From Paramagnetospirillum magnetotacticum MS-1 (GTDB taxonomy: Bacteria; Pseudomonadota; Alphaproteobacteria; Rhodospirillales; Magnetospirillaceae): a stretch of 64,000 nucleotides of DNA. Positions within the stretch are counted from its first letter, which is position 1, and each line of letters starts with the position of its first letter. Shown piece after piece: positions 1-64,000 of the stretch. Below the pieces are notes generated by a model, which was not told the origin of the DNA, ran no database searches, and was given only the letters and a program-made list of their open reading frames with translations. The translations under genes were made by a program, and so were the position numbers. Where the stretch lies: assembly GCF_000829825.1 (NCBI RefSeq), contig NZ_JXSL01000023.1, positions 62,001-126,000 on the forward strand, read 5' to 3'.

Positions 1-1751
1 AGGTCAACGAACGCCGCACCCAGGAAGGCGGCACCGTCTCGCTATATACCGACATCACCGAAATCAAGGAGATGGAGGAAAAGCGGCGCGAACGCGAACT
101 GGCGGAAAAATCCGTCCTGCTGCAAGCCACCCTGGAAAGCCTGACCCAGGGCGTCGCGGTGTTCGATCGCAGCCTGAGGCTGGTGGCCTGGAACCAGCGC
201 TATATCGATCTGCATCGCTTCCCCGACGGGCTGGTGCACGAAGGCACCCATTATTCCGAAGTGTTGCGGATCAATGCCGAGCGGGGCGAATACGGCCCCG
301 GCGATCCGCTCGATTATGTGGCGGGCCGCATCGCGGCGGCCTTGACCAACCTTCCCCGCGCCTTCGAGCGGCAATTGTCCGACGGCCGCATCGTCGATGT
401 GGCCAGCAACCGCATGCCCGATGGCGGCTTCGTCAACACCTATAGCGAGATCACCGAACGCAAGCTGGCCGATATCAGGCTGCGCGATTCCGAACATCGC
501 CTGAAGATCGCCGCCCGTGAACTGCAACAGGCCAACGAATCCCTGGAACGCCGGGTTGATCAGCGCACGGCGGAACTGAGCGCCGCCAATCAGGCGCTGC
601 ATCTGGCCAAGATTTCCGCTGAACTGGCCAATGCCTCCAAGACCAAGTTCCTGGCCGCCGCCAGCCACGACCTGCATCAACCCCTCAACGCCGCGCGCCT
701 GTTCGTGGCCGCCCTGGCGGAACATGACGGCATGGACCGCAATAACCGCGATCTGGTGTCCAGCATCGACAACGCCCTGGAAGCCATCGACGGTCTGTTG
801 CGGGCTTTGTTCGATATTTCCAAACTGGACGCAGGCGTGATGACCGCCGATTTCGCCGATTTCGAAGTCGCCCCCCTGCTGGATCAGTTGCGCAAGGAAT
901 ACCTGCCCCAGGCCCGCGACAACGGCATTGATCTCAGGGTCATGCCCTGCCGGGCCGCCATTCGCAGCGATCCGCGCCTGCTGGCCCGGATTCTGCGCAA
1001 CTTCCTGTCCAATGCCCTGCGCTATACCGAGAAGGGCCGGATTCTGCTGGGCTGCAAGCGCAGCGGCAACCGCCTGCTCATCGGCGTCTGGGATTCCGGT
1101 ATCGGCGTGCCCGAGGAAAAGCTGGCCGAGATTTTCCAGGAATTCCAGCAGGTCGCACTGCCCGGCCGCCGCCGGGAAAAGGGCATGGGCCTGGGACTGG
1201 CCATCGTCGAGCGCATCTCGCGCCTGCTCGACCATCCCATCACGGTGCATTCGCGCCTGGGCGTGGGCTCCAGCTTCTCCATCAGCGTGCCGGTGGCCGA
1301 ACGCGCCACCATGGAAGCGCTGCCCAGCCAGGTGGCGACCATGGCCGCCGACCGCGATGCGCTGGGCGGCCTGTCCGTTCTGGCCATCGATGACGATCCC
1401 AGCGGGCTCGAGGCCATTACCGCCCTGCTCAGCGCCTGGAAATGCCGGGTCACCCCCATCCGGTCACGGGCGGACCTGCAGATCTGGCTGGCGGCGGATC
1501 AACCGGCACCGCAACTGGTGATCGCCGACTACCATCTGGGCGACGGCAGCAACGGCGTCATGCTGATCGGTGAGTTGCGGGTCCGCTTCGGCAACGGACT
1601 TCCCGCCTTCGTGGTCACCAGCGACCGGACCCCGGCCTTGCGGGCCAGTCTCAAGGAGCTGGGGCTGTCCATGCTGCCCAAGCCGGTCCAGCCCGCCCGT
1701 CTGCGGGCCCTGATTTCCCATCTGACTCGAGGCGCGAGAGGGCTTCAGTAA
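1..1751 (+). CDS. PAS hybrid sensor histidine kinase (5' end outside window)
   Basis: The reading frame is open to the left edge: codons from base 3 already encode the end of a PAS domain (SLYTDITE), so the gene begins upstream and the ATG at 72 is internal. Visible order: end of one PAS domain, coiled linker, a second PAS_7-like domain (VFDRSLRLVAWN, closing with a TYSEITER motif), a long coiled coil, a HisKA box with SHDLHQPLNAAR (phospho-acceptor His), a HATPase with N box (NFLSNALRYTE), DSGIGVP and GMGLGLAI, and a C-terminal receiver with acidic DDD and phospho-acceptor Asp in IADYHLGDG. The SHDLHQPL type of HisKA is typical of cytosolic hybrid kinases that feed LuxR-type regulators. It ends convergently with, and overlaps by a few bases, the regulator gene at 1745-2407, a plausible phosphorelay partner. 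The signal sensed is unknown. Confidence 0.9.
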   Translation, partial: VNERRTQEGGTVSLYTDITEIKEMEEKRRERELAEKSVLLQATLESLTQGVAVFDRSLRLVAWNQRYIDLHRFPDGLVHEGTHYSEVLRINAERGEYGPGDPLDYVAGRIAAALTNLPRAFERQLSDGRIVDVASNRMPDGGFVNTYSEITERKLADIRLRDSEHRLKIAARELQQANESLERRVDQRTAELSAANQALHLAKISAELANASKTKFLAAASHDLHQPLNAARLFVAALAEHDGMDRNNRDLVSSIDNALEAIDGLLRALFDISKLDAGVMTADFADFEVAPLLDQLRKEYLPQARDNGIDLRVMPCRAAIRSDPRLLARILRNFLSNALRYTEKGRILLGCKRSGNRLLIGVWDSGIGVPEEKLAEIFQEFQQVALPGRRREKGMGLGLAIVERISRLLDHPITVHSRLGVGSSFSISVPVAERATMEALPSQVATMAADRDALGGLSVLAIDDDPSGLEAITALLSAWKCRVTPIRSRADLQIWLAADQPAPQLVIADYHLGDGSNGVMLIGELRVRFGNGLPAFVVTSDRTPALRASLKELGLSMLPKPVQPARLRALISHLTRGARGLQ

Positions 1752-2407
1752 GCCCGCGCCGTGTTCTGGGCAGTCATCCGCGCGCCGCCCTCATCGTCTT
1801 CGATCCGCTTGGTCTTGATCACCGCCTGGGTGCGGGAATGAACCCGCAATTTGCGCAGCACCGAGGAGACGTGGACCTTCACCGTGGTATCGGAAACCTG
1901 CAATTCATAGGCGATCTGCTTATTGGAGCACCCCCGAACCAAGGCTTCCAGCACCATGCGCTCGCGCACGGTCAAGGTATCGACCCTTTCGCCGGATTCC
2001 GAGCGGCGGCGTCCCTTGGCATCCACCAGCGGCGGATAGGTGCTTCCGTCAAGGACCACGGCGATGGCCTGCAACATCTCTTCTCGGGTCAGGGATTTGG
2101 AAATGAAGCCAGCGGCGCCGCAGACCAGGGCGTGGAAGGCCACCGCCGCCGATTCCACCGATGAAAACAGAATCACCGGGACATCGGGCGCCGCGATGGA
2201 CAGGCGCACCAGTCCGGTCAGCCCATCGGAATCACTCAGCGCCTGATCCACCAGCATCAGGCGGACGCCATCACCGGCAGCCAGCACGTCGAGAACGTCG
2301 GCAACGCTGGCCGCCTCCAGGCACCTGGCGGAGGGCAGCGCCACCTCCATCAAGGTGCGCAGAACCTCGCGGAACAGCGGATGACGATCAGCGACCAGGA
2401 CCAGCAT
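1745..2407 (-). CDS. LuxR/NarL-family two-component response regulator
   Basis: About 220 residues. N-terminal receiver domain (MLVLVADRHPLFREVL) with probable phospho-acceptor Asp in LMLVDQALSDSDG, followed by a C-terminal LuxR-type HTH (LTVRERMVLEALVRG, SNKQIAYELQVSDTTVKVH). The frame is open further upstream to 2476, but the ATG at 2407 starts exactly where receiver domains start and is preceded by an AAGGTGGG Shine-Dalgarno-like sequence, so I chose it. The gene overlaps convergently the last bases of the hybrid kinase gene, which makes these two a likely cognate pair (inference). Target genes cannot be told from the sequence. Confidence 0.88.
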   Translation of the reverse strand: MLVLVADRHPLFREVLRTLMEVALPSARCLEAASVADVLDVLAAGDGVRLMLVDQALSDSDGLTGLVRLSIAAPDVPVILFSSVESAAVAFHALVCGAAGFISKSLTREEMLQAIAVVLDGSTYPPLVDAKGRRRSESGERVDTLTVRERMVLEALVRGCSNKQIAYELQVSDTTVKVHVSSVLRKLRVHSRTQAVIKTKRIEDDEGGARMTAQNTARAY

Positions 2408-2589
2408 CGACCCACCTTGTCTAAGGGTCATGGACGACGGCCCGGACCCGGCTTTCATGGCGGCGATTATCGGCAAGCCCGTCCGTCACGCCTATTGGCA
2501 ATTGGTCCATTGCCCAGGCCATCGCCGGGCGGGGGCTCGTGCCCATAAGTCGAATACTCCCGGCTTTAGGGCCATGCCATATTGGCCCC

Positions 2590-3324
2590 ATGACTGCGGA
2601 GGTCCACGAGTTGGGCATGGCGTGCACAGATCGCGGCGGCGTGATCCCCCCGGCCCTGCTCGGCCAGGCGGGCATAGCCCTGTCCGCCGCGCTTCATCTG
2701 GCCGCCGCCATGATTCTTCTCGATAAAGCGGTACCGGCACCGCCCGAGGAATTCCCGGCATCCATGGTCGTCGAGATCGCTTCCGAAGCGCCCCGCCCCC
2801 AGGAATCCCCTCATGCGGCGCCAAGGGCGGAGCCCGAGGCCCAGCCCCCTGCTCCCACGCCGAAACCTGCGGCGGCCAGGGTCCGAACCAAACCGGCCAC
2901 GCCGCCGCCCGCGGCCCCTGGCGGCCCAGCCGTCTCCGCCGCGCCTTTTCCCCAGGGCGAGACCGCCCCGGCCATGGAGGCCGCCGCGCCGCCGATCTCG
3001 GCCCCGCCCCCCAAGACGGCAGAGGCGTCTTCGATCAGTTACGGCGTCTATGCCGGGCGCCTGCACGACCTCATCGCCCGCCATCGCGTCTATCCGCCGC
3101 AATCCCTCCGGCGGCGGGAAGAGGGAGATGTGCGCCTGCGCATCCTGATGGGACAGGACGGGCGTCTGCTCGATATCGTCAATCTCGCGGTCGCCTCGGT
3201 TCATCTGACCCAGGCCGCCCGCCAGGCGGTGGAACAGGCGGCCCCGTTCGATCCTCCCCCCACATCCGGCGAAGGCACGCATCAAATCGCTTTCGACGTC
3301 ACCGTGATGTTCAGGCTCCGGTAA
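2590..3324 (+). CDS. TonB-family energy-transducing protein
   Basis: About 244 residues with TonB architecture: a single N-terminal membrane segment (ALSAALHLAAAMILL), a long Pro/Ala-rich periplasmic spacer (roughly residues 60-150), and a C-terminal TonB-like alpha/beta domain (YGVYAGRLHDLIARHRVYPP, then VRLRILMGQDGRL). Such proteins couple the proton-motive force, through ExbB/ExbD, to outer-membrane receptors. No exbBD or receptor gene lies nearby, so the partner is unknown. The start is uncertain: the frame is open from a GTG at 2539, and ATGs at 2590 and 2617 are alternatives; none has a strong ribosome-binding site. It is transcribed divergently from the LuxR regulator and converges with the kinase at 3311. 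Confidence 0.8.
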   Translation: MTAEVHELGMACTDRGGVIPPALLGQAGIALSAALHLAAAMILLDKAVPAPPEEFPASMVVEIASEAPRPQESPHAAPRAEPEAQPPAPTPKPAAARVRTKPATPPPAAPGGPAVSAAPFPQGETAPAMEAAAPPISAPPPKTAEASSISYGVYAGRLHDLIARHRVYPPQSLRRREEGDVRLRILMGQDGRLLDIVNLAVASVHLTQAARQAVEQAAPFDPPPTSGEGTHQIAFDVTVMFRLR

Positions 3325-4834
3325 CGCAGCCCTCGGCGTGGGGCAAATGAATGGTTACCGCCGTCCCGCCCCCCAATTCGCTGTCCACGACAATGGCGGC
3401 CTGATGCAGGTCGATGATGCGCTTGACGATATAGAGCCCGAGACCGGCACCCCGGACCCCGTTCACCAAGGTCGAGCGGAAGTATTTATGGAAAATAAGG
3501 TCCTTGTCGTCGGGCGATATGCCGACTCCATGATCCTGGACGCGGATGGATAGTCCCGTCCCCCTCCGATCCAGGCTGACGGTGACCGGCTTATCCGATG
3601 GCGAATATTTGATGGCGTTGTCCAAGAGATTGGAAACCGCAATCCGCAGCAGAGCGCCATCCGCCACAACAACGAGAGGCGCGTCACCGCCACAGAAAGA
3701 GATCCGGCCCGGCATGGCACTGGCGAAATCGCGGCACAGATCCCCGATCAGGGCCGCCATATCCGTCGGCTGGGCGTGCAGGATCATCTCACCCGCGTCA
3801 AGGCGCTCGTCGGTCAGACAAACGTCCAGTAGGGCGGTAAGCCGTCCCACCGCGCGGTGAATCTTGCCGACCTCCTCCCTGGAGTCTTGGCCAAGCTCTC
3901 CTTGCAGCGACAGCAATTGGCCCGATGCGCCGATAATGGCCAGGGGAAGTCGGAATTCGTGGGAAACCATGCCCAGAAAATTGCGAAGCTCGAGGCGCAT
4001 ACGATGCTCGCCCTCGGCAGCGGCCTCCGCCCGACGTTTGGCTTCGCTCAGGCAATGGTTGGCGGCTTCCAGGTCGCGGGTACGCTCGGAGACCCTCTGG
4101 TTCAGGTCGGCATTGGCTTGCCGCAGATCGGATTCCGCCTGGACCAATCTGCGGACTGCCCGTGACAGCCGATCGGCCATGGCGATGAATCCATCGTCCA
4201 GCCGGTCGATCTCATCCCCGTCCTTGCGGATGGGCCGGTCACCGTCGAGGGACGGCAGATTCATCTGGGGCGCAAGATTCTCCATGCGTCCCTCAAGCCG
4301 CACCAGACGCTCGGTCACCAGCTTGCGAAACAGCAGCAGCATGAAGCCCGCCACCAGGAAGGTCTTGATTGCGTTGCTCCCCACCTGGACCAGAGCGCGC
4401 TTCGCCACGCGAAGATAAATGGAATCCAGACTGGCCTGGACCGTCAGGGTTCCCAGCGGCCGACGGGAACCGTTGGCGTCATAATCTAACGCATAGACGC
4501 GTTCCACCGCTGGCGATGAAGGGGTTCCCAAACTCCAGAGGGAGTCTCGGGTCACGGTGACGATGGAGGCGGCCTCGATGTCGGGCAAATCGACCAGAGC
4601 CTTCAGCCCCAGTTGAATTTGCCGGTCATTGAACGTCCAGACACCGGCGGCGAAAGACGGCAACAAGACCCTGACCTCGTCCAGACGGCGCTCGAGATCC
4701 TCGACCTGCTGGCGATAGTCGGAAAACAGCTGTACCACGGTGATGATCAGCGTCGCGACCGAACTGAATAGGATGGTGAGAACCACCATCCTGACGCCCA
4801 CCCGCCGCTTCCCATGGACGCTAAACCAGGCCAA
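3311..4834 (-). CDS. membrane sensor histidine kinase
   Basis: 507 residues if the TTG at 4834 is used; an ATG at 4789 would remove 15 residues. Topology: N-terminal membrane segment (about residues 16-36), a periplasmic sensor loop of about 130 residues containing VWTFNDRQIQLGL, a second membrane segment (TFLVAGFMLLLF), a linker with coiled coil, HisKA with FLGMVSHEFRLPLAIIGASG (phospho-acceptor His), and HATPase with SNLLDNAIKYSP, VQDHGVGIS and GAGLGLYIVKR. No receiver domain is attached. The gene starts five bases after the stop of the solute-binding-protein gene at 4840, so the two are co-transcribed; the binding protein may present its ligand to this kinase (inference). Confidence 0.87.
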   Translation of the reverse strand: MAWFSVHGKRRVGVRMVVLTILFSSVATLIITVVQLFSDYRQQVEDLERRLDEVRVLLPSFAAGVWTFNDRQIQLGLKALVDLPDIEAASIVTVTRDSLWSLGTPSSPAVERVYALDYDANGSRRPLGTLTVQASLDSIYLRVAKRALVQVGSNAIKTFLVAGFMLLLFRKLVTERLVRLEGRMENLAPQMNLPSLDGDRPIRKDGDEIDRLDDGFIAMADRLSRAVRRLVQAESDLRQANADLNQRVSERTRDLEAANHCLSEAKRRAEAAAEGEHRMRLELRNFLGMVSHEFRLPLAIIGASGQLLSLQGELGQDSREEVGKIHRAVGRLTALLDVCLTDERLDAGEMILHAQPTDMAALIGDLCRDFASAMPGRISFCGGDAPLVVVADGALLRIAVSNLLDNAIKYSPSDKPVTVSLDRRGTGLSIRVQDHGVGISPDDKDLIFHKYFRSTLVNGVRGAGLGLYIVKRIIDLHQAAIVVDSELGGGTAVTIHLPHAEGCVTGA

Positions 4835-4839
4835 GGCGG

Positions 4840-5598
4840 CTAGTCCCCAGCCATCAGAGCCCGAATATTCATGGCCTTGACCAGCTTTTCCAGCCGAGCC
4901 ATGGTCGCCGCCGCATCGGGATAGGTCTTGGACAGGACCAGATAGACCGGTGTGCGGCCGATGACCCGCGAATCCAGAGTGGCGATGGGACGATAGGACA
5001 GGGAATCCCGCGCATTGGCCTCGTAGGACAGCAGGTATTCCGCCCGTCCGGCGGCCAGCATGCGAAAGGCGGAATCAAGGTTTTCCGCGACTTCGAGCTC
5101 CACCCGATTGGCCGGGTCCCGGAAATAGGAAATCATCCCGGCATAGGTATAGCCGTTGACGACGATCAGGCTGTGCCCGGCAAGGTCCTCCTTGCGCGCG
5201 ACCGGAGCGGTACCGCCCAGGAAATAGACCCTTGGCTCCTGAACGATGACCGGCTCCGAACTGACCAGGCAACACTCGTCCAGGAAGGGCATGCGCACCA
5301 GCATGGAAAAATTGAAACTTCCATCCTGCAAGCCCTTGACCAGCCTCGGGGCTGGGTAGGAGGCTCCCTTCCAGGGAATGCCCGCGGCGGCGAACAGCGA
5401 GCGCGAGACGCGGTACAGGGCGCCGTCCAGCCTGCCCTTGGCCGTGGTGTAGGCCATGGGCGGCGCATCATTGAAGGCGGCGACGATGACAGCCGGACCG
5501 ACCGAATCACTTGTTTCGGCTGCGGCGAATGCCCCGCGCGTCGTAACAGCCGCGAGAAACAAGAGGATCAGGACGGAGGAACGCAATCTGCCAACCAT
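4840..5598 (-). CDS. periplasmic solute-binding protein, family 3-like
   Basis: About 252 residues. The chosen ATG at 5598 yields a clean signal peptide (VLILLFLAAVTTRGAFA, Ala-x-Ala cleavage site); the frame is open to 5637, and an ATG at 5619 is possible. The mature protein resembles the SBP_bac_3/PhnD-like fold: an N-terminal strand with PPMAYTTAKGRLDGALY, then a hinge region LAGHSLIVVNGYTYAGM, typical of amino-acid-type binding proteins. No ABC permease or ATPase genes are adjacent. Instead it is followed after five bases by a histidine kinase, which suggests a sensory rather than transport role. The ligand cannot be predicted. Confidence 0.75.
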   Translation of the reverse strand: MVGRLRSSVLILLFLAAVTTRGAFAAAETSDSVGPAVIVAAFNDAPPMAYTTAKGRLDGALYRVSRSLFAAAGIPWKGASYPAPRLVKGLQDGSFNFSMLVRMPFLDECCLVSSEPVIVQEPRVYFLGGTAPVARKEDLAGHSLIVVNGYTYAGMISYFRDPANRVELEVAENLDSAFRMLAAGRAEYLLSYEANARDSLSYRPIATLDSRVIGRTPVYLVLSKTYPDAAATMARLEKLVKAMNIRALMAGD

Positions 5599-5707
5599 TC
5601 GGAAATGGGCACCGACCATAAGGCGGCCCGGCCTCAAGGATCATGGAAATATTATATGGCCGAACCCGTGTCTGTCGATGGCCGGTTCAGCCTCGCCACA
5701 GATGAGA

Positions 5708-5735
5708 ACGGCCGAGCAGTTTCCTGCCCGGCCGT
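5708..5735 (-). terminator. hairpin downstream of eno
   Basis: A near-perfect inverted repeat, ACGGCCG-a-GCAG / CTGC-c-CGGCCGT with a four-base loop, lies just after the enolase stop codon. The following minus-strand bases are only weakly T-rich, so termination is probable but not certain. Confidence 0.5.
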
Positions 5736-5757
5736 CGGCATTTCGGTCAGTGAAAGC

Positions 5758-7912
<2,155 letters not shown>

Positions 7913-7923
7913 GGAGCGGGCCT

Positions 7924-9642
<1,719 letters not shown>

Positions 9643-9981
9643 CTAGCGCGACAGCGGTGCGCTGGGAGCCGCAGGCTCGACCGGAGCCGCCGGAGCGGCG
9701 GGAACGGCCGTGGTCTCGTTCAGCTTGTCGAAGGGCGAGCCGCCGCCGGTCCGCGAATTGGCCAGCAGGGCCAGCCCTAGGCTGGTCACGAAGAACGCCG
9801 CCGCCACGATGCCGGTGGTCCGCGTCAGCAGATTGCCAGCCGCCCGGCCAGTCATCAGCCCGCCACCGCTGCCGCCGCCGATGCCCAGGGCCCCGCCCTC
9901 CGAGCGCTGAAGCAGGATCACGCCCACCAGCGTCACGGCGAGGATCAGGTGAATGACGAGGATGATCGGAAAGACGTCCAT
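9643..9981 (-). CDS. secG: protein translocase subunit SecG
   Basis: 112 residues. A small inner-membrane subunit of the SecYEG preprotein channel. It shows two membrane segments (residues about 3-22 and 50-70), the conserved cytosolic loop LLQRSEGGALGIGGG between them, and a Pro/Ala-rich C-terminal tail usual in alphaproteobacteria. It lies 93 bases upstream of pyrG on the same strand and downstream of tpiA, the standard alphaproteobacterial arrangement. Confidence 0.95.
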   Translation of the reverse strand: MDVFPIILVIHLILAVTLVGVILLQRSEGGALGIGGGSGGGLMTGRAAGNLLTRTTGIVAAAFFVTSLGLALLANSRTGGGSPFDKLNETTAVPAAPAAPVEPAAPSAPLSR

Positions 9982-10327
9982 GGATGAGCCACCGGATAAT
10001 TAGCCGCCCAGAACCAGGCCCCATACGGAACCGGCCAGAGGGCGCGAAGGATTTGTTGCAGGCGTTTTTAGCCCCGGAGAGGGAGGAAGGCTAGTGCAAA
10101 GTTCCTTCCCCGCACCTCTTATCCTCAGCTTTCGCACATACACCTGTCATCCCAGGAGGCTGACGATAGTGTTCCGTGCTGTTGACGCTTCGCCGTCCCA
10201 GCCAGCAGATTCACCACGAAGGCACGAAGGCATGAAGGAAAAAAGAAGGAGAATTCGATCTCTTCTTCATGCGCCTTCGCGCCTTCGTGGTTCAGCAGCG
10301 CAAGCCGTTTCCCACCAACCGGGATCT
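9982..10327. other. intergenic region between tpiA and secG
   Basis: A 346-base gap with no convincing gene. It must hold the secG promoter (minus strand). Its right half carries the palindromic repeat at 10211-10293. No other structure is seen. Confidence 0.6.
10211..10293. repeat. REP-like palindromic repeat
   Basis: Inverted repeat with arms 10213-10237 and 10265-10291 (ACCACGAAGGCACGAAGGC against its complement with a G substitution and a two-base insertion), enclosing an AG-rich loop. The left arm itself holds a short tandem ACGAAGGC. It looks like a dispersed palindromic unit placed right after the tpiA stop codon. It could also fold as a terminator of tpiA, although no T-run follows. 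Confidence 0.65.
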
Positions 10328-11083
10328 TCAGCAGCTCTCGGCGATGGCCCAGAAATCCGCCACCTTGAGCGCCGCGCCGCCGATCAGGCCGCCATCCACA
10401 TCGGGCAGGGCCAGCAATTCCTTGGCGTTGTCCGGCTTCATGGAACCGCCGTAGAGGATGCGCATCTTGCCCGCCTCGGCCGCGCCCACCAGCTTGACCA
10501 GTTCGGCGCGGATAGCGGCATGCACTTCCTGCGCCTGGGCGGGCGTGGCGACCCGGCCGGTGCCGATGGCCCAGACCGGCTCATAGGCGATAACCGTATT
10601 GGCGGCATTGGCGCCTTCGGGCAGGGAGCCGTTGAGCTGGGAGCGGTTGACCTCGATGGTCTGGCCCGCATCGCGCTGGGCCAGGGTCTCGCCGATACAG
10701 ACGATGGCCACCAGGCCCGCGCTCAGGGCGGCGGCGGCCTTGGCCTTGACCACATTGTCGGTCTCGGCGTGATCGGTGCGGCGCTCGGAATGGCCGACGA
10801 TGGCGTATTTGCAGCCCAGATCGGCCAGCATGGCGGGCGAGGTGTCGCCGGTATGAGCGCCCGAGGTCTTGGCGTGGCAATCCTGGCCACCCACCGCCAG
10901 CTTGGACCCGGCCAGGGCATCGGCGACGGGGGCGATCAGGGTAAAGGGCGGACAGACCAGCATGTCGCAATTGGGCGAGGCCGACGCCAGCTTGTCGGCC
11001 AGGCCCTTGGCCAGCGCCAGACCATCGGCCTTCAGCCCGTTCATCTTCCAGTTCCCGGCGATCAGCTTGCGTCGATTGGTCAT
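10328..11083 (-). CDS. tpiA: triosephosphate isomerase
   Basis: 251 residues from the ATG at 11083 (AAGGGGAGA upstream); a longer open frame to 11191 lacks homology. Interconverts dihydroxyacetone phosphate and glyceraldehyde-3-phosphate. Motifs: KLIAGNWKMNG (catalytic Asn and Lys), YAIVGHSERR (catalytic His), AYEPVWAIGTG (catalytic Glu, hinge of loop 6) and ILYGGSMKPDN (phosphate-binding). It is the first gene of the minus-strand glycolysis/secretion cluster, although 346 bases and a palindromic repeat separate it from secG. Confidence 0.98.
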   Translation of the reverse strand: MTNRRKLIAGNWKMNGLKADGLALAKGLADKLASASPNCDMLVCPPFTLIAPVADALAGSKLAVGGQDCHAKTSGAHTGDTSPAMLADLGCKYAIVGHSERRTDHAETDNVVKAKAAAALSAGLVAIVCIGETLAQRDAGQTIEVNRSQLNGSLPEGANAANTVIAYEPVWAIGTGRVATPAQAQEVHAAIRAELVKLVGAAEAGKMRILYGGSMKPDNAKELLALPDVDGGLIGGAALKVADFWAIAESC

Positions 11084-11150
11084 GGCGGACTCTCCCCTTG
11101 CCTCAAGCGAAATGACTGCGCGCCATATACCACCAGAAAGGCTGGGGCGG

Positions 11151-12263
11151 CTACCCGGCTTTTCCGAAGGAGCACCAGAAGCCCGGCGCACCCCGGTGCA
11201 GGTCGATATCGATCCGAATTTCGGTCAGGCCAGTCTCGGCCGCCAGGGCCCGAAGATAAGGGCGGCTATGGGCGAACTCGCCGGGCTCCATTTCGGCGAT
11301 CTCCATATCATCGCCCACCGGATCCACGGAGAATGCAAATACCCCGCCCGGCGACAACAGCCGCGCCACATTCGCGAACACTTTGCGCAGGTCAGGAAGA
11401 TAACAAAGGACGCCAGCCGACATCACCGCGTCGAAAGGCTCCTCCAAACCGGCCATGACCTCCACCAGATCGCCGCACAACAAGGAGGAATAGGCCCCCC
11501 GCGTCCGCGCCCTGGCAAGCATGTCGGGGGAAATGTCGATTCCCACCAGCCTGTCCGGCTTCTGGGGCAAGGCCTGACTCAGCAACCCGCTGCCGCACCC
11601 CAATTCGAGGACGGAGTCCGGCATGGCCTCGGGGCGCGCATCCTGCACAAGCCTTACCAGCCGCGCCGAGAAATAGTGATGCAGGGGATTGTCGTCATAG
11701 GATTGCGATAGGGCGGCGTACTCTCCGACGAAATCGCGCGCAACGGCCTCCGTCGACGCCCAAGCCCGGCCCAGTCGGCTATACATGCTGACCGCCTCTT
11801 CCCCCCGTCCCGAGCGGACCAAGGCGGATGCGCCGTTGTGCAAGGCAGGCCTGAAATGGGGATCGAGCGCCAAAGCCTTGCCCAGAATCTCCAAGGCCCG
11901 GTCGAAACGCTCCATCAAAAGGTTGGCATAGCCCCATTCGCCCAGAAACGCCAATTCATCGCCGATATGAGGCCAGACAACGGAACACACATGATCAATG
12001 TCGGGAAAGCGGCGCATCGCGCCCAGCACCTTGATCAGCCCCATCACGTTATCGGGCGTGCATTGCCGCTGCGCCACCTGATGGAGGAAAGGCAGCGCCG
12101 CCTCATGGTCCCCCGAATTGGCCAGGACGATCCCAAGGGCACGCATGACCTGAATGTCGTCCGGTATGAAAGCGTGCAACTGCCGCAGAAGCGAAAGGGC
12201 CGTCTCGTACTCTCCGCGCACCGCATGCATGGAGGCAATCCGCAACACCTCATCAGGTGTCAT
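11151..12263 (-). CDS. TPR-repeat protein with C-terminal SAM-dependent methyltransferase domain
   Basis: About 370 residues from the ATG at 12263; a GTG at 12278 is an alternative. The N-terminal half (about 1-170) is a stack of tetratricopeptide helices (for instance AMHAVRGEYETALSLLRQL and VRSGRGEEAVSMYSRLGRA). The C-terminal half is a class I methyltransferase: motif I VLELGCGSGLLS, post-I Asp in LVGIDISPDML, motif for the adenine in LCGDLVEV, then DAVMSAGVLCYLPDL and LLSPGGVFAFSV. Proteins of this layout are common in Magnetospirillum-like bacteria, but their substrates are unknown. The gene stops 67 bases from the tpiA start, same strand. Confidence 0.82.
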   Translation of the reverse strand: MTPDEVLRIASMHAVRGEYETALSLLRQLHAFIPDDIQVMRALGIVLANSGDHEAALPFLHQVAQRQCTPDNVMGLIKVLGAMRRFPDIDHVCSVVWPHIGDELAFLGEWGYANLLMERFDRALEILGKALALDPHFRPALHNGASALVRSGRGEEAVSMYSRLGRAWASTEAVARDFVGEYAALSQSYDDNPLHHYFSARLVRLVQDARPEAMPDSVLELGCGSGLLSQALPQKPDRLVGIDISPDMLARARTRGAYSSLLCGDLVEVMAGLEEPFDAVMSAGVLCYLPDLRKVFANVARLLSPGGVFAFSVDPVGDDMEIAEMEPGEFAHSRPYLRALAAETGLTEIRIDIDLHRGAPGFWCSFGKAG

Positions 12264-12461
12264 CTCAACCTTGCTCACCGCACCGCCCCATGGCCCCCAA
12301 AGTTGGGCGAAGTGTGGGCGCGGGCATCGCCGCACGCAAGAGCAATCTACAACGAATAGGACTCATGACCGGAGTTACAACGGGCCGGGCGGCGCGCTTG
12401 GCCTAGACCGGCCCCGCCGGATCCTGGTTCAAGGCCCGGATATGGATGCAATGGCGTCGGT

Positions 12462-12896
12462 TCAGCCCGATACGCACAAGCTCTGGGGATCGACGGAGAA
12501 TTGCTGTTGCAATTGTTCCATCAATATCCGGTCGACAACATCCACGTGACCGCGCCACCACTGCTCGATCATATGCGGCATATCCGCCGAGAGTTCGCCG
12601 GAAAGATCGCGGATCTCCATCAGCCGCTCCACACGGGTCAGGAATTGCTCGTGGGCCTGCCGATGGACCGAGGCTTCGGAATATGACGGGCAAAGATCCA
12701 TCAACGCCTCCTCGCGGGCGAAATGCCCTCGGGAATAATCGCTGAGGCGCCGCAGAATGCGGATCGCTTCGTCTCCGACCTCGGCCGCGGCAAAATAGCA
12801 CCGGAGACTGGAGAGCATCACAGCCATCTCGTCATGCTCGGCGGACAGTTCCGCCTCTACCCTGGCAATGGTCGCCCGCCACTGATTACGCCCCAT
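12462..12896 (-). CDS. bacteriohaemerythrin-like protein
   Basis: 144 residues forming a single haemerythrin domain with all di-iron ligands visible: His21 in AEHDEM, His58 and Glu62 in GHFAREE, His78 and His82 in HRQAHEQF, His117 and Asp122 in GHVDVVD. Family members bind O2 (sometimes NO) at a non-haem di-iron centre and are abundant in microaerophiles. The gene stands alone, between the methyltransferase and the sulfur operon. A second haemerythrin domain is fused to a chemoreceptor at 47937-50339. Function in O2 buffering or sensing is an inference from the family. Confidence 0.85.
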   Translation of the reverse strand: MGRNQWRATIARVEAELSAEHDEMAVMLSSLRCYFAAAEVGDEAIRILRRLSDYSRGHFAREEALMDLCPSYSEASVHRQAHEQFLTRVERLMEIRDLSGELSADMPHMIEQWWRGHVDVVDRILMEQLQQQFSVDPQSLCVSG

Positions 12897-13075
12897 TTCG
12901 CGGTCCCTCCGGCCATCCTAGCTTCGTCGGACAATACGTACTAAATATGACCAAAGTTTTTGCGATATGTGGCGGAACGGTAAATGCACGCTTCTTTCGG
13001 GCAGGCATCGTACCGAACAAAAAAGGACGGAGCCGTTTTCCGGCCCCGCCCCTTGCCATGTCGCCTGGATCGCTC

Positions 13076-13597
13076 TCAGACCTGAGGGCTTTTCGCCAGA
13101 TAGACGGCGCGCTTCTTGAGTGAACACGAGAAGGAAAGCATGAAGCGCAGCGCTTCCTGGGTTTCCTTCTGCGACAGCATGCGCATGGTGCCGAGCAGGC
13201 CGCCACCACCGCCGGGAATGTTGCAGGAATCGATGGCGTCTTCCATGGCGCCCTTGGCCTCGTGAGCCAGGGTGGCCAGGTCCTCGGTTCCCAGATTGTT
13301 GGCCATGTGCTCGATGAAGGAGAAGGCGCGGTCCACCATGGAATCGGTGGCCGCCGAGCGCATGGCGTGGATCATGAACAGGGCATCGATCACCGTTTGC
13401 AGGGCACCGGTGCGCTGCAAAGTGCCGACGGCGTCAAGCAAGGAGATGATCCCTTCCTTGACGTCGGGCTCGTTGAGCTTGTCCACCACTTCCAGCGCAT
13501 TGCCGGCGGTGCTGGTCAGGCGCTCGACCATGGAATCGGACAAAGCGTCCTTTACCCCTTGGGCCAGGCGGGCCATGTCGTTGGGCAGTTCGTTCAT
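13076..13597 (-). CDS. DUF1641 family protein
   Basis: About 173 residues from the ATG at 13597, which has AGGAGGG just upstream. Predominantly helical, with DUF1641 features: LNEPDVKEGIISLLDAVGTLQRTGALQTVIDAL followed by a Gly-rich segment NIPGGGGGLLGTMRML and a QKETQEALRFML helix. Members are often encoded beside sulfide:quinone reductases or formate-dehydrogenase-like enzymes, as here, where it follows the SQR gene after 10 bases. Biochemical role not established; a helper of the membrane-bound SQR is the reasonable guess. Confidence 0.82.
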   Translation of the reverse strand: MNELPNDMARLAQGVKDALSDSMVERLTSTAGNALEVVDKLNEPDVKEGIISLLDAVGTLQRTGALQTVIDALFMIHAMRSAATDSMVDRAFSFIEHMANNLGTEDLATLAHEAKGAMEDAIDSCNIPGGGGGLLGTMRMLSQKETQEALRFMLSFSCSLKKRAVYLAKSPQV

Positions 13598-13607
13598 GAC
13601 GCCCCTC

Positions 13608-14747
13608 CTAGAGCAGGCCGCGGGCCGACAGCCAGTACAGTCGGTTATAGGCAAGCTTGAACCAGTGGATCATCTGGGACGGCGGACCCGGATTGGGTGG
13701 CGTGGTGTAGTTGAACCACACATAGGTGCCGCTGCCCAGACCGGTCTCGACGAAGCAGAACACCTTGCCGTCATATTCGCGGGCGAAGGTCCCCTCCTGA
13801 CAGAGCGACACCAGATTGTCGATGGTGACGTCGGCCTCGAAATGGGCGGTGGACCCGGCCTTGGAGATGGGAATATTGGTGGTGTCGCCGACCACGAAGA
13901 CATTGGTCGAGCCCTCGCGGTGCAGGGTCTTGGTGTTGGTCGGCACCCAGCCGCCCTTGCCCAGACCCGAATCGTCGATCACCTGCGAGCCCTGGTGGGG
14001 CGGAATGGTGATCAAAAGGTCATAGGGCAGTTCCGAGCCTTCCATGGACTTCAGCGTCTTCTTCTCGGGATCGACGCTTTCCGTGTTGAAGAAGGTCTCG
14101 GACTTGATGCCCAACTTCTCGAATTCCGGCTTGGCCCAATGGGCGACGGGTTCGAGGGCGTGCAGACGGCCGATGGGATAGGTGTAGGTCAGCTCGGTCT
14201 TGTCCCACAGGCCCTTGGCCTTGAGGAAGTCGTGGAGCATGAACACCACTTCCAGCGGCGCCACCGGGCATTTGTGCGGAGCATTGACGTTGACGACGAT
14301 CTTGCCGCCCTGGAACTCGTTCAAGGCCTTGCGCAGCTTGCGGGCGCCGTCCAGGTCGTAGAACCAATGGCCGCCCTCCGTCATGCCGGGAATGTTCTGC
14401 GGCATGATGCGCGAACCGGTGGCCAGGACGAGATAGTCGTACTTGAAGGTACGCCCGGCCTCGGTGGTGACCTGATTCTTCTCCACGTCGATATTCTTGG
14501 CCGGATCGACGAAGAAGTTGACGCGCTTGTCCAGGACTTTGCGCTGATCGCGGAACAGTTCCGCCTCGCGCATGCGGCCAAAGGGAATATAGAGCAGACC
14601 CGGCTGATACATATGGGTCTCGGTGGTGCCCAACATGGTGATGTTGAGTGCACCGGAACGCAGTTCCGCCCCCATCTGACGGCAGATACCATTGGCGACG
14701 ATGGTGCCCGAAAGCCCCCCGCCGACGATCAGAATCGTCTTCGACAT
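13608..14747 (-). CDS. sulfide:quinone oxidoreductase-like FAD protein
   Basis: 379 residues. N-terminal FAD-binding Rossmann motif ILIVGGGLSGTIVA, second dinucleotide motif YLVLATGSR, and VFVVGDTTNIP near residue 285. Of the three redox cysteines of classical SQRs, the middle one (Cys160 in HKCPVAPLE) and the C-terminal one (Cys331 in YDGKVFCFVETG) are present, but the first is missing where expected after the ATG motif. The C-terminus (MIHWFKLAYNRLYWL) is amphipathic, as in SQRs that attach to the membrane. It oxidises sulfide or a related sulfur compound with electrons to quinone (family knowledge). Operon with dsrE and tusA upstream and DUF1641 downstream. Confidence 0.85.
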   Translation of the reverse strand: MSKTILIVGGGLSGTIVANGICRQMGAELRSGALNITMLGTTETHMYQPGLLYIPFGRMREAELFRDQRKVLDKRVNFFVDPAKNIDVEKNQVTTEAGRTFKYDYLVLATGSRIMPQNIPGMTEGGHWFYDLDGARKLRKALNEFQGGKIVVNVNAPHKCPVAPLEVVFMLHDFLKAKGLWDKTELTYTYPIGRLHALEPVAHWAKPEFEKLGIKSETFFNTESVDPEKKTLKSMEGSELPYDLLITIPPHQGSQVIDDSGLGKGGWVPTNTKTLHREGSTNVFVVGDTTNIPISKAGSTAHFEADVTIDNLVSLCQEGTFAREYDGKVFCFVETGLGSGTYVWFNYTTPPNPGPPSQMIHWFKLAYNRLYWLSARGLL

Positions 14748-14850
14748 GAACTCCCTCCCTACGAGAGTATTGATGTAGCAATATTTAATCCATGCCGTCT
14801 TCGCGGCATTTGCCCCGCCTTTAAGGCGGAATTAGTATGATACTGTACGC

Positions 14851-15081
14851 CTATTTGGCCTTACGCACCACGACGCTCCAATAGCCGTCATGTTCGGTGG
14901 TTTCGACCACGCCATGTCCGACCTTGGCGCACCATGCGGGAATATCGGCGGCAGAGCCCTTGTCCGATGACCACACGTCAACCTCGTCACCGATGGAGGC
15001 CAGCTTGAGAGCGGCGATCAGTTCCATCAGCGGACCCGGACAAAAAGCGCCGCGGGCGTCAATCTTCTGGCGTTCGGCCAT
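14851..15081 (-). CDS. TusA family sulfur-carrier protein
   Basis: 76 residues. Carries the TusA signature with the sulfur-carrying cysteine: ARGAFCPGPLMELIAAL (Cys14). TusA proteins pass persulfide sulfur between rhodaneses, DsrE-type proteins and biosynthetic or oxidative enzymes in the cytosol. Next to dsrE and an SQR-like gene, it most probably belongs to dissimilatory sulfur trafficking rather than tRNA thiolation. 30 bases after dsrE; 103 bases before SQR. Confidence 0.88.
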   Translation of the reverse strand: MAERQKIDARGAFCPGPLMELIAALKLASIGDEVDVWSSDKGSAADIPAWCAKVGHGVVETTEHDGYWSVVVRKAK

Positions 15082-15111
15082 GATGTTCTTCCTTCTTTGT
15101 ATGGACGTGGT

Positions 15112-15513
15112 TCAGATGGTGATGAGTTCGCCGTTCTCGGCATCGGCGAGAAACTTGGTCAGCCCCAAAGGCCCGTCGAACAGGTCCTCGGTCAGGTCCT
15201 TGTCCCATTCCCAATGCTTGATATCGAGCACCATGGAACAGACCCACATCTTCATCTCGCCCAGCATCTTGCCCTGGCCGAACAGTTCCACGGCATCCGG
15301 TACGTTCTGAGTCTTGAACATCTCGTGGAAGTGACCGCCGTAATAGCGCTCGGCAGGGCTTTTGCCCCGCTGGAAGGCCAGGATGGCGTTCATGGTGACG
15401 AACACTTCCACGGGCCGGTCCGAGACGGCGGCGACCGAGGCCACCATGGCGGCCAGCTGGATCTTTTCGTGCTCCCCAGAGCACAGCATCACATAGAGCG
15501 GCTTGGACGACAT
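15112..15513 (-). CDS. DsrE family sulfurtransferase-like protein
   Basis: 133 residues with the DsrE/F-like alpha/beta fold: MLCSGEHEKIQLAAMVASVAAV, then VEVFVTMNAILAFQRG, and a conserved cysteine in MWVCSMVLDI (about residue 91). DsrE-type proteins accept or donate sulfane sulfur, often with a TusA partner, which is the next gene. First gene of the operon dsrE-tusA-SQR-DUF1641. Upstream on the minus strand, a TATAAT hexamer at 15576-15581 could be the operon's -10 box. Confidence 0.83.
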   Translation of the reverse strand: MSSKPLYVMLCSGEHEKIQLAAMVASVAAVSDRPVEVFVTMNAILAFQRGKSPAERYYGGHFHEMFKTQNVPDAVELFGQGKMLGEMKMWVCSMVLDIKHWEWDKDLTEDLFDGPLGLTKFLADAENGELITI

Positions 15514-15769
15514 GGGCTCCCCTGCATTCTTATGGTTGGCGCCAGCTTATAAGAACCGGCTTACCTTCGATTTTTATTATATACACAGATTCCAGGGTTT
15601 TTCCGCAACAAGATTTCGTCGCCTCGGCGTTGAATATGCCGTTCGATGCGGAACCCGAGACCCCACTTCCATGTTGCGGCCCCCCTGCCCCCTCCTTATT
15701 ATGCGCGCTGCTCTGCGATGGCCGGTTTCCGGCCCGTCCCAACAACTATTTCCGGACTCGGCCCAATCC

Positions 15770-17641
15770 ATGCTCGACGTATTCCGTACTGCCTCGAAGA
15801 CCTGGATCGTCAGGTTGCTGTTCGCCCTGCTGGCCCTGAGCTTCGTGGCCTGGGGTGCTGGCGACGTGGTGCGCGGGGGCGTGGGACGCAGCCCGGCCAT
15901 CGAGATCGGCCACACATCCATGTCGGCCACCGAGGTGATGGGCGAGTTCAAGCGCGAAGTGGAGCGTCTGCAGCCCCTGTTCGGCGGCAAGCTGACCCCT
16001 GAGGACGCGCGCAAGATGGGCATGCTGGACCGCACCATCGACTCTCTCATCGCCCGGACCCTGATCGATGAGGCGGCGCGGTCCTTAGGCCTGGCCGCCA
16101 CCGACGAGACCATTTTGCGCCGCGTGGCCTCCAACCCGGCCTTCAAGGGGCCCACCGGCCAGTTCGAACGCGACATCTTCCGCTCGCGCCTGGCCCGTGT
16201 GGGACATACCGAGGACAGCTTCATGAAGGCCGAGCGCACCAATATGGTGCGCAACCAGATGGTGGAAACCGTCGCTGCGGGCATCAGCGCGCCCCAGGCG
16301 CTGACCAATCCGCTGCTGGCCTGGCGCGAGGAACGCCGGGTGGCCGAAACCTTCGTGATCAGGGACGAATCCACACCATTGCCCGCCGCGCCCGACGCGG
16401 CCAGCCTGGATGCCTATTACAAGGACAATCTCAGCCGCTTCATGGCGCCTGAATACCGGGCGCTGACCGTGCTGCTGCTGCGCCCCGCAGATGTGGCCAA
16501 CGCCATCGACATCGACGAGGAGATGGTGCGCGAGACCTATCAGCAGCGCATCGAGGAATTCTCCACCCCTGAGCGCCGCACCGTGTCGCAGATCGTGTTC
16601 GACGAATCCTCGGCCGCCGCCAAGGCCACCGATATGGTGACCGGGGGCAAGGATCTGGCCGCTGTGGCCAAGGCGCTGAATACCGATATCATCGAACTGG
16701 GCATTGTCGAGAAGAACGACCTTCCCGAAGGTCTGGCGGAGGCGGTGTTCAAGCTCCGCGCGGGCGCCACCGGTCAGCCGGTCAAGACCGCGCTGGGCTG
16801 GCATGTGGTCAAGGTGACCCAGGTCCAGCCGGGCCGCACCCGGTCTTTCGACGAGGTCAAGGTCCAGCTGGAACAGGATATGCGCAAGGAAAAGGCCACC
16901 GACGGCCTGTCCGAGCTTGCCAACCGGGTGGAAGACGCGCTGGGCGGCGGCGCCACCTTGGAGGAGGCGGCCAAGCGCCACAATCTCAAGACCATGAAGA
17001 TCGCGGCGGTGGATGCCCAGGGACGCGGTGCCAACGGCAAGCCGGTGGCCGATCTGCCCAAGTCCGACCAGTTCCTGGACGTGGCCTTCCACACCGACCA
17101 GAACACCGAAAGCCCGCTGACCGAAGTGCCCAATAACGGCTACTTCCTGCTGCGCGTCGATGGCGTCACCGCGCCCGCGCCCCGGCCCCTGGCCGATATC
17201 AAGGCCGATGTGGTGGCCACCTGGCAGGCCGAACGCCGCCAGGAACAGGCCCGCGACAAGGCCCTGAAACTGGCCGACCGCATCAAGGCCGGTGAATCGG
17301 CCTCCCAGGTGGCGCAATCGGCTGGGGCCAAGCTGGAAACCTCCAAGCCCTTCATCCGCGAGCCGGGCGAGGGCTCCTCCCTGCCCCCCACCATCATCGC
17401 CGAACTGTTCAAGGCTCAGCCGGGCGGCGTCGCCACCGCCCCGGTCCAGGGCGGCACCGTGGTGGCCCGCCTCAATTCCGTGATCGCTTTCGACATCAAT
17501 GCCAATCCCGCCCTGACCCAGGCCGCGCGCCAGCGGGTGTCCCAGGCGGTAGCCACCGATATCGCCGACCAGTACATCGCGGCGCTGAACGCCTCCATCG
17601 GTGTCAAGGTCGACCGTCCCCAACTGACCCGCGAAGAGTAG
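15770..17641 (+). CDS. ppiD: PpiD-like periplasmic peptidyl-prolyl isomerase
   Basis: 623 residues from the ATG at 15770; an open extension to 15503 overlaps the divergent dsrE promoter and is not protein-like. It has an N-terminal membrane anchor (WIVRLLFALLALSFVAWGAGDVV), a SurA_N-like chaperone region (about 40-180), a parvulin/rotamase domain around residues 255-365 (EEFSTPERRTVSQIVF ... TALGWHVVKVTQVQPG), and a second weaker chaperone part at the C-terminus. Inner-membrane-anchored folding factor for exported proteins. It is followed after 10 bases by trpE, an arrangement common in alphaproteobacteria. Confidence 0.92.
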   Translation: MLDVFRTASKTWIVRLLFALLALSFVAWGAGDVVRGGVGRSPAIEIGHTSMSATEVMGEFKREVERLQPLFGGKLTPEDARKMGMLDRTIDSLIARTLIDEAARSLGLAATDETILRRVASNPAFKGPTGQFERDIFRSRLARVGHTEDSFMKAERTNMVRNQMVETVAAGISAPQALTNPLLAWREERRVAETFVIRDESTPLPAAPDAASLDAYYKDNLSRFMAPEYRALTVLLLRPADVANAIDIDEEMVRETYQQRIEEFSTPERRTVSQIVFDESSAAAKATDMVTGGKDLAAVAKALNTDIIELGIVEKNDLPEGLAEAVFKLRAGATGQPVKTALGWHVVKVTQVQPGRTRSFDEVKVQLEQDMRKEKATDGLSELANRVEDALGGGATLEEAAKRHNLKTMKIAAVDAQGRGANGKPVADLPKSDQFLDVAFHTDQNTESPLTEVPNNGYFLLRVDGVTAPAPRPLADIKADVVATWQAERRQEQARDKALKLADRIKAGESASQVAQSAGAKLETSKPFIREPGEGSSLPPTIIAELFKAQPGGVATAPVQGGTVVARLNSVIAFDINANPALTQAARQRVSQAVATDIADQYIAALNASIGVKVDRPQLTREE

Positions 17642-17651
17642 CCTGCCTATC

Positions 17652-19172
17652 ATGACCCATCAGCCCGACTTCTCCGCCTTTGCCGAAGCTTATGACAGCG
17701 GCAGGCCCCAGGTGGTCTGGCGGGTTCTGGTGGCCGATCTGGAAACCCCGGTTTCCGCCTTCATGAAGCTGGCGGGGGGACAGCCCAACGCCTTTCTGCT
17801 GGAATCGGTCGAAGGCGGCGCGGTGCGTGGCCGCTATTCCATCCTTGGCATGAAGCCCGATCTGCTGTGGAAATGCGTCGGCAACGAGGCCTGGATCAAT
17901 CGCAACGCCCGATCCAAGACCGGGGAGTTCCAGCCCTGCCCCGTCGCCGCCAAGTCGGGCGCGCTCGACTCACTTCGCGCCCTGGTGGCCGAATGCGGCA
18001 TCGAAACGCCGCCCCATCTGCCCCCCATGTCGGCCGGACTGATCGGCTATATGAGCTATGACATGGTGCGACTGGCGGAAAAGCTGCCCGACGCCAATCC
18101 CGATCCCATCAAGGTGCCCGACGGCATCTTCATGCGCCCCACCATCATGGCGGTGTTCGACAACGTCAACGGCACCCTGACCGCCGTCGCCCCCGTCTGG
18201 CCGCGCGCGGGCATGGATGCCCAGGCGGCCTGGGATCTGGCCTGGGAGCGGCTGGAGCATGTGGTGGAATCCCTGGAAAGCCCCCTGCCCCACACCTATC
18301 TCGGCTTTCCCAGGAACGAGCATCTGCCCATTCCGGTTCCCAGCGTCTCGCCCGAGCATTACTGCCGCATGGTGGAGAAGGCCCAGGAATACATCGCCGC
18401 TGGCGATATCTTCCAGGTGGTGCTGTCCCAGCGCCTGGCGGTGCCCTTCCGGCTGCCGCCCTTCTCGCTCTACCGCTCGCTGCGCCGCCTGAACCCCAGC
18501 CCGTTCCTGTTCTTCCTGGATCTGGGCGAGTTTCAGCTGGTGGGTTCCAGTCCGGAAATCCTGGTCCGTCTCAGGGACGACAAGGTCACCATCCGGCCCA
18601 TCGCCGGAACGCGCCGCCGGGGCAAGACCGCCGCCGAGGACGAGGAACTGGCCGCCGATCTGCTGGCCGATCCCAAGGAACTGGCCGAGCATCTGATGCT
18701 GCTGGATCTGGGCCGCAACGATGTGGGCCGGGTGGCCTCCATCGGCTCGGTCGAGGTCACCAAGAAGATGGGTGTGGAATACTATTCCCACGTCATGCAC
18801 ATCGTCTCCAACGTGGAAGGCAAGATCCGCGAGGGCTGCGACGCCATGGACGCCCTGATGGCCGGTTTCCCGGCAGGCACCACTTCGGGCGCGCCCAAGA
18901 TCCGCGCCATGGAGATCATCGACGAGTTGGAGACCGAGCGCCGCTCGTTCTATGCCGGAGCCATCGGCTATTTCGACGGCAACGGCAACATGGACACCTG
19001 CATCGCGCTCAGGACCACATTGGTCAAGGACGGCACCATGTATGTCCAGGCCGGAGCCGGTATCGTCGCCGATTCCGTGCCGCTCTCCGAGCATGAAGAG
19101 TGCATGAACAAGGCCCGCGCCCTGGTCCGCGCCGCCGAGGACGCCATCGATTATACGCTGGTGAAGCAATAG
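17652..19172 (+). CDS. trpE: anthranilate synthase component I
   Basis: 506 residues. Converts chorismate to anthranilate with ammonia supplied by TrpG, first step of tryptophan synthesis. Motifs: N-terminal SFLLESVEGG-like segment (NAFLLESVEGGAVRGRYS, part of the Trp-binding feedback site), then the chorismate-binding domain with FQVVLSQRL, PSPFLFFLDLG, VGSSPEILVRL, IAGTRRRGKT, DLGRNDVGRV, FPAGTTSGAPKIRAMEII and GYFDGNGNMDTCIALRT. The partner genes trpG, trpD and trpC, often next in this order, do not follow; the next gene is on the other strand. Confidence 0.97.
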   Translation: MTHQPDFSAFAEAYDSGRPQVVWRVLVADLETPVSAFMKLAGGQPNAFLLESVEGGAVRGRYSILGMKPDLLWKCVGNEAWINRNARSKTGEFQPCPVAAKSGALDSLRALVAECGIETPPHLPPMSAGLIGYMSYDMVRLAEKLPDANPDPIKVPDGIFMRPTIMAVFDNVNGTLTAVAPVWPRAGMDAQAAWDLAWERLEHVVESLESPLPHTYLGFPRNEHLPIPVPSVSPEHYCRMVEKAQEYIAAGDIFQVVLSQRLAVPFRLPPFSLYRSLRRLNPSPFLFFLDLGEFQLVGSSPEILVRLRDDKVTIRPIAGTRRRGKTAAEDEELAADLLADPKELAEHLMLLDLGRNDVGRVASIGSVEVTKKMGVEYYSHVMHIVSNVEGKIREGCDAMDALMAGFPAGTTSGAPKIRAMEIIDELETERRSFYAGAIGYFDGNGNMDTCIALRTTLVKDGTMYVQAGAGIVADSVPLSEHEECMNKARALVRAAEDAIDYTLVKQ

Positions 19173-19300
19173 GGGTTTATTGGGGCTTTTGCCCCAAACC
19201 CCAATCGGGGCGATGCCCCGAACCCCCTTTTGATTCTATTGATAAGAATAAGGGAGGTTTGGAGGTCCCCTCCAAGCGGGTTTGGGCGGCCGCCCAATAG
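19173..19300. repeat. intergenic hairpin-rich repeat after trpE
   Basis: A series of G4/C4 inverted repeats: GGGGC-tttt-GCCCC, CGGGGC-gat-GCCCCG, then a run ending GGGTTTGGGCG-gcc-GCCCAAT. The same closing unit (GGGTTTGGGCG-ata-GCCCAAT) and similar G4/C4 hairpins occur at 44820-44922 after the AsmA gene. Probably a dispersed intergenic repeat that also ends transcription between convergent genes. Confidence 0.55.
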
Positions 19301-19306
19301 ACGACC

Positions 19307-20104
19307 TCACCCCTTCCCCACCGAATCCGCCACCAGCTTATTGACCGCGGCGTTCAGCCCCTGGGCCGCCGGGGCCATGATGTCAGAGGGAATGGGGAAG
19401 ATGATGGTGGAGTTATGCTCCACCGCGATGTCTTTCAACGTCGCCAGATAGCGCAGAAGCATGGCGCCGGGCTTGCCCTCCATCAAGGTGGCGGCTTCGG
19501 CCAGTTTGGTGGCGGCCTCGAACTCGCCCTGGGCGGTGATGATGCGGGCGCGGCGCCCGCGTTCGGCCTCGGCCTCCTGGCCCATGGCGCGGATCATGTT
19601 GGGATCGAGATCGACACTGCGGATTTCCACGTTCTGGACCTCGACGCCCCAGGTTTCGGTGCGTTCGTCGAGAATGCGGCGGATGGCCTGTTTCAGATCT
19701 TCCTGCTGGCCCAGCAACTGGTCGAGGCTGTGCGATCCCAGGGTCGAGCGGGTGGTGATCTGCGCCAACTGGCTGACCGCTTCGCGGTAATTGGCCACTT
19801 CGAGGACCGCCTTCATGGCATTGCTGACCCGGTAATAGACCACCGCCGTCACCTTAACCGAGACATTGTCCTTGCTGATAACGTCCTGGGTGGGCACCTC
19901 CATCACCGCCAGGCGGATATCCACCGGCAACAGGGTCTGGATGAAGGGAATGACCAGTTGAAGCCCCGGCTCGCGCGTGCCGGTATAGCGCCCCAGGGTC
20001 AGGACGACGCCTTTCTGGGTCTGGGGTACGATGCAGATGGATTTCGCCAGAATGATCGCCACCACCACGGCGACGACCAGCCAGAGGATCATGGACGGAG
20101 GCAT
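19307..20104 (-). CDS. slipin/stomatin-like SPFH domain membrane protein
   Basis: 265 residues from the ATG at 20104, preceded by AAGGAGAAG. N-terminal membrane segment (MILWLVVAVVVAIILA), then an SPFH/band 7 domain: VPQTQKGVVLTLGRY, PGLQLVIPFIQTLLPVDIR, VPTQDVISKDNVSVKVTAVVYYRV, SLDQLLGQQEDLKQAIRRIL, and a coiled region AEAERGRRARIITAQGEFEAATKL. Slipins form inner-membrane oligomeric rings and are often paired with an NfeD protein; no nfeD gene is next to it here. Role in membrane microdomain organisation or proteolysis control is family knowledge only. Confidence 0.9.
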   Translation of the reverse strand: MPPSMILWLVVAVVVAIILAKSICIVPQTQKGVVLTLGRYTGTREPGLQLVIPFIQTLLPVDIRLAVMEVPTQDVISKDNVSVKVTAVVYYRVSNAMKAVLEVANYREAVSQLAQITTRSTLGSHSLDQLLGQQEDLKQAIRRILDERTETWGVEVQNVEIRSVDLDPNMIRAMGQEAEAERGRRARIITAQGEFEAATKLAEAATLMEGKPGAMLLRYLATLKDIAVEHNSTIIFPIPSDIMAPAAQGLNAAVNKLVADSVGKG

Positions 20105-20238
20105 GGGAGCTTCTCCTTGACGGAGAACAATCATAGGCGCATTTCGCCTCAAAGGCCAAATGCCCGCGATGGAACTTGCAAATCCCACGGGCCTCCGACA
20201 TATTGCGATTCACTCGCATTTGCATTTATGAGGGCGCG

Positions 20239-20808
20239 ATGGGGTTTATAGAAAGCAGGACGACCCTGGGACGTCAGTCCATGACGGCCAGGGACTATAT
20301 CTGGCTGGCGGTCCTGGGCGCCGTCGAGCGCGGCCCCCTTTCCACGGACGATGCCGCCAGCGCGGTCGGCGCCCTGGCCGGTTCCACCTGGATTCCGGTT
20401 TCGCAACTGGTGTTCGAGGCCATCGACCAGATGCTGGAAGAAGGACTGCTCAATCCGGTGGAACGCTCCACGCGATTGGCCATCACGGGTGAAGGCCGCC
20501 GTCGTCTTCATGATCTGGTCGCCCAGCCCCTGACGGCCCCGCTGTCACCCTTCGGACAGGTGGGAATACGGCTGAAGCTGGCCTTCCTCGATCTGGCGCC
20601 GCCGGTGGTTCGCCGCCGCCAGATCGACGCCATTCTGAGGTCCTGCGACTGCGAGATCGCGTCGCGCACCGCATCTTGCGCCGCCTGGTCCCTCAATGGT
20701 CCCTTGGGACGGGCCTGGCTGGACCATCAGATGGATGCGCTGGAAGAGATGGCGCAGGCGCTGCGCCGTCTGGCCAAGACCGAAAGCATCAGCCTGACCG
20801 AAGGCTAA
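20239..20808 (+). CDS. PadR-like winged-helix regulator (putative)
   Basis: About 189 residues from the ATG at 20239 (GAGGG five bases upstream); the frame is open from 20176. The N-terminal part (MTARDYIWLAVLGAVERGPL ... VFEAIDQMLEEGLLNPV ... LAITGEGRRRLHDLV) has the helix-helix-wing layout of PadR/MarR-like DNA-binding domains. The C-terminal part is helical (HQMDALEEMAQALRRLA) as in PadR dimerisation domains. I cannot name a closer family. It diverges from the slipin gene, with about 135 bases between starts, and converges on copZ, overlapping its end by four bases. Confidence 0.7.
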   Translation: MGFIESRTTLGRQSMTARDYIWLAVLGAVERGPLSTDDAASAVGALAGSTWIPVSQLVFEAIDQMLEEGLLNPVERSTRLAITGEGRRRLHDLVAQPLTAPLSPFGQVGIRLKLAFLDLAPPVVRRRQIDAILRSCDCEIASRTASCAAWSLNGPLGRAWLDHQMDALEEMAQALRRLAKTESISLTEG

Positions 20809-21005
20809 ACCTTGCCCTCGAAGCCGAAACCGGCGGCATCGACGGCCTGTTTGACCTGGGCTTCGCTGGCGCCATCGACGCTGACCGCCTTGTTGCCCAG
20901 ATCCACTTCGACCTTGGCACCGGGAGCGGCTTCCAGAATGGCCGCCGTCACCGACTTGGAACAGCCGCCGCAGGTCATTCCGGTGACGCGATAGGTGGTG
21001 GACAT
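20805..21005 (-). CDS. copZ: CopZ-like copper chaperone (heavy-metal-associated domain)
   Basis: 66 residues forming one HMA ferredoxin-like domain with the metal site GMTCGGCSKSV (CxxC) near residue 12 and the C-terminal AAGFGFEG strand. Carries Cu(I) to the exporter CopA. A CueR-type operator lies directly upstream at 21046-21066, matching the one upstream of copA, so both are probably induced by copper through the cueR gene at 22275. Confidence 0.92.
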   Translation of the reverse strand: MSTTYRVTGMTCGGCSKSVTAAILEAAPGAKVEVDLGNKAVSVDGASEAQVKQAVDAAGFGFEGKV

Positions 21006-21045
21006 GATGGATTCCTCATGAAGATTGCACTGGCAGCCAGTGTGA

Positions 21046-21066
21046 ACCTTCCAGCCGATGGAAGGT
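21046..21066 (-). promoter_or_regulatory. CueR-type operator/promoter of copZ
   Basis: Perfect seven-base inverted repeat ACCTTCC-n7-GGAAGGT, the recognised form of copper-responsive MerR-family operators. On the minus strand TTGACC (-35, 21069-21064) is followed after 19 bases by CACACT as a possible -10; the over-long spacer is the hallmark of MerR-type promoters. The site overlaps the stop codon of the deacetylase gene. Confidence 0.85.
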
Positions 21067-22211
21067 CAAGGGGAAGATGACGTCCCGTTGCCCATGCGGA
21101 TGATGGTGCTGACCGGAACCAGCGCGAAGCCGCGGGCTTCCAGCCCCGGCAGCCACCCAGCCAGGGCCTCGATGGTGCCGTCATGGGGATGGCCGATGGC
21201 GATGGCGGCCCCATGCTTGCGGGCATAGGCCTCGGTCTTGGCCAATTGGGCGCGCACATGTGCCACACCCTGGTCGTTGTCGAGGAAGACATGGCGCGCC
21301 GCGAAAGGCACACCGTAATGGCGCGCCGTCTCCGCACCCACCGTATGTTCCGAGGTCACGGAATCGATGAAGGCCAGGCCACGGCGGCGCAACTCGGCCA
21401 TCACCACCCGCATGCCCGCCGCATCGGAGGTGAAACGCGAACCCATATGGTTGTTGATCCCCACATAGCCGTCAAAGCGTGACAGGCCCCAATCCAGACG
21501 GCGGCGGATCTCTTCGGGCGGCAGGCCTACTTCCAGCACCTCGGCGCCGGGATCATAGGAAGCGCTTTGCGGCTGCATGGGCACATGGACCATCAGTTCG
21601 TGCCCATGCGCCCTGGCATCATGGGATTGGCGCGCCACATCCTCGGCATAGGTCATGTAGGACAGGGTCAAAGGCCCCTTCAACTGGGCCATGCGCTCGC
21701 TGCGGCGGCGATCGACGCCCAGATCGTCGATGATGATGGCGATGACCGGCTTGCCCCCGGTTTTGGGCACGGGAAGGGCATTGCGCAGCCACACCGCCGC
21801 TCCGGCCGGAGGCAGTTTGACCTCTGGACTGGCTGGGGGCTGCGCAGGCGCGGGAACCAGAGAAACCACATCGGAGGCATGCCCGAATTCCAGCGCCTCG
21901 GACGAGCCGGGATCGGGCCGGGGTGGCGGCGGCTGCAACAGCGGACGGCCGTCATCCGCCTCCTCATTGGCCGAAGGCAATGGCGGCGGAGGCGGAGGCG
22001 GCGAGGTCGTCTCGGAGATAACCGGGGCGGGCGCCTGCTCGGCCCCGGCCATCTGCGTCTTGGCCGACTTCCCCGACCACAGGCCCAGGACCAGACCGAT
22101 CCCGACACCGGCCACCAGAACGGCAATCATCAAGCCGACCAAAACCGAGGGACGCTCCCACAGCGGCACCTTGTTGCCCATCAGCATCCGTCTGACGTCG
22201 CGCCGTCCCAC
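21066..22211 (-). CDS. divergent polysaccharide deacetylase family protein
   Basis: 381 residues from a GTG at 22211 with GGGGTGA upstream; ATGs at 22187 and 22181 are alternatives. One N-terminal membrane segment (VLVGLMIAVLVAGVGIGLVLGLW), a long Pro-rich periplasmic linker (about residues 60-145), and a C-terminal divergent polysaccharide deacetylase domain: VIAIIIDDLGVD, LTLSYMTYAED, HELMVHVPMQP, GINNHMGSRFTSD, FIDSVTSEHTV, AIAIGHPHDGTIEAL. The metal/catalytic Asp pair and His residues of the YibQ-like family are visible. Probably acts on a periplasmic or envelope glycan. It sits inside the copper module between copZ and cueR, without an obvious functional link. Confidence 0.87.
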   Translation of the reverse strand: MGRRDVRRMLMGNKVPLWERPSVLVGLMIAVLVAGVGIGLVLGLWSGKSAKTQMAGAEQAPAPVISETTSPPPPPPPLPSANEEADDGRPLLQPPPPRPDPGSSEALEFGHASDVVSLVPAPAQPPASPEVKLPPAGAAVWLRNALPVPKTGGKPVIAIIIDDLGVDRRRSERMAQLKGPLTLSYMTYAEDVARQSHDARAHGHELMVHVPMQPQSASYDPGAEVLEVGLPPEEIRRRLDWGLSRFDGYVGINNHMGSRFTSDAAGMRVVMAELRRRGLAFIDSVTSEHTVGAETARHYGVPFAARHVFLDNDQGVAHVRAQLAKTEAYARKHGAAIAIGHPHDGTIEALAGWLPGLEARGFALVPVSTIIRMGNGTSSSP

Positions 22212-22274
22212 TGTGTCGTCACCCCGTTTGAAGCAGCCTTTCTTGTAAGGCGAATCCGTCGCAGGCGCAAAGCC

Positions 22275-22667
22275 TCATGGCGCGGTCGCCAACTCCTCCA
22301 GGATGGGACAATCGGGGTGATCATCGCCGCAGCACCGCGTGGTCAGGTCCAGCAAAGTGCGGCGGATGGAATCGAGATCGGCGATCTTGCTTTCGATCTC
22401 GGCCACATGCTTCAAGGCGATGGCCTTGACGTCGGCGCTGGCCCGGCTGCGGTCGCGCCACAATTCCAGCAACCCGCCCACGTCGCCCACGGAAAAGCCC
22501 AGGGAGCGGGCCCGGTGGATGAAGCGCAGCGTCTCCACTTCATTGCTGGTATAGGCGCGGTAGCCCGACGCGGTACGCCCAGCCTCGGGGATCAATCCCA
22601 CGGATTCGTAATAGCGGATGGTCTTGGCCGAAATGCCGGAGCGCCGGGCCGCCTCGCCAATATTCAT
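22275..22667 (-). CDS. cueR: copper-responsive MerR-family regulator (CueR type)
   Basis: 130 residues. N-terminal MerR HTH (MNIGEAARRSGISAKTIRYYESVGLIP), a dimerisation helix, and a metal-binding loop CCGDDHPDCPIL in which two cysteines are spaced as in CueR (C-x7-C), the Cu(I)/Ag(I)-sensing type. Activates exporters when monovalent copper binds. Its start overlaps the end of copA by four bases, so copA and cueR are co-transcribed and cueR is probably autoinduced from the operator at 24878-24898. Confidence 0.93.
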   Translation of the reverse strand: MNIGEAARRSGISAKTIRYYESVGLIPEAGRTASGYRAYTSNEVETLRFIHRARSLGFSVGDVGGLLELWRDRSRASADVKAIALKHVAEIESKIADLDSIRRTLLDLTTRCCGDDHPDCPILEELATAP

Positions 22668-24838
22668 GTCATCCTCCAGCGGCGCAGCAACAAGGAATTA
22701 GAGACCACCGAGACCGAGGACATGGCCATGGCCGCCCCGGCGATGACCGGGGTCAGCAACCCCAGGGCGGCGGCCGGAATGGCCACCACATTATAGGCGA
22801 AGGCCCAGAACAGGTTCTGGCGGATCTTGGAGGTGGTGGCGCGCGATATGGCGATGGCTTCGGCCAAGCGGGCCGGATCGCCTTTCACCAGGGTGATCCC
22901 CGCCGCCTGCATGGCCACATCGGTGCCGGTCCCCATGGCGATGCCAATATGGGCGGCGGCCAGGGCGGGCGCGTCATTGATGCCGTCGCCCACCATGGCC
23001 ACCACCTTGCCCGAATCCTTGATGCGGCGGATTTCCGCTTCCTTATCCTCGGGCAGCACCTCGGAGAGCACCCGGTCCACGCCTGCGGCCCGCGCCACGG
23101 CATCCGCCGCACGCGCATTGTCGCCGGTCAGCATCACCGTCTCGATGCCCAAGGCCTTAAGCCGCGCCACCGCGCCTGCGGCACTGGGCTTGATGGGATC
23201 GGCCACGGCGACGAAGCCCAGCATGCGCGGCCCCTCGGACACCCACATCAGGGTGCGGCCCAGGGCTTCCTCCGCCTCGGCGGGCAGGGCCAGGGCACCC
23301 GCAGCGATGCCCCGCTCGGCCATCAGACGGCGGCTGCCGATCAGCAGATTGCGCCCTTCCACCTCCGCCTCCAGACCCCGACCGGGCAGGCTGCGGAAGG
23401 CACACAGCGGCGCCACGGGTTCCTGAACGGCGGCCAGGAGAGCGCGGGCCAGGGGGTGCTCGCTGCCTTGCTGGGCCGAAGCGGCAAGGCGCAGCAGTTC
23501 CGCCTCGTTACCATCGGCGGCCCGGATGGCGGCCACCGCCGGGCGGCCTTCGGTCAAGGTGCCGGTCTTGTCGAACACCATGACCTGGACCTTATGGGCC
23601 AGTTCCAGCGCCTCGGCGTCCTTGATCAGAATACCATGCCGCGCCGCCAGACCGGTGCCGACCATGATACCTGTGGGGGTGGCAAGGCCCAGGGCGCAGG
23701 GGCAGGCGATGACCAGCACCGACACCGCCGCCACGAAGGCGGTCTGCATATCGCCCGCCATCAGCCACCAGCCCATGAAGGACAGAGCGGCGATCACCGT
23801 CACCACCGGCACGAAGACATTGGAAATGCGATCCACCAGCTTTTGCACCGGAGCCTTGGCGGACTGAGCGCCCTGGACCATGCGGATGATGCGGCTGATG
23901 GTGGATTGAGCCCCCACCCGCGTCGCTTCGACTCGCAACAATCCATCGCCATTGACCGAACCGGCCACCACCTCATCGCCGGGGCCACGCGGTACCGGCA
24001 GGCTTTCCCCGGTGATCAGCGATTCGTCCATCTGGGAGAGACCATCCACCACCGTGCCATCGACGGGGGCGCGCTCGCCGGGGCGGATCAGCACCACTTC
24101 GCCCACCGCCACCAGGGCGGCGGGAACCTCCATGACCACGCCGTCGCGCTCCACCCGCGCCGTATCGGGCTTGAGCCGCATCAGGGCGCGGATGGCGCCC
24201 GCCGCCGAGCGCTTGGCGCGCCCCTCCAGCAGTTTGCCCAGCAGCACCAGGGTGATGACCACCGAGGCGCCCTCGAAATAAAGATTGCCGTGATGGGCAT
24301 CGCCCGCCACCACATGCCAGGCCGACAGGCCGAAGGCGGCAGAGGTGCCCAGCACCACCAGCATGTCCATATTGCCCGCGCCTCCTTTGAGGGAGGCCCA
24401 GGCTCCAGTATAAAAGCGCGCCCCGATCCAGAACTGCACCGGCGCGGCCAAAGCCAATTGGATCAGCGGCGGAATCATGACGTGCAGCCCCGCCATGTCG
24501 AGAACCATCTGGCCGATCAGCGGCAGGGTCAGCAGGGCCGAAAGCAGCAGCAAACGCAGGTGATGGGCGGATTCGGCGGCGTGCTCGGCCTCCTCACGGT
24601 CAAGGTCCTCGTCGCCTTGCTGGGCGAGATCGGCCTGAAAGCCCGCCTTGACGATGGCCGAGACCAGATCCTCAGGTCCCGCCTTGTCGGAATCGAAGCG
24701 GATATCGGCCCGTTCGGCCGCCAGACTGACCAGGGCCTGTTCCACACCGGCCACCTTGCCCAGCACCCGCTCCAGACGGGTGGAACAAGCGGCGCAGGTC
24801 ATGCCCTTGACGGGAAGCGACAGGCTTTGACTGGTCAT
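22664..24838 (-). CDS. copA: copper-translocating P-type ATPase
   Basis: 724 residues. Exports Cu(I) to the periplasm at the expense of ATP. Domains in order: one N-terminal HMA domain with GMTCAACSTR (CxxC), a linker, the first membrane helices, actuator domain with TGESLPV, the intramembranous metal site CPCALGLATPTGI, phosphorylation motif DKTGTLTEG, the SEHPLARAL signature of the P1B nucleotide-binding domain, and the hinge GDGINDAPALAAA. A second N-terminal HMA is absent. Overlaps cueR by four bases and has a CueR-type operator upstream. Confidence 0.97.
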   Translation of the reverse strand: MTSQSLSLPVKGMTCAACSTRLERVLGKVAGVEQALVSLAAERADIRFDSDKAGPEDLVSAIVKAGFQADLAQQGDEDLDREEAEHAAESAHHLRLLLLSALLTLPLIGQMVLDMAGLHVMIPPLIQLALAAPVQFWIGARFYTGAWASLKGGAGNMDMLVVLGTSAAFGLSAWHVVAGDAHHGNLYFEGASVVITLVLLGKLLEGRAKRSAAGAIRALMRLKPDTARVERDGVVMEVPAALVAVGEVVLIRPGERAPVDGTVVDGLSQMDESLITGESLPVPRGPGDEVVAGSVNGDGLLRVEATRVGAQSTISRIIRMVQGAQSAKAPVQKLVDRISNVFVPVVTVIAALSFMGWWLMAGDMQTAFVAAVSVLVIACPCALGLATPTGIMVGTGLAARHGILIKDAEALELAHKVQVMVFDKTGTLTEGRPAVAAIRAADGNEAELLRLAASAQQGSEHPLARALLAAVQEPVAPLCAFRSLPGRGLEAEVEGRNLLIGSRRLMAERGIAAGALALPAEAEEALGRTLMWVSEGPRMLGFVAVADPIKPSAAGAVARLKALGIETVMLTGDNARAADAVARAAGVDRVLSEVLPEDKEAEIRRIKDSGKVVAMVGDGINDAPALAAAHIGIAMGTGTDVAMQAAGITLVKGDPARLAEAIAISRATTSKIRQNLFWAFAYNVVAIPAAALGLLTPVIAGAAMAMSSVSVVSNSLLLRRWRMT

Positions 24839-24873
24839 GGGGCATCCTCGGTTTTCCGATCCATGCCACCAGT

Positions 24874-24902
24874 CTTGACCTTCCAGTCACTGGAAGGTCA
24901 AG
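24874..24902 (-). promoter_or_regulatory. CueR-type operator/promoter of copA
   Basis: A perfect palindrome around 24888 contains ACCTTCC-n7-GGAAGGT, the same core as the site upstream of copZ. On the minus strand TTGACC (24901-24896) and AAGACT (24876-24871) are separated by 19 bases, the spacer expected for a MerR-family activated promoter. Confidence 0.88.
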
Positions 24903-24937
24903 ACCCATCTAAGATGGACGCCACTTTGATTTGACCT

Positions 24938-25040
24938 GTCATCCCGACGCCCACGGGCGGAGGGATCTCGTCCTGGCAGAGTATTTCAGAACCCGCACCG
25001 GCGCTCCAGGCGGAGATCCCTCGCTTGCGCTCGGGATGAT
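24938..25040. repeat. palindromic intergenic repeat (REP/MITE-like)
   Basis: The arms are TCATCCCGA...GGAGGGATCTC at 24939-24969 and its inverted counterpart GAGATCCCTCG...CTCGGGATGA at 25013-25039, with a less symmetrical centre. Units of this 'catcccgag/agggatctc' type recur in intergenic regions of many alphaproteobacteria (general knowledge). It lies between divergently oriented copA promoter and the 3' end of the MCP gene. Confidence 0.7.
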
Positions 25041-25078
25041 CAGAACACGGCGGTTCCAAAGCCGTCGGCATGACATCA

Positions 25079-26758
25079 TCAGGCCGACTTCACGCCGCTG
25101 AGGAAATTGGCCACCACGCCTTTCAGGGAATCGGCCTGCTGATTGACCGTTTTGGCCGAGCCCAGCACGCTGGAAGCCGCCGTTCCGGTATCCTCCGCAG
25201 CCCTGGTCACTCCACCGATAGTGGCCGACACCTCCTGAGTGCCCGAGGCCGCCTGTTGGACGTTACGGGCGATTTCCGCCGTGGCGGCGCTTTGCTCCTC
25301 CACCGCCGAGGCGATGGCCGATGAAATCTGGTTGATCTCCTCGATCCGCTTGACGATGCCGCCGATGGCGTCCACCGCTTGACGGGTGGCCTCTTGCACG
25401 GCGGAGATCTGCTGGCTGATTTCCTCGGTGGCCCGCCCGGTCTGGTTGGCGAGATTCTTGACCTCGCCAGCCACCACGGCAAAGCCCTTGCCAGCATCGC
25501 CCGCACGGGCCGCCTCGATGGTGGCGTTGAGAGCCAGCAGATTGGTCTGCGACGCGATATCATTGATCAGCTTGACCACGTCGCCGATGCGGGCCGAGCT
25601 CTCGGCCAGCCCCGTCACCGTCTGATTGGTCTTGGACGCCTCGTCCGCGGCCATCCGGGCCACCTGGGAGGACTGGGTCACCTGACGGCCGATCTCGTGG
25701 ATGGAAGACGACAATTCCTCGGCGGCCGAGGCCACCGTCTGCACGCTGGACGACGCCTCTTCGGTGGCGGCGGCCACCATCACCGCCTGACGGCTGGTCT
25801 GTTCGGCGGTGGCGCTCATGCCCTGGGCGGCGTGTTCCATGTCGGTGGAGGCCACCGACACCGCGTTCAGCATGGAGGAAACCGCCTCATCGAAATTGCG
25901 CGTCAGACTCTCGATGGTTTTGCCGCGCGCCAGATTCCTCTCCTGGGCGGCGCGCTGTTCTGCTTCCAACTGCTCTGAGCGAAGCATATTCTCCTTGAAG
26001 GTCTGCATGGCGGCGGCCATGCCGCCCACCTCGTCAGTGCGCCCGACCGCAGGAATGACCACCGCGAAATCCTTCTCGGCCAGCCGTCCCATGGCCGCCG
26101 TCATGGCGATGATGGGAGTTGCGATGCTGTTGCGCAGCATCATGCCGAAAACAGCCACCAAGACGACGACGGCAACGATGGCGATGATCATGATCAGCCG
26201 CGAGCGGTCATACATGATGTCCCCGGCATGAGACGCGTCCTTGCCGCCCTGAAGATTGATCTCCACCGCCTTCGTGGCGTGTTTCTGGGCATCGGCATAG
26301 AGTTGGAGACTGCCGAGTACAACCTCCTTCGCCTTGTCGTTCTCGTTCTTGCGTGACAAATCCAGCGTCCGCGCCGTCATGGCATCGTAGTCGCCCATCA
26401 CCTTGACCCAGGCGTCGAAATTGGCCTTTTCCTCGGGCGAGGAGATCAGTTTGGCGTATCGGTCCCTGACCTTGACGAATTCGCTGTGCTGGGCGGCCAG
26501 AATCTTCTCGACCTCGGCCATCTGGGCGTCATCGGTGGTGAGGATGTGACGGAACACGGTCGCCCGCTGCTTGGCCAGCAGGCCGTCCAGCTCCCGCGAG
26601 GCATCCACGCTGGGCAGCCAGTTCTCGTCCATGTCCGTGGATAACTGGTTGACGGCGGCAAGCCGGTTGATGGCAAAGAAGGACAAGCCCATCACCACGG
26701 CCAAAATCAGGCCAAAGGCAACGGCCAGCTTCCTGGCGATGGTGAGGCGATCGAACAT
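25079..26758 (-). CDS. methyl-accepting chemotaxis protein
   Basis: 559 residues from the ATG at 26758. Topology: membrane helix 1 (LAVAFGLILAVVMGLSFFAI), a periplasmic four-helix-bundle sensor (about 35-190; contains DENWLPSVDASRELDGLLAKQRA, resembling the MCP 4HB domain), membrane helix 2 (LIMIIAIVAVVVLVAVFGMML), HAMP, and the cytosolic signalling domain with the tip [21 protein letters not shown] and [16 protein letters not shown]. Signals through CheA/CheW to the flagellar motor. Ligand unknown. Confidence 0.94.
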   Translation of the reverse strand: MFDRLTIARKLAVAFGLILAVVMGLSFFAINRLAAVNQLSTDMDENWLPSVDASRELDGLLAKQRATVFRHILTTDDAQMAEVEKILAAQHSEFVKVRDRYAKLISSPEEKANFDAWVKVMGDYDAMTARTLDLSRKNENDKAKEVVLGSLQLYADAQKHATKAVEINLQGGKDASHAGDIMYDRSRLIMIIAIVAVVVLVAVFGMMLRNSIATPIIAMTAAMGRLAEKDFAVVIPAVGRTDEVGGMAAAMQTFKENMLRSEQLEAEQRAAQERNLARGKTIESLTRNFDEAVSSMLNAVSVASTDMEHAAQGMSATAEQTSRQAVMVAAATEEASSSVQTVASAAEELSSSIHEIGRQVTQSSQVARMAADEASKTNQTVTGLAESSARIGDVVKLINDIASQTNLLALNATIEAARAGDAGKGFAVVAGEVKNLANQTGRATEEISQQISAVQEATRQAVDAIGGIVKRIEEINQISSAIASAVEEQSAATAEIARNVQQAASGTQEVSATIGGVTRAAEDTGTAASSVLGSAKTVNQQADSLKGVVANFLSGVKSA

Positions 26759-26885
26759 GGATTGACCCTTCCACAAAACCAGTATTTCAGATGCTACTCT
26801 TCCACAATTACTAATGGAATATATCTTTGGTATGGATTAGAAGGGGCAAAAACCACATGCTCGACCATGGGACGGGCCTTCACAG

Positions 26886-26913
26886 TTGACACGCCCGCCC
26901 GTCCGAGTAGGTT
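26886..26913 (+). promoter_or_regulatory. candidate promoter of the liv operon
   Basis: TTGACA (26886-26891) and TAGGTT (26908-26913) are separated by 16 bases, about 43 bases before the livH start codon. A match to sigma-70-like boxes found by eye only. Confidence 0.35.
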
Positions 26914-26956
26914 CCTAGCATTCCGCGTGAAATGAGTGCCGCAGCCTGGGGGGTGG

Positions 26957-27871
26957 ATGGAGTATTTTCTCCAACAGTTGATCAATGGCCTGACGCTGGG
27001 CGCGATCTATGGTCTGGTGGCGCTTGGCTACACCATGGTTTACGGCGTTCTGGGCATGATCAATTTTGCTCACGGCACCATCTACATGGTGGGCGCGTTC
27101 ATTTCGCTGATCACCTTTTTGGCCGCCACCACGCTTCTCGGAACCTCGGTTCCCCTGGCCCTGGTCCTGACCCTGTTCGCCGCCATGGGCTTGACCGCGC
27201 TGTGGGGCTGGACGGCCGAAAGGGTGGCCTATCGGCCATTGCGCTCGGCGCCGCGCCTGGCGCCGCTGATCTCGGCCATCGGCGTGTCCATCATGCTGCA
27301 GAACTTCGTGGCCCAAGCCCAGGGCGCACGGGCCAAGCCGCTGCCGCCGGTGTTCAAGGGCGGAATCACCTTGATGGATGGCGGCGGCTTCGTAGTCAGC
27401 CTCAGCTGGATGCAGATGGTCATCATGGCGCTGACCCTGGCGTTGATGGCCGTGTTCACCTGGATCATCACCCGCACCGCCTTGGGCCGCGCCCAGCGCG
27501 CCTGCGAGCAGGACATGAAGATGGCCTCGCTCTTAGGCATCGATGTGGACCGGGTAATCTCCACCACCTTCGTCATCGGCGCCGGACTGGCGGGCGTGGC
27601 CGGGATGATGGTAACTCTCTATTACGGGGTGATCGACTTCTATATCGGCTTCCTGGCCGGGATCAAGGCGTTCACGGCCGCCGTGCTGGGCGGCATCGGC
27701 TCGCTGCCCGGCGCCATGCTGGGCGGGCTGCTGATCGGACTGATCGAGGCCTTCTGGTCGGCCTATTTCTCCATCGAATACAAGGATGTGGCCACGTTCA
27801 GCATCCTGGTGGCGGTTCTGGTCTTCCGTCCCACCGGCCTGTTGGGCCGTCCGGATGTGGAGAAGATCTGA
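26957..27871 (+). CDS. livH: branched-chain amino acid ABC transporter, permease LivH
   Basis: 304 residues from the ATG at 26957, with a GGGGGG stretch upstream. Polytopic inner-membrane protein with about eight hydrophobic segments and family signatures: LINGLTLGAIYGLVALGYTMVYG, GMINFAHGTIYMVGAF, and near the C-terminus GIKAFTAAVLGGIGSLPGAMLGGLLIGL. Forms the membrane channel of the HAAT-type ABC importer with LivM. First of five tightly linked genes; the stop is one base from the livM start. Confidence 0.95.
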   Translation: MEYFLQQLINGLTLGAIYGLVALGYTMVYGVLGMINFAHGTIYMVGAFISLITFLAATTLLGTSVPLALVLTLFAAMGLTALWGWTAERVAYRPLRSAPRLAPLISAIGVSIMLQNFVAQAQGARAKPLPPVFKGGITLMDGGGFVVSLSWMQMVIMALTLALMAVFTWIITRTALGRAQRACEQDMKMASLLGIDVDRVISTTFVIGAGLAGVAGMMVTLYYGVIDFYIGFLAGIKAFTAAVLGGIGSLPGAMLGGLLIGLIEAFWSAYFSIEYKDVATFSILVAVLVFRPTGLLGRPDVEKI

Positions 27872-27872
27872 C

Positions 27873-29120
27873 ATGGCGGGCAAGACCATCCGCACCCTGG
27901 TGGTGGATGCCCTGCTGGGCGGGCTGGTGGCCGCCGCCATGGCGCTGCCCATGCTGGGCGTGCGCCTCGAAGACGGAGCCACCGGCCTCAGTTTAAGCGG
28001 ACGCCTCGACTGGGTTGTCTGGGCGGCCGGTCTGGTGGCCCTGGCCCGGTTGCTGATGGGTCTGCTCCGTCTGGCCTTGGCCGGTCGCGGACCCCACCTG
28101 CCCGCGCCGCCACGTGCCGCCATGGTCTATGTGGGCTGGGCCATGGTGGCCTTTGCCCTGGTCCTGCCCTTCCTGCCCTTCTCGGGCCGCAATCTGGTGG
28201 ACAAGGCCACACTGGTGCTCATCTACGTCATGCTGGGCTGGGGCCTGAACATCGTGGTGGGACTGGCCGGATTGCTGGATCTGGGCTTCGTCGCCTTCTA
28301 CGCGGTGGGGGCCTATTCCTATGCCTTGCTCAGCCAGACCTTCGGCCTGTCCTTCTGGGTCTGCCTGCCCCTGGCCGGGCTGCTGGCCGCCAGTTTCGGC
28401 CTGGTCCTGGGTTTTCCCGTGCTGCGGCTGCGCGGCGACTATATCGCCATCGTCACCATGGGTCTGGGCGAGATCATCCGCGTCATCTTGCAGAACTGGC
28501 AGGACGTCACCGGCGGCCCCAACGGCATTTCCGGCATCGAGCGCCCCTCGTTCTTCGGCCTGTCCTTCAAGATGGTTCCGCCCGAAGGCAGCCGGGGTTT
28601 CGCTGAATTCTTCGGCCTGGAATACTCCGCCGATCACCGGGTGACTTTTCTGTATTTCCTGATCCTGGCGCTGGCCCTGCTGACCAATGTCATCACGCTT
28701 CGCATCCGCCGCCTGCCGGTGGGCCGGGCCTGGGAGGCGCTGCGCGAAGACGAGATCGCCTGCCGGTCCTTAGGCATCAACCCCACCTTGGTGAAACTCT
28801 CGGCCTTTGCCACGGGTGCCATGTTCGCGGGCTTCGCTGGATCGTTCTTCGCCACCCGCCAGGGCTTCATCAGCCCGGAAAGCTTCACCTTCATCGAATC
28901 GGCGGTGATCCTGGCCATCGTGGTCCTGGGCGGCATGGGCAGCCAGATCGGCATCGTGCTGGCCGCCCTGCTGCTGGTGGGCCTGCCCGAATGGTTCCGC
29001 GAGTTGCAGCAATTTCGCATGCTGGCCTTCGGCGGGGCCATGGTGCTGATCATGCTGTGGAAGCCCGCCGGTCTGCTGTCGACGCGCGAGCCCACCATCC
29101 GGCTGGGTGAGGCGAAATGA
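27873..29120 (+). CDS. livM: branched-chain amino acid ABC transporter, permease LivM
   Basis: 415 residues from the ATG at 27873. Longer than many LivM proteins because of two extra N-terminal hydrophobic segments, as in proteobacterial LivM. Signatures: LIYVMLGWGLNIVVGLAGLLDLGFVAFYAVGAY in two parts, GDYIAIVTMGLGEIIR, WEALREDEIACRSLGINPT, and ILAIVVLGGMGSQIGIVLAA. Pairs with LivH. It overlaps livG by four bases (ATGA). Confidence 0.95.
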   Translation: MAGKTIRTLVVDALLGGLVAAAMALPMLGVRLEDGATGLSLSGRLDWVVWAAGLVALARLLMGLLRLALAGRGPHLPAPPRAAMVYVGWAMVAFALVLPFLPFSGRNLVDKATLVLIYVMLGWGLNIVVGLAGLLDLGFVAFYAVGAYSYALLSQTFGLSFWVCLPLAGLLAASFGLVLGFPVLRLRGDYIAIVTMGLGEIIRVILQNWQDVTGGPNGISGIERPSFFGLSFKMVPPEGSRGFAEFFGLEYSADHRVTFLYFLILALALLTNVITLRIRRLPVGRAWEALREDEIACRSLGINPTLVKLSAFATGAMFAGFAGSFFATRQGFISPESFTFIESAVILAIVVLGGMGSQIGIVLAALLLVGLPEWFRELQQFRMLAFGGAMVLIMLWKPAGLLSTREPTIRLGEAK

Positions 29121-29922
29121 GCGCCCCGCTTCTCACCGTCGAACACGTCACCATGCGCTTCGGCGGCCTGTTCGCCGTCAACGATCTGTCGTTCTCGGCC
29201 AAGCCGAAGGAAATCACCGCGGTGATCGGCCCCAATGGGGCGGGCAAGACCACTTTGTTCAACTGCATCACCGGCTTTTACAAGCCCCAGGTGGGGCGCA
29301 TGACGCTGGATCACCCCTCGGGCCCCGTTCTGCTGGAGCGCCTGGACGATTTCGCCATCGCCGCCAAGGCGGGCGTGGCGCGTACCTTCCAGAACATCCG
29401 CCTGTTCGCGAGAATGAGCGTGTTGGAAAATCTGATCGTCGCCCAGCACACCACCTTGATGCGGGCTTCGGCCTTTTCCCTGGCCGGGCTTCTGGGCCTG
29501 TCGCGCTACCGGCACGCCGAAGCCCAGGCGGTGGAAAGGGCGCGGCACTGGCTGGACAAGGTCGGACTCACCTCCCTTGCCGACGAGGAAGCGGGCAGCC
29601 TGCCCTACGGCCATCAGCGCCGCTTGGAGATCGCGCGCGCCATGTGCACCGGGCCGGTCCTGCTGTGCCTGGACGAGCCCGCCGCCGGACTGAACCCGCG
29701 CGAATCGGCGGAATTGAACCGCCTGCTGCTCGACATCCGCGACGAGAACGGCATCGGCTTGCTGCTCATCGAGCATGATATGAGCGTGGTGATGGAGATC
29801 TCCGACCATATCGTGGTGCTCGATTACGGGAAGAAAATCGCCGAGGGCGAGCCGAAAGCCATCAAGGCCGACCCGGCGGTGATCCGCGCCTATCTGGGCG
29901 AACCGGACGAAGAGGAGGCCGT

Positions 29923-29926
<4 letters not shown>
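29117..29926 (+). CDS. livG: branched-chain amino acid ABC transporter, ATP-binding protein LivG
   Basis: 269 residues. ABC ATPase with Walker A GPNGAGKTTLF, Q-loop region ARTFQNIRLF, a signature (LPYGHQRRLEIARAM, a degenerate LSGGQ usual in LivG), Walker B LLCLDEPAAGLNP and the switch His in LIEHDMSVVM. Overlaps livM and livF by four bases each, so translation is coupled. Confidence 0.96.
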
Positions 29927-30635
<709 letters not shown>

Positions 30636-30639
<4 letters not shown>

Positions 30640-30962
30640 TCACCTCCATCCCCGTCTTCATCGGACTGACCCTGGTCCTGTTCGGTGGCTGCGCCTTCAT
30701 GACCGGACAGGCCCTGGCCGTCACCTGGCGCCCGTACCGGCAAGTCATTCCCTATACGATGATGCTGGGATGCGCCGACCGCTTCCTCGGCTTCGCCCTG
30801 TTCGAGGGTGAGTTGCTGTCCCTGAGCGGCTGGCTGCTGGACAGCGCCGTGCTTTGCGTCATCGGGTTGCTGGCCTGGCGCCTGACGCAGGTGCGCCGCA
30901 TGGCCGACCAGTATCCCTGGCTTTATATCCGCACCGGATGGTTGACCTTGCGCCGTCTTTGA
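30636..30962 (+). CDS. small membrane protein of the liv operon (DUF6867-like)
   Basis: 108 residues with three hydrophobic segments (VFIGLTLVLFGGCAFMTGQAL, an IPYTMMLGCADRFLGFALF stretch, and LLDSAVLCVIGLLAWRL) and a basic C-terminal tail ending PWLYIRTGWLTLRRL. Start overlaps the livF stop (ATGA), so it is translationally coupled to the transporter. I recall similar small proteins at the end of liv operons in alphaproteobacteria (the DUF6867 type). Function unknown; an accessory of LivHM is an inference from position. Confidence 0.75.
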
Positions 30963-31008
30963 CCGGCCCTGGTCGTCTCATGTACGATCCCATACCAAGG
31001 GAATGGAG

Positions 31009-33012
31009 ATGGCATTGGTCGCGGCCCACGCAAACGGCGAAGGCGAGACAGGGTGGGGGCGAATCCTTCGCCTGATCGGCCTTGCGCTGGCCCTGTGCCT
31101 GCTGTCTGCTGTCCCGGCCCAGGCAAAAGCCCTCACCGTGGTGATGGATGACAACTATCCCCCCTATGTCTTTCGCGATTCCGAAAACCGGCTGAAGGGT
31201 ATCTTGCCGGATCTGTGGACCCTGTGGTCCAGAAAGACCGGCATCGAGCTCATCATCGAGGCCACCGATTGGGCCGAGGCGCAGCGGCGCATTGGCGCGG
31301 GCGAAGCCGACATCATCGACACCCTGTTCCGCACCCCGGAGCGCGACAAGTTCTTCGACTTCTCGTCCCCCTACGCCACCATCCCGGTTCCCATCTATTT
31401 TTCCGCCGAATTGTCGGGAATTTCCGATGTTCCCTCGCTGCGGGGATTCACCGTCGGCGTCAAGGACGGAGACGCCTGCATCGAATATCTGCGCGACAGG
31501 GCGATCGATTCGTTCCGCCGCTATTCCAGTTACGACACACTCATCGACGCGGCGGCCAAGGGTGAGGTCAAGACCCTCTGCGTCGACCAGCCGCCAGCCA
31601 CCTATCTCATGATCAAGAAAGGTGTTCACGATCGCTTTCGGACGACGGAACCGCTTTATTCCGGGGAATTTCACTGGGCCATACTCAAGAACCGCGAGGA
31701 ATTGAAGGCAGCGGTCGAATCGGGTTTCAGCCTCATCTCCGCCGCCGAACGCCGCACCATCGAGGACCGTTGGCAGGGCCAAAGCATCACGGCCCCCATG
31801 AGCCCTGAGCTTCTGCGCAACCTTCGCACTTCCGGCCTGGCCGTCCTGGCCTTCGGCCTGCTGCTGACGGCCTGGGTCTGGGCTCTGCGCCGCCAGGTGG
31901 CCGCCAGGACCCGCGATCTGGCCACCAGCGAATCCCGCTTCCGCACCATCTTCGACAATATCAACGACGCCATCTTCATTCACGATGCCGAGAGCGGGGC
32001 CATTTTGCAGGTCAACCGCCGGGCGGAGGAAATGTACGGCTGGACAGCCGACGAGTTCCGCACCCTTCCCGTGGAACGGTTCAGCCAGGGGGTGGCGCCC
32101 TATGATCAGGAACACGCACTGGACAGGATCGCGCGCTCGGCCATCGAGCCGCAGGTCTTCGAGTGGTACTCCCGTCATAAGGACGGATCGCTGTTCTGGA
32201 CCGAGGTCGGCATTCGCCGCGCCTGTTTGGATGGTGATGTGGAGCGTGTCCTGGTGGTGGTCCGCGATATTTCCGAGCGCAAGGAGACGGAAGAGAAGCT
32301 GACCCGCACCGTCGAGGCGCTGACCCGGTCCAATACCGATCTGGAAAGCTTCGCCTATGCCGCTTCCCATGATCTTCGCGAACCTCTGACCATGGTGGTG
32401 CGCTACTCCCAATTTCTGGACAGTCGGCACCGGGAATCGCTGGGCCATGACGGGGGCGAAGCTCTCGGTTTCATCCTCAAGGGAGTGAAGCAGATGATGC
32501 GGCAGGTGGAGGGCCTGCTGGACTATGCCCGCATCGATGCCGGAGATCGCCGCTTAAAGCCGGTCGATACCCAGACCATCCTCGCCGAGGTCCTGGATAT
32601 ACTGGCCCCCCGGATCAGCAAGGCCGGGGCCGAGGTGGACGTCTCCCCCCTGCCGCCCATCATCGGCGACCAGTTGCAGATCACCCAGCTGTTCCAGAAC
32701 CTGATCGGCAATGCCATCAAGTACCGATCGGCGGACCGCCCGCCACGCGTCTCCGTTTCCGGTAAAATCCTGTCCGACGGTACCGCCGAGTTCCGCGTCT
32801 GCGACAACGGCATCGGCATAGAGCCCTCTTATCGCGAGCAGGTTTTCGTCATCTTCAAGCGCCTGCACACCCAAGATGCCGTTCCTGGCGGCGGCATCGG
32901 ATTGGCCCTGTGCAAGCGGATCGTCGAACACCATGCGGGGCGCATCCGCATCGAGGACAATGCCGGTGGTGGTACCTGCTTCGTCTTCACCATTGGAACG
33001 ACGGCAACCTGA
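31009..33012 (+). CDS. sensor histidine kinase with fused solute-binding sensor and PAS domain
   Basis: About 667 residues from the ATG at 31009, chosen because AAGGGA lies six bases upstream (the ATG at 31003 is too close to it). Signal peptide or anchor (LALALCLLSAVPAQAKA), then a periplasmic family 3 solute-binding domain (VVMDDNYPPYVFRD, GIEADIIDTLFRTPERDKFFDFSSPY type motifs), a membrane helix (LAVLAFGLLLTAWVWAL), a PAS domain (ESRFRTIFDNINDAIF), PAC, a HisKA box SHDLREPLTMVVRYSQFL (phospho-acceptor His) and HATPase (NLIGNAIKYRSADR, DNGIGIEP, GGGIGLALCKR). No receiver. The SBP part is the presumed ligand sensor. Confidence 0.93.
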   Translation: MALVAAHANGEGETGWGRILRLIGLALALCLLSAVPAQAKALTVVMDDNYPPYVFRDSENRLKGILPDLWTLWSRKTGIELIIEATDWAEAQRRIGAGEADIIDTLFRTPERDKFFDFSSPYATIPVPIYFSAELSGISDVPSLRGFTVGVKDGDACIEYLRDRAIDSFRRYSSYDTLIDAAAKGEVKTLCVDQPPATYLMIKKGVHDRFRTTEPLYSGEFHWAILKNREELKAAVESGFSLISAAERRTIEDRWQGQSITAPMSPELLRNLRTSGLAVLAFGLLLTAWVWALRRQVAARTRDLATSESRFRTIFDNINDAIFIHDAESGAILQVNRRAEEMYGWTADEFRTLPVERFSQGVAPYDQEHALDRIARSAIEPQVFEWYSRHKDGSLFWTEVGIRRACLDGDVERVLVVVRDISERKETEEKLTRTVEALTRSNTDLESFAYAASHDLREPLTMVVRYSQFLDSRHRESLGHDGGEALGFILKGVKQMMRQVEGLLDYARIDAGDRRLKPVDTQTILAEVLDILAPRISKAGAEVDVSPLPPIIGDQLQITQLFQNLIGNAIKYRSADRPPRVSVSGKILSDGTAEFRVCDNGIGIEPSYREQVFVIFKRLHTQDAVPGGGIGLALCKRIVEHHAGRIRIEDNAGGGTCFVFTIGTTAT

Positions 33013-33018
33013 TCCGCC

Positions 33019-34395
33019 CTATTCGGCGGGCTCCACCCGGTTGCGGCCCAGGGCCTTTGCCCGGTAGAGGGCCGCGTCGGCCCGGCTGAGACAGGCCTCC
33101 AGCCCCTCGCCCGCTCCCACCTTGCATTCGGCGACTCCGAAACTGGCGGAAAGCTTGATGGGCTCGCCGCCCCCCACAGGCACCTGCAAACCGGCCAAAC
33201 GGATACGCAGACGCTCGGCCACCACCAGGGCGGGGTTCATGGCGGTTTCGGGCAGGGCGATGGCGAATTCCTCGCCCCCCATGCGGCCGATAATGTCCTG
33301 ATCGCGCAGCAGGTCGCGGGCCATGACCACGAAGGCTTTCAACGCCTCGTCACCGGCGGCGTGGCCGCGCTCGTCGTTAATGTGCTTGAAGTGATCGAGA
33401 TCGATCATCAGCAGCGACATGGGACGGCCATAGCGCCCGGCGCGCTGAATCTCCGCCCCCGTGCTCTGCATGAAATGCCGCCGGTTGCAGGCCTCGGTGA
33501 GGAAGTCAGTGGTGGCAAGCTGGATCAGTTCCTTCTGGACCACGGCGCGCTCCAGCGCCAGTCCGATGCGGCGCGCCAGTTCGCGCACCAATTCGCGTTC
33601 GGACGTGGAAAAGGCCTCGTCACCTTCGGCGGGCGGCGCCTCGAACCAACAGATCTCGATGCGCCCAGCCGGGCGGCTGCCCGCGAACACCTGGGCTTCC
33701 AGACGGCAGGCGGTTTCCCTGAAATCGGGCGTCTGGACCAGACCGGCTGGCAGCAGACCGGGCAGGCAGGTGAGACGGACACCGATGGTTTCGGGTTTGA
33801 GCCAGGCCGAGGGCGCCTTGGCCACCACCTGCTCCAACGCCACCTGCAACGGCAGTTCCGGCGATTCCAGGATGCGCGACACGCTGTACAGGCAATCGAT
33901 CTGGCGCATGCGGCGTTCGAGCTGACGATTGGCTTCCAGCGCCGCATCGCGGGCTTCGCGCACCAGAATCTCGGCACGCTTTCGGTGGATGGCATAACGG
34001 AAGGACCGCGACAGGGATTCCGCGTCGAGCCGGGCCTTCAGCAGATAGTCCTGGGCACCCTGTTCCAGCGCCATCAGCGCCTGCTGGTCGTCATCGTGGT
34101 TGGTCAGAACGACCACGGCCAGTTCCGGGGCGGCTCCGCAGAACCGCCGCACGGTCTCATCGCCCACGGAATCGGGCAGGGTCAGATCGAGAAAGACGAC
34201 GTGATAACGCTTGGAGTGAATGAATTCCAAGGCCGAGGCCAGTGACACGGCATGGTCAACCTTGACGTTGGGAACCTTCTCCAGCTCCGCAAGCGTCAGC
34301 AGGGCCTGAGTCGCCGAATCCTCGACCAGCAGAGCGAACATTGTTTCCGACACGGTGCCGCCATCCCCTCGATCTTCGGACTCCGCCCGGTCCAT
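33019..34395 (-). CDS. response-regulator diguanylate cyclase (REC-GAF-like-GGDEF)
   Basis: 458 residues from the ATG at 34395; a GTG at 34353 would place the start closer to the receiver domain. N-terminal receiver (FALLVEDSATQALLTL; phospho-acceptor Asp in VVFLDLTLPDS), a coiled coil, a middle region (about 165-285) that may be a GAF-like domain, and a GGDEF domain: LIDLDHFKHINDERGHAAGD, active site RMGGEEFAIALP, and an inhibitory RxxD site (RDQD) five residues before GGEEF. It should make cyclic di-GMP with product inhibition. It converges on the kinase at 31009-33012 with only six bases between stops; that kinase is a candidate phosphodonor. Confidence 0.92.
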   Translation of the reverse strand: MDRAESEDRGDGGTVSETMFALLVEDSATQALLTLAELEKVPNVKVDHAVSLASALEFIHSKRYHVVFLDLTLPDSVGDETVRRFCGAAPELAVVVLTNHDDDQQALMALEQGAQDYLLKARLDAESLSRSFRYAIHRKRAEILVREARDAALEANRQLERRMRQIDCLYSVSRILESPELPLQVALEQVVAKAPSAWLKPETIGVRLTCLPGLLPAGLVQTPDFRETACRLEAQVFAGSRPAGRIEICWFEAPPAEGDEAFSTSERELVRELARRIGLALERAVVQKELIQLATTDFLTEACNRRHFMQSTGAEIQRAGRYGRPMSLLMIDLDHFKHINDERGHAAGDEALKAFVVMARDLLRDQDIIGRMGGEEFAIALPETAMNPALVVAERLRIRLAGLQVPVGGGEPIKLSASFGVAECKVGAGEGLEACLSRADAALYRAKALGRNRVEPAE

Positions 34396-34520
34396 GGCCC
34401 CGATACTAACCGCCCGCGCCGGTTTGCGGAAGCGTGATGCGTGAGAGCGGGGAATGCCATATCATCGCCCCAATTCCAGGTGATTCTATCATCGGTTCCC
34501 AAGCATCGAGGACTTTCGCC

Positions 34521-35150
34521 ATGCGCCGCCTGCCCGCCCTTGCTTCCGTCTTCGTCGCCGGACTGGCCCTGTCCGCCTGTCAAAGCGTCGACAACACCGC
34601 CGGAAGCCCCAGCGTCTATATCGATCCTGGCAGCGTCGGCCCGGTCAAGGGCGTGGGGATCGAGTCCCAGGACATCATCGGCATGACCGATCAAATGATG
34701 CGCGACATGCTGTCCCAGCCCCGTCTGGCCAATGCCCAGACACCGCCCAACGTGATCATCGATTCCGAGTATTTCTATAACGAGAGCTCGTCGCGGCTGA
34801 ACAAGAACTCCATCACCGACCGGCTGCGCGTCGGCCTCAACCGCGCGGCCGCTGGCCGCATGCAGTTCGTCGGCCGCCATTATGCCGACATGGTGGCCAA
34901 GGAACGCGACTTGAAGCGCCAGGGCGTGGTGGACAAGGCCACCCTGCCCTCGGCCCATGCCCCCAAGGGCGGCGACTACCGACTGGGCGGACGCATCACC
35001 TCGCTGGATTCCCGCGACCCCAAGACCGGGATGATGCAGCGCTACAACCAGATCATCTTCGAGATGGTCGACCTGGAATCCTCGGACATCGTCTGGAGCG
35101 GCATCTACGAATTCGCCAAGGCCGCCCAGGACGACATCATCTATCGCTAG
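34521..35150 (+). CDS. lpoB: LpoB-like outer-membrane lipoprotein (PBP activator)
   Basis: 209 residues from the ATG at 34521. Lipoprotein signal with lipobox GLALSACQS, then an LpoB domain: SQDIIGMTDQMMRDMLSQPRL, VIIDSEYFYNESSSRLNKNSITDRLR, GDYRLGGRITSLDSRD, and IFEMVDLESSDIVWSGIYEF. In enterobacteria LpoB reaches from the outer membrane to activate PBP1b. First gene of a four-gene set with a COG3014-type lipoprotein, a YcfL-like lipoprotein and a periplasmic protein; spacing 11, 5 and -4 bases. Confidence 0.9.
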   Translation: MRRLPALASVFVAGLALSACQSVDNTAGSPSVYIDPGSVGPVKGVGIESQDIIGMTDQMMRDMLSQPRLANAQTPPNVIIDSEYFYNESSSRLNKNSITDRLRVGLNRAAAGRMQFVGRHYADMVAKERDLKRQGVVDKATLPSAHAPKGGDYRLGGRITSLDSRDPKTGMMQRYNQIIFEMVDLESSDIVWSGIYEFAKAAQDDIIYR

Positions 35151-35161
35151 GGATCACTCCC

Positions 35162-36535
35162 ATGGCCGCCCGGCCCATCTGGTTAAGCGTCATGGTCATC
35201 GCGGGCCTTGCGTCGGGCTGCGTCACCACGCGTGAGCAGGAGGCCAGCCCGGCCCCGGCCGTGGTCCAGGCCTATCTGGACGACAAACCCACGGAATTGC
35301 GCCGCCATTTCTTCATCGCCCAGGCCCAGGGCCAGCGCAACAGGGTGCTCAACGACATGCGCCTGGGGCTGGCCAGCTTCGCCATGGGCCGGGACCCGCT
35401 GGCGGCGGAATTGCTCGACGACGCCCTTCAGGGCATCGAGGCCATCTACGCCGACAACGAGGAGGCCCGCAAGGCGCGCGGCCTGTGGACCAAGGAGGCC
35501 GTCAAGGACTTCAAAGGCGAGCCCTATGAGCGGGCCATGGCCTATTACTATCGCGGCCTGCTCTATCTGCGGGCGGGCGATTACGACAATGCGCGGGCCA
35601 GCTTCAAGGGCGGCATGCTGCAAGACGCCTTCGCCGAGGAAAGCCAATACCGCGCCGACTTCGCCCTGATGCCCTTCCTGCAAGGCTGGGCCGCCCATTG
35701 CCGCGACAACGAATCCCTGGCCGCCGAGGACTGGGCCGAATTCCGCGCCATCAACAAGGACGCCCCCTTGCCGCGGGCCAAGGACAATGTGCTGGTCCTG
35801 GTGGAGACCGGCACCGCGCCAGTGAAGATTTCCGACGGGCCGCGTCTCAAGATCAAGCGCAGCGGCAGCACCGAGACCGCCCGCATCAGTTGGACAGATC
35901 CCGACCGCCCCAAGGACCACCCTCAGGAATCGGCCATATTGCTGGAAGACATCTTCCGCCAGGCCTCGACACGCGGCGGGCGGCCCTTCGATTCCATCCT
36001 GGAAGGCAAGGCCGAATTCAAGGACACCGCCGACACGGTGGGTAATGTGGCGTTGATCGGAGCCGTTCTGGCCGCCAAGGTTGCCGTCGATAACGGCCCA
36101 CCCAGACGGCGCGAGACCAAGGAACAGCGTCAGGCCCGCGAACAGGTCCAGGCAGGCGCCGCCATGGCAGGCGCTGGCCTCGCCGTCATCGGCGGTCTGT
36201 CCAAGCTGTTCGCCAGCGCCGTGGAATCCCAGGCCGACACCCGCTATTGGGACAATCTGTCGGACCGGGTCCAGGGCCTGACCCTAGCCCTGCCCGAGAA
36301 GGTCACCACCCTCTCCGTCGAATTCCAGTCGCCCGGCGGCACCACGCTGGACACCGTGCACAGCCCCATCCGGCGCGTCGGCAAATGCGGCATCGCCTGG
36401 GCGCGGCACGGATCGGCCATTCCGCGCAATCCCCGCGCTCCCAACAGCGTTCCCCCCGATGTGATGGCCTCGCCCATCATCATTCCCGCCATGGAAGCCA
36501 AGGCTGCCGCGGCGGAAGCCAAGTCTAAGGAGTGA
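35162..36535 (+). CDS. COG3014-type lipoprotein
   Basis: 457 residues. Lipobox VIAGLASGCVTT at the N-terminus. The N-terminal third has TPR-like helices (MRLGLASFAMGRDPLAAELLDDAL, YERAMAYYYRGLLYLRAGDYDNARASFKGG). The middle is a beta-rich segment and a Gly/Ala helical stretch (AGAAMAGAGLAVIGGLSKLF) precedes a C-terminal domain. This combination is that of COG3014 proteins, which are found beside lpoB and ycfL in several proteobacteria. Function unknown, presumably in the same envelope process. Confidence 0.8.
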   Translation: MAARPIWLSVMVIAGLASGCVTTREQEASPAPAVVQAYLDDKPTELRRHFFIAQAQGQRNRVLNDMRLGLASFAMGRDPLAAELLDDALQGIEAIYADNEEARKARGLWTKEAVKDFKGEPYERAMAYYYRGLLYLRAGDYDNARASFKGGMLQDAFAEESQYRADFALMPFLQGWAAHCRDNESLAAEDWAEFRAINKDAPLPRAKDNVLVLVETGTAPVKISDGPRLKIKRSGSTETARISWTDPDRPKDHPQESAILLEDIFRQASTRGGRPFDSILEGKAEFKDTADTVGNVALIGAVLAAKVAVDNGPPRRRETKEQRQAREQVQAGAAMAGAGLAVIGGLSKLFASAVESQADTRYWDNLSDRVQGLTLALPEKVTTLSVEFQSPGGTTLDTVHSPIRRVGKCGIAWARHGSAIPRNPRAPNSVPPDVMASPIIIPAMEAKAAAAEAKSKE

Positions 36536-36540
36536 GTCTC

Positions 36541-37008
36541 ATGAAGCGCCTGTTCGTTCCCGCTTTCGGCCTTCTGCTGCTCGGCGGCTGCGCCTCTTTG
36601 GACCCGGCGCCCCATTGCGACATGTCGCGCGTGGCCAGCCAACGCGATCTGGTCCCTGGCCCGGCCATGGTGGAAGACTCCACCTCGCCGCTGAAGGAAA
36701 TGCCCATGAACTCGGTGAACATCACCGATCCCAACATTATCCGGAAGCTCTATGTGCGCTCCATCGCGGCCCGGCGTACCCAGACGGGGACGGTGGAGGT
36801 GGTGGCCCAGGTGGTCAACTGCACCGACTTCCCCTTGAATGCCGAGGCCCGCACCCAGTTCTACGCCAATGACGGCGCGGCCAGCGAACCGGTCAGCGCC
36901 TGGCGCCGTCTGATTCTGCCCGCACGCACCTCCAACACCTATCGCGAGCTATCCCTGGGCGACAAGAGTGTGGACGGCTACATGATTGAAATGAGGGAAG
37001 GCAAATGA
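36541..37008 (+). CDS. YcfL-like (DUF1425) lipoprotein
   Basis: About 155 residues from the ATG at 36541, nine bases after AAGGAG; the in-frame GTG at 36532 overlaps the previous stop. Lipobox LLLLGGCASL. The C-terminal part (IIRKLYVRSIAARRTQTGTVEVVAQ, DFPLNAEARTQFYANDG, RLILPARTSNTYRELS) matches the beta-sandwich YcfL/DUF1425 type. In E. coli ycfL is next to lpoB, as here. Confidence 0.82.
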   Translation: MKRLFVPAFGLLLLGGCASLDPAPHCDMSRVASQRDLVPGPAMVEDSTSPLKEMPMNSVNITDPNIIRKLYVRSIAARRTQTGTVEVVAQVVNCTDFPLNAEARTQFYANDGAASEPVSAWRRLILPARTSNTYRELSLGDKSVDGYMIEMREGK

Positions 37009-38198
37009 TCACCCGTCTTCTGGCCGTTTCGGCCCTCGCCCTGCTGGTCGCCCTTCCCGCCTCGGCCCAGACCGTGGGCGCCAAGGTCCCGCCCTACGAG
37101 GCCCCGCCCAAGATCGCGCCTCCGGTACGCGACGGCGGCGAGGTCACGGAGCAGACCCAGCCCAGGCCCAATCCTTTCGCCCCCCAGGAAGACGTCATCG
37201 CCCGCTTCCGCGATGCCTATGCCCAGGGCGGGCGGCCGCGCCTGACCATCTGGTGGAACCGGCAATTGTCGGATACCCTGGCTCAGTGGTATTCGGAAAG
37301 CCGCACCGTCACCGCCGACAAGACCCGCAATTCCACCGAGGGCGACCTCACCCTCAAACAGTCGGGCGGACGCCAAAGCGTCACCGAGACCCAGCGCCGC
37401 GCCGATGACACAGCCGAACGCCCGGCCCGCGACGAGACCTGGGACTGGGAGTTCCAGGACGGCTTCATGGCGCCCTTCCTGCAAGCCGATGCCCAGATCG
37501 TCGACCGCACCACCATCACCCGGATCATGGGCGCGGGCGCCGAGGAGATCGACCCCAAGACGGTGGAAGTCATGGCCATGCAGACCATGGCCGATGTGAT
37601 GATCGAGGTGCTGGTGGCCAATTCGGCCCAGTCCACCACGGGCTACGAATTGCGCGCCCGCATCGTCGACGTCAAGACGGGACGGATTCTCGGCATGGTC
37701 AACAGCCGCTCGCTCAAGGAATGGCAAAAGACCGGCAAGGCCACCGCCTCGGCGCGCGGCTTCGACCTTCCCGACGAGGATGACGACAGCTTCGGCCCCG
37801 AACGCGCCGACCAACGCTATAAGGCCACGTCCAGTGGTTATGAACGCCGCCGCAAACCGCCCAAGCTGGCGGTCATCGCCCATAATCTGGCGACCAATGT
37901 GATGAGTGCCATGCTGCCCCGCCTGGAAAGCGGCGCCATCCCCGTGGCCAAGACCGAACCGGCCGCACCCACGCCCCTCGCCCCGGCCCCGGTGACGCCG
38001 CAGACGGAGACGCCTGCCCCGGCTCAGGCCAGGCCAGCCCCCAATGACAGCGCTGTGCCTCTGCCCCAGGTGGAGGCCAAGCCCCTGCCCGCACCGGAAA
38101 AGGCGGCCCCGGAAAAAGCGCCCAAGGTGGAGGCCCAAAAAATCGAAACGGGGCCAGCAGCCGAAGAGCCACCCATGCCCCGTCCGACAAAGCAGTGA
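37005..38198 (+). CDS. periplasmic protein of the lpoB operon, function unknown
   Basis: 397 residues. Sec signal peptide (LLAVSALALLVALPASAQ), a globular domain of about 230 residues (RPRLTIWWNRQLSDTLAQWYSE ... TTITRIMGAGAEEIDPKTVEVMAM ... ELRARIVDVKTGRILGMVNSRSL), and a Pro/Ala/Lys-rich tail of about 80 residues that could span or bind peptidoglycan. The 'VDVKTGRILG' type strand resembles LpoB/CsgG-like folds, so it may be a divergent paralogue of LpoB (inference). Starts inside the previous stop codon (ATGA overlap). Confidence 0.7.
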   Translation: MITRLLAVSALALLVALPASAQTVGAKVPPYEAPPKIAPPVRDGGEVTEQTQPRPNPFAPQEDVIARFRDAYAQGGRPRLTIWWNRQLSDTLAQWYSESRTVTADKTRNSTEGDLTLKQSGGRQSVTETQRRADDTAERPARDETWDWEFQDGFMAPFLQADAQIVDRTTITRIMGAGAEEIDPKTVEVMAMQTMADVMIEVLVANSAQSTTGYELRARIVDVKTGRILGMVNSRSLKEWQKTGKATASARGFDLPDEDDDSFGPERADQRYKATSSGYERRRKPPKLAVIAHNLATNVMSAMLPRLESGAIPVAKTEPAAPTPLAPAPVTPQTETPAPAQARPAPNDSAVPLPQVEAKPLPAPEKAAPEKAPKVEAQKIETGPAAEEPPMPRPTKQ

Positions 38199-38205
38199 TC
38201 AGGAT

Positions 38206-38565
38206 TTATTGGCAGTCGGAAACGGCCACCCTGCATCCCTTGCCACAAGCTTCGAGGGCGTTCGCCTTGGCCTCGCCCTCGGTGCTGCCCCAGCCCACTC
38301 CGGTGTAGTCCTTGGAGGTGGCATAGGCGCCGCAAGTGTCGTAACGCACCGCCACCTTGCAGCTGCTGTTGCCAGCCTTCTTACACTCGCGCACCGCGTC
38401 GATGCCGGCCTCCTCGCGGGTAGCGCCGGTGCCGACGCCGAAGCCAACTTCGCTGGCCTTGGTCGCATCGGCGTCATCGACGGCTATGGCGCCCGCCGCA
38501 CGGGCATCCATGCTTCCCACCAGAACGCCGAAAGCCAAAGTCAGCGCGAAAAAAATCTTAGCCAT
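38206..38565 (-). CDS. secreted DUF4189 domain protein
   Basis: 119 residues from the ATG at 38565, preceded by GGAGGG; a longer open frame is not supported. Signal peptide (IFFALTLAFGVLVGSMDARA), followed by a small Cys-rich DUF4189 domain: GVGTGATREEAGIDAVRECKKAG, CKVAVRYDTCGAYA, GWGSTEGEAKANALEACGKGCRVAVSDC. Six cysteines suggest disulfides in the periplasm. Function unknown. Converges with the lpoB operon with only seven bases between stops. Confidence 0.82.
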   Translation of the reverse strand: MAKIFFALTLAFGVLVGSMDARAAGAIAVDDADATKASEVGFGVGTGATREEAGIDAVRECKKAGNSSCKVAVRYDTCGAYATSKDYTGVGWGSTEGEAKANALEACGKGCRVAVSDCQ

Positions 38566-38813
38566 AGGGTCCCTCCGATTTGGAACAGTTCTCGGCCACG
38601 GTAGCGCGAGACTTGCCAAAGGCCCATTCCAAAATACGAGGCCCCGGCCGGAATTTTCCTCCCGCCCGGGAGGCACATCAGCAGCCGATGGCGAAAGTGT
38701 CATCAAACATGGACTCACAACACCGCAATGGAGACGTCAAGTTCGCGCGGTTGTCGCGCCGAATTGGGCCTGCTATCGTCCGATCCCCCGTGTTTCAAGG
38801 AAGTAGGGTCATC

Positions 38814-39854
38814 ATGAAGGACGTATCCATCGCCATTCTAGGGGCCAGCGGCTATACCGGCGCCGAGCTTGTGCGCCTGTTGGCCCTGCATCCCTCCTTC
38901 AAGATCAAGGTGATGACCGGCGACCGCAAGGCGGGCCAATCCATGGACTCGGTCTTCCCCCATCTGGGCGGGCTGTCGCTTCCCAATCTGGTCGCCATCG
39001 ATCAGGTGGATTTCAGCTCCGTGGACGCGGTGTTCTGCTGCCTGCCCCACGGCACCACCCAGGAGGTGATCGCCGCCCTGCCCGCTTCGGTCAAGGTGGT
39101 GGATCTGTCGGCGGATTTCCGGCTGTTCGATGTGGACACCTATGCCCAGTGGTATGGCCATGAGCACCGGGCTCCCGAATTGCAGAAGCAGGCGGTCTAC
39201 GGCCTGACCGAACTGGCCCGCGATAGCGTCGCCAAGGCGCGGCTGGTGGCCAATCCCGGCTGCTATCCCACCTCGGTGCAGTTGCCGCTGATACCGCTGC
39301 TGCGGGCCGGGCTGATCGAGGCCAGCGACATCGTCATCGACGCCAAGTCGGGCGTGTCGGGCGCGGGCCGCGCCGCCAAGGAGGCCAATCTTTATACCGA
39401 GGTGACCGAGGGCATGCACGCCTATGGCGTGGCCAGCCACCGGCACGCCCCCGAGATCGAACAGGGCCTGTCCCAAGCCGCTGGCAAGCCGGTCCTGGTC
39501 AGTTTCACGCCCCACCTCATCCCCATGAGCCGGGGCATGCTGTCGACCATCTACGTCAAGACAAAGAACGGCGCCAAGGCCGCCGATCTGCGGGCCCATC
39601 TGAGCAAGACCTTCGGCGGAGAGCCCTTCGTTCGGGTGGTCCCCGAGGGCGTGGTGCCCCATACTCGGCATGTTCGCGGCTCCAACCACTGCCTGATCAA
39701 CGCCTTCGACGACCGGGTGCCGGGGCGGATCATCATCACCTCGGTGATCGACAATCTGGTCAAGGGCGCGTCGGGCCAGGCGCTGCAGAACATGAATCTG
39801 ATGTTCGGCCTCCCCGAGGCCACCGCGCTTGCCCAGCAACCCATGTTCCCGTGA
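38814..39854 (+). CDS. argC: N-acetyl-gamma-glutamyl-phosphate reductase
   Basis: 346 residues from the ATG at 38814 (AAGGAAG upstream). Third step of arginine biosynthesis, NADPH-dependent. Motifs: IAILGASGYTGAELVRLLALHP (nucleotide binding), catalytic Cys in VANPGCYPTSVQLPL, SGVSGAGRAAKEANLYTE, and HRHAPEIEQGL. Single copy here; other arg genes are absent. It is followed after seven bases by the gamma-carbonic anhydrase gene. Confidence 0.97.
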   Translation: MKDVSIAILGASGYTGAELVRLLALHPSFKIKVMTGDRKAGQSMDSVFPHLGGLSLPNLVAIDQVDFSSVDAVFCCLPHGTTQEVIAALPASVKVVDLSADFRLFDVDTYAQWYGHEHRAPELQKQAVYGLTELARDSVAKARLVANPGCYPTSVQLPLIPLLRAGLIEASDIVIDAKSGVSGAGRAAKEANLYTEVTEGMHAYGVASHRHAPEIEQGLSQAAGKPVLVSFTPHLIPMSRGMLSTIYVKTKNGAKAADLRAHLSKTFGGEPFVRVVPEGVVPHTRHVRGSNHCLINAFDDRVPGRIIITSVIDNLVKGASGQALQNMNLMFGLPEATALAQQPMFP

Positions 39855-39861
39855 GGATTTG

Positions 39862-40380
39862 ATGAGCGGCACCATCCTTGCCTTCCAGGGCGTCAGCCCC
39901 ACCATCGCCCCCGACGTTTTCGTCGCCCCCACCGCCGTGGTGATCGGCGATACGGTGATCGGGGCCGGAACCTCGGTGTGGTTCAATTGCGTGATCAGGG
40001 GCGACGTGCACGAGATCCGCATCGGTGAACGCACCAATATCCAGGACGGCACCATCATTCACGTCACCGGCGGCAAGCTGGGTACCTATATCGGCTCGGA
40101 CATCACCATCGGCCATGGCGCCATCCTGCACGCCTGCACCCTGGAAGACGGTTGCTTCGTGGGCATGGGCGCCGTGGTGCTGGACGGCGCCGTGGTGGAA
40201 ACCGGAGGCATGGTGGCGGCTGGCGCGGTGGTGACGCCGGGCAAACGCGTCAAGAAGGGCGAGTTGTGGGGCGGCAATCCGGCCCGAATGCTGCGCTCCC
40301 TAAGCGATGAGGAAATGGCCTTCTTCCCAGTTTCGGCCGAAAAATACGCCGAACTGGCCGCCAAATACTTCAAGGCTTGA
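39862..40380 (+). CDS. gamma-carbonic anhydrase family protein
   Basis: 172 residues from the ATG at 39862 (GAGG upstream). Left-handed beta-helix of hexapeptide repeats (VVIGDTVIGAGTSVWFNCVIRGDV, IGERTNIQDGTIIHVT, YIGSDITIGHGAILHACTLED). The Zn-ligand histidines expected of the family are present in the IIHVTGG, IGHGAI and LHACTL segments. Closest in layout to the YrdA/PaaY-type proteins, whose carbonic anhydrase activity is often weak. Probably co-transcribed with argC. Confidence 0.9.
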   Translation: MSGTILAFQGVSPTIAPDVFVAPTAVVIGDTVIGAGTSVWFNCVIRGDVHEIRIGERTNIQDGTIIHVTGGKLGTYIGSDITIGHGAILHACTLEDGCFVGMGAVVLDGAVVETGGMVAAGAVVTPGKRVKKGELWGGNPARMLRSLSDEEMAFFPVSAEKYAELAAKYFKA

Positions 40381-40390
40381 GGCCGGGCTC

Positions 40391-41926
40391 ATGGTCAAGA
40401 AGGGGAAGGCATCCGGCAATACTGGCGTGCTGAGTGCCTTCACCCGGCCGCTGGCCGCCATCGGCCGCCTGATAGGTGGGCCAAAGCCCGCTCCGGAACC
40501 GGTCGCCAAGCCTGTGGCGGCCAGCCCGGCATCCCTGGTGGACGATTCCTTCTCCCTGGCCCTGGAAGGGCTGCTGGGCGAGGATGACGGCGACTTCCAG
40601 ACCAAGCTGCACCTGATCTCCCTGGTGGAGTTCCACGAGGCGGTGGGCGACAAATGGGCCCGCATCGCCGAAAAGGTGATGCTGATCGCCGAAGGTGTCA
40701 TCAATCTTCACCTGGGCGCGGGCAATGTCTATGGCCGCAAGGGCTCGGACCTGTTCGTCCTGGTGTTCCGCCACACACCCCCCGCCGAGGCAAGACGCCA
40801 CGCCGTGCGCATCGCCCAGGATCTGGGGACGCGTCTGGTGGGCAGCCAGTTCACCGGCCACGACCGCCCCCTGGCCCTGGCGGCGGAAATTTCCTTGAAG
40901 GACGCCCTGACCGAGGACGGCCAGTTGAATCTGGCAGCCCTGGCCAGTGCCGTAACCGAAACACGCGCCGTGATCGCCGAACAGGCCGAGCCGGAGCGCG
41001 CCCCCATTGCCCCTTCTTCCGACGATCCGGTCCGAGCCCGTCAGTCCGGCCCCCAGTGGACCGCCATGCAAACGGGCGAGCAGAGCCGAAGCGATCCCAA
41101 CTGGCAGGCCGTGGCCGCGGAGCGTGGCCCCTCCACGATTGATCCGGGGCTGGACGCCACCCCGCCCATGCCGGGCGATGCCGCCCTGTCCATGGTCTGG
41201 CGCCCCACCTGGATGGAAGAGGGCGAGGTGATCGGCGCCTACCGCGCCCAGGTGCTGCGCGTTGACGAGCCGGGGCGTCCGGCCTATGAGGGCTCGCGCG
41301 CCTATCCCGCCCTGGGCGAGGACTGCATCCCGATCCTCGACCGCTTCGTGGCGGGTGCGGCGGTGCGCGGCATCAAGGCGGCCATGGCCGAGGCCAGCCC
41401 GGTCCGCATCGTGGTGCCGCTGCATTGGGGCTCGCTGGGCACCAGCGCCCGCCTGTCCGTCCTGGGCCCCTTCGCCGACATTCCCGAAGAGGTCAGAACC
41501 CAAGGCCTGATCATCGACCTTTTCGGGCTGCCCGCCAATCTGGCGCCGGTTTCCCTGTCCGAGGCCGTCACCGCCATCCGCCCGTTGTGCCGCGAGGTCA
41601 TGATCCGCGTGCCGCTCAGCAATCCGGTCTTGAACCGCGCCGCCCTGGCCGGGGCTTCGGGCATCAGCATCGATTTGGCGGAACTGCCCAATGCCGACAA
41701 GACCGACGACGACCATCTGCTGGCCGCCCTCATCCGCGTGAAGACCGAAGCCGCCGCCCTGGACCTGGGCGTCAGCGTGTGGGGCGTGCGGCGGCGCAAG
41801 GTGGTGGTCGGCGCCGTGCTGGGCGGTTTCGCCATGATGAACGGGCCCGGCCTGATGAAGGATCTGCCGCGCCCGGCCAAAATCCTGCCCGCGCCGCGTT
41901 CACGCTTCGCCGCCCCGTCATCGTGA
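40391..41926 (+). CDS. degenerate GGDEF/EAL-like protein
   Basis: 511 residues from the ATG at 40391, ten bases after the gCA stop. After a short leader, residues about 65-190 resemble a GGDEF domain in which the signature has become GRKGSDLFVLVF (residues 115-126), so it cannot be catalytic. Residues about 265-495 resemble an EAL domain (VWRPTWMEEGEVIGAYRAQVLRV; ISIDLAEL; LGVSVWGVRRRKVVVGAVLGGFAMMNGP) but lack the EAL triad and most metal ligands. It is probably a cyclic-di-GMP receptor or scaffold, or simply unrelated to nucleotide binding by now. I know no named family for it. Confidence 0.6.
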   Translation: MVKKGKASGNTGVLSAFTRPLAAIGRLIGGPKPAPEPVAKPVAASPASLVDDSFSLALEGLLGEDDGDFQTKLHLISLVEFHEAVGDKWARIAEKVMLIAEGVINLHLGAGNVYGRKGSDLFVLVFRHTPPAEARRHAVRIAQDLGTRLVGSQFTGHDRPLALAAEISLKDALTEDGQLNLAALASAVTETRAVIAEQAEPERAPIAPSSDDPVRARQSGPQWTAMQTGEQSRSDPNWQAVAAERGPSTIDPGLDATPPMPGDAALSMVWRPTWMEEGEVIGAYRAQVLRVDEPGRPAYEGSRAYPALGEDCIPILDRFVAGAAVRGIKAAMAEASPVRIVVPLHWGSLGTSARLSVLGPFADIPEEVRTQGLIIDLFGLPANLAPVSLSEAVTAIRPLCREVMIRVPLSNPVLNRAALAGASGISIDLAELPNADKTDDDHLLAALIRVKTEAAALDLGVSVWGVRRRKVVVGAVLGGFAMMNGPGLMKDLPRPAKILPAPRSRFAAPSS

Positions 41927-42061
41927 CCGGCGGCATGCTGGGTGCGTGGGCCCAGTCCATCTGCACCACTCCGGTGGGAGCGGCGGCAATCTATCGGTCA
42001 AGACGGTATCTCGAACCTGGAACCGCCGCTTCGTTCTGGTCGGAGCGGGCCTTCTCGGGGT

Positions 42062-44734
42062 ATGGATGATTGCCCCGTCCCTGATCCTGTGAGGCTCCCC
42101 TTGTCCCGCTTGCCGGTCAGCCCCCCCACCGCCATCGCCGCCGCGCTCATCGCCGGTGGGCTGGCCCTTGTCCTGGCGGCCCCCGCCCTGATGGATGGAG
42201 ATGCCTGGCGCGGGCGCATCGAGACCGAGGCCTCGGCCCTGCTGCGGCGCAAGGTCACCGTGGCCGGGCCCATCTCCTTGCGCATCCTGCCCAGCCCCGC
42301 CGTCACACTGGCTGCGGTGGCCGTGGAAGGCACCGCCTCACTCGACCGGGTGCGCCTGGGCCTCTCCCTGGGCTCCCTGCTGGCCGGACGGCCCCAACTG
42401 GACGACGTCGTCATGGAGGGCGGCCGGGTCGGTCCCCTGGTGGATTTGAGCCTGCGCGCCGTCACCACTGGCGAAAGCTTCGCCATCAGTGGCAGCGCCC
42501 GGCTGTGGGGCAAGTCCGCCACTCTGGAAGCCAAGGGACGGCGCCCCACCTCCACCGAGTCCATGGCTCCGCTAAAGGCCGCCGTCTCCCTGCCCAGCCT
42601 GGAAAGTGGGGCCAGTTTCGACGGAAGCTTCGGCAAGGGGGCCTTGAGCGGCAAGCTGGACGTGTCCCTGGCCTCGCTGGCCCGTTTCACCGGCTCGGCC
42701 CAGTTACCCGATGCCCCGCTGTCGGCCCAGGCCGAGTTGCGCCTGTCGCCCGACGAAGTGGTGATTTCCGATCTGGGCGTGATCTTAGGCGAGTCGACCA
42801 TCACCGGCAGCGTGGTCGCCAGCCTGACGGCACCGGCCCTGATGGATGTCACACTGCGGGCCGACAGCTTCGACCTGGACTCCCGGCGCGCGGCAATCTC
42901 CGCCAAAACAGAGCAGCCCAAATCCGCCACGGCCACAACCACGGCCACGCCCGCGTCCCAACCGCAGCAGACCGCGCAGCCCTCCCCCGCCGCCTCCCAG
43001 CCCTTCGAGCTTCCCCACGGCCTTGCCGCCAATCTGGATGTGGGCATCGGCCGCCTGAAATGGCGGGGCGAGACTATTTCCAACATCCAGATCAACGCCC
43101 TGCTGGAGGGCGAGCGTCTGACCCTGTCCCAGGCCTCGGCCAAATTACCCGGCGCCGGATTCATCAAGCTGACCGGCTCAATGGTCACGCCCGAGGGCCG
43201 CCCGCGTTTTGACGGCACATTGAAAGCCGAAAGCCGCAACCTGCCCGAACTACGCAAGTGGCTGAGCCTCGGCTCCTCCGCCGCCCCGATCCGTGGGAAA
43301 CTGGAGGGCAAGGTCCAGTTGGCCGAGAACCGGCTGGCGCTCAATGCCCTGACCCTGGATTTGGACGAGCGCCGCGTCACCGGCATGATCAGCGCGGGTC
43401 TGGCCCTTCCCATCCCGCTCAAGGCGGAACTGGGTCTGCCCGGACTGGCGCTGGGCTTCGACGGCGTGTTGAGCGATGGAAGGATCGATGGCGGCGCCAG
43501 TTTGCGGGCCGCAGGCTTCGCCCAGGCCATCCGCGCCCTGGCGCCAGGCTACCATCCGCGCGGCAACGGGGAACTGGCGGTCAGCGCCCATGTGGAGGGC
43601 GCCAACGGCCTGATCACCCTCACCGATCTTCAGGCCAAGGCTGGCGAGGCCCAGATCACCGGCAAGGCCAGCCTCTCCCTGGAGGGACAGCCCAAACTGA
43701 CCGCTAATCTCGCGGGTAATGCCATCGGCCTCGACCCCTTTCTGCCCGCCCCCAACCAAGACAAGGGCGAGGAGAGCAAACCCCGGCGGCGCACCGGCTA
43801 TGCCGCCCCGCCGCCGCCGCCCATCATTCCCGCAGCCCTGTCCAGCGGTTCATCCTCCTGGTCGAGGACAGCTTTGGACCTGGGCTGGCTGCAATCCCTG
43901 GACGCCGATCTCAGCCTGGAGGCCAAGACCGTCACCGTATCGGGCTGGCGTCTGGATCAGCCACGCGCCCATCTGGGCCTGGCCAAGGGAATCGCCGATC
44001 TCGACCGCTTCTCGGCCCGTCTGCTGGGGGGTGAGATGGCCGCCGCCGCCCGGCTGGCCGCCAATGGCCTGACGCTCTCGGCCAATCTCAAGGGCGCCGA
44101 CCTCGCCCAGGTCAAGCCCGCTGCTGGCGGCCTGAAGCTGGAAAAAGGGACCCTGGGCGCCGATCTGCGTCTCGCCGCGGCCGGAACCTCCCCCGCCGCC
44201 CTGGTCGCCAGCCTCAGCGGCAATGGCCGGGTGGACGTCAATGATGGCGAAGTCGCCGGTTTCGATCTCGCCGCCATGGATGCCCGCATGCGCAACATGG
44301 AAAATCTGGGCAGCCTGCTGGGGCTGGTCCAGGCCGGGCTGTCCGGGGGGAAATCGCGTTTTTCCAGCCTGTCGGGAACCTTCAACGCCGACAAGGGGAT
44401 CGTGGTCAGCCGCGATCTGACCCTGGTGGCCGAAGGCGGCGGCGCCACCGGCATCGCCACCATTGATCTGCCGCAGGAGACCATTTCCTCCAAGATCGCC
44501 TTCAAGCTGGCCGCGCCCGGCGCTCCGGCCCTGGGACTGCGCCTGGACGGGCCTCTGGCTTCGCCCAACAAGGCCGTGGATATCAACGACCTTCAGCGCT
44601 GGCTGGTGGAAAAGGGCCTGGGCAAGGCCTTGAATCCCAAGGGCGCCGGAGAGAGTTCCGACGCCCCCAAGAAGTTCAAGGCCGGTGATGCCCTGCGCGG
44701 CCTGTTCTCCGCCTTCGGAAAGAAGAAGGAGTAA
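42062..44734 (+). CDS. AsmA family protein
   Basis: About 890 residues from the ATG at 42062; the open frame begins at 41942 and a GTG at 42089 is also possible. N-terminal membrane anchor (AIAAALIAGGLALVLAAPALMDG), an AsmA N-terminal domain (KVTVAGPISLRILPSPAVTLAAVAVEG), long beta-rich repeats, Pro-rich linkers (for instance residues near 310-330 and 600-620), and a C-terminal AsmA_2 part (GNGRVDVNDGEVAGFDLAAM ... GLVQAGLSGGKSRFSSLSGTFNADKGIVVSRDL). AsmA-like proteins are long beta-groove bridges implicated in phospholipid transport to the outer membrane. Confidence 0.87.
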   Translation: MDDCPVPDPVRLPLSRLPVSPPTAIAAALIAGGLALVLAAPALMDGDAWRGRIETEASALLRRKVTVAGPISLRILPSPAVTLAAVAVEGTASLDRVRLGLSLGSLLAGRPQLDDVVMEGGRVGPLVDLSLRAVTTGESFAISGSARLWGKSATLEAKGRRPTSTESMAPLKAAVSLPSLESGASFDGSFGKGALSGKLDVSLASLARFTGSAQLPDAPLSAQAELRLSPDEVVISDLGVILGESTITGSVVASLTAPALMDVTLRADSFDLDSRRAAISAKTEQPKSATATTTATPASQPQQTAQPSPAASQPFELPHGLAANLDVGIGRLKWRGETISNIQINALLEGERLTLSQASAKLPGAGFIKLTGSMVTPEGRPRFDGTLKAESRNLPELRKWLSLGSSAAPIRGKLEGKVQLAENRLALNALTLDLDERRVTGMISAGLALPIPLKAELGLPGLALGFDGVLSDGRIDGGASLRAAGFAQAIRALAPGYHPRGNGELAVSAHVEGANGLITLTDLQAKAGEAQITGKASLSLEGQPKLTANLAGNAIGLDPFLPAPNQDKGEESKPRRRTGYAAPPPPPIIPAALSSGSSSWSRTALDLGWLQSLDADLSLEAKTVTVSGWRLDQPRAHLGLAKGIADLDRFSARLLGGEMAAAARLAANGLTLSANLKGADLAQVKPAAGGLKLEKGTLGADLRLAAAGTSPAALVASLSGNGRVDVNDGEVAGFDLAAMDARMRNMENLGSLLGLVQAGLSGGKSRFSSLSGTFNADKGIVVSRDLTLVAEGGGATGIATIDLPQETISSKIAFKLAAPGAPALGLRLDGPLASPNKAVDINDLQRWLVEKGLGKALNPKGAGESSDAPKKFKAGDALRGLFSAFGKKKE

Positions 44735-44928
44735 CTCCCATTCATCATGGGCTGCCGCCCATACCCGCTTGCTCGCTTCGCTCGTCCCTTCGGGACCGCA
44801 CTTAAGAGTGCGTCGTTTGCCCTGTTGGGGCTGCACGGGGCCAAGGGCCCCAAACCCCATTCATGAATTAAAATGGGGTCCGGGGCATTGGCCCCGGATG
44901 GGTTTGGGCGATAGCCCAATGAGGAACC
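44735..44928. repeat. intergenic hairpin-rich repeat between AsmA gene and trpB2
   Basis: 194 bases without a gene between convergent genes. Holds GGGGCC-aag-GGCCCC, ACCCCATT...AATGGGGT, CCGGGGC-attg-GCCCCGG and GGGTTTGGGCG-ata-GCCCAAT in a row. The last unit is nearly the same as one at 19280-19300. Likely a bidirectional terminator region made of dispersed repeats. Confidence 0.55.
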
Positions 44929-46287
44929 TCACCCCACCTTCGGCAATTCCGCCAGGGCCGCCTGCAGGTCGGCCTCGGCATAGGTGTTGTCCTTCAGCTT
45001 GCCAGCGAAGTAGTCGGTATAGGCCTGCATGTCGAAATGGCCGTGGCCAGACAGGTTGAACAGAATGGTCTCGGCCTTGCCCTCGGCCTTGCAGCGCAGA
45101 GCCTCGTCGATGGCGCCCTTGACCGCGTGGGAGGATTCAGGCGCAGGCACGATGCCTTCGGCGCGGGCGAACTGTACGGCGGCGGCAAAGCACTCGGTCT
45201 GGTGATAGGCGCGGGCCTCCATCAGGCCCAGTTCCTTGACATGGCTGACCATGGGAGACATCCCGTGATAGCGCAGCCCACCGGCATGGGAACCCGGCGG
45301 CATGAAGGTGGCGCCGAGCGTGTGCATCTTGACCAGAGGTGTCAGCTTGCCCGTATCTCCGAAATCATAGGCGTAGAGGCCCTTGGTCAGCGTCGGGCAG
45401 GAGGCGGGCTCCACACCGATGACACGGGTCTTGCCGCCCTTGAGGTTCTCGCGGATATAGGGGAAGGCCAGACCGGCGAAGTTGGAGCCGCCGCCGGTAC
45501 AGGCGATGACCACATCGGGGCTGTCATCGGCCATCTCCATCTGCATCATGGCTTCCTCGCCGATGATGGTCTGGTGCAGACAGACATGGTTGAGCACGCT
45601 GCCCAGCGCGTATTTGGTGTCATCGCGCGAAGCGGCGATTTCCACCGCCTCGGAAATGGCGATACCCAGCGAACCGTTGGAATTGGGATCCTTTTCCAAG
45701 ATGGCGCGCCCGGCATGGGTCAGGTTGGAGGGGCTGGCGATGCATGTGGCGCCATAGGTCTCCATCAGAGCCCGGCGATAGGGCTTCTGGTCATAGGAGA
45801 CCTTGACCATGAAGACCTCGACCTCCAGGCCGAACAGCGAGCCAGCAAAGGCCATGGAAGACCCCCACTGCCCGGCGCCTGTCTCGGTGGCGATGCGCTT
45901 GACGCCCTCTTGCTTGTTGTAGAACGCCTGCGCCACCGAGGTGTTGGGCTTGTGGCTTCCCGCCGGGCTAACGCCCTCATACTTGAAATAGATCTTGGCG
46001 GGCGTGCCCAAAGCCTTTTCCAGGCGGCGCGCCCGGATCAGGGGAGAGGGACGCCACAGGCGATAGACCTCGCGCACCGGTTCGGGGATATCAACCCAGC
46101 GCTCGGCGGTCACCTCCTGGGCGATCACCGCCATGGGGAAGATGGGCGCCAGATCATCGGGACCGATGGGCTGGCCGGTGCCGGGATGAAGCGGCGGCGG
46201 GGCCGGAACAGGCAGATCGGCATTCAGGTTGTACCAGGCCTTGGGCAAGCGGTCCTCGGACAGCAGGTACTTGGTGCTCTCGGTCAT
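44929..46287 (-). CDS. TrpB2-type tryptophan synthase beta-like protein
   Basis: 452 residues, longer than TrpB1 (about 400) and of the TrpB2 type. PLP fold type II: Schiff-base Lys in GSHKPNTSVAQAF, a substrate loop ETGAGQWGSSMAFAG, and the phosphate-binding CTGGGSNFAGLAF. The Glu of the catalytic ETGAGQ motif is present. TrpB2 enzymes make tryptophan from indole and serine, and usually do not pair with TrpA; some are thought to salvage indole. No trpA is next to it. Confidence 0.9.
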   Translation of the reverse strand: MTESTKYLLSEDRLPKAWYNLNADLPVPAPPPLHPGTGQPIGPDDLAPIFPMAVIAQEVTAERWVDIPEPVREVYRLWRPSPLIRARRLEKALGTPAKIYFKYEGVSPAGSHKPNTSVAQAFYNKQEGVKRIATETGAGQWGSSMAFAGSLFGLEVEVFMVKVSYDQKPYRRALMETYGATCIASPSNLTHAGRAILEKDPNSNGSLGIAISEAVEIAASRDDTKYALGSVLNHVCLHQTIIGEEAMMQMEMADDSPDVVIACTGGGSNFAGLAFPYIRENLKGGKTRVIGVEPASCPTLTKGLYAYDFGDTGKLTPLVKMHTLGATFMPPGSHAGGLRYHGMSPMVSHVKELGLMEARAYHQTECFAAAVQFARAEGIVPAPESSHAVKGAIDEALRCKAEGKAETILFNLSGHGHFDMQAYTDYFAGKLKDNTYAEADLQAALAELPKVG

Positions 46288-46462
46288 GTCAGAACTCCCC
46301 CTTCCCTTTCGGGACGTGATATTATGGACATGGTTTTACGCTTGGATGACGCCGTTGCAAAGAGTGCGCGCAAGCCTGAATTTTTCACTTGCACACTCCC
46401 CGCGTTCGACCTATAAAGCGGCCCTCCGGCGGGGGCCTCTGGCCCGAAACCGGAGACACTGA

Positions 46463-46538
46463 GGGCGTATAGCTCAGTTGGTAGAGCAGCTGACTCTTAA
46501 TCAGCTGGCCCAAGGTTCGAGTCCTTGTGCGCCCACCA
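46463..46538 (+). tRNA. tRNA-Lys (anticodon CTT)
   Basis: 76-base cloverleaf with encoded CCA. Acceptor GGGCGTA pairs with TGCGCCC; D arm GCTC/GAGC; anticodon stem GCTGA/TCAGC with loop CTCTTAA (anticodon CTT at 46496-46498); T arm CAAGG/CCTTG with TTCGAGT loop. The 3' half from position 32 of the tRNA is duplicated at 59524: the gene is the integration site of the element that follows. Confidence 0.97.
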
Positions 46539-46545
46539 AATTCAG
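46494..46545 (+). repeat. left attachment site (in tRNA-Lys)
   Basis: 52-bp sequence identical to 59524-59575: 45 bases of the tRNA (from position 32 to the CCA end) plus AATTCAG. The match ends at both sides with single differing bases, so the repeat limits are exact. Confidence 0.95.
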
Positions 46546-46584
46546 AAAACCCTGCTAGGTCAATGACTTAGCAGGGTTTTTCCT
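46546..46584 (+). terminator. element-borne terminator after tRNA-Lys
   Basis: Inverted repeat AAAACCCTGCTA.../...TAGCAGGGTTTT (17-bp stem, one G-T pair) followed by a T-run, beginning at the first base inside the element. It takes the place of the tRNA's own terminator, which now lies at 59577. Confidence 0.85.
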
Positions 46585-46635
46585 TGCCCGAATCGGCTCG
46601 TTTTTAGGGTCGTTTTCGGCCTAATTGAGACCCAA

Positions 46636-46672
46636 TAGGTAACGCTACAGGTAACACGGCCTTATAGGTAAC
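46636..46672 (+). promoter_or_regulatory. three TAGGTAAC-type repeats near left end
   Basis: TAGGTAAC at 46636-46643 and 46665-46672 and CAGGTAAC at 46648-46655, all in the same direction, about 90-180 bases inside the element. The same octamer occurs three times near the right end. Candidates for integrase arm-type sites. Confidence 0.6.
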
Positions 46673-46680
46673 AGCGGCCG

Positions 46681-46944
46681 CTACCGCCGAACCGGCCCCG
46701 TCACCACTGGCGGCACCCCCGGCGACCCGGTGACGGTGCCCACGGTCATGCCGCGCGTATCGACCACATGCCAGTTGCCGGGCGACAGCTCTTTAAGCTG
46801 GCCGACCGTGTTGCCGTTGCGGTCAACGAGATAGTGCTGATTCCCAATGGTCCGTGTCCCCACGGCAGGCAGATCGGCCCCGAAAACGCGGGCGGCGATC
46901 AGCAGGGCCAGGACAGCGACGGCAAGGGCGGAGGGGTAGCGCAT
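46681..46944 (-). CDS. small secreted protein, unknown
   Basis: 87 residues from the ATG at 46944; the frame is open for five more residues. N-terminal signal peptide (YPSALAVAVLALLIAARVFG-type). The mature part has two similar short units (YLVDRNGNTVGQLKEL and HVVDTRGMTVGTVTG), suggesting a small beta structure, and a Pro/Val-rich end. Not recognised. First gene inside the left end of the element, so possible cargo. It reads toward the tRNA and stops inside the octamer-repeat zone. Confidence 0.55.
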   Translation of the reverse strand: MRYPSALAVAVLALLIAARVFGADLPAVGTRTIGNQHYLVDRNGNTVGQLKELSPGNWHVVDTRGMTVGTVTGSPGVPPVVTGPVRR

Positions 46945-47081
46945 GATCAAATGTCCCACTAGGCGACGGGGTCAATTTTTCCGCCCTTGACCCTGAGCGG
47001 AAATTTCGGCGGCATCAAGGCGACCTCGGTATTCCCACCGTCTCGGCCCAATAGGGCGTAGAGTCATGGTGGAGGCATATC

Positions 47082-47282
47082 ATGCAGTATGAAATCACTA
47101 TCAGCGGTCGGCGTGGAACTGAGAGCGAAGTCGAAGCCCAAGAGGTCGTTCGCCTACTGGTCAGCGCCTTCAAGTCCGTTGATGCGAGCTATAACCTTGA
47201 TATCTGGAACACCAAAAACAACACCGTTGTCATGGCCGTGCACGGGGTTGGGAAAAGCGTGCCCGTGATTCAGGTGATGTAG
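47082..47282 (+). CDS. small hypothetical protein
   Basis: 66 residues (MQYEITISGRRGTESEV at the start, a central amphipathic helix VVRLLVSAFKSVDA, then beta-like VVMAVHGVGKSVPVIQV). Preceded by GGAGG nine bases upstream, which supports a real gene. No family recognised. It converges with the gene ending at 47283. Confidence 0.55.
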   Translation: MQYEITISGRRGTESEVEAQEVVRLLVSAFKSVDASYNLDIWNTKNNTVVMAVHGVGKSVPVIQVM

Positions 47283-47561
47283 TCAAGCTCCGACCGCCTC
47301 GCGCCACCACGATTCCGTAAGCCAGGGTCGGTGCAGCTCCCAGCCCCGGCAATGTCGCCGCAGGCGGAACCGGCACCGGCCACCAGGGTATGACGGCCCG
47401 GCGGCCTCGAAGGCGAAGCCAAGGGCCTGCAGCTCGGCCAGGGCGTCGGAATAGGTAGGGTCGAGGTAGACGCCACGCGCGCCCATGTCGATAGCGGCAT
47501 AAGCGACGCAGGCGGTCATGCCTTCCAGGGGCAGGGCGACAGCATCGAGCTGGAAGGTCAT
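47283..47561 (-). CDS. small hypothetical protein
   Basis: 92 residues. N-terminal half is hydrophobic-acidic (MTFQLDAVALPLEGMTACVAY, GVYLDPTYSDALAELQALGF); the C-terminal half is rich in Arg, Trp and Cys. Starts two bases after the stop of the gene at 47564, so the two are probably one unit. Not recognised. Confidence 0.45.
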   Translation of the reverse strand: MTFQLDAVALPLEGMTACVAYAAIDMGARGVYLDPTYSDALAELQALGFAFEAAGPSYPGGRCRFRLRRHCRGWELHRPWLTESWWREAVGA

Positions 47562-47563
47562 GA

Positions 47564-47770
47564 TCAGCCCTTGGCCATAGCCTCGACAATGGCGACAATT
47601 TTGGCGTCGATGAGCCTCGGCGTAGACCGCTTCCCCGCCGACAACGGCCGTCCGGTGAGAACGGCCGCTATGCCGGTTGATGACCCAATTCGGCCTTTGA
47701 TCAGCAACGCAGCAGCGTTACTGACACCGAGTGAGGCGTTTTGGTTCGATACTGCGCCAAATACTATCAA
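47564..47770 (-). CDS. small hypothetical protein
   Basis: 68 residues with a basic C-terminal half (GRPLSAGKRSTPRLIDAKIVAIVEAM). Support is only that it is tightly followed by the gene at 47283-47561 on the same strand; base composition upstream turns AT-rich. Not recognised; may be spurious. Confidence 0.35.
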   Translation of the reverse strand: MIVFGAVSNQNASLGVSNAAALLIKGRIGSSTGIAAVLTGRPLSAGKRSTPRLIDAKIVAIVEAMAKG

Positions 47771-47936
47771 CTATAACAATATATCTTGCAGCAATCCTCA
47801 CGCAATGGGGCGCATTCCCTTTGCCTGACGGCTTGTCATCATTTAATAGGTATTTACCACCGCAATATACCGGGTTAATACGAATGGTTTATATAGGGTT
47901 TCAATCCAAAAGATGACCTGAGTGCGAGGAAGTGAC

Positions 47937-50339
47937 ATGACGGGAAGTGGGGGAATGGGCAGCATTCTCAGCAAATTTTCGCTGAAAATGCAGATTGGCT
48001 CACTTGTCGGTCTGGCCGGTATCATCCTACTGGTCTGTGCCGCGTCTCTTTGGATTGGAGGAGCATCCATTGAAGCCTCAAAGGCTGTGGCTACCAAAGA
48101 AAGCATTATAGGTGGGCAGGCAGCGGAGATGGATCGCGCCTTGCTCAATGCCCGCCGCCACGAAAAGGACTTTCTGCTGCGTAAAGATGCCAAGTATGTC
48201 GCAGAGCATGGCAAATCCTTAAAACTCGCTCATGCAGCCCTGGATTCCATGGTGTCGGCTATGGCTCCACAGGACCCACGACGAGGACAGGTCGAGACGG
48301 TGCGCCGAGGTCTCGCCAACTATGAAAATCTGTTCGCCAAGACTGCTGCGGGCTGGACCCGAGTGGGTCTAACGGAAAAGGACGGCCTGATGGGAACCCT
48401 TCGGGGATCTGTCCATGATGCTGAAACCATCCTAAAAGACCATGACGACCTGCGGTTGGCCAACCTCATGCTGATGATGCGTCGTCACGAGAAGGATTTT
48501 CTTGCCAGACTTGATCCGAAATACATTGACGAGATTGACACCCGGGTTGCCGAGTTTGGAAAGGCCCTCTCAGTTTCGGTAATTCCGACTAACATACGCC
48601 CGACCGTGCTTGATCGGATCGGCAGTTACCAGCGGGATTTCAAGGCTGCTGCTGCTGGGCTTCTCGATCTCGTTGCCACGACCAAATCCCTGAGCGAGAG
48701 CTACGCGGCTATTGCTCCTGTCATCACAGAACTGGTGGAACAGGCACACGCCGGGATGGTCGCATCGACAGATCAAGCTGAGTCGATTGGCAATGCCGTT
48801 AGCCGAATGCTGAACCTTGTCATGCTGGTCGGCTTTGCAGCCATGGTGATTATCGGGACTGCGATTACACGCTCCGTATCTCGCCCCATTGAGGGCATAA
48901 CGAGGGTCATGGGTGAGTTGGCGGGCAATAACATATCGGTCATGGTGCCCTTCACCGAGCGTGGCGACGAAATCGGGGCCATGGCCAAGTCGGTCAGCCA
49001 CTTCAAGGATCAATTGGGGCGCGTCAAGCAACTAGAGGCCGACCAAGCGGAGCAAAAACGTCGAGCCGAGGCGGACCGGCATGCCGCAATGCACCAGTTG
49101 GCTGACACGTTCGAGGAAAGTGTCGGTCAGGTAATCCACACCGTCACTTCGGCAGCTACCGAACTACAAGCCGCGTCGAGCCAGATGGCGGGCACAGCAG
49201 CCGAGACCAGCGCACAGGCGACCACGGTCGCGTCGGCGGCCCAGCAGGCATCGGCCAACGTCGAAACCGTCGCTGCCGCGACCGAGGAATTGACGTCATC
49301 GATCAATGAGATAGCACATCAGGTTGAACGCTCCCTCACCGTCTCGGATCGTGCCAGCGAAGAAGTAGGAGAGACTACGGCACAGGTATTGGCGCTGGCT
49401 GATACCGTCGGCAAAATCGGAGAAGTCGTCCAACTGATCAACGACATCGCCGCTCAGACCAATCTTCTCGCACTCAACGCCACAATCGAAGCGGCTCGGG
49501 CTGGTGAAGCAGGCAAGGGCTTCGCCGTCGTCGCTGGTGAGGTCAAGAATTTGGCCAACCAGACCGCGAGAGCGACCAGCGAAATCACTGGTCAAATCCT
49601 GGCAGTTCAAGAAGGCACGCATGCTGCTGTCGGAGCCATCGAGCGCATTGCAAAGATTATCGCGGAAATGAGTGAGACGAGTTCGGCTGTGGCGGCGGCG
49701 GTCCATCAGCAGACTGCTGCGACTGGCGAAATCGCCCGCAACGTTGAGCAGGCGGCAGTCGGCACGGACGAGGTATCGAGAAACATCGGTTCGGTCGAGA
49801 TGGCTGCCAGGGACACTGGGGCCGCCGCCGAGCAGATAGCAGAATCCTCTGCCGACCTCTCCAAACAGGCAGAGTTCCTTCGTCACGAGGTTGGCCGGTT
49901 TCTAACCCAAGTGCGGGCCGACAAGAAGCACATGACCCTATTGGAGTGGGATGTCTCCTTCGACACTGGCATTGAAGCCATCGACCGGCATCATCGGGGT
50001 TCGTTTAATCAAGTGAATGAATGTTATCGCCAGATGATGTCGGGTGATGGCGGCCAGAATTCGCTCGTCCTACTCTTAGATGTCGCTGAGCGAATGAAGC
50101 AGCATTTTGGTGAAGAAGAGGAGGAAATGGCTCGGCACTGCTACGCTGGTGCCGATGACCATCGCGGTAGCCACAAGTTATTTATTGATCGTATGAGCGA
50201 GCTGCTACGTGCTGTCGAACTCAAAAATCCCGATGCTGAATCTGAGATGTTCAACTACATCACCTCATGGCTTCGACACCACATCGTCAAGGATGACAAG
50301 CCCCTTGCTATATTTCTCCGGGACAAGCTTGTCGCCTGA
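47937..50339 (+). CDS. methyl-accepting chemotaxis protein with HBM sensor and C-terminal haemerythrin domain
   Basis: 800 residues from the ATG at 47937 (GAGGA upstream). Membrane helix 1 (about 20-43); periplasmic helical bimodular (HBM) sensor with its paired signature RRHEKDFL at about 73-80 and again at 181-188; membrane helix 2 (about 285-305); HAMP; cytosolic signalling domain with [25 protein letters not shown] and [13 protein letters not shown]; then from about residue 666 a bacteriohaemerythrin domain with the di-iron ligands in [24 protein letters not shown] and LRHHIVKDD. Chemoreceptors of this kind (DcrH type) couple O2 or redox state to CheA. Its DNA is less GC-rich than the host genes around, in line with transfer on the element. 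It reads opposite to the replication genes. Confidence 0.93.
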
Positions 50340-50579
50340 TGCCGACGTTAAAACAACTTTGGTTCTAGAGGTGTGTCAAAGTTTGGTGCTGGAAGCCAAG
50401 CCATTGCGGACGGCTCAAATTGGCACTGACCCGGCATAGCGGACGTTCTTTGTGAACGGCGGGTGTCTGGGGTAGAGCGGTCAGACACGGCCAGAGGCAT
50501 CATCGGGGACATTGCCACGGCGAGAGCCCTGCCCATATAGGCGGTTAGGTGTTTGCCCCAATCGATTAGGGACGAAAAG

Positions 50580-51056
50580 TCAGAGGAATTCGTCCCATTC
50601 GCTCTTGGTCGTCGCCTCGGATTCCTTGATTCCCAGGCGCGACCGCGAGAGAAAGTGCAGCCCCAACTCGCCCGCCAGACCTCGAAGACTGCGAGACGTT
50701 GATTCAATCACCAATCCAAAGGGCGAGGTCTTGGAGCCTCCAGCGGCAGTCGGAATGGCGATCCCGGTCTCGGCCATGGCGGCGACGGCTTGGCGGTAAA
50801 CCGACCACTGTTCGCAATAGAGTTGCAAGTGATTGCGATCCAGGGGCGACAGCATACCTCGCTCGCGCAGCAGGGGTGCAAGGCGTTGCCATTCCGCCAG
50901 GGCGACGCCTTGCAACTCTGGCGGCGGGGCGGTCACGTTGTCGGCCGGTGCTTCCTTGACGGCTTTGATGTTCTTTTTCGGGGTAGCGGTCCCGGCTTTG
51001 CACCGGGTCCCCTGCAGTCGGTGTATTTCAGCAGACTTGGCCAGTGCACCACGCAT
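50580..51056 (-). CDS. phage terminase small subunit, P27 family
   Basis: 158 residues. Pattern of the P27 (terS) family: N-terminal basic region, PPPELQGVALAEWQRLAPLL, LSPLDRNHLQLYCEQWSVYRQAVAAM, then GIAIPTAAGGSKTSPFGLVIES and a C-terminal GLHFLSRSRLGI. It recognises phage DNA for packaging together with a large terminase; none is encoded in the window. Ribosome-binding site GGAGGG before the ATG. A small terminase without the large one is a hallmark of satellites that redirect helper-phage packaging. Confidence 0.88.
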   Translation of the reverse strand: MRGALAKSAEIHRLQGTRCKAGTATPKKNIKAVKEAPADNVTAPPPELQGVALAEWQRLAPLLRERGMLSPLDRNHLQLYCEQWSVYRQAVAAMAETGIAIPTAAGGSKTSPFGLVIESTSRSLRGLAGELGLHFLSRSRLGIKESEATTKSEWDEFL

Positions 51057-51403
51057 TTCGAGCCTCCCTCCTGTAGGATAAAACTACAACATATCAATAT
51101 GATAGCACGGATCGCCGGGCGGCGAAAATAAGTTTGGGCATCGGGCCTACCCGCGTTTTTCCCCGGCGTCGGTGAAGCACCCCCGTTCCTGTAGTGATTT
51201 GCCATCCCCCCGGCTATTATCAGGTTGCTAATCGTGATGCTCAAGCCTCCCGATTAAGAACTCAGCTGGTGCTAATGACGCTCGCCGCGATATGGCTAAA
51301 TATTGTCACGGCCAGCACGCTTCTCGAGACAACATGAAAAAGCCGCATCCCGGTTACGGGATGCGGCTTCATTCAGGAAGACGCTTGAAAGTAGCGGATA
51401 GCC
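51057..51403. other. intergenic region between terS and phasin genes
   Basis: About 350 bases. It holds the phasin terminator (51335-51370) and, further on, a mixed-composition stretch with no gene-like frame. A promoter for terS is expected near 51060-51130; none is obvious. Confidence 0.5.
51335..51370 (-). terminator. intrinsic terminator of the phasin gene
   Basis: 13-bp perfect stem AAGCCGCATCCCG/CGGGATGCGGCTT with a four-base loop, followed on the minus strand by TTTTT. Confidence 0.9.
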
Positions 51404-51751
51404 TTACTTCTTAGCGGACTTCTGCGCGGCTTCGACCTGCTTCTTGACCGGTTCGAAAGCGGCGGTGAAGACGGTGGTGGTCAGTTCGGCAATCTTGCTG
51501 CTGTCGGCGACAGCGGCGTCAACGGCCTCTTTGACCAGCTTCTGCTGCAACGAGAGGAAATCTTCCGGCGACTTGACCGAGGCCAGTGCCTGGATGGAGG
51601 CGGTCAGCTTCTCGGCATTCTTCGTGGCCAGAGCCTGATAAGCCTTGGCCAGTTCCTGGAAACCGGCGATGGCGGCATTGCCGCTCTGGGTCAGGGCTTC
51701 GGCATTGGCTTTGGCGGCTGTGGTGATCTGGTCGAAAGCGGCGGTCGGCAT
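51404..51751 (-). CDS. phasin family protein (PHB-granule associated)
   Basis: 115 residues from the ATG at 51751; a longer frame to 51802 is open. Helical, Ala/Lys/Gln-rich phasin pattern: FDQITTAAKANAEALTQSGNAAIAGFQELAKAYQAL in two adjacent stretches, LASVKSPEDFLSLQQKLVKEAVDAAVADSS, and KKQVEAAQKSAKK at the end. Phasins coat polyhydroxyalkanoate granules and control their size. It has its own terminator and sits between terS and the primase gene, an unusual place for a storage protein; it looks like cargo. Confidence 0.85.
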   Translation of the reverse strand: MPTAAFDQITTAAKANAEALTQSGNAAIAGFQELAKAYQALATKNAEKLTASIQALASVKSPEDFLSLQQKLVKEAVDAAVADSSKIAELTTTVFTAAFEPVKKQVEAAQKSAKK

Positions 51752-51927
51752 TGAGATTATCCTTGGTTTGGGTTTGCGCACGATAATGCTGCGCTGCAAC
51801 ATGCCCCCTTTATACGTACGACATAGAGAAAATCAAGAGAGATGTTGCGGCGCAGCATTTCGGGATTGTCATAGCCCAAGAGCGTCAGTGCCGCCACCGT
51901 CTCAGCCCAAATCCGCACGACCACCAT

Positions 51928-54900
51928 CTAGCCCGTCAGGTCAGCACTGCTTTGCGCTGCCGACACAGCGGCCACGATTGTCTGATCGAAACCAGGACGC
52001 GACAACCACTCGTGCAGCATATCGGCATCGCCAGACAACTGGACACGACCATCGCCCAGCGCCACCATGGCCATATAGTTGCACTTGGCTCTAACTGGCT
52101 CACAGACGGCCAGGGCACCAGCCCAGACCGTGACGGCGGCGGCGACAGCGGCGGCGGTCGGATAGCGTTCGGCGTCCACCAGGATGGTTGCACCCTTCCG
52201 CTTTCCTGCGGTCTGGTAGCGGTATTCGGTAAAGGTGCGAATATCGGTGGTTCTCCTATAGGAGTCTCTTATAGGAGTTTCACCGATATTCGCGCTTATC
52301 AGCCAAGACCGGACAGAATCCAGTTGCTCCTTGATCTCCGGGTGATCCCGGAACCATTGCCGGGCCGCGTCGGCAGGGTCGGCCGCCTCGCCGAACAACT
52401 CCTTGCAGACTCCAGCGACACCGGCCCAATTGGAGGGCACCAGCCCACGGGCCAGCATCAGCCCGACCGGGTCCACCCCATTTATCACGCTATCCCAGGT
52501 CACCCATTCGTCGATCTCGATGGGCAAGGGTACATTGGTCATAATGACAATCTCCACGGGGTTGGCGGCCGTCCGGCGAACAGATCGGGCGCGGGCTTCG
52601 GCCTGGATCAGCGGGGCGTCGGTAATCTGCCATCGGATCGCCTCGGCGTCGGCATCAGGATGGTAATCGGCGGTCATCGGGCGGCCACTACCACCCCGGC
52701 CAAGGGCGACCACCTCGGCCCTCAGATAGCGGTCACCCTCGACCGGCACCGGCAACCGCCCAAACAGAACGGACGCTATATCCTCGGCCACCCGTACCGG
52801 GACCATAGGCCGGGAAACGGTCCAGACTTTGGCCACGTCCCGCCAATCGTCCACCCCGGTAAAGTCGCCAAAATGAGTGACGTCGGTTGCACCCATGCGG
52901 GCCGGATCAGTCAGCGTCTTAGGGGTGGCCATACCGATTCCTGCAAGGTGCGCCTCGGTGTCCTGGGGCATGATGGCCAGCCCGCGCTTGCCCTCGGCGG
53001 CCAGGGCCGCAGCCTCGATCTCCAACAGCAACCCCGACCGCTCGGCATTGTTGGCGGCGGTCACGGCATCCTTGCCAGTGACCTTTTTTCCGGGGGCAAT
53101 CTTCCGGTAGGCCACGGCCGAGTCATAGACCTGGATGCGGCGGGCATGGGGCGCAATCGCCTCGGCCTCGGCCACCACCAGGAAGCCCGGCAAGAACGCC
53201 TCGGCCAAGTGGGGATTCATCGTGGCATCAAGGTGCAGGATAGGCGCGGCCAGCCATGCCGGGCGGATATCCTCCCGCCAGCGGATTCGGACACCCTCGA
53301 CGGCGACACCGCCCACCGGAATGGTCCCACGCACCAGATAGCAGGCTTCCGGCTCCGCATGGTCCATCAGATGGACAACGCCAGCCCAGAACCGGGCGCA
53401 GGCGACCGACCGGCGGTTATTGTCGGCCCATTGCGCCGTGGCCTTGTCCACTTCGTCTTTGGTCATGCCGGGACGGATCACGGAGTCCAAGTCATGCTTC
53501 GCGTTCAATGCCAGCTTGCGCGCCTCGGCCGCCATGGTGGCCGTGATCCCGGCCGCCTCGAATGCTTCACGCGAAAGACGGCCATGGGTGGCCGCTTCCG
53601 CAATGGCGGCGGCCAGCGATGCATACCGCCTGTAGGCATCCTCAGCAGCTTTGCGGGCGGCCTCGCGCTCCGCCTCGGACAGCGCCACCAGCTTGCCGTT
53701 GATCCGGGTGGACTTCCGGCCCAGATCGAACTTGGGGCCGCGCTTTAGCTCGTCGAGGGTGAGACCGTAGGGCCGCTCCACACCGCCGGTCATGCCCAAC
53801 CAGGGGGATTCATCGATAATCACAACGTCAAAAGGGTCGCGCCCCTCCCGCTTGAAAACCTTCGGCGGCGGGCTGGTCAGGGCAGCATGGGCGAAAATCC
53901 AGATACTGGCGACCTGCGATTCCTGTCGGCGATAACCGCACGGGGCGATGGGCTTGGACGGGTGGTCCGGGTGGAATGGGCAATACACCCGCTTCATGCC
54001 CTTGCCCTTCACGCACAGGGCATCACGGCCGCCACCAGCCCGGCGCAGCACCTCGGCCGCCTCTTCATTGGGGCACATCCGGCGGCCGGGATTCTCGGGG
54101 TCTTCGCGTTCGGCTCCGCGCCAGATCGCGGCCACCGGCTTGCCCGCCATGGCGTTGATGCGGGCGGCGATCCCGTCCGACAGGCGATGGGTCGGCACCA
54201 TGATGGCTATCAAAATGTCCGGGTGATCGGCGACCAAATCCAGGGCAAGCCGGATAGCCACTTCGGTCTTGCCAATGCCCGCGCCGACCTTCGCGCCCCA
54301 CCGGGGAATGTCGGTATCCTGGGGCCGGTCAAACAGCTTATCCGCCAACCCGGACACCAGCCCATAATCGTCGTCGGATTCCCCGCTGTCCCCCGTCCGG
54401 GCGGCCACCAGGGCAGCTTGACGGCGGGCGGCGTGTTCCGGCACGGCGGCGAAGAAAGGGGCCAGGGCGGCCCGCAGATCGGCGGCGGCTTCGTCGGCGG
54501 TCATGGTGGGCGCGGGGAAGTCCGGCTCCGGTGATCCGACCCAACCATTACGGCGGGCGTCGCGCAGGATGGTGGCACATGTCACACCACCGGCCGCCCC
54601 TCGGGGTTTCAGCCCGGCCCATGTGGTTTCCGTATAGTCGGCGTCGTATTTATCCGACCTCTCCGACCAATCCCGCCAGAGGTCGAATCCGTCCTCGCCG
54701 AACGCGCCTTTCAGGGCATAGGCATAGCGGACCCAGTCATGGTAATCGGCATCATTGGGCACATGGGCCAGCGCCTCGGCGACCCGCGACAACCCCACGT
54801 TGTTGCCGGTTACCGAGGTGCGCCGATCACCTCCGCTTGTGATCGCCGATCTACCGCCCTTCGACACCGCGCCATGGCGCGCCAGGATCACGCGGACCTC

Positions 54901-55518
54901 GGCCAAGAACGCCTCGACCATCTCGGCCGTGATGGCGGTCAGGCGATCATGGGGCCACGCCAGAAGGTCGCCGGACGGCCACTGGTACGGCTTGCCAGTG
55001 CCTGGGTGGATGGCGGCGGCAACAAACTGTTTCCCGCCGCCGGACAGCACCTCGACATTGTGCCATTTGTAGCCCTTGGCGGCGGTATCATCGCCCGGAA
55101 AGGCGCACTCGCCGACACTGGTGTACGGCATGTCCTCGGGGCCGCTATAGACCCGCAAACGCTTCGGCCATGCGCCGATGCGGACAGGGGCCGGGCCGAG
55201 GATTCGCTCGGCGGCGGCGTCGATCTCGTCGGCCGCCTCGGGGTGCCGGACGTCAATATCGATGGCCGGGGTGGCCAGGGCCAGAACGCCAATGCCGTAT
55301 TTGGCGGTGCAGGGATCGATGGACCATTCCGCGACCTGCTTAACGGTCAGGTTCCGGGCGTGGATCGGCCATCCCCTCTGATCCGGCCGCTTGGTGCCAG
55401 GGTCCACCGGGATGACGTAATACCCGGCGCGGCGATAGGCGACAGCGTCCCGGCCGAAATACGGCGGCGCGTCATCCTTGCCCACATCGGGCGAATCTGG
55501 TACATCATGAAAGGTCAT
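51928..55518 (-). CDS. primase-polymerase/helicase replication protein
   Basis: 1196 residues. N-terminal Prim-Pol domain (YRRAGYYVIPVDPGTKRPDQRGW; acidic AIDIDV at about 85-90; GGGKQFVAAAIHPGTG), a PriCT-2-like segment (VAEALAHVPNDADYHDWVRYA, about 245-305), then a helicase-like ATPase part with Walker A GAGIGKTEVAI (about 413-423), a Cys-rich insertion (about 480-530), Walker B VVIIDESPW (about 565-573), and a long C-terminal region. Such proteins initiate replication of satellites and plasmids (P4-alpha and PICI Rep/Pri analogues). SD AAGGTAAG. A strong palindrome (52238-52292) lies in its 3' part. Confidence 0.85.
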   Translation of the reverse strand: MTFHDVPDSPDVGKDDAPPYFGRDAVAYRRAGYYVIPVDPGTKRPDQRGWPIHARNLTVKQVAEWSIDPCTAKYGIGVLALATPAIDIDVRHPEAADEIDAAAERILGPAPVRIGAWPKRLRVYSGPEDMPYTSVGECAFPGDDTAAKGYKWHNVEVLSGGGKQFVAAAIHPGTGKPYQWPSGDLLAWPHDRLTAITAEMVEAFLAEVRVILARHGAVSKGGRSAITSGGDRRTSVTGNNVGLSRVAEALAHVPNDADYHDWVRYAYALKGAFGEDGFDLWRDWSERSDKYDADYTETTWAGLKPRGAAGGVTCATILRDARRNGWVGSPEPDFPAPTMTADEAAADLRAALAPFFAAVPEHAARRQAALVAARTGDSGESDDDYGLVSGLADKLFDRPQDTDIPRWGAKVGAGIGKTEVAIRLALDLVADHPDILIAIMVPTHRLSDGIAARINAMAGKPVAAIWRGAEREDPENPGRRMCPNEEAAEVLRRAGGGRDALCVKGKGMKRVYCPFHPDHPSKPIAPCGYRRQESQVASIWIFAHAALTSPPPKVFKREGRDPFDVVIIDESPWLGMTGGVERPYGLTLDELKRGPKFDLGRKSTRINGKLVALSEAEREAARKAAEDAYRRYASLAAAIAEAATHGRLSREAFEAAGITATMAAEARKLALNAKHDLDSVIRPGMTKDEVDKATAQWADNNRRSVACARFWAGVVHLMDHAEPEACYLVRGTIPVGGVAVEGVRIRWREDIRPAWLAAPILHLDATMNPHLAEAFLPGFLVVAEAEAIAPHARRIQVYDSAVAYRKIAPGKKVTGKDAVTAANNAERSGLLLEIEAAALAAEGKRGLAIMPQDTEAHLAGIGMATPKTLTDPARMGATDVTHFGDFTGVDDWRDVAKVWTVSRPMVPVRVAEDIASVLFGRLPVPVEGDRYLRAEVVALGRGGSGRPMTADYHPDADAEAIRWQITDAPLIQAEARARSVRRTAANPVEIVIMTNVPLPIEIDEWVTWDSVINGVDPVGLMLARGLVPSNWAGVAGVCKELFGEAADPADAARQWFRDHPEIKEQLDSVRSWLISANIGETPIRDSYRRTTDIRTFTEYRYQTAGKRKGATILVDAERYPTAAAVAAAVTVWAGALAVCEPVRAKCNYMAMVALGDGRVQLSGDADMLHEWLSRPGFDQTIVAAVSAAQSSADLTG
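52238..52292. repeat. strong hairpin inside the primase gene
   Basis: Outer arms of 12 bp (CGAATATCGGTG / CACCGATATTCG) and inner arms of 8 bp (CTCCTATA / TATAGGAG), separated by a three-base internal loop, close a 9-base loop. The 20 paired positions are perfect. It lies in codons about 1076-1093 of the primase. Possible origin, single-strand initiation site, or control element. Confidence 0.8.
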
Positions 55519-55577
55519 AGTTACTTACCTTTTACGGCCGCTCGGATTGGTCCTCCGGGCGGCCGTTTTCATTGGTT

Positions 55578-55934
55578 TCAGTCGGGCGACAATGCCCTCG
55601 GCTTCGGGCTGGACAAGGCGACCAGCCTCACAGGCCCGGCGGTCAGTATGGCGTGGCCGACCCAGGCAGCGAGACCGGGGGCGCGGCGGGCCGCCTCAAG
55701 GGCGGCGTCGCGGTCCTCGGCCACCAGGGCGGCGACCATTTCGCAGATGACCGGCTTAGGGGCACCGGCCTTGAAGAGTTTGGACAGCAAGGCGGCCCGG
55801 ATTTCCGGGGCGGCTGCATTGACCAAATTCGCGGGGGCGTACTTTTCGCCCTTCATGGCCAAGTCGAAATGCCGGGTCAGATGATCCGGCAGCCATGCCC
55901 GGACGGCGGCCAGGGCGTAGTGGGGGGCGGTCAT
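55578..55934 (-). CDS. hypothetical protein
   Basis: 118 residues, Ala-rich and helical (HYALAAVRAWLPDHLTRHF, LLSKLFKAGAPKPVICEMVAALVAEDRDAALEAARR). Ends 59 bases before the primase gene on the same strand, so it is part of the same transcript. Weakly resembles small proteins found beside primases in satellites, but I recognise no family. Confidence 0.6.
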   Translation of the reverse strand: MTAPHYALAAVRAWLPDHLTRHFDLAMKGEKYAPANLVNAAAPEIRAALLSKLFKAGAPKPVICEMVAALVAEDRDAALEAARRAPGLAAWVGHAILTAGPVRLVALSSPKPRALSPD

Positions 55935-55974
55935 TCGACCGCCCCATTACGCCCATATAGGTAAGGGGCGGAGG

Positions 55975-56775
55975 TCACCAGCACCCCCCGACCCGATCGA
56001 ATTCGCCCCGGAAATCGTCGAGCTTCTTCAGCAACGCGACCGCGTCAGCAAGCCGCATTTCGCCACGTTCGACGGGCTTTGCTTCAGCGAAAAATTCTTC
56101 CTGATCAGCCGCAGCTTCGGGGATTGTGAGGCCCTTCGGCGAAAGCGTCGAATGAAAGCGGTAGTTCGCCACCTTCCAGACCCAAAGACCGCCGTGGAGG
56201 TCTGATGCCTCCGCCATGCCAATCCTGGCCAGAAGAGCGACCCCGCGATCCTTGAGGTCGTAATAATCACGCTTCACAAAAGCATGCTCCCGCGCAATGC
56301 CGTACATCTTGCGCCGATACGTTGCCGATGCCGCATCGCGGCGGCGCTTTGCCGCACGGTTGACCGCGAAAATGGCTTTCGCGATGTTTTCCGGTGTCGC
56401 CTCCACCTCGACCGGCACCACCGGCGGGCGGCGGCGGCGACCGGAAGGGCGGACTTGATTGGCCGACCACCAGTCGCCCCACCCAGACCAGCACCACTTC
56501 GACTTGGCGGGAATCGCATCGGGGATCGGCTCATAGCCGAGGCGTCGCCATTCGGTCGTATTCTTGAGGTCAGGTTCGTCCCGGACAAGGAAGGCGGCGA
56601 CCTCATCCAAGGTCGCCTCATAGGCGCAGCCGAGAACCACGTTGTTGCGGAAATCGACGAGTTGATACAGCCCTTGATTATTGCTGTGGGGCTGGCCACG
56701 CAGGCGCGACTTGATCAGGCGGTGATCCAGGCGAGCGGCCTTGCGGCGGAGGGCGGATTCGGTGATGGTCATCAT
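55975..56775 (-). CDS. hypothetical protein
   Basis: 266 residues. Basic N-terminal half (RRKAARLDHRLIKSRLRGQ), a hydrophobic YQLVDFRNNVVLGCAYEATLDEVAAFL segment in two parts, Trp-rich motif WCWSGWGDWWSA near residue 95, then an Arg-rich linker and helical C-terminus. Its start overlaps the stop of the 129-residue gene by four bases. Not recognised; the basic content suggests nucleic-acid contact. Confidence 0.6.
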   Translation of the reverse strand: MMTITESALRRKAARLDHRLIKSRLRGQPHSNNQGLYQLVDFRNNVVLGCAYEATLDEVAAFLVRDEPDLKNTTEWRRLGYEPIPDAIPAKSKWCWSGWGDWWSANQVRPSGRRRRPPVVPVEVEATPENIAKAIFAVNRAAKRRRDAASATYRRKMYGIAREHAFVKRDYYDLKDRGVALLARIGMAEASDLHGGLWVWKVANYRFHSTLSPKGLTIPEAAADQEEFFAEAKPVERGEMRLADAVALLKKLDDFRGEFDRVGGCW

Positions 56776-57161
56776 GCGGCCTCCCCGGCGGCGACCCGCT
56801 CCGACAGGATGCTATTCATGACGCCGATCAGCGGCACAAGCATGCCGCACGGCATGTCGGCGGTAATGCCGCGCAACAGCTCCGCCAACAAGTCAACATA
56901 GTCTTCGCTCGGGTCATTCCGGGCAACGTCGGCCATGTGCTCGGCCAGAGCCGAACCGACCGCGCCCTTGTCGAACTTGTACGCGGCCATGAGGGCGGCC
57001 ATGGGGTCGAGGTTCTGACCTTTGAACTTGGTGAACTGTGTGGCCACGGGGGCGACCTTGTTGCGAGTGTTGAACTTGTTGATCTCGACGGCCAGGGCGA
57101 TCTCGACGTCGGCGAAATGCGACAAGAAACGGGCGAGGGTAGCGGGGCGATTGGTATTCAT
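56772..57161 (-). CDS. hypothetical protein
   Basis: 129 residues with helical pattern (RFLSHFADVEIALAVEINKF, LDPMAALMAAYKFDKGAVGSALAEHMADVA, YVDLLAELLRGITADM). SD AAAGGAAT upstream of the ATG. Just upstream are two GTAACGCGTTAC-like palindromes, possible operators of this transcript. Not recognised. Confidence 0.6.
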   Translation of the reverse strand: MNTNRPATLARFLSHFADVEIALAVEINKFNTRNKVAPVATQFTKFKGQNLDPMAALMAAYKFDKGAVGSALAEHMADVARNDPSEDYVDLLAELLRGITADMPCGMLVPLIGVMNSILSERVAAGEAA

Positions 57162-57191
57162 GATGATTCCTTTCGGGGAAATTTGGGGGTG

Positions 57192-57232
57192 GTAACGCGT
57201 TACTTTCGGCGTCCCGGCTGGTCACGCGTTAC
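57192..57232 (-). promoter_or_regulatory. paired GTAACGCGTTAC palindromes
   Basis: A perfect 12-bp palindrome at 57192-57203 and an imperfect copy (GTCACGCGTTAC) at 57221-57232, centre spacing 29 bases, i.e. close to three helix turns, upstream of the 129-residue gene. Candidate binding sites of an element-borne repressor or of AlpA. Confidence 0.55.
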
Positions 57233-57329
57233 CTCGCTGGTAGGCGAGACGGATCAGCTCCTTGAGGCGACGCGCGCCTTGGGCGTTGTATTCGTGGAGG
57301 GCGTCGTTGAAGGCGTTGGAGATAGTCAT
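57222..57329 (-). CDS. small ORF, 35 residues
   Basis: Reads MTISNAFNDALHEYNAQGARR and continues to a stop at 57222. The ATG overlaps the stop codon of the AlpA-like gene (ATGA), which implies translational coupling. Helical and charged. Not recognised; too short to be sure. Confidence 0.5.
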   Translation of the reverse strand: MTISNAFNDALHEYNAQGARRLKELIRLAYQRGNA

Positions 57330-57520
57330 GCGGCAACCCCATTGTTGGAGTTGCGGAGCGACGCGGCCCAATTGGCGATAAGGTCCGCTTCCCAGGCGAT
57401 GGAGCGGCCAAAGCGAATCGGTGCGGGGAACTTGCGTTCGTCAATCATCCGCTTGAGCGTCATGCGGTTATTGACGATTCCTTGTTCGACAAGGTCTTTA
57501 TATCGCAGAAGGGTTTTCAT
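57326..57520 (-). CDS. AlpA/excisionase-like HTH protein
   Basis: About 64 residues from the ATG at 57520 (GGAG nine bases upstream); a GTG at 57538 is an alternative. Winged-helix of the AlpA/MerR-like type: LLRYKDLVEQGIVNNRMTLKRMIDERKFPAPIRFGRSIAWEADLIANW in pieces, with the typical 'FP-P-R-G-...-W' wing. AlpA activates integrase or excision in P4-like elements and PICIs. Between the small HTH gene and the unknown small genes, same strand as the integrase. Confidence 0.83.
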   Translation of the reverse strand: MKTLLRYKDLVEQGIVNNRMTLKRMIDERKFPAPIRFGRSIAWEADLIANWAASLRNSNNGVAA

Positions 57521-57598
57521 GGGGGTGATCTCCGTCACTTGTTGTAACTGGAGAGCACCCTAGCCAAACCGTCCGGGAAGATGCCCCGGTGTTCCCAA

Positions 57599-58036
57599 CT
57601 ATTTTTTCGGCAGCAATCCCATGTCGCGCAGCCCGCGATTCACCGCCCTTTTGACGGTGTCCGGCTTCATACCCATGTCCTTGGCCAGTTTCTGCAACAC
57701 GGCCTCTTTACTCTGTCGAGAATTCCGGGCTTGTGCGAGCTGGTACAGCTCCGCCCACTTGCGGTCACGGTCAATGGTGGTGCGGAGCTTCCCACCCTCG
57801 GAGGACCCATCAAGCGACACCAGACTCCGGGCCGCTTCTCGGTGCAGTTCCAGAAATTCGATAACGTCATGGATCGCCGCTTCGGCGGCGTCCTCGGCTC
57901 CTTTTCGGTAGGTGGCGCAGGACTCGGCGGAGTATCCCCCCTCCTCATAATTGTCGGCCAGATTGCGGGCTGTCTTACGGAGCATCCGTTCGAGCATGGC
58001 CTTCAGTGATTCGGCCCGTTCTTTCGCTGCGGTCAT
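57599..58036 (-). CDS. HTH-containing hypothetical protein
   Basis: About 145 residues from the ATG at 58036. Helical N-terminal part (AKERAESLKAMLERMLRKTARNLADNY; EDAAEAAIHDVIEFLELHRE) and a C-terminal segment KEAVLQKLAKDMGMKPDTVKRAV that looks like an HTH. Its start lies 60 bases inside the 3' end of the integrase gene, so the two overlap. Function unknown; regulator is an inference. Confidence 0.6.
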   Translation of the reverse strand: MTAAKERAESLKAMLERMLRKTARNLADNYEEGGYSAESCATYRKGAEDAAEAAIHDVIEFLELHREAARSLVSLDGSSEGGKLRTTIDRDRKWAELYQLAQARNSRQSKEAVLQKLAKDMGMKPDTVKRAVNRGLRDMGLLPKK

Positions 58037-59327
58037 TCTCCCCCCCCACCACCTTGGCGACAAAAGCATCCCAGTCGGCGAACAGCTTCTTTTTCTGGGG
58101 GAGATATTTGGCGCGGTTGTAGACGCCAGCCACACCAGCCTTCGTCCCGGATATATGGTTTACGGCAGCCTCAACGATGTGCGGATCGGCGTCTAGTTCG
58201 TCGCCAGCCATGGTGACAAAGGTCCGCCGAATATCGTGGAAGGTCCAGCCCGGCATAGGCTTGCGCTCATCCTTGGCGCGGCGGGCGGCGATGGCGGTAT
58301 CTATCCGCTTCTTTGCCTTCGAAAATCCCGAAATCGGTGCCTTTGTCGTCGTGGTCAATATCCACGGGCAACGGCGGTACTTCGGCAGTCCGCCCAAGAT
58401 GGTGGTGGCCGTCTTGGCCAGAGGAATCAGGTTGTCGCGGCGATTCTTGGTCCGCTCACCCGGCAGCGTCCAAAGTGGCCCCTCCCCATCCAGGTCCGCG
58501 AACTCCGACCACACCGCCTCGGCCACCTCCTTTTCGCGTTGGCCGGTCAAAATCAACAGCTTGACCATGGGCCCGAAGGGATGCCCTACGGCATCGGCTG
58601 CGGCCCAGACGTCGCGCAACTCCTCTACCGATAGCACCCGATCCTTGGTGACGGCCGCTTGCGGTTTGGGGACCGTGAGGGTGGGTGGAACTTGGATCAA
58701 ATCGCGCTCCGCACACCAGCGAAAGAATTTTGAGAAGTACCGGCGTTGCGAGGCAGCCTTGGCCAGGGCGCCCCGTGCGGTGATGGCGTCCAGCACGTCC
58801 AGCACATCGCGCTTACTGATCTCGGTCACCATCTTGTCAGTCCAGGCGGCCACGTCGGTGCCTTGTAGAGCGGCTTTGTATGCCCGTGCGGTGCTATCCC
58901 TGAGCCCGCCCTTGGCTTGCCCGACATGTTTGGCCATGAAATCCTTCACCACGGCCGGGAACAGCAACTTGGCATTTACCGCCCGTTGGGCCTCTTGCAT
59001 CTGGGCATTCGCGGCCTCGCGCTCGGCCCAAACAATCCGAGGGTCTTTTCCCACGGAGGCAATCGCCATGGCGTCCTTTGCCTTGGTGCGTGCCTCTTCC
59101 AGGGCGTCGCGGCGCATCTTTTCATCCACGGCATCGGCGGGATACCAGCCGAGGGTGATACGGGTCAGCTTGGACCCGATCCGCAGCAGCGCGAAGAAGG
59201 TCTTAGCCCCAGAGTAATTCGCACGCACGCCGAAGCCGGATGTGGTGGCGTCGTTATAATCGACCTGCCCGGCGGCGGGCGGTGCCATCCGGTCCAGAGC
59301 CGCGACGGTGAGTTTCATCTTGGGCAT
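57975..59327 (-). CDS. int: tyrosine recombinase/integrase (P4-type)
   Basis: About 450 residues from the ATG at 59327 (GAGG upstream); the open frame extends to 59426, but that part covers the octamer repeats. N-terminal DUF4102-like arm-binding domain (LTVAALDRMAPPAAGQVDYNDATTSGFGVRA pieces), a core-binding domain (FMAKHVGQAKGGLRDSTARAYKAAL), and a catalytic domain with Arg264 (TGQREKEVAEAVW), His364 and Arg367 (FHDIRRTF), His391 (VNHISG) and the nucleophile Tyr403 (GVYNRA). Lies just inside the right att site and presumably integrated the element into tRNA-Lys. Confidence 0.96.
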   Translation of the reverse strand: MPKMKLTVAALDRMAPPAAGQVDYNDATTSGFGVRANYSGAKTFFALLRIGSKLTRITLGWYPADAVDEKMRRDALEEARTKAKDAMAIASVGKDPRIVWAEREAANAQMQEAQRAVNAKLLFPAVVKDFMAKHVGQAKGGLRDSTARAYKAALQGTDVAAWTDKMVTEISKRDVLDVLDAITARGALAKAASQRRYFSKFFRWCAERDLIQVPPTLTVPKPQAAVTKDRVLSVEELRDVWAAADAVGHPFGPMVKLLILTGQREKEVAEAVWSEFADLDGEGPLWTLPGERTKNRRDNLIPLAKTATTILGGLPKYRRCPWILTTTTKAPISGFSKAKKRIDTAIAARRAKDERKPMPGWTFHDIRRTFVTMAGDELDADPHIVEAAVNHISGTKAGVAGVYNRAKYLPQKKKLFADWDAFVAKVVGGENDRSERTGRITEGHARTDAP

Positions 59328-59337
59328 GCCGACCTCA

Positions 59338-59395
59338 TAGGTAACATAGGTAACACGAGTCGGAACTCGGACAGCGCGGCATGCGCTGTTACCTA
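59338..59395 (-). promoter_or_regulatory. TAGGTAAC repeats at right end, upstream of int
   Basis: TAGGTAAC at 59338-59345 and 59347-59354 in direct orientation, and its inverse GTTACCTA at 59388-59395. They lie between the int start codon and the right att site. Integrase arm sites or an int autoregulation operator. Confidence 0.6.
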
Positions 59396-59523
59396 TTGTA
59401 ATATACAGTGATATCAGATTGAGCAATATCCTTGTGTTTTGGCGGCTTATGCCGCTATGGACTCGCTAACCTTTTGGCCGATTTGTTATGTCGTGAGATA
59501 ACAGGATACCCCGCCGCAACGGC

Positions 59524-59575
59524 CTCTTAATCAGCTGGCCCAAGGTTCGAGTCCTTGTGCGCCCACCAAATTCAG
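59524..59575 (+). repeat. right attachment site
   Basis: 52-bp copy of the 3' half of tRNA-Lys and seven following bases, identical to 46494-46545. It lacks the 5' half of the tRNA, so it is not a gene. Confidence 0.95.
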
Positions 59576-59576
59576 G

Positions 59577-59614
59577 GGCCCCGGAAGCTACGGCTTCCGG
59601 GGCCTTTGACTTTT
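59577..59614 (+). terminator. original terminator of tRNA-Lys, displaced by the element
   Basis: 12-bp stem GGCCCCGGAAGC/GCTTCCGGGGCC with a four-base loop, followed by TTT and a later TTTTT. It starts two bases after the right att copy, at the place it would have had just downstream of the tRNA before integration. Confidence 0.8.
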
Positions 59615-59858
59615 TGGCCACCCCCGGATTGGTCAGGAAGGCTGTCATTGGTTTGCAGCCCATTCCGCAAGTGGTTTGCAAACTCGTTCCCTACGAGTTC
59701 CCATCACCGCCCCTCCCGGCCCCTTAACCGGCGCTTGCTGGTTTTGAGCATTCACCGGGGGAGGGTCAATCATTCCGCCTTTCGACCGGACCAGAACACC
59801 GCTACATTACCGACCGCCAAGCGAATTGGCCTTATATTGTAGTTTTACGAGTCTGGAT

Positions 59859-61478
59859 ATGAAATCACTTCAAGCTATCTCATTGCGTGGCGCGGCCGTG
59901 GCATGCTGCATTACCCTTGCCGTCCTATTCACTGGTTGCGCGCAACAAGAGATAGCCGCCCCGCCCCCCCAGCATTGGATCACGACCGAACGGCCCGCTA
60001 TCCTGAGAAGCGCTGCGGTGACCCGCTATCACATGGGCCTGACAATGCCCATCTATGGACTGGCGCTGGTGGATCATCGGCTGCTGTTCAATATTCACCC
60101 CAACCCCCGGGAAACCTGGAGCAACTTCCTGTTTGAACTCGATCTGGCGCAGAATCAGGTGAGGCCAGTGCCCATCACCGGGCGCGACGGGGTCGATCGC
60201 ATGTATTTCCTTGTCCCGGGCGCGTCCTCCAAGCTTTTGGCTGGCTATTACCAGGGGCAAAGCGGATATGTCTATGAGATCAGGCTCGATGGACCCAAGG
60301 CCGTGGTGGAGGCGGTCCACGAGACCTATATGACCTTCCCCATGGGGCTCTTCAATGATGGAGGGACGAGTGGACGTTCGGCCCTGGTAAGTGCCGCGAC
60401 TCCGGTCAGCCTGAATCTTGATACCGGCAAAGCGAACGACCTGTTGCCTTTGCCCTCCCTGGCGTTTTCTCCCCAAGGCATCATCCGGCTGAAGAATGGT
60501 ACCATCCTGATTGCCGACACACCCATGAGCAGGTTAATTGCGATCAACTCACCTCAGGACATCAGGTATTTGAACCTGCCCGACGGAGTCCGTCCCCGTC
60601 AGATGGTCGAGGACGACCGGGGCCGAGTCTTCATCACTTGCACCGACAAGGCCGACGTCAAAGGACATGTCCTGATGATGGATCGGGACCTGAACCTGTC
60701 GATCCTGGAACAGTCACGGGCCTTACTGACTCCGCTGCCCGAGAAAATACATCTGGAAGGAATCGACTTCGACCCCATCCGCCACAAATTGTATTTCGCA
60801 GAAATGTCCAACGGCGTCGTAATGGAAGTCGATATAGATAAGGAAACCTATCTACCCTCAGGACGTGCCGTGCTGGAACTCGTCAATGCCGCGGAAGCGG
60901 TCATGCCCACGGACACGCTCATGCCCCTTCTCCAGATGTTTGCAGCTGGCACCTCGGATGCGGTACGCAATGTCCCCATCCCAGCCACGGGACGGTTGAC
61001 CAGCTACCCGTTTCAGACCGCCAACAATAAACTCGTCAACTGGGAAAGTTATGCAGGCCGCCCCTATCGGGTGGTCAACGATGGAAGCGAGCCAAAGAAC
61101 CGAGGTAGCGTCACCATCGAGACCGGTGCGATCCCCATAGCGTTGCGCCCCTTGGTCGAAAACGTCCCAACCAATTCATATTATGATACCTCTTTGGCGG
61201 GCAAGACCGTGGTGGTCTCGGCCTGGGCGGACGGGGTCGCGCCTCAATGCGTCCGTGTCGGATTCTATCGCGGCAATTCGATGCAAGCCGGATTCGGAGG
61301 GGTGAACGGCAAGAAAGGCATGTCAGAACCGGGGGTCTCGGAATTGCTGACCTACCGGGGGCAGATTGACCCGCAATTCACATCGTCAAATCCGTTTATC
61401 CTGATCGCCGCCAATTGCCGCGTCAGACTGCATAACATCCAGTATTACTCCTGCGACAGCAAAGGTTATGATTGCTAA
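59859..61478 (+). CDS. secreted lipoprotein with beta-propeller-like repeats, unknown function
   Basis: About 539 residues from the ATG at 59859. Signal with lipobox LAVLFTGCAQQ. The body shows repeated strand-like units of propeller type: NGTILIADTPMSRLIAINSPQ, DDRGRVFITCTDKADVKGHVLMM, IDFDPIRHKLYFAEMSNGVVMEVD, as in SMP-30/NHL-like proteins, and a separate C-terminal beta domain with several cysteines (SYYDTSLAGKTVVVSAWADG ... NCRVRLHNIQYYSCD). Its neighbours are another lipoprotein and an O-antigen ligase-like gene, so an envelope or exopolysaccharide role is possible. Not recognised further. Confidence 0.7.
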   Translation: MKSLQAISLRGAAVACCITLAVLFTGCAQQEIAAPPPQHWITTERPAILRSAAVTRYHMGLTMPIYGLALVDHRLLFNIHPNPRETWSNFLFELDLAQNQVRPVPITGRDGVDRMYFLVPGASSKLLAGYYQGQSGYVYEIRLDGPKAVVEAVHETYMTFPMGLFNDGGTSGRSALVSAATPVSLNLDTGKANDLLPLPSLAFSPQGIIRLKNGTILIADTPMSRLIAINSPQDIRYLNLPDGVRPRQMVEDDRGRVFITCTDKADVKGHVLMMDRDLNLSILEQSRALLTPLPEKIHLEGIDFDPIRHKLYFAEMSNGVVMEVDIDKETYLPSGRAVLELVNAAEAVMPTDTLMPLLQMFAAGTSDAVRNVPIPATGRLTSYPFQTANNKLVNWESYAGRPYRVVNDGSEPKNRGSVTIETGAIPIALRPLVENVPTNSYYDTSLAGKTVVVSAWADGVAPQCVRVGFYRGNSMQAGFGGVNGKKGMSEPGVSELLTYRGQIDPQFTSSNPFILIAANCRVRLHNIQYYSCDSKGYDC

Positions 61479-61578
61479 GCTTGATTCGAGACGGTACCCA
61501 AAGCAGCAGGATAGATCTCAGATCAATCTATAAGGAAGTTGAGCGATACCGATATCAGCAGTTTTTCGAGGTATCCGG

Positions 61579-62454
61579 ATGTTTGACTCCAACGTGATAA
61601 GACGGTGGGCCGCTTGCCTCGTCTCCGTCTTGTTGACATCCAGTTGTAGCGATGGAAGCGGTTTTTGCGGTTCCTCAGTCAATGCCAAGGCACCGGTCTG
61701 CTCGATGACCGAGGCACAGATGGCCGCCCTTCCTGTCCGGGCGGAATGGTGGCATCCCAAGCAAACTGTCACGCTGCACGCCCTTGAGACGGCCTCGCAA
61801 ACCGAAGCTTTGCGGCGGGCCGTCGGCGGCCACGCCGGAATGGAACTGGCTGGCATTGCCGTTCCCGACCCGGAATCCCAGCGCTGTGATATCTACGTGG
61901 CCTTACCGCCTAACCCTTCGGCTTTTCAGTTGGAGGCGGTGGGCCACGAACTTCTTCACTGCCTTGCTGGCGGCTTCCATCCCGACATGCTGACCGGCAA
62001 GGCTGCCTCCAGCTATCTTTCTGCCCGTCAGGCGGCGGCCCAACGTGACGGCCTCTCACTCGCTATCGAGGCGGCAGAGAAGCAATCACGATGGACCTTG
62101 TCGTGCACATTTGGAACCGGCTCGTGCCCGCCGCCGGGCCGTAAGGCAGGAAAAACGATCGAGATTACCTTTCACCCGGTAACCGCCGATACCCAGGACC
62201 GCCTCCATAGGGCATTGGAGCCAACATCACATCGGGATCAGGGGGGCATCCTGACCGATCCTTCCGGGCGATACTGCGATATATACCTGACGCTTCCCCC
62301 CACCTATCTGGGTCGCGGCATGGAGAGCCTGGGACGGCGGATGCTCGCATGCTTCACGCCCTCGTCCAGCACAGTCTCAACCGAGCAACGCCAGCGGATC
62401 ATCGACGAACTGCTGGCTGCCTCGCCCCCAACCCCCAACCCCATCAAGCCCTGA
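61579..62454 (+). CDS. lipoprotein with duplicated domain; first copy has HExxH motif
   Basis: 291 residues, lipobox LLTSSCSDG (Cys23). Two copies of a domain about 130 residues apart: CDIYVALPP at 103 and CDIYLTLPP at 233, and preceding WHPKQTVTLHALE... against ITFHPVTADTQDRLHRAL. The first copy has GHELLHCL at 122-129, a zinc-metalloprotease HExxH motif; in the second it is GRRMLACF at 252-259, so inactive. No known family recognised. A periplasmic or outer-membrane peptidase is a reasonable inference only for copy one. It converges with the next gene. Confidence 0.7.
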   Translation: MFDSNVIRRWAACLVSVLLTSSCSDGSGFCGSSVNAKAPVCSMTEAQMAALPVRAEWWHPKQTVTLHALETASQTEALRRAVGGHAGMELAGIAVPDPESQRCDIYVALPPNPSAFQLEAVGHELLHCLAGGFHPDMLTGKAASSYLSARQAAAQRDGLSLAIEAAEKQSRWTLSCTFGTGSCPPPGRKAGKTIEITFHPVTADTQDRLHRALEPTSHRDQGGILTDPSGRYCDIYLTLPPTYLGRGMESLGRRMLACFTPSSSTVSTEQRQRIIDELLAASPPTPNPIKP

Positions 62455-62460
62455 CTCCAG

Positions 62461-64000
62461 TCATCGGAACTCGATCAACTGGCGCACCACCGGATCAAGT
62501 GGCATAAATCGCTCTATCCCAGCGGCGGCTGACGCCCTGAACGAAGCAATGGCCTGGGGCCGCATGGCCGGATCCCGACCAAGGATCAGGAGCAGCCCCC
62601 GGAAATACAGGCCAACAGGATCACGGCTATCGCGACCAATAATCGGGGTAACCAACTGCTCAACCGCCGTCAGATCTCCGGCCATGGCCCTATCCGTCAG
62701 ATAAGCTATGGCCTGATCGGTGCGCCCAGGCGCCAATAGGAGTAAACGCTCGAGCCAAAGCCGCCACAGATCGCGGCTACCCGGCAGATCCGGCGCCAAC
62801 CAAGCCAGTTCCTTACTGAAATAGAGATAGGACTGAACCCCAAGGCCGACGGTAATCAACATAATACTATCGCTTTGGGGGATGCGCTCCCGCAGGGTCG
62901 CCATCATGGCCCGTGCTGCAGGAACCAGGGCCGGATTAGTCCGGCCTCCTTCTTTGGCGAAGTCGGCAAATGCATCACGAATAGCCTCTGCCGTTTCCAG
63001 ATCCGATCCGCGAGGATCGGCGGGCCAGACTCGCTCCATAGCGGTTCTATTCGCCACGTCCCTGCGCAAGTCCCTGATATTCAACCCGTACTCGGCCAGT
63101 ATCTGAGATGCAAACAACGGCAGGGTAGCGACCAGCATCAGGCCCCAGGCGCCCCCCCTCCTGAAGAAGGCGGGAACAGTCCTCTCGTCCACCGAACGTG
63201 CAACTGCGGCCATCCCCAGGGCGAAGAACGGCAGGGAAAAGCAGAGATGAAACCAGACGGCGGCAATAAGGGCATAGGCAAGAGCCAAAACAGTCGCCGT
63301 CGGTCGCGCCGCTGGAGCCGCATATAGGGGCAGCACCATGAATCCCGCTAAGACCAGGATCGCTCCCGGAAGCCCCACTGCGTGAAGTGTGTCCAAAAGC
63401 CAGTTATGGCTACTAAAATAGTCACTGGACAGGAAGATCCAGGTTGGCTGCCATAAATTTTCACCAGTGACATTAAGATTGGCATGGAAGGCATCTTGAA
63501 CCCGCCCCCAACCCTGTCCACTCAACCAGAAGGATGAACGGGCCATGTCGGCCAGCATCATATCCTGTAGATGGGCACGATCCACCAGCGATGGACTGTC
63601 GAGAAACGGCTTGGCAACCCGCAGGGCGAAGGGGGGCAAGAGTGCCGCTCCCCCCACCAGAGCAGCCGCCCCCCAGGGGGACCGAGTGACCATCCGGATA
63701 GGCCAAACTGGCAATCGCTCAGAGAGCAACACCAGAACCGCACCACCGATCAGGATGCTCCAAGCGGTTAGGCTGTGGGAGGCAAAAACGCAACCCAGCG
63801 AAGCAAATGCCAACATCACGGCAAGAGGCCAGTCCCTGCGAGCCCACGCCCAAGGCCGCGCCAAGACTGGAAGAGCGACGCCGATCCAGCCGTAATAGGC
63901 TTCGACGTAGAGTAGCAGCGTATGGTCAAGATCGGCGGAAAGGCGGTCGAATACCTTGAGCCCGGCGACCGCCAGCGCTACCGCAGCCGCAGCCCAACAC
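62461..64000 (-). CDS. O-antigen ligase/polymerase-like membrane protein (5' end outside window)
   Basis: The frame is open to the right edge; the TTG at 63864 is internal, since codons upstream to 63999 continue with a hydrophobic protein (VALAVAGLKVFDRLSADLD). Polytopic, with a Wzy_C-like loop: SGQGWGRVQDAFHANLNVTG, a SSHNWLLDTLHAVGLPGAILV motif typical of O-antigen ligases and PglL-like oligosaccharyltransferases, and then more membrane segments. The C-terminal half (about 200 residues) is a soluble helical domain with TPR-like features (AIAYLTDRAMAGDLTAVEQL). Acts on lipid-linked glycans in the inner membrane (family knowledge). Substrate unknown. Confidence 0.8.
   Translation of the reverse strand, partial: CWAAAAVALAVAGLKVFDRLSADLDHTLLLYVEAYYGWIGVALPVLARPWAWARRDWPLAVMLAFASLGCVFASHSLTAWSILIGGAVLVLLSERLPVWPIRMVTRSPWGAAALVGGAALLPPFALRVAKPFLDSPSLVDRAHLQDMMLADMARSSFWLSGQGWGRVQDAFHANLNVTGENLWQPTWIFLSSDYFSSHNWLLDTLHAVGLPGAILVLAGFMVLPLYAAPAARPTATVLALAYALIAAVWFHLCFSLPFFALGMAAVARSVDERTVPAFFRRGGAWGLMLVATLPLFASQILAEYGLNIRDLRRDVANRTAMERVWPADPRGSDLETAEAIRDAFADFAKEGGRTNPALVPAARAMMATLRERIPQSDSIMLITVGLGVQSYLYFSKELAWLAPDLPGSRDLWRLWLERLLLLAPGRTDQAIAYLTDRAMAGDLTAVEQLVTPIIGRDSRDPVGLYFRGLLLILGRDPAMRPQAIASFRASAAAGIERFMPLDPVVRQLIEFR

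What the first reader, a model, noticed from the sequence alone, without database searches (positions are those of the whole stretch)
46494..59575. A 13-kb phage-satellite-like element in an alphaproteobacterium
Direct repeats of 52 bp at tRNA-Lys bound an island with integrase, AlpA-like regulator, primase-polymerase/helicase and a lone small terminase, but no virion, lysis or conjugation genes. Order and size match Gram-negative phage-inducible chromosomal islands. Satellites are little described in magnetotactic-type Rhodospirillales, so this may be a new family.
Basis: partly seen in the sequence, partly recalled or inferred. Interest (0 to 1): 0.87.

Follow-up and report, generated by a model that had tools for sequence, protein, structure and literature searches.

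The report
Magnetospirillum phage-satellite island with origin-like hairpin
A 13-kb mobile island in a Magnetospirillum relative looks like a parasite of phages and, like related prophages and plasmids, carries an unusual DNA hairpin hidden inside its replication gene that may be where its DNA copying starts.

Summary
A 13.03-kb element lies between exact 52-bp repeats in tRNA-Lys; the empty site is clear in one congeneric genome and consistent in others. It encodes integrase, a weak AlpA-like regulator, a PrimPol-helicase and a lone P27-type TerS; no virion or lysis gene was recognised. A chemoreceptor and a phasin are cargo. I read it as a phage-satellite-like island that replicates itself and borrows a helper's terminase and capsid (inferred; 0.6). 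Reduced prophage is the main rival (0.27): related elements carry TerS, protease and portal, and prophages with TerL share the helicase, though these form a separate shallow clade. The unexpected part is the replication module. The helicase is DinG/XPD-like, and near the 3' end of its gene lies a 50-64-nt two-storey hairpin found in 50 of 52 homologous loci. Its arms vary in sequence yet stay 95% Watson-Crick paired, without G-T excess, in shifting codon phases. I propose a DNA-level origin or priming site shared by satellites, plasmids and prophages. Rfam holds no such family at threshold, and the few paper searches made did not find it. Function is untested; plasmid GC skew gives mixed support.

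The parts
46463..46538 (+). tRNA-Lys(CTT), integration target
   Evidence: ARAGORN; Rfam RF00005
46494..46545 (+). attL, 52-bp repeat (3' end of tRNA-Lys)
46681..46959 (-). p92, small protein, marker shared with other elements of the genus (G003, G008, G014, second island of own genome)
47283..47561 (-). 92-aa ORF, 69% identical over 90 aa to an ORF of the G014 TerS/protease/portal element
47922..50339 (+). chemoreceptor with HAMP, MCP signal and hemerythrin domains; taken as cargo
   Evidence: Pfam
50580..51056 (-). TerS, P27/Terminase_4 small terminase subunit
   Evidence: Pfam 3e-20; phrog_83
51339..51370 (-). terminator-like hairpin after phasin gene
   Evidence: consensus match only
51404..51802 (-). 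phasin, taken as cargo; 84% nt identical to a phasin locus about 1.4 kb from tRNA-Lys in G014
   Evidence: Pfam
51928..55518 (-). primase-polymerase (Prim-Pol, PriCT_2) fused to DinG/XPD-like helicase
52237..52293 (-). two-storey hairpin (outer stem 13 bp, 3x3 internal loop, inner stem 8 bp), candidate origin or priming site, inside the helicase ORF
55578..55934 (-). 118-aa protein, unknown
55975..56775 (-). 266-aa protein, unknown
56772..57161 (-). 129-aa protein, unknown; first gene after alpA
57192..57232 (.). two palindromic operator-like sites GTAACGCGTTAC (57192-57203 exact, 57221-57232 one mismatch) between alpA and p129
   Evidence: 2 found in the whole window, 0.04 expected
57326..57538 (-). 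AlpA-like regulator/excisionase (weak)
57599..58036 (-). HTH-like protein (Pfam 0.005, below cut-off) overlapping the 3' end of int by 62 nt, placed like the iolg gene of PICMI satellites; start at 58036 is my choice
   Evidence: passages of PMC10803314
57975..59426 (-). tyrosine integrase with Arm-DNA-bind_3 domain
59524..59575 (+). attR, 52-bp repeat

Best explanation
An integrative phage-satellite-like island. Shown: it is inserted site-specifically in tRNA-Lys between 52-bp repeats, with an empty site in a relative, and keeps open reading frames for integrase, replication protein and TerS. Inferred: on helper-phage infection or induction the AlpA-like protein, with the int-overlapping gene, switches on excision and the p129-to-TerS genes through the GTAACGCGTTAC pair; the PrimPol plus DinG/XPD-like helicase copies the circle, starting or priming at the 57-nt hairpin inside its own gene; the lone TerS then steers a helper's TerL and procapsid to the island DNA. 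The chemoreceptor-hemerythrin and phasin genes are passengers. The hairpin is the part I think new: a DNA-level cis site, probably the origin or single-strand priming site, carried inside the helicase coding sequence across islands, small plasmids and prophages of Alphaproteobacteria (confidence in an origin or priming role about 0.5; that it is a conserved DNA-level element about 0.9).
Against: No induction, packaging or helper data. The closest TerS relatives lie beside portal and protease genes (G014 50% identity, G003 34-37%). In TerL prophages the same helicase stands 4-9 kb upstream of TerL, so gene order alone does not separate satellite from reduced prophage. The AlpA call is below Pfam cut-off. 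GC skew is mixed: its detrended minimum lies 3.8, 7.6, 1.7 and 0.2 kb from the hairpin in the four plasmids tested, and in the last the hairpin itself is a weak match. No iterons beside the replication gene. Neither the window's PrimPol-helicase nor its integrase was found in viral contigs as single-protein queries. The arms compared were chosen on the same alignment, and related sequences inflate the contrast.
Confidence: 0.6

Rival explanations
1. A reduced prophage: the ancestor had TerS, TerL, portal, protease, capsid and tail, and the middle was lost or replaced by the chemoreceptor gene; what remains is an inert or only self-excising remnant.
For: Left end (p92 and the 47283-47561 ORF) and TerS match a G014 element with protease and a split portal; G003 has TerS, protease, portal and a fragment resembling tail fibre J in one 14.25-kb repeat-bounded element; prophages with TerL share the helicase.
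Against: No remnant of TerL, portal or capsid was recognised in the window island; G003 and G014 share the order TerS, small ORFs, protease, portal without a recognised TerL between them, which looks like a maintained set (not every G014 ORF was scanned); TerL prophages are a separate shallow clade.
Confidence: 0.27
2. A self-replicating integrative element or integrated plasmid that is not packaged; TerS is a relic or has another role.
For: The same helicase plus hairpin occurs in small plasmids with ParA-type genes where the only virion-type genes recognised were a TerS (L101) or a head protease (L099); the G008 and M. fulvum loci show no TerS by similarity (the M. fulvum contig ends about 0.9 kb past the helicase).
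Against: TerS of two families follows the helicase, directly in M. aberrantis and R. mucosa and after the phasin cargo in the window, hard to explain without packaging.
Confidence: 0.13
3. Hairpin rival A: an RNA element in the mRNA of the helicase gene (regulation, processing).
For: It lies in a coding region and would also fold as RNA; RNAalifold -24.1 kcal/mol.
Against: Non-Watson-Crick cells show no G-U excess (3 of 19); it pairs on both strands; Rfam has no match at gathering threshold at the hairpins of the window, M. aberrantis and G008 and only sub-threshold microRNA matches at hairpins of four relatives.
Confidence: 0.15
4. Hairpin rival B: a site-specific recombination, dimer-resolution or mobile palindromic element site rather than an origin.
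For: Architecture recalls integron attC or phage telomere sites (recalled, not tested); M. aberrantis has a second copy near its far end, in an ORF that shares 40 aa with the helicase.
Against: At one fixed place in one gene in the loci examined; in the three genomes that hold the short pattern it occurs only there.
Confidence: 0.25

Closest known systems
Gram-negative PICIs (EcCICFT073 type; PMC6092414: abstract, sections 6 and 11, and passages seen)
   Same: int, AlpA, primase, some with terS; 12-15 kb; genes transcribed in one direction from int; no structural or lytic genes recognised in this island
   Different: No iterons beside the replication gene but a hairpin inside it; DinG/XPD-like helicase; genes not exclusive to islands (plasmids and prophages share them); chemoreceptor cargo on the other strand
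PICMI satellites of Vibrionaceae (PMC10803314: start of abstract, passages)
   Same: Order int, int-overlapping gene, alpA, small ORFs, primase
   Different: PICMI115 has six genes, fis target, and the search model uses DUF3987/DUF5906 primases; here PrimPol-helicase, TerS, two cargo genes, tRNA target
cfPICIs, P4-like satellites, PLEs (recalled)
   Same: Helper-dependent replicating islands
   Different: No full head module here (cfPICI); P4 psu/sid and PLE genes were not searched for by name; the G003 and G014 elements carry only TerS, protease and portal of a head module as far as recognised
Origin or priming site inside or beside a replication gene: lambda O, pT181 repC, RSF1010 ssi hairpins (all recalled)
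   Same: Cis element in or near the rep gene; ssi sites are hairpins used by a dedicated primase
   Different: No sequence relation tested; DinG/XPD-like helicase and a two-storey hairpin with variable arms not reported for these as far as I recall

Membership tests
Gram-negative PICI (criteria as in PMC6092414) | Gene organisation with integrase, replication module, master regulator | tested here: met
   AlpA support is weak in Pfam (0.017)
[quoted passage not shown]
   for the window island; not so for the G003 and G014 relatives
Gram-negative PICI (criteria as in PMC6092414) | Size typically around 12-15 kb | tested here: met
   13,030 bp between repeats
Gram-negative PICI (criteria as in PMC6092414) | att site never used by prophages | tested here: inconclusive
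   Six congeneric tRNA-Lys flanks examined, one clearly and three to four probably empty; no other integrase above 45% identity in 149 genomes at E 1e-30; prophage use of the site not surveyed
Gram-negative PICI (criteria as in PMC6092414) | Origin with two iteron sets around an AT-rich region just 3' of the replication gene | tested here: not met
   Repeat scan of 51800-52700 shows only scattered pairs and the 13-nt pair inside the hairpin; iterons with indels could be missed
Gram-negative PICI (criteria as in PMC6092414) | PICI-exclusive genes | tested here: not met
   Helicase family in plasmids and TerL prophages
Gram-negative PICI (criteria as in PMC6092414) | Phage-dependent induction, packaging, interference | not testable with these tools
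   needs culture and phage
PICMI | int, alpA and DUF3987/DUF5906-type primase next to fis | tested here: not met
   tRNA-Lys target; primase is Prim-Pol/PriCT_2
DinG/XPD-like Fe-S helicase (helicase part) | SF2 fold of DinG/XPD type with four cysteines between Walker A and the DE box | tested here: met
   iron binding itself not tested
Temperate phage (prophage) | TerL, portal, capsid, tail genes | tested here: not met
   none recognised in the island ORFs scanned nor by tblastn with gpA TerL, portal, protease and capsid queries

The most novel reading that the evidence does not exclude
The helicase-embedded hairpin is a new class of replication origin or priming site: a structurally recognised DNA hairpin with interchangeable arm sequence, paired with a DinG/XPD-like replicative helicase and either a PrimPol or a Toprim primase, and shared by phage satellites, small plasmids and temperate phages of Alphaproteobacteria. 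Around it lies a satellite lineage that carries varying fragments of a phage head module (TerS alone; TerS, protease and portal; protease alone), with a lone capsid gene in a separate island.
Probability: 0.42. Interest if true: 0.78.

Novelty: new variant of a known kind. Interest (0 to 1): 0.62.

Why it matters
It would extend phage satellites to magnetotactic-type Alphaproteobacteria and give a marker, helicase plus hairpin, for finding more of them. A hairpin whose sequence drifts but whose pairing is kept would make origin recognition by structure testable in a small replicon. One related island (G008) lies in a single-contig 4,967,148-base genome, which from memory is the size of the Magnetospirillum magneticum AMB-1 chromosome, a strain with genetics; if so, tests could start there.

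Tried and rejected
Single-protein viral-contig scans with the whole PrimPol-helicase and the integrase found no relative; the helicase alignment did. The whole PrimPol-helicase hits 251 phage records, in the 20 rows listed only over its N-terminal primase part. A hand-drawn stem on alignment A4 was misplaced by columns and scored no better than its shuffles; the RNAalifold stem was used instead, so the arms were chosen on the data, and the partner shuffle does not remove relatedness. GC skew of four plasmids is mixed. Rfam found no family at threshold in L038, L039, L052 or, besides tRNA, in the window; sub-threshold hits at the hairpins of four relatives were microRNA models. PDB sequence search with A1 gave nothing meaningful. 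sigma-70 promoter scan: 1 found, 3.9 expected. The genome-contig scan used one peptide pattern, so its 29 loci are no census.

Mistake corrected: two queries labelled TerL and portal were a ParB/DNA methyltransferase and an antisense frame (found); TerL was redefined and the census and tree redone. G003 was left out of the tree because I gave a range out of frame; it is, on a long branch. A TerS call for plasmid pCMU02 was dropped: Pfam and PHROGs call that ORF DUF5681 or unknown. Outside the fully bounded islands the TerL search is limited by flank length and by the query family; for the M. aberrantis and G008 islands the Pfam summary shows 25 of 47 families, with seven of their proteins scanned singly.

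Not found in print: searches (open-licence PMC only). Searches returned 0 papers; only asked about an origin with inverted repeat and only about the helicase type. Of the papers listed, two were opened: PMC6092414 (abstract, sections 6 and 11, passages) and PMC10803314 (passages).
Full report
What is there. The stretch 46494-59575 lies between exact 52-bp repeats 13,030 bp apart; the left one is the 3' part of tRNA-Lys(CTT). Six congeneric flanks were examined for an empty site. In G008 the same tRNA runs into sequence matching the window for 158 nt beyond attR (86% over 218 nt, repeat included). In G010, G013 and G016 the match runs 38-48 nt beyond attR, over the tRNA terminator (89-90% over 100-109 nt in all); in G009 33 nt beyond (80% over 94 nt), weak; in G014 only the repeat matches. 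The source genome G000 is unnamed, but by the tool's kinship its genus includes G015 and G006, whose contigs have the lengths of records named Magnetospirillum fulvum MGU-K5 (111,131 bp) and Magnetospirillum sp. SS-4 (42,518 bp).

Gene content. From attR inward, on the minus strand: tyrosine integrase; an HTH-like protein (Pfam 0.005) overlapping int by 62 nt; an AlpA-like protein (Pfam 0.017, PHROG 0.0013); three unknown proteins; a 1196-aa PrimPol-helicase; phasin; TerS (PF05119 3e-20). On the plus strand: a chemoreceptor with hemerythrin domain. Near attL: two small ORFs. Two palindromic 12-mers, GTAACGCGTTAC with at most one mismatch, lie between alpA and the next gene; 2 found in the window against 0.04 expected. 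The phasin with its own terminator-like hairpin is 84% nt identical to a phasin locus in G014 about 1.4 kb from tRNA-Lys, so I treat it as cargo.

Related elements. With the C-terminal helicase (alignment A1) one peptide pattern found 29 loci in the genome-contig collection, all with titles that I read as alphaproteobacterial, and 13 in IMG/VR. tblastn found matches in 18 of 72,556 plasmid records, one of them filed as Bacillus safensis, and in 0 of 50,697 phage records for two queries. Bounded by direct repeats in the data held: M. aberrantis 13.3 kb and G008 8.4 kb, with int and primase-helicase, and G003 14.25 kb at tRNA-Met. G010 has an 8.3-kb island with the same insertion sequence as M. 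aberrantis and G008 but a D5_N/Prim-Pol protein instead of this helicase. M. aberrantis and the Roseomonas mucosa plasmid have a Terminase_2 TerS right after the helicase. G003 has P27 TerS, S78 protease and PF04860 portal; among ten of its proteins given to Pfam and eight to PHROGs no TerL was recognised. Its protease also matches a PHROG named major head protein, over positions 10-176 of 626 only, and a 193-aa ORF weakly matches tail fibre J (2.1e-5). G014 has a similar set with the portal in two ORFs. Plasmid p546-7 has a lone head maturation protease. The own genome has a second island, 5.67 kb between 53-bp repeats (96% identical) at tRNA-Met, with a capsid gene (PF05065 4e-19), a p92 homologue and an integrase 72% identical to that of G003 over 425 columns. 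TerL_nuclease PF20441 has no match in the own genome; other TerL families were not searched there.

Satellite or decayed prophage. gpA-type TerL (62% identical to a Rhodobacter phage TerL) lies about 4-9 kb downstream of the helicase in 11 of the 58 loci searched (L064, L067, L070, L086, L087, L089, L090, L093, L096, L097, L098; L086, L087 and L089 look like duplicate records of L064, L070 and L067). In the tree of 36 helicases the six TerL rows used are on one side of a 100/100 branch; the window groups with M. fulvum, G008 and M. aberrantis at 99/97. Long branches (window 1.7, G003 4.4) and an arbitrary root limit this. I read it as an old TerL-less lineage rather than a recent loss, at 0.6 against 0.27 for reduced prophage.

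The hairpin. At 52237-52293 inside the helicase ORF is a two-storey palindrome. Of 52 helicase loci examined, 50 have a counterpart near the 3' end of the gene: 43 score 16 or more; the window hairpin lay outside the stretch searched there and comes, L088; L040, L076, L080, L099 and L101 score 13-14 and align in A4 or duplicate a row of it. L063 has none and L102 only a weak model match (E 0.0033). At least four pairs look like duplicate records (L040/L080, L064/L086, L067/L089, L070/L087). G003 has it too. Control: of 256 random 800-nt windows from the same loci, 12 reach score 13 and 1 reaches 16. In 32 aligned sequences RNAalifold finds 15 pairs, all with changes on both sides; in the 13 outer pairs 391 of 410 cells are Watson-Crick, 3 G-T and 16 other (6 gaps set aside), against 55% mean and 66% maximum Watson-Crick when partners are shuffled among sequences. 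Seven examples fold as single-stranded DNA into an outer stem, an internal loop or bulge and an inner stem, z -6.6 to -9.4. GC is 43% against 65% in flanks, lower in 32 of 32. The ORF runs through it in 36 of 37 cases, in different codon phases, so the peptide is not what is conserved; residues 672-690, which it encodes, include most of a stretch with pLDDT under 50. The covariance model hits 1 of 289 genomes of the class, the own one, under strict filters that lose weak matches; whether the others hold the helicase was not tested. The short pattern of the window's core occurs once in each of three genomes and not in three others, two of which (G006, G015) have a hairpin with another core.

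Function. I propose an origin or single-strand priming site: it is fixed to the replication gene, present in three plasmids whose 62 scanned ORFs show no known Rep initiator (25 of 26 families shown), and conserved as DNA structure. Against: the detrended GC-skew minimum lies 3.8, 7.6, 1.7 and 0.2 kb from the hairpin in L099, L100, L101 and L102, mixed support at best, and nothing functional has been tested. Recombination site and RNA element are the rivals. Gram-negative PICI origins lie just 3' of the replication gene with iterons (PMC6092414 section 6); the repeat scan finds none here.

Conclusion. The satellite reading is probable but unproven. The replication module with its internal hairpin is the result most worth testing.

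Noticed in passing
L133 4580-10330 (G000:C20, own genome): Second repeat-bounded island, 5.67 kb at tRNA-Met, with a lone capsid gene (PF05065), a weak MerR-like protein, a p92 homologue and an integrase.
   Followed up: partly
L122 372-14691 (G003:C37): 14.25-kb tRNA-Met element with P27 TerS, prohead protease, portal, a tail-fibre-J-like fragment, a replication protein with the hairpin, and a ClpP-like gene (weak); no TerL recognised.
   Followed up: partly
L038, L039, L052: Three islands in different genomes share the insertion sequence CTCCTAGACGTGAAGCCTCCCTGTTTGACTT; the host gene or RNA at that site was not identified and Rfam has no match at threshold.
   Followed up: partly
L038 2585-2641: Second hairpin copy in M. 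aberrantis, in a 271-aa ORF that shares a 40-aa stretch (55%) with the helicase C-terminus.
   Followed up: partly
window 59826-61478: 550-aa ORF right of attR has no relative in the other 16 congeneric genomes searched; the tRNA-Lys right flank is a variable region.
   Followed up: no
G003:C72:12529-12580: A copy of the tRNA-Lys repeat (94%) away from the tRNA, suggesting that G003 also has, or had, an island there; no island protein matched in the flanks held.
   Followed up: partly
L134 (G003:C76): A p92 homologue (75%) on a contig that also holds a chemoreceptor gene (50% to the window's over 366 aa), an HNH-like ORF and a RepB_primase protein.
   Followed up: no
L100 (pCMU02): Helicase-hairpin plasmid of Methylorubrum extorquens CM4 carries two annotated flagellin genes and FlbT genes as cargo.
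   Followed up: no
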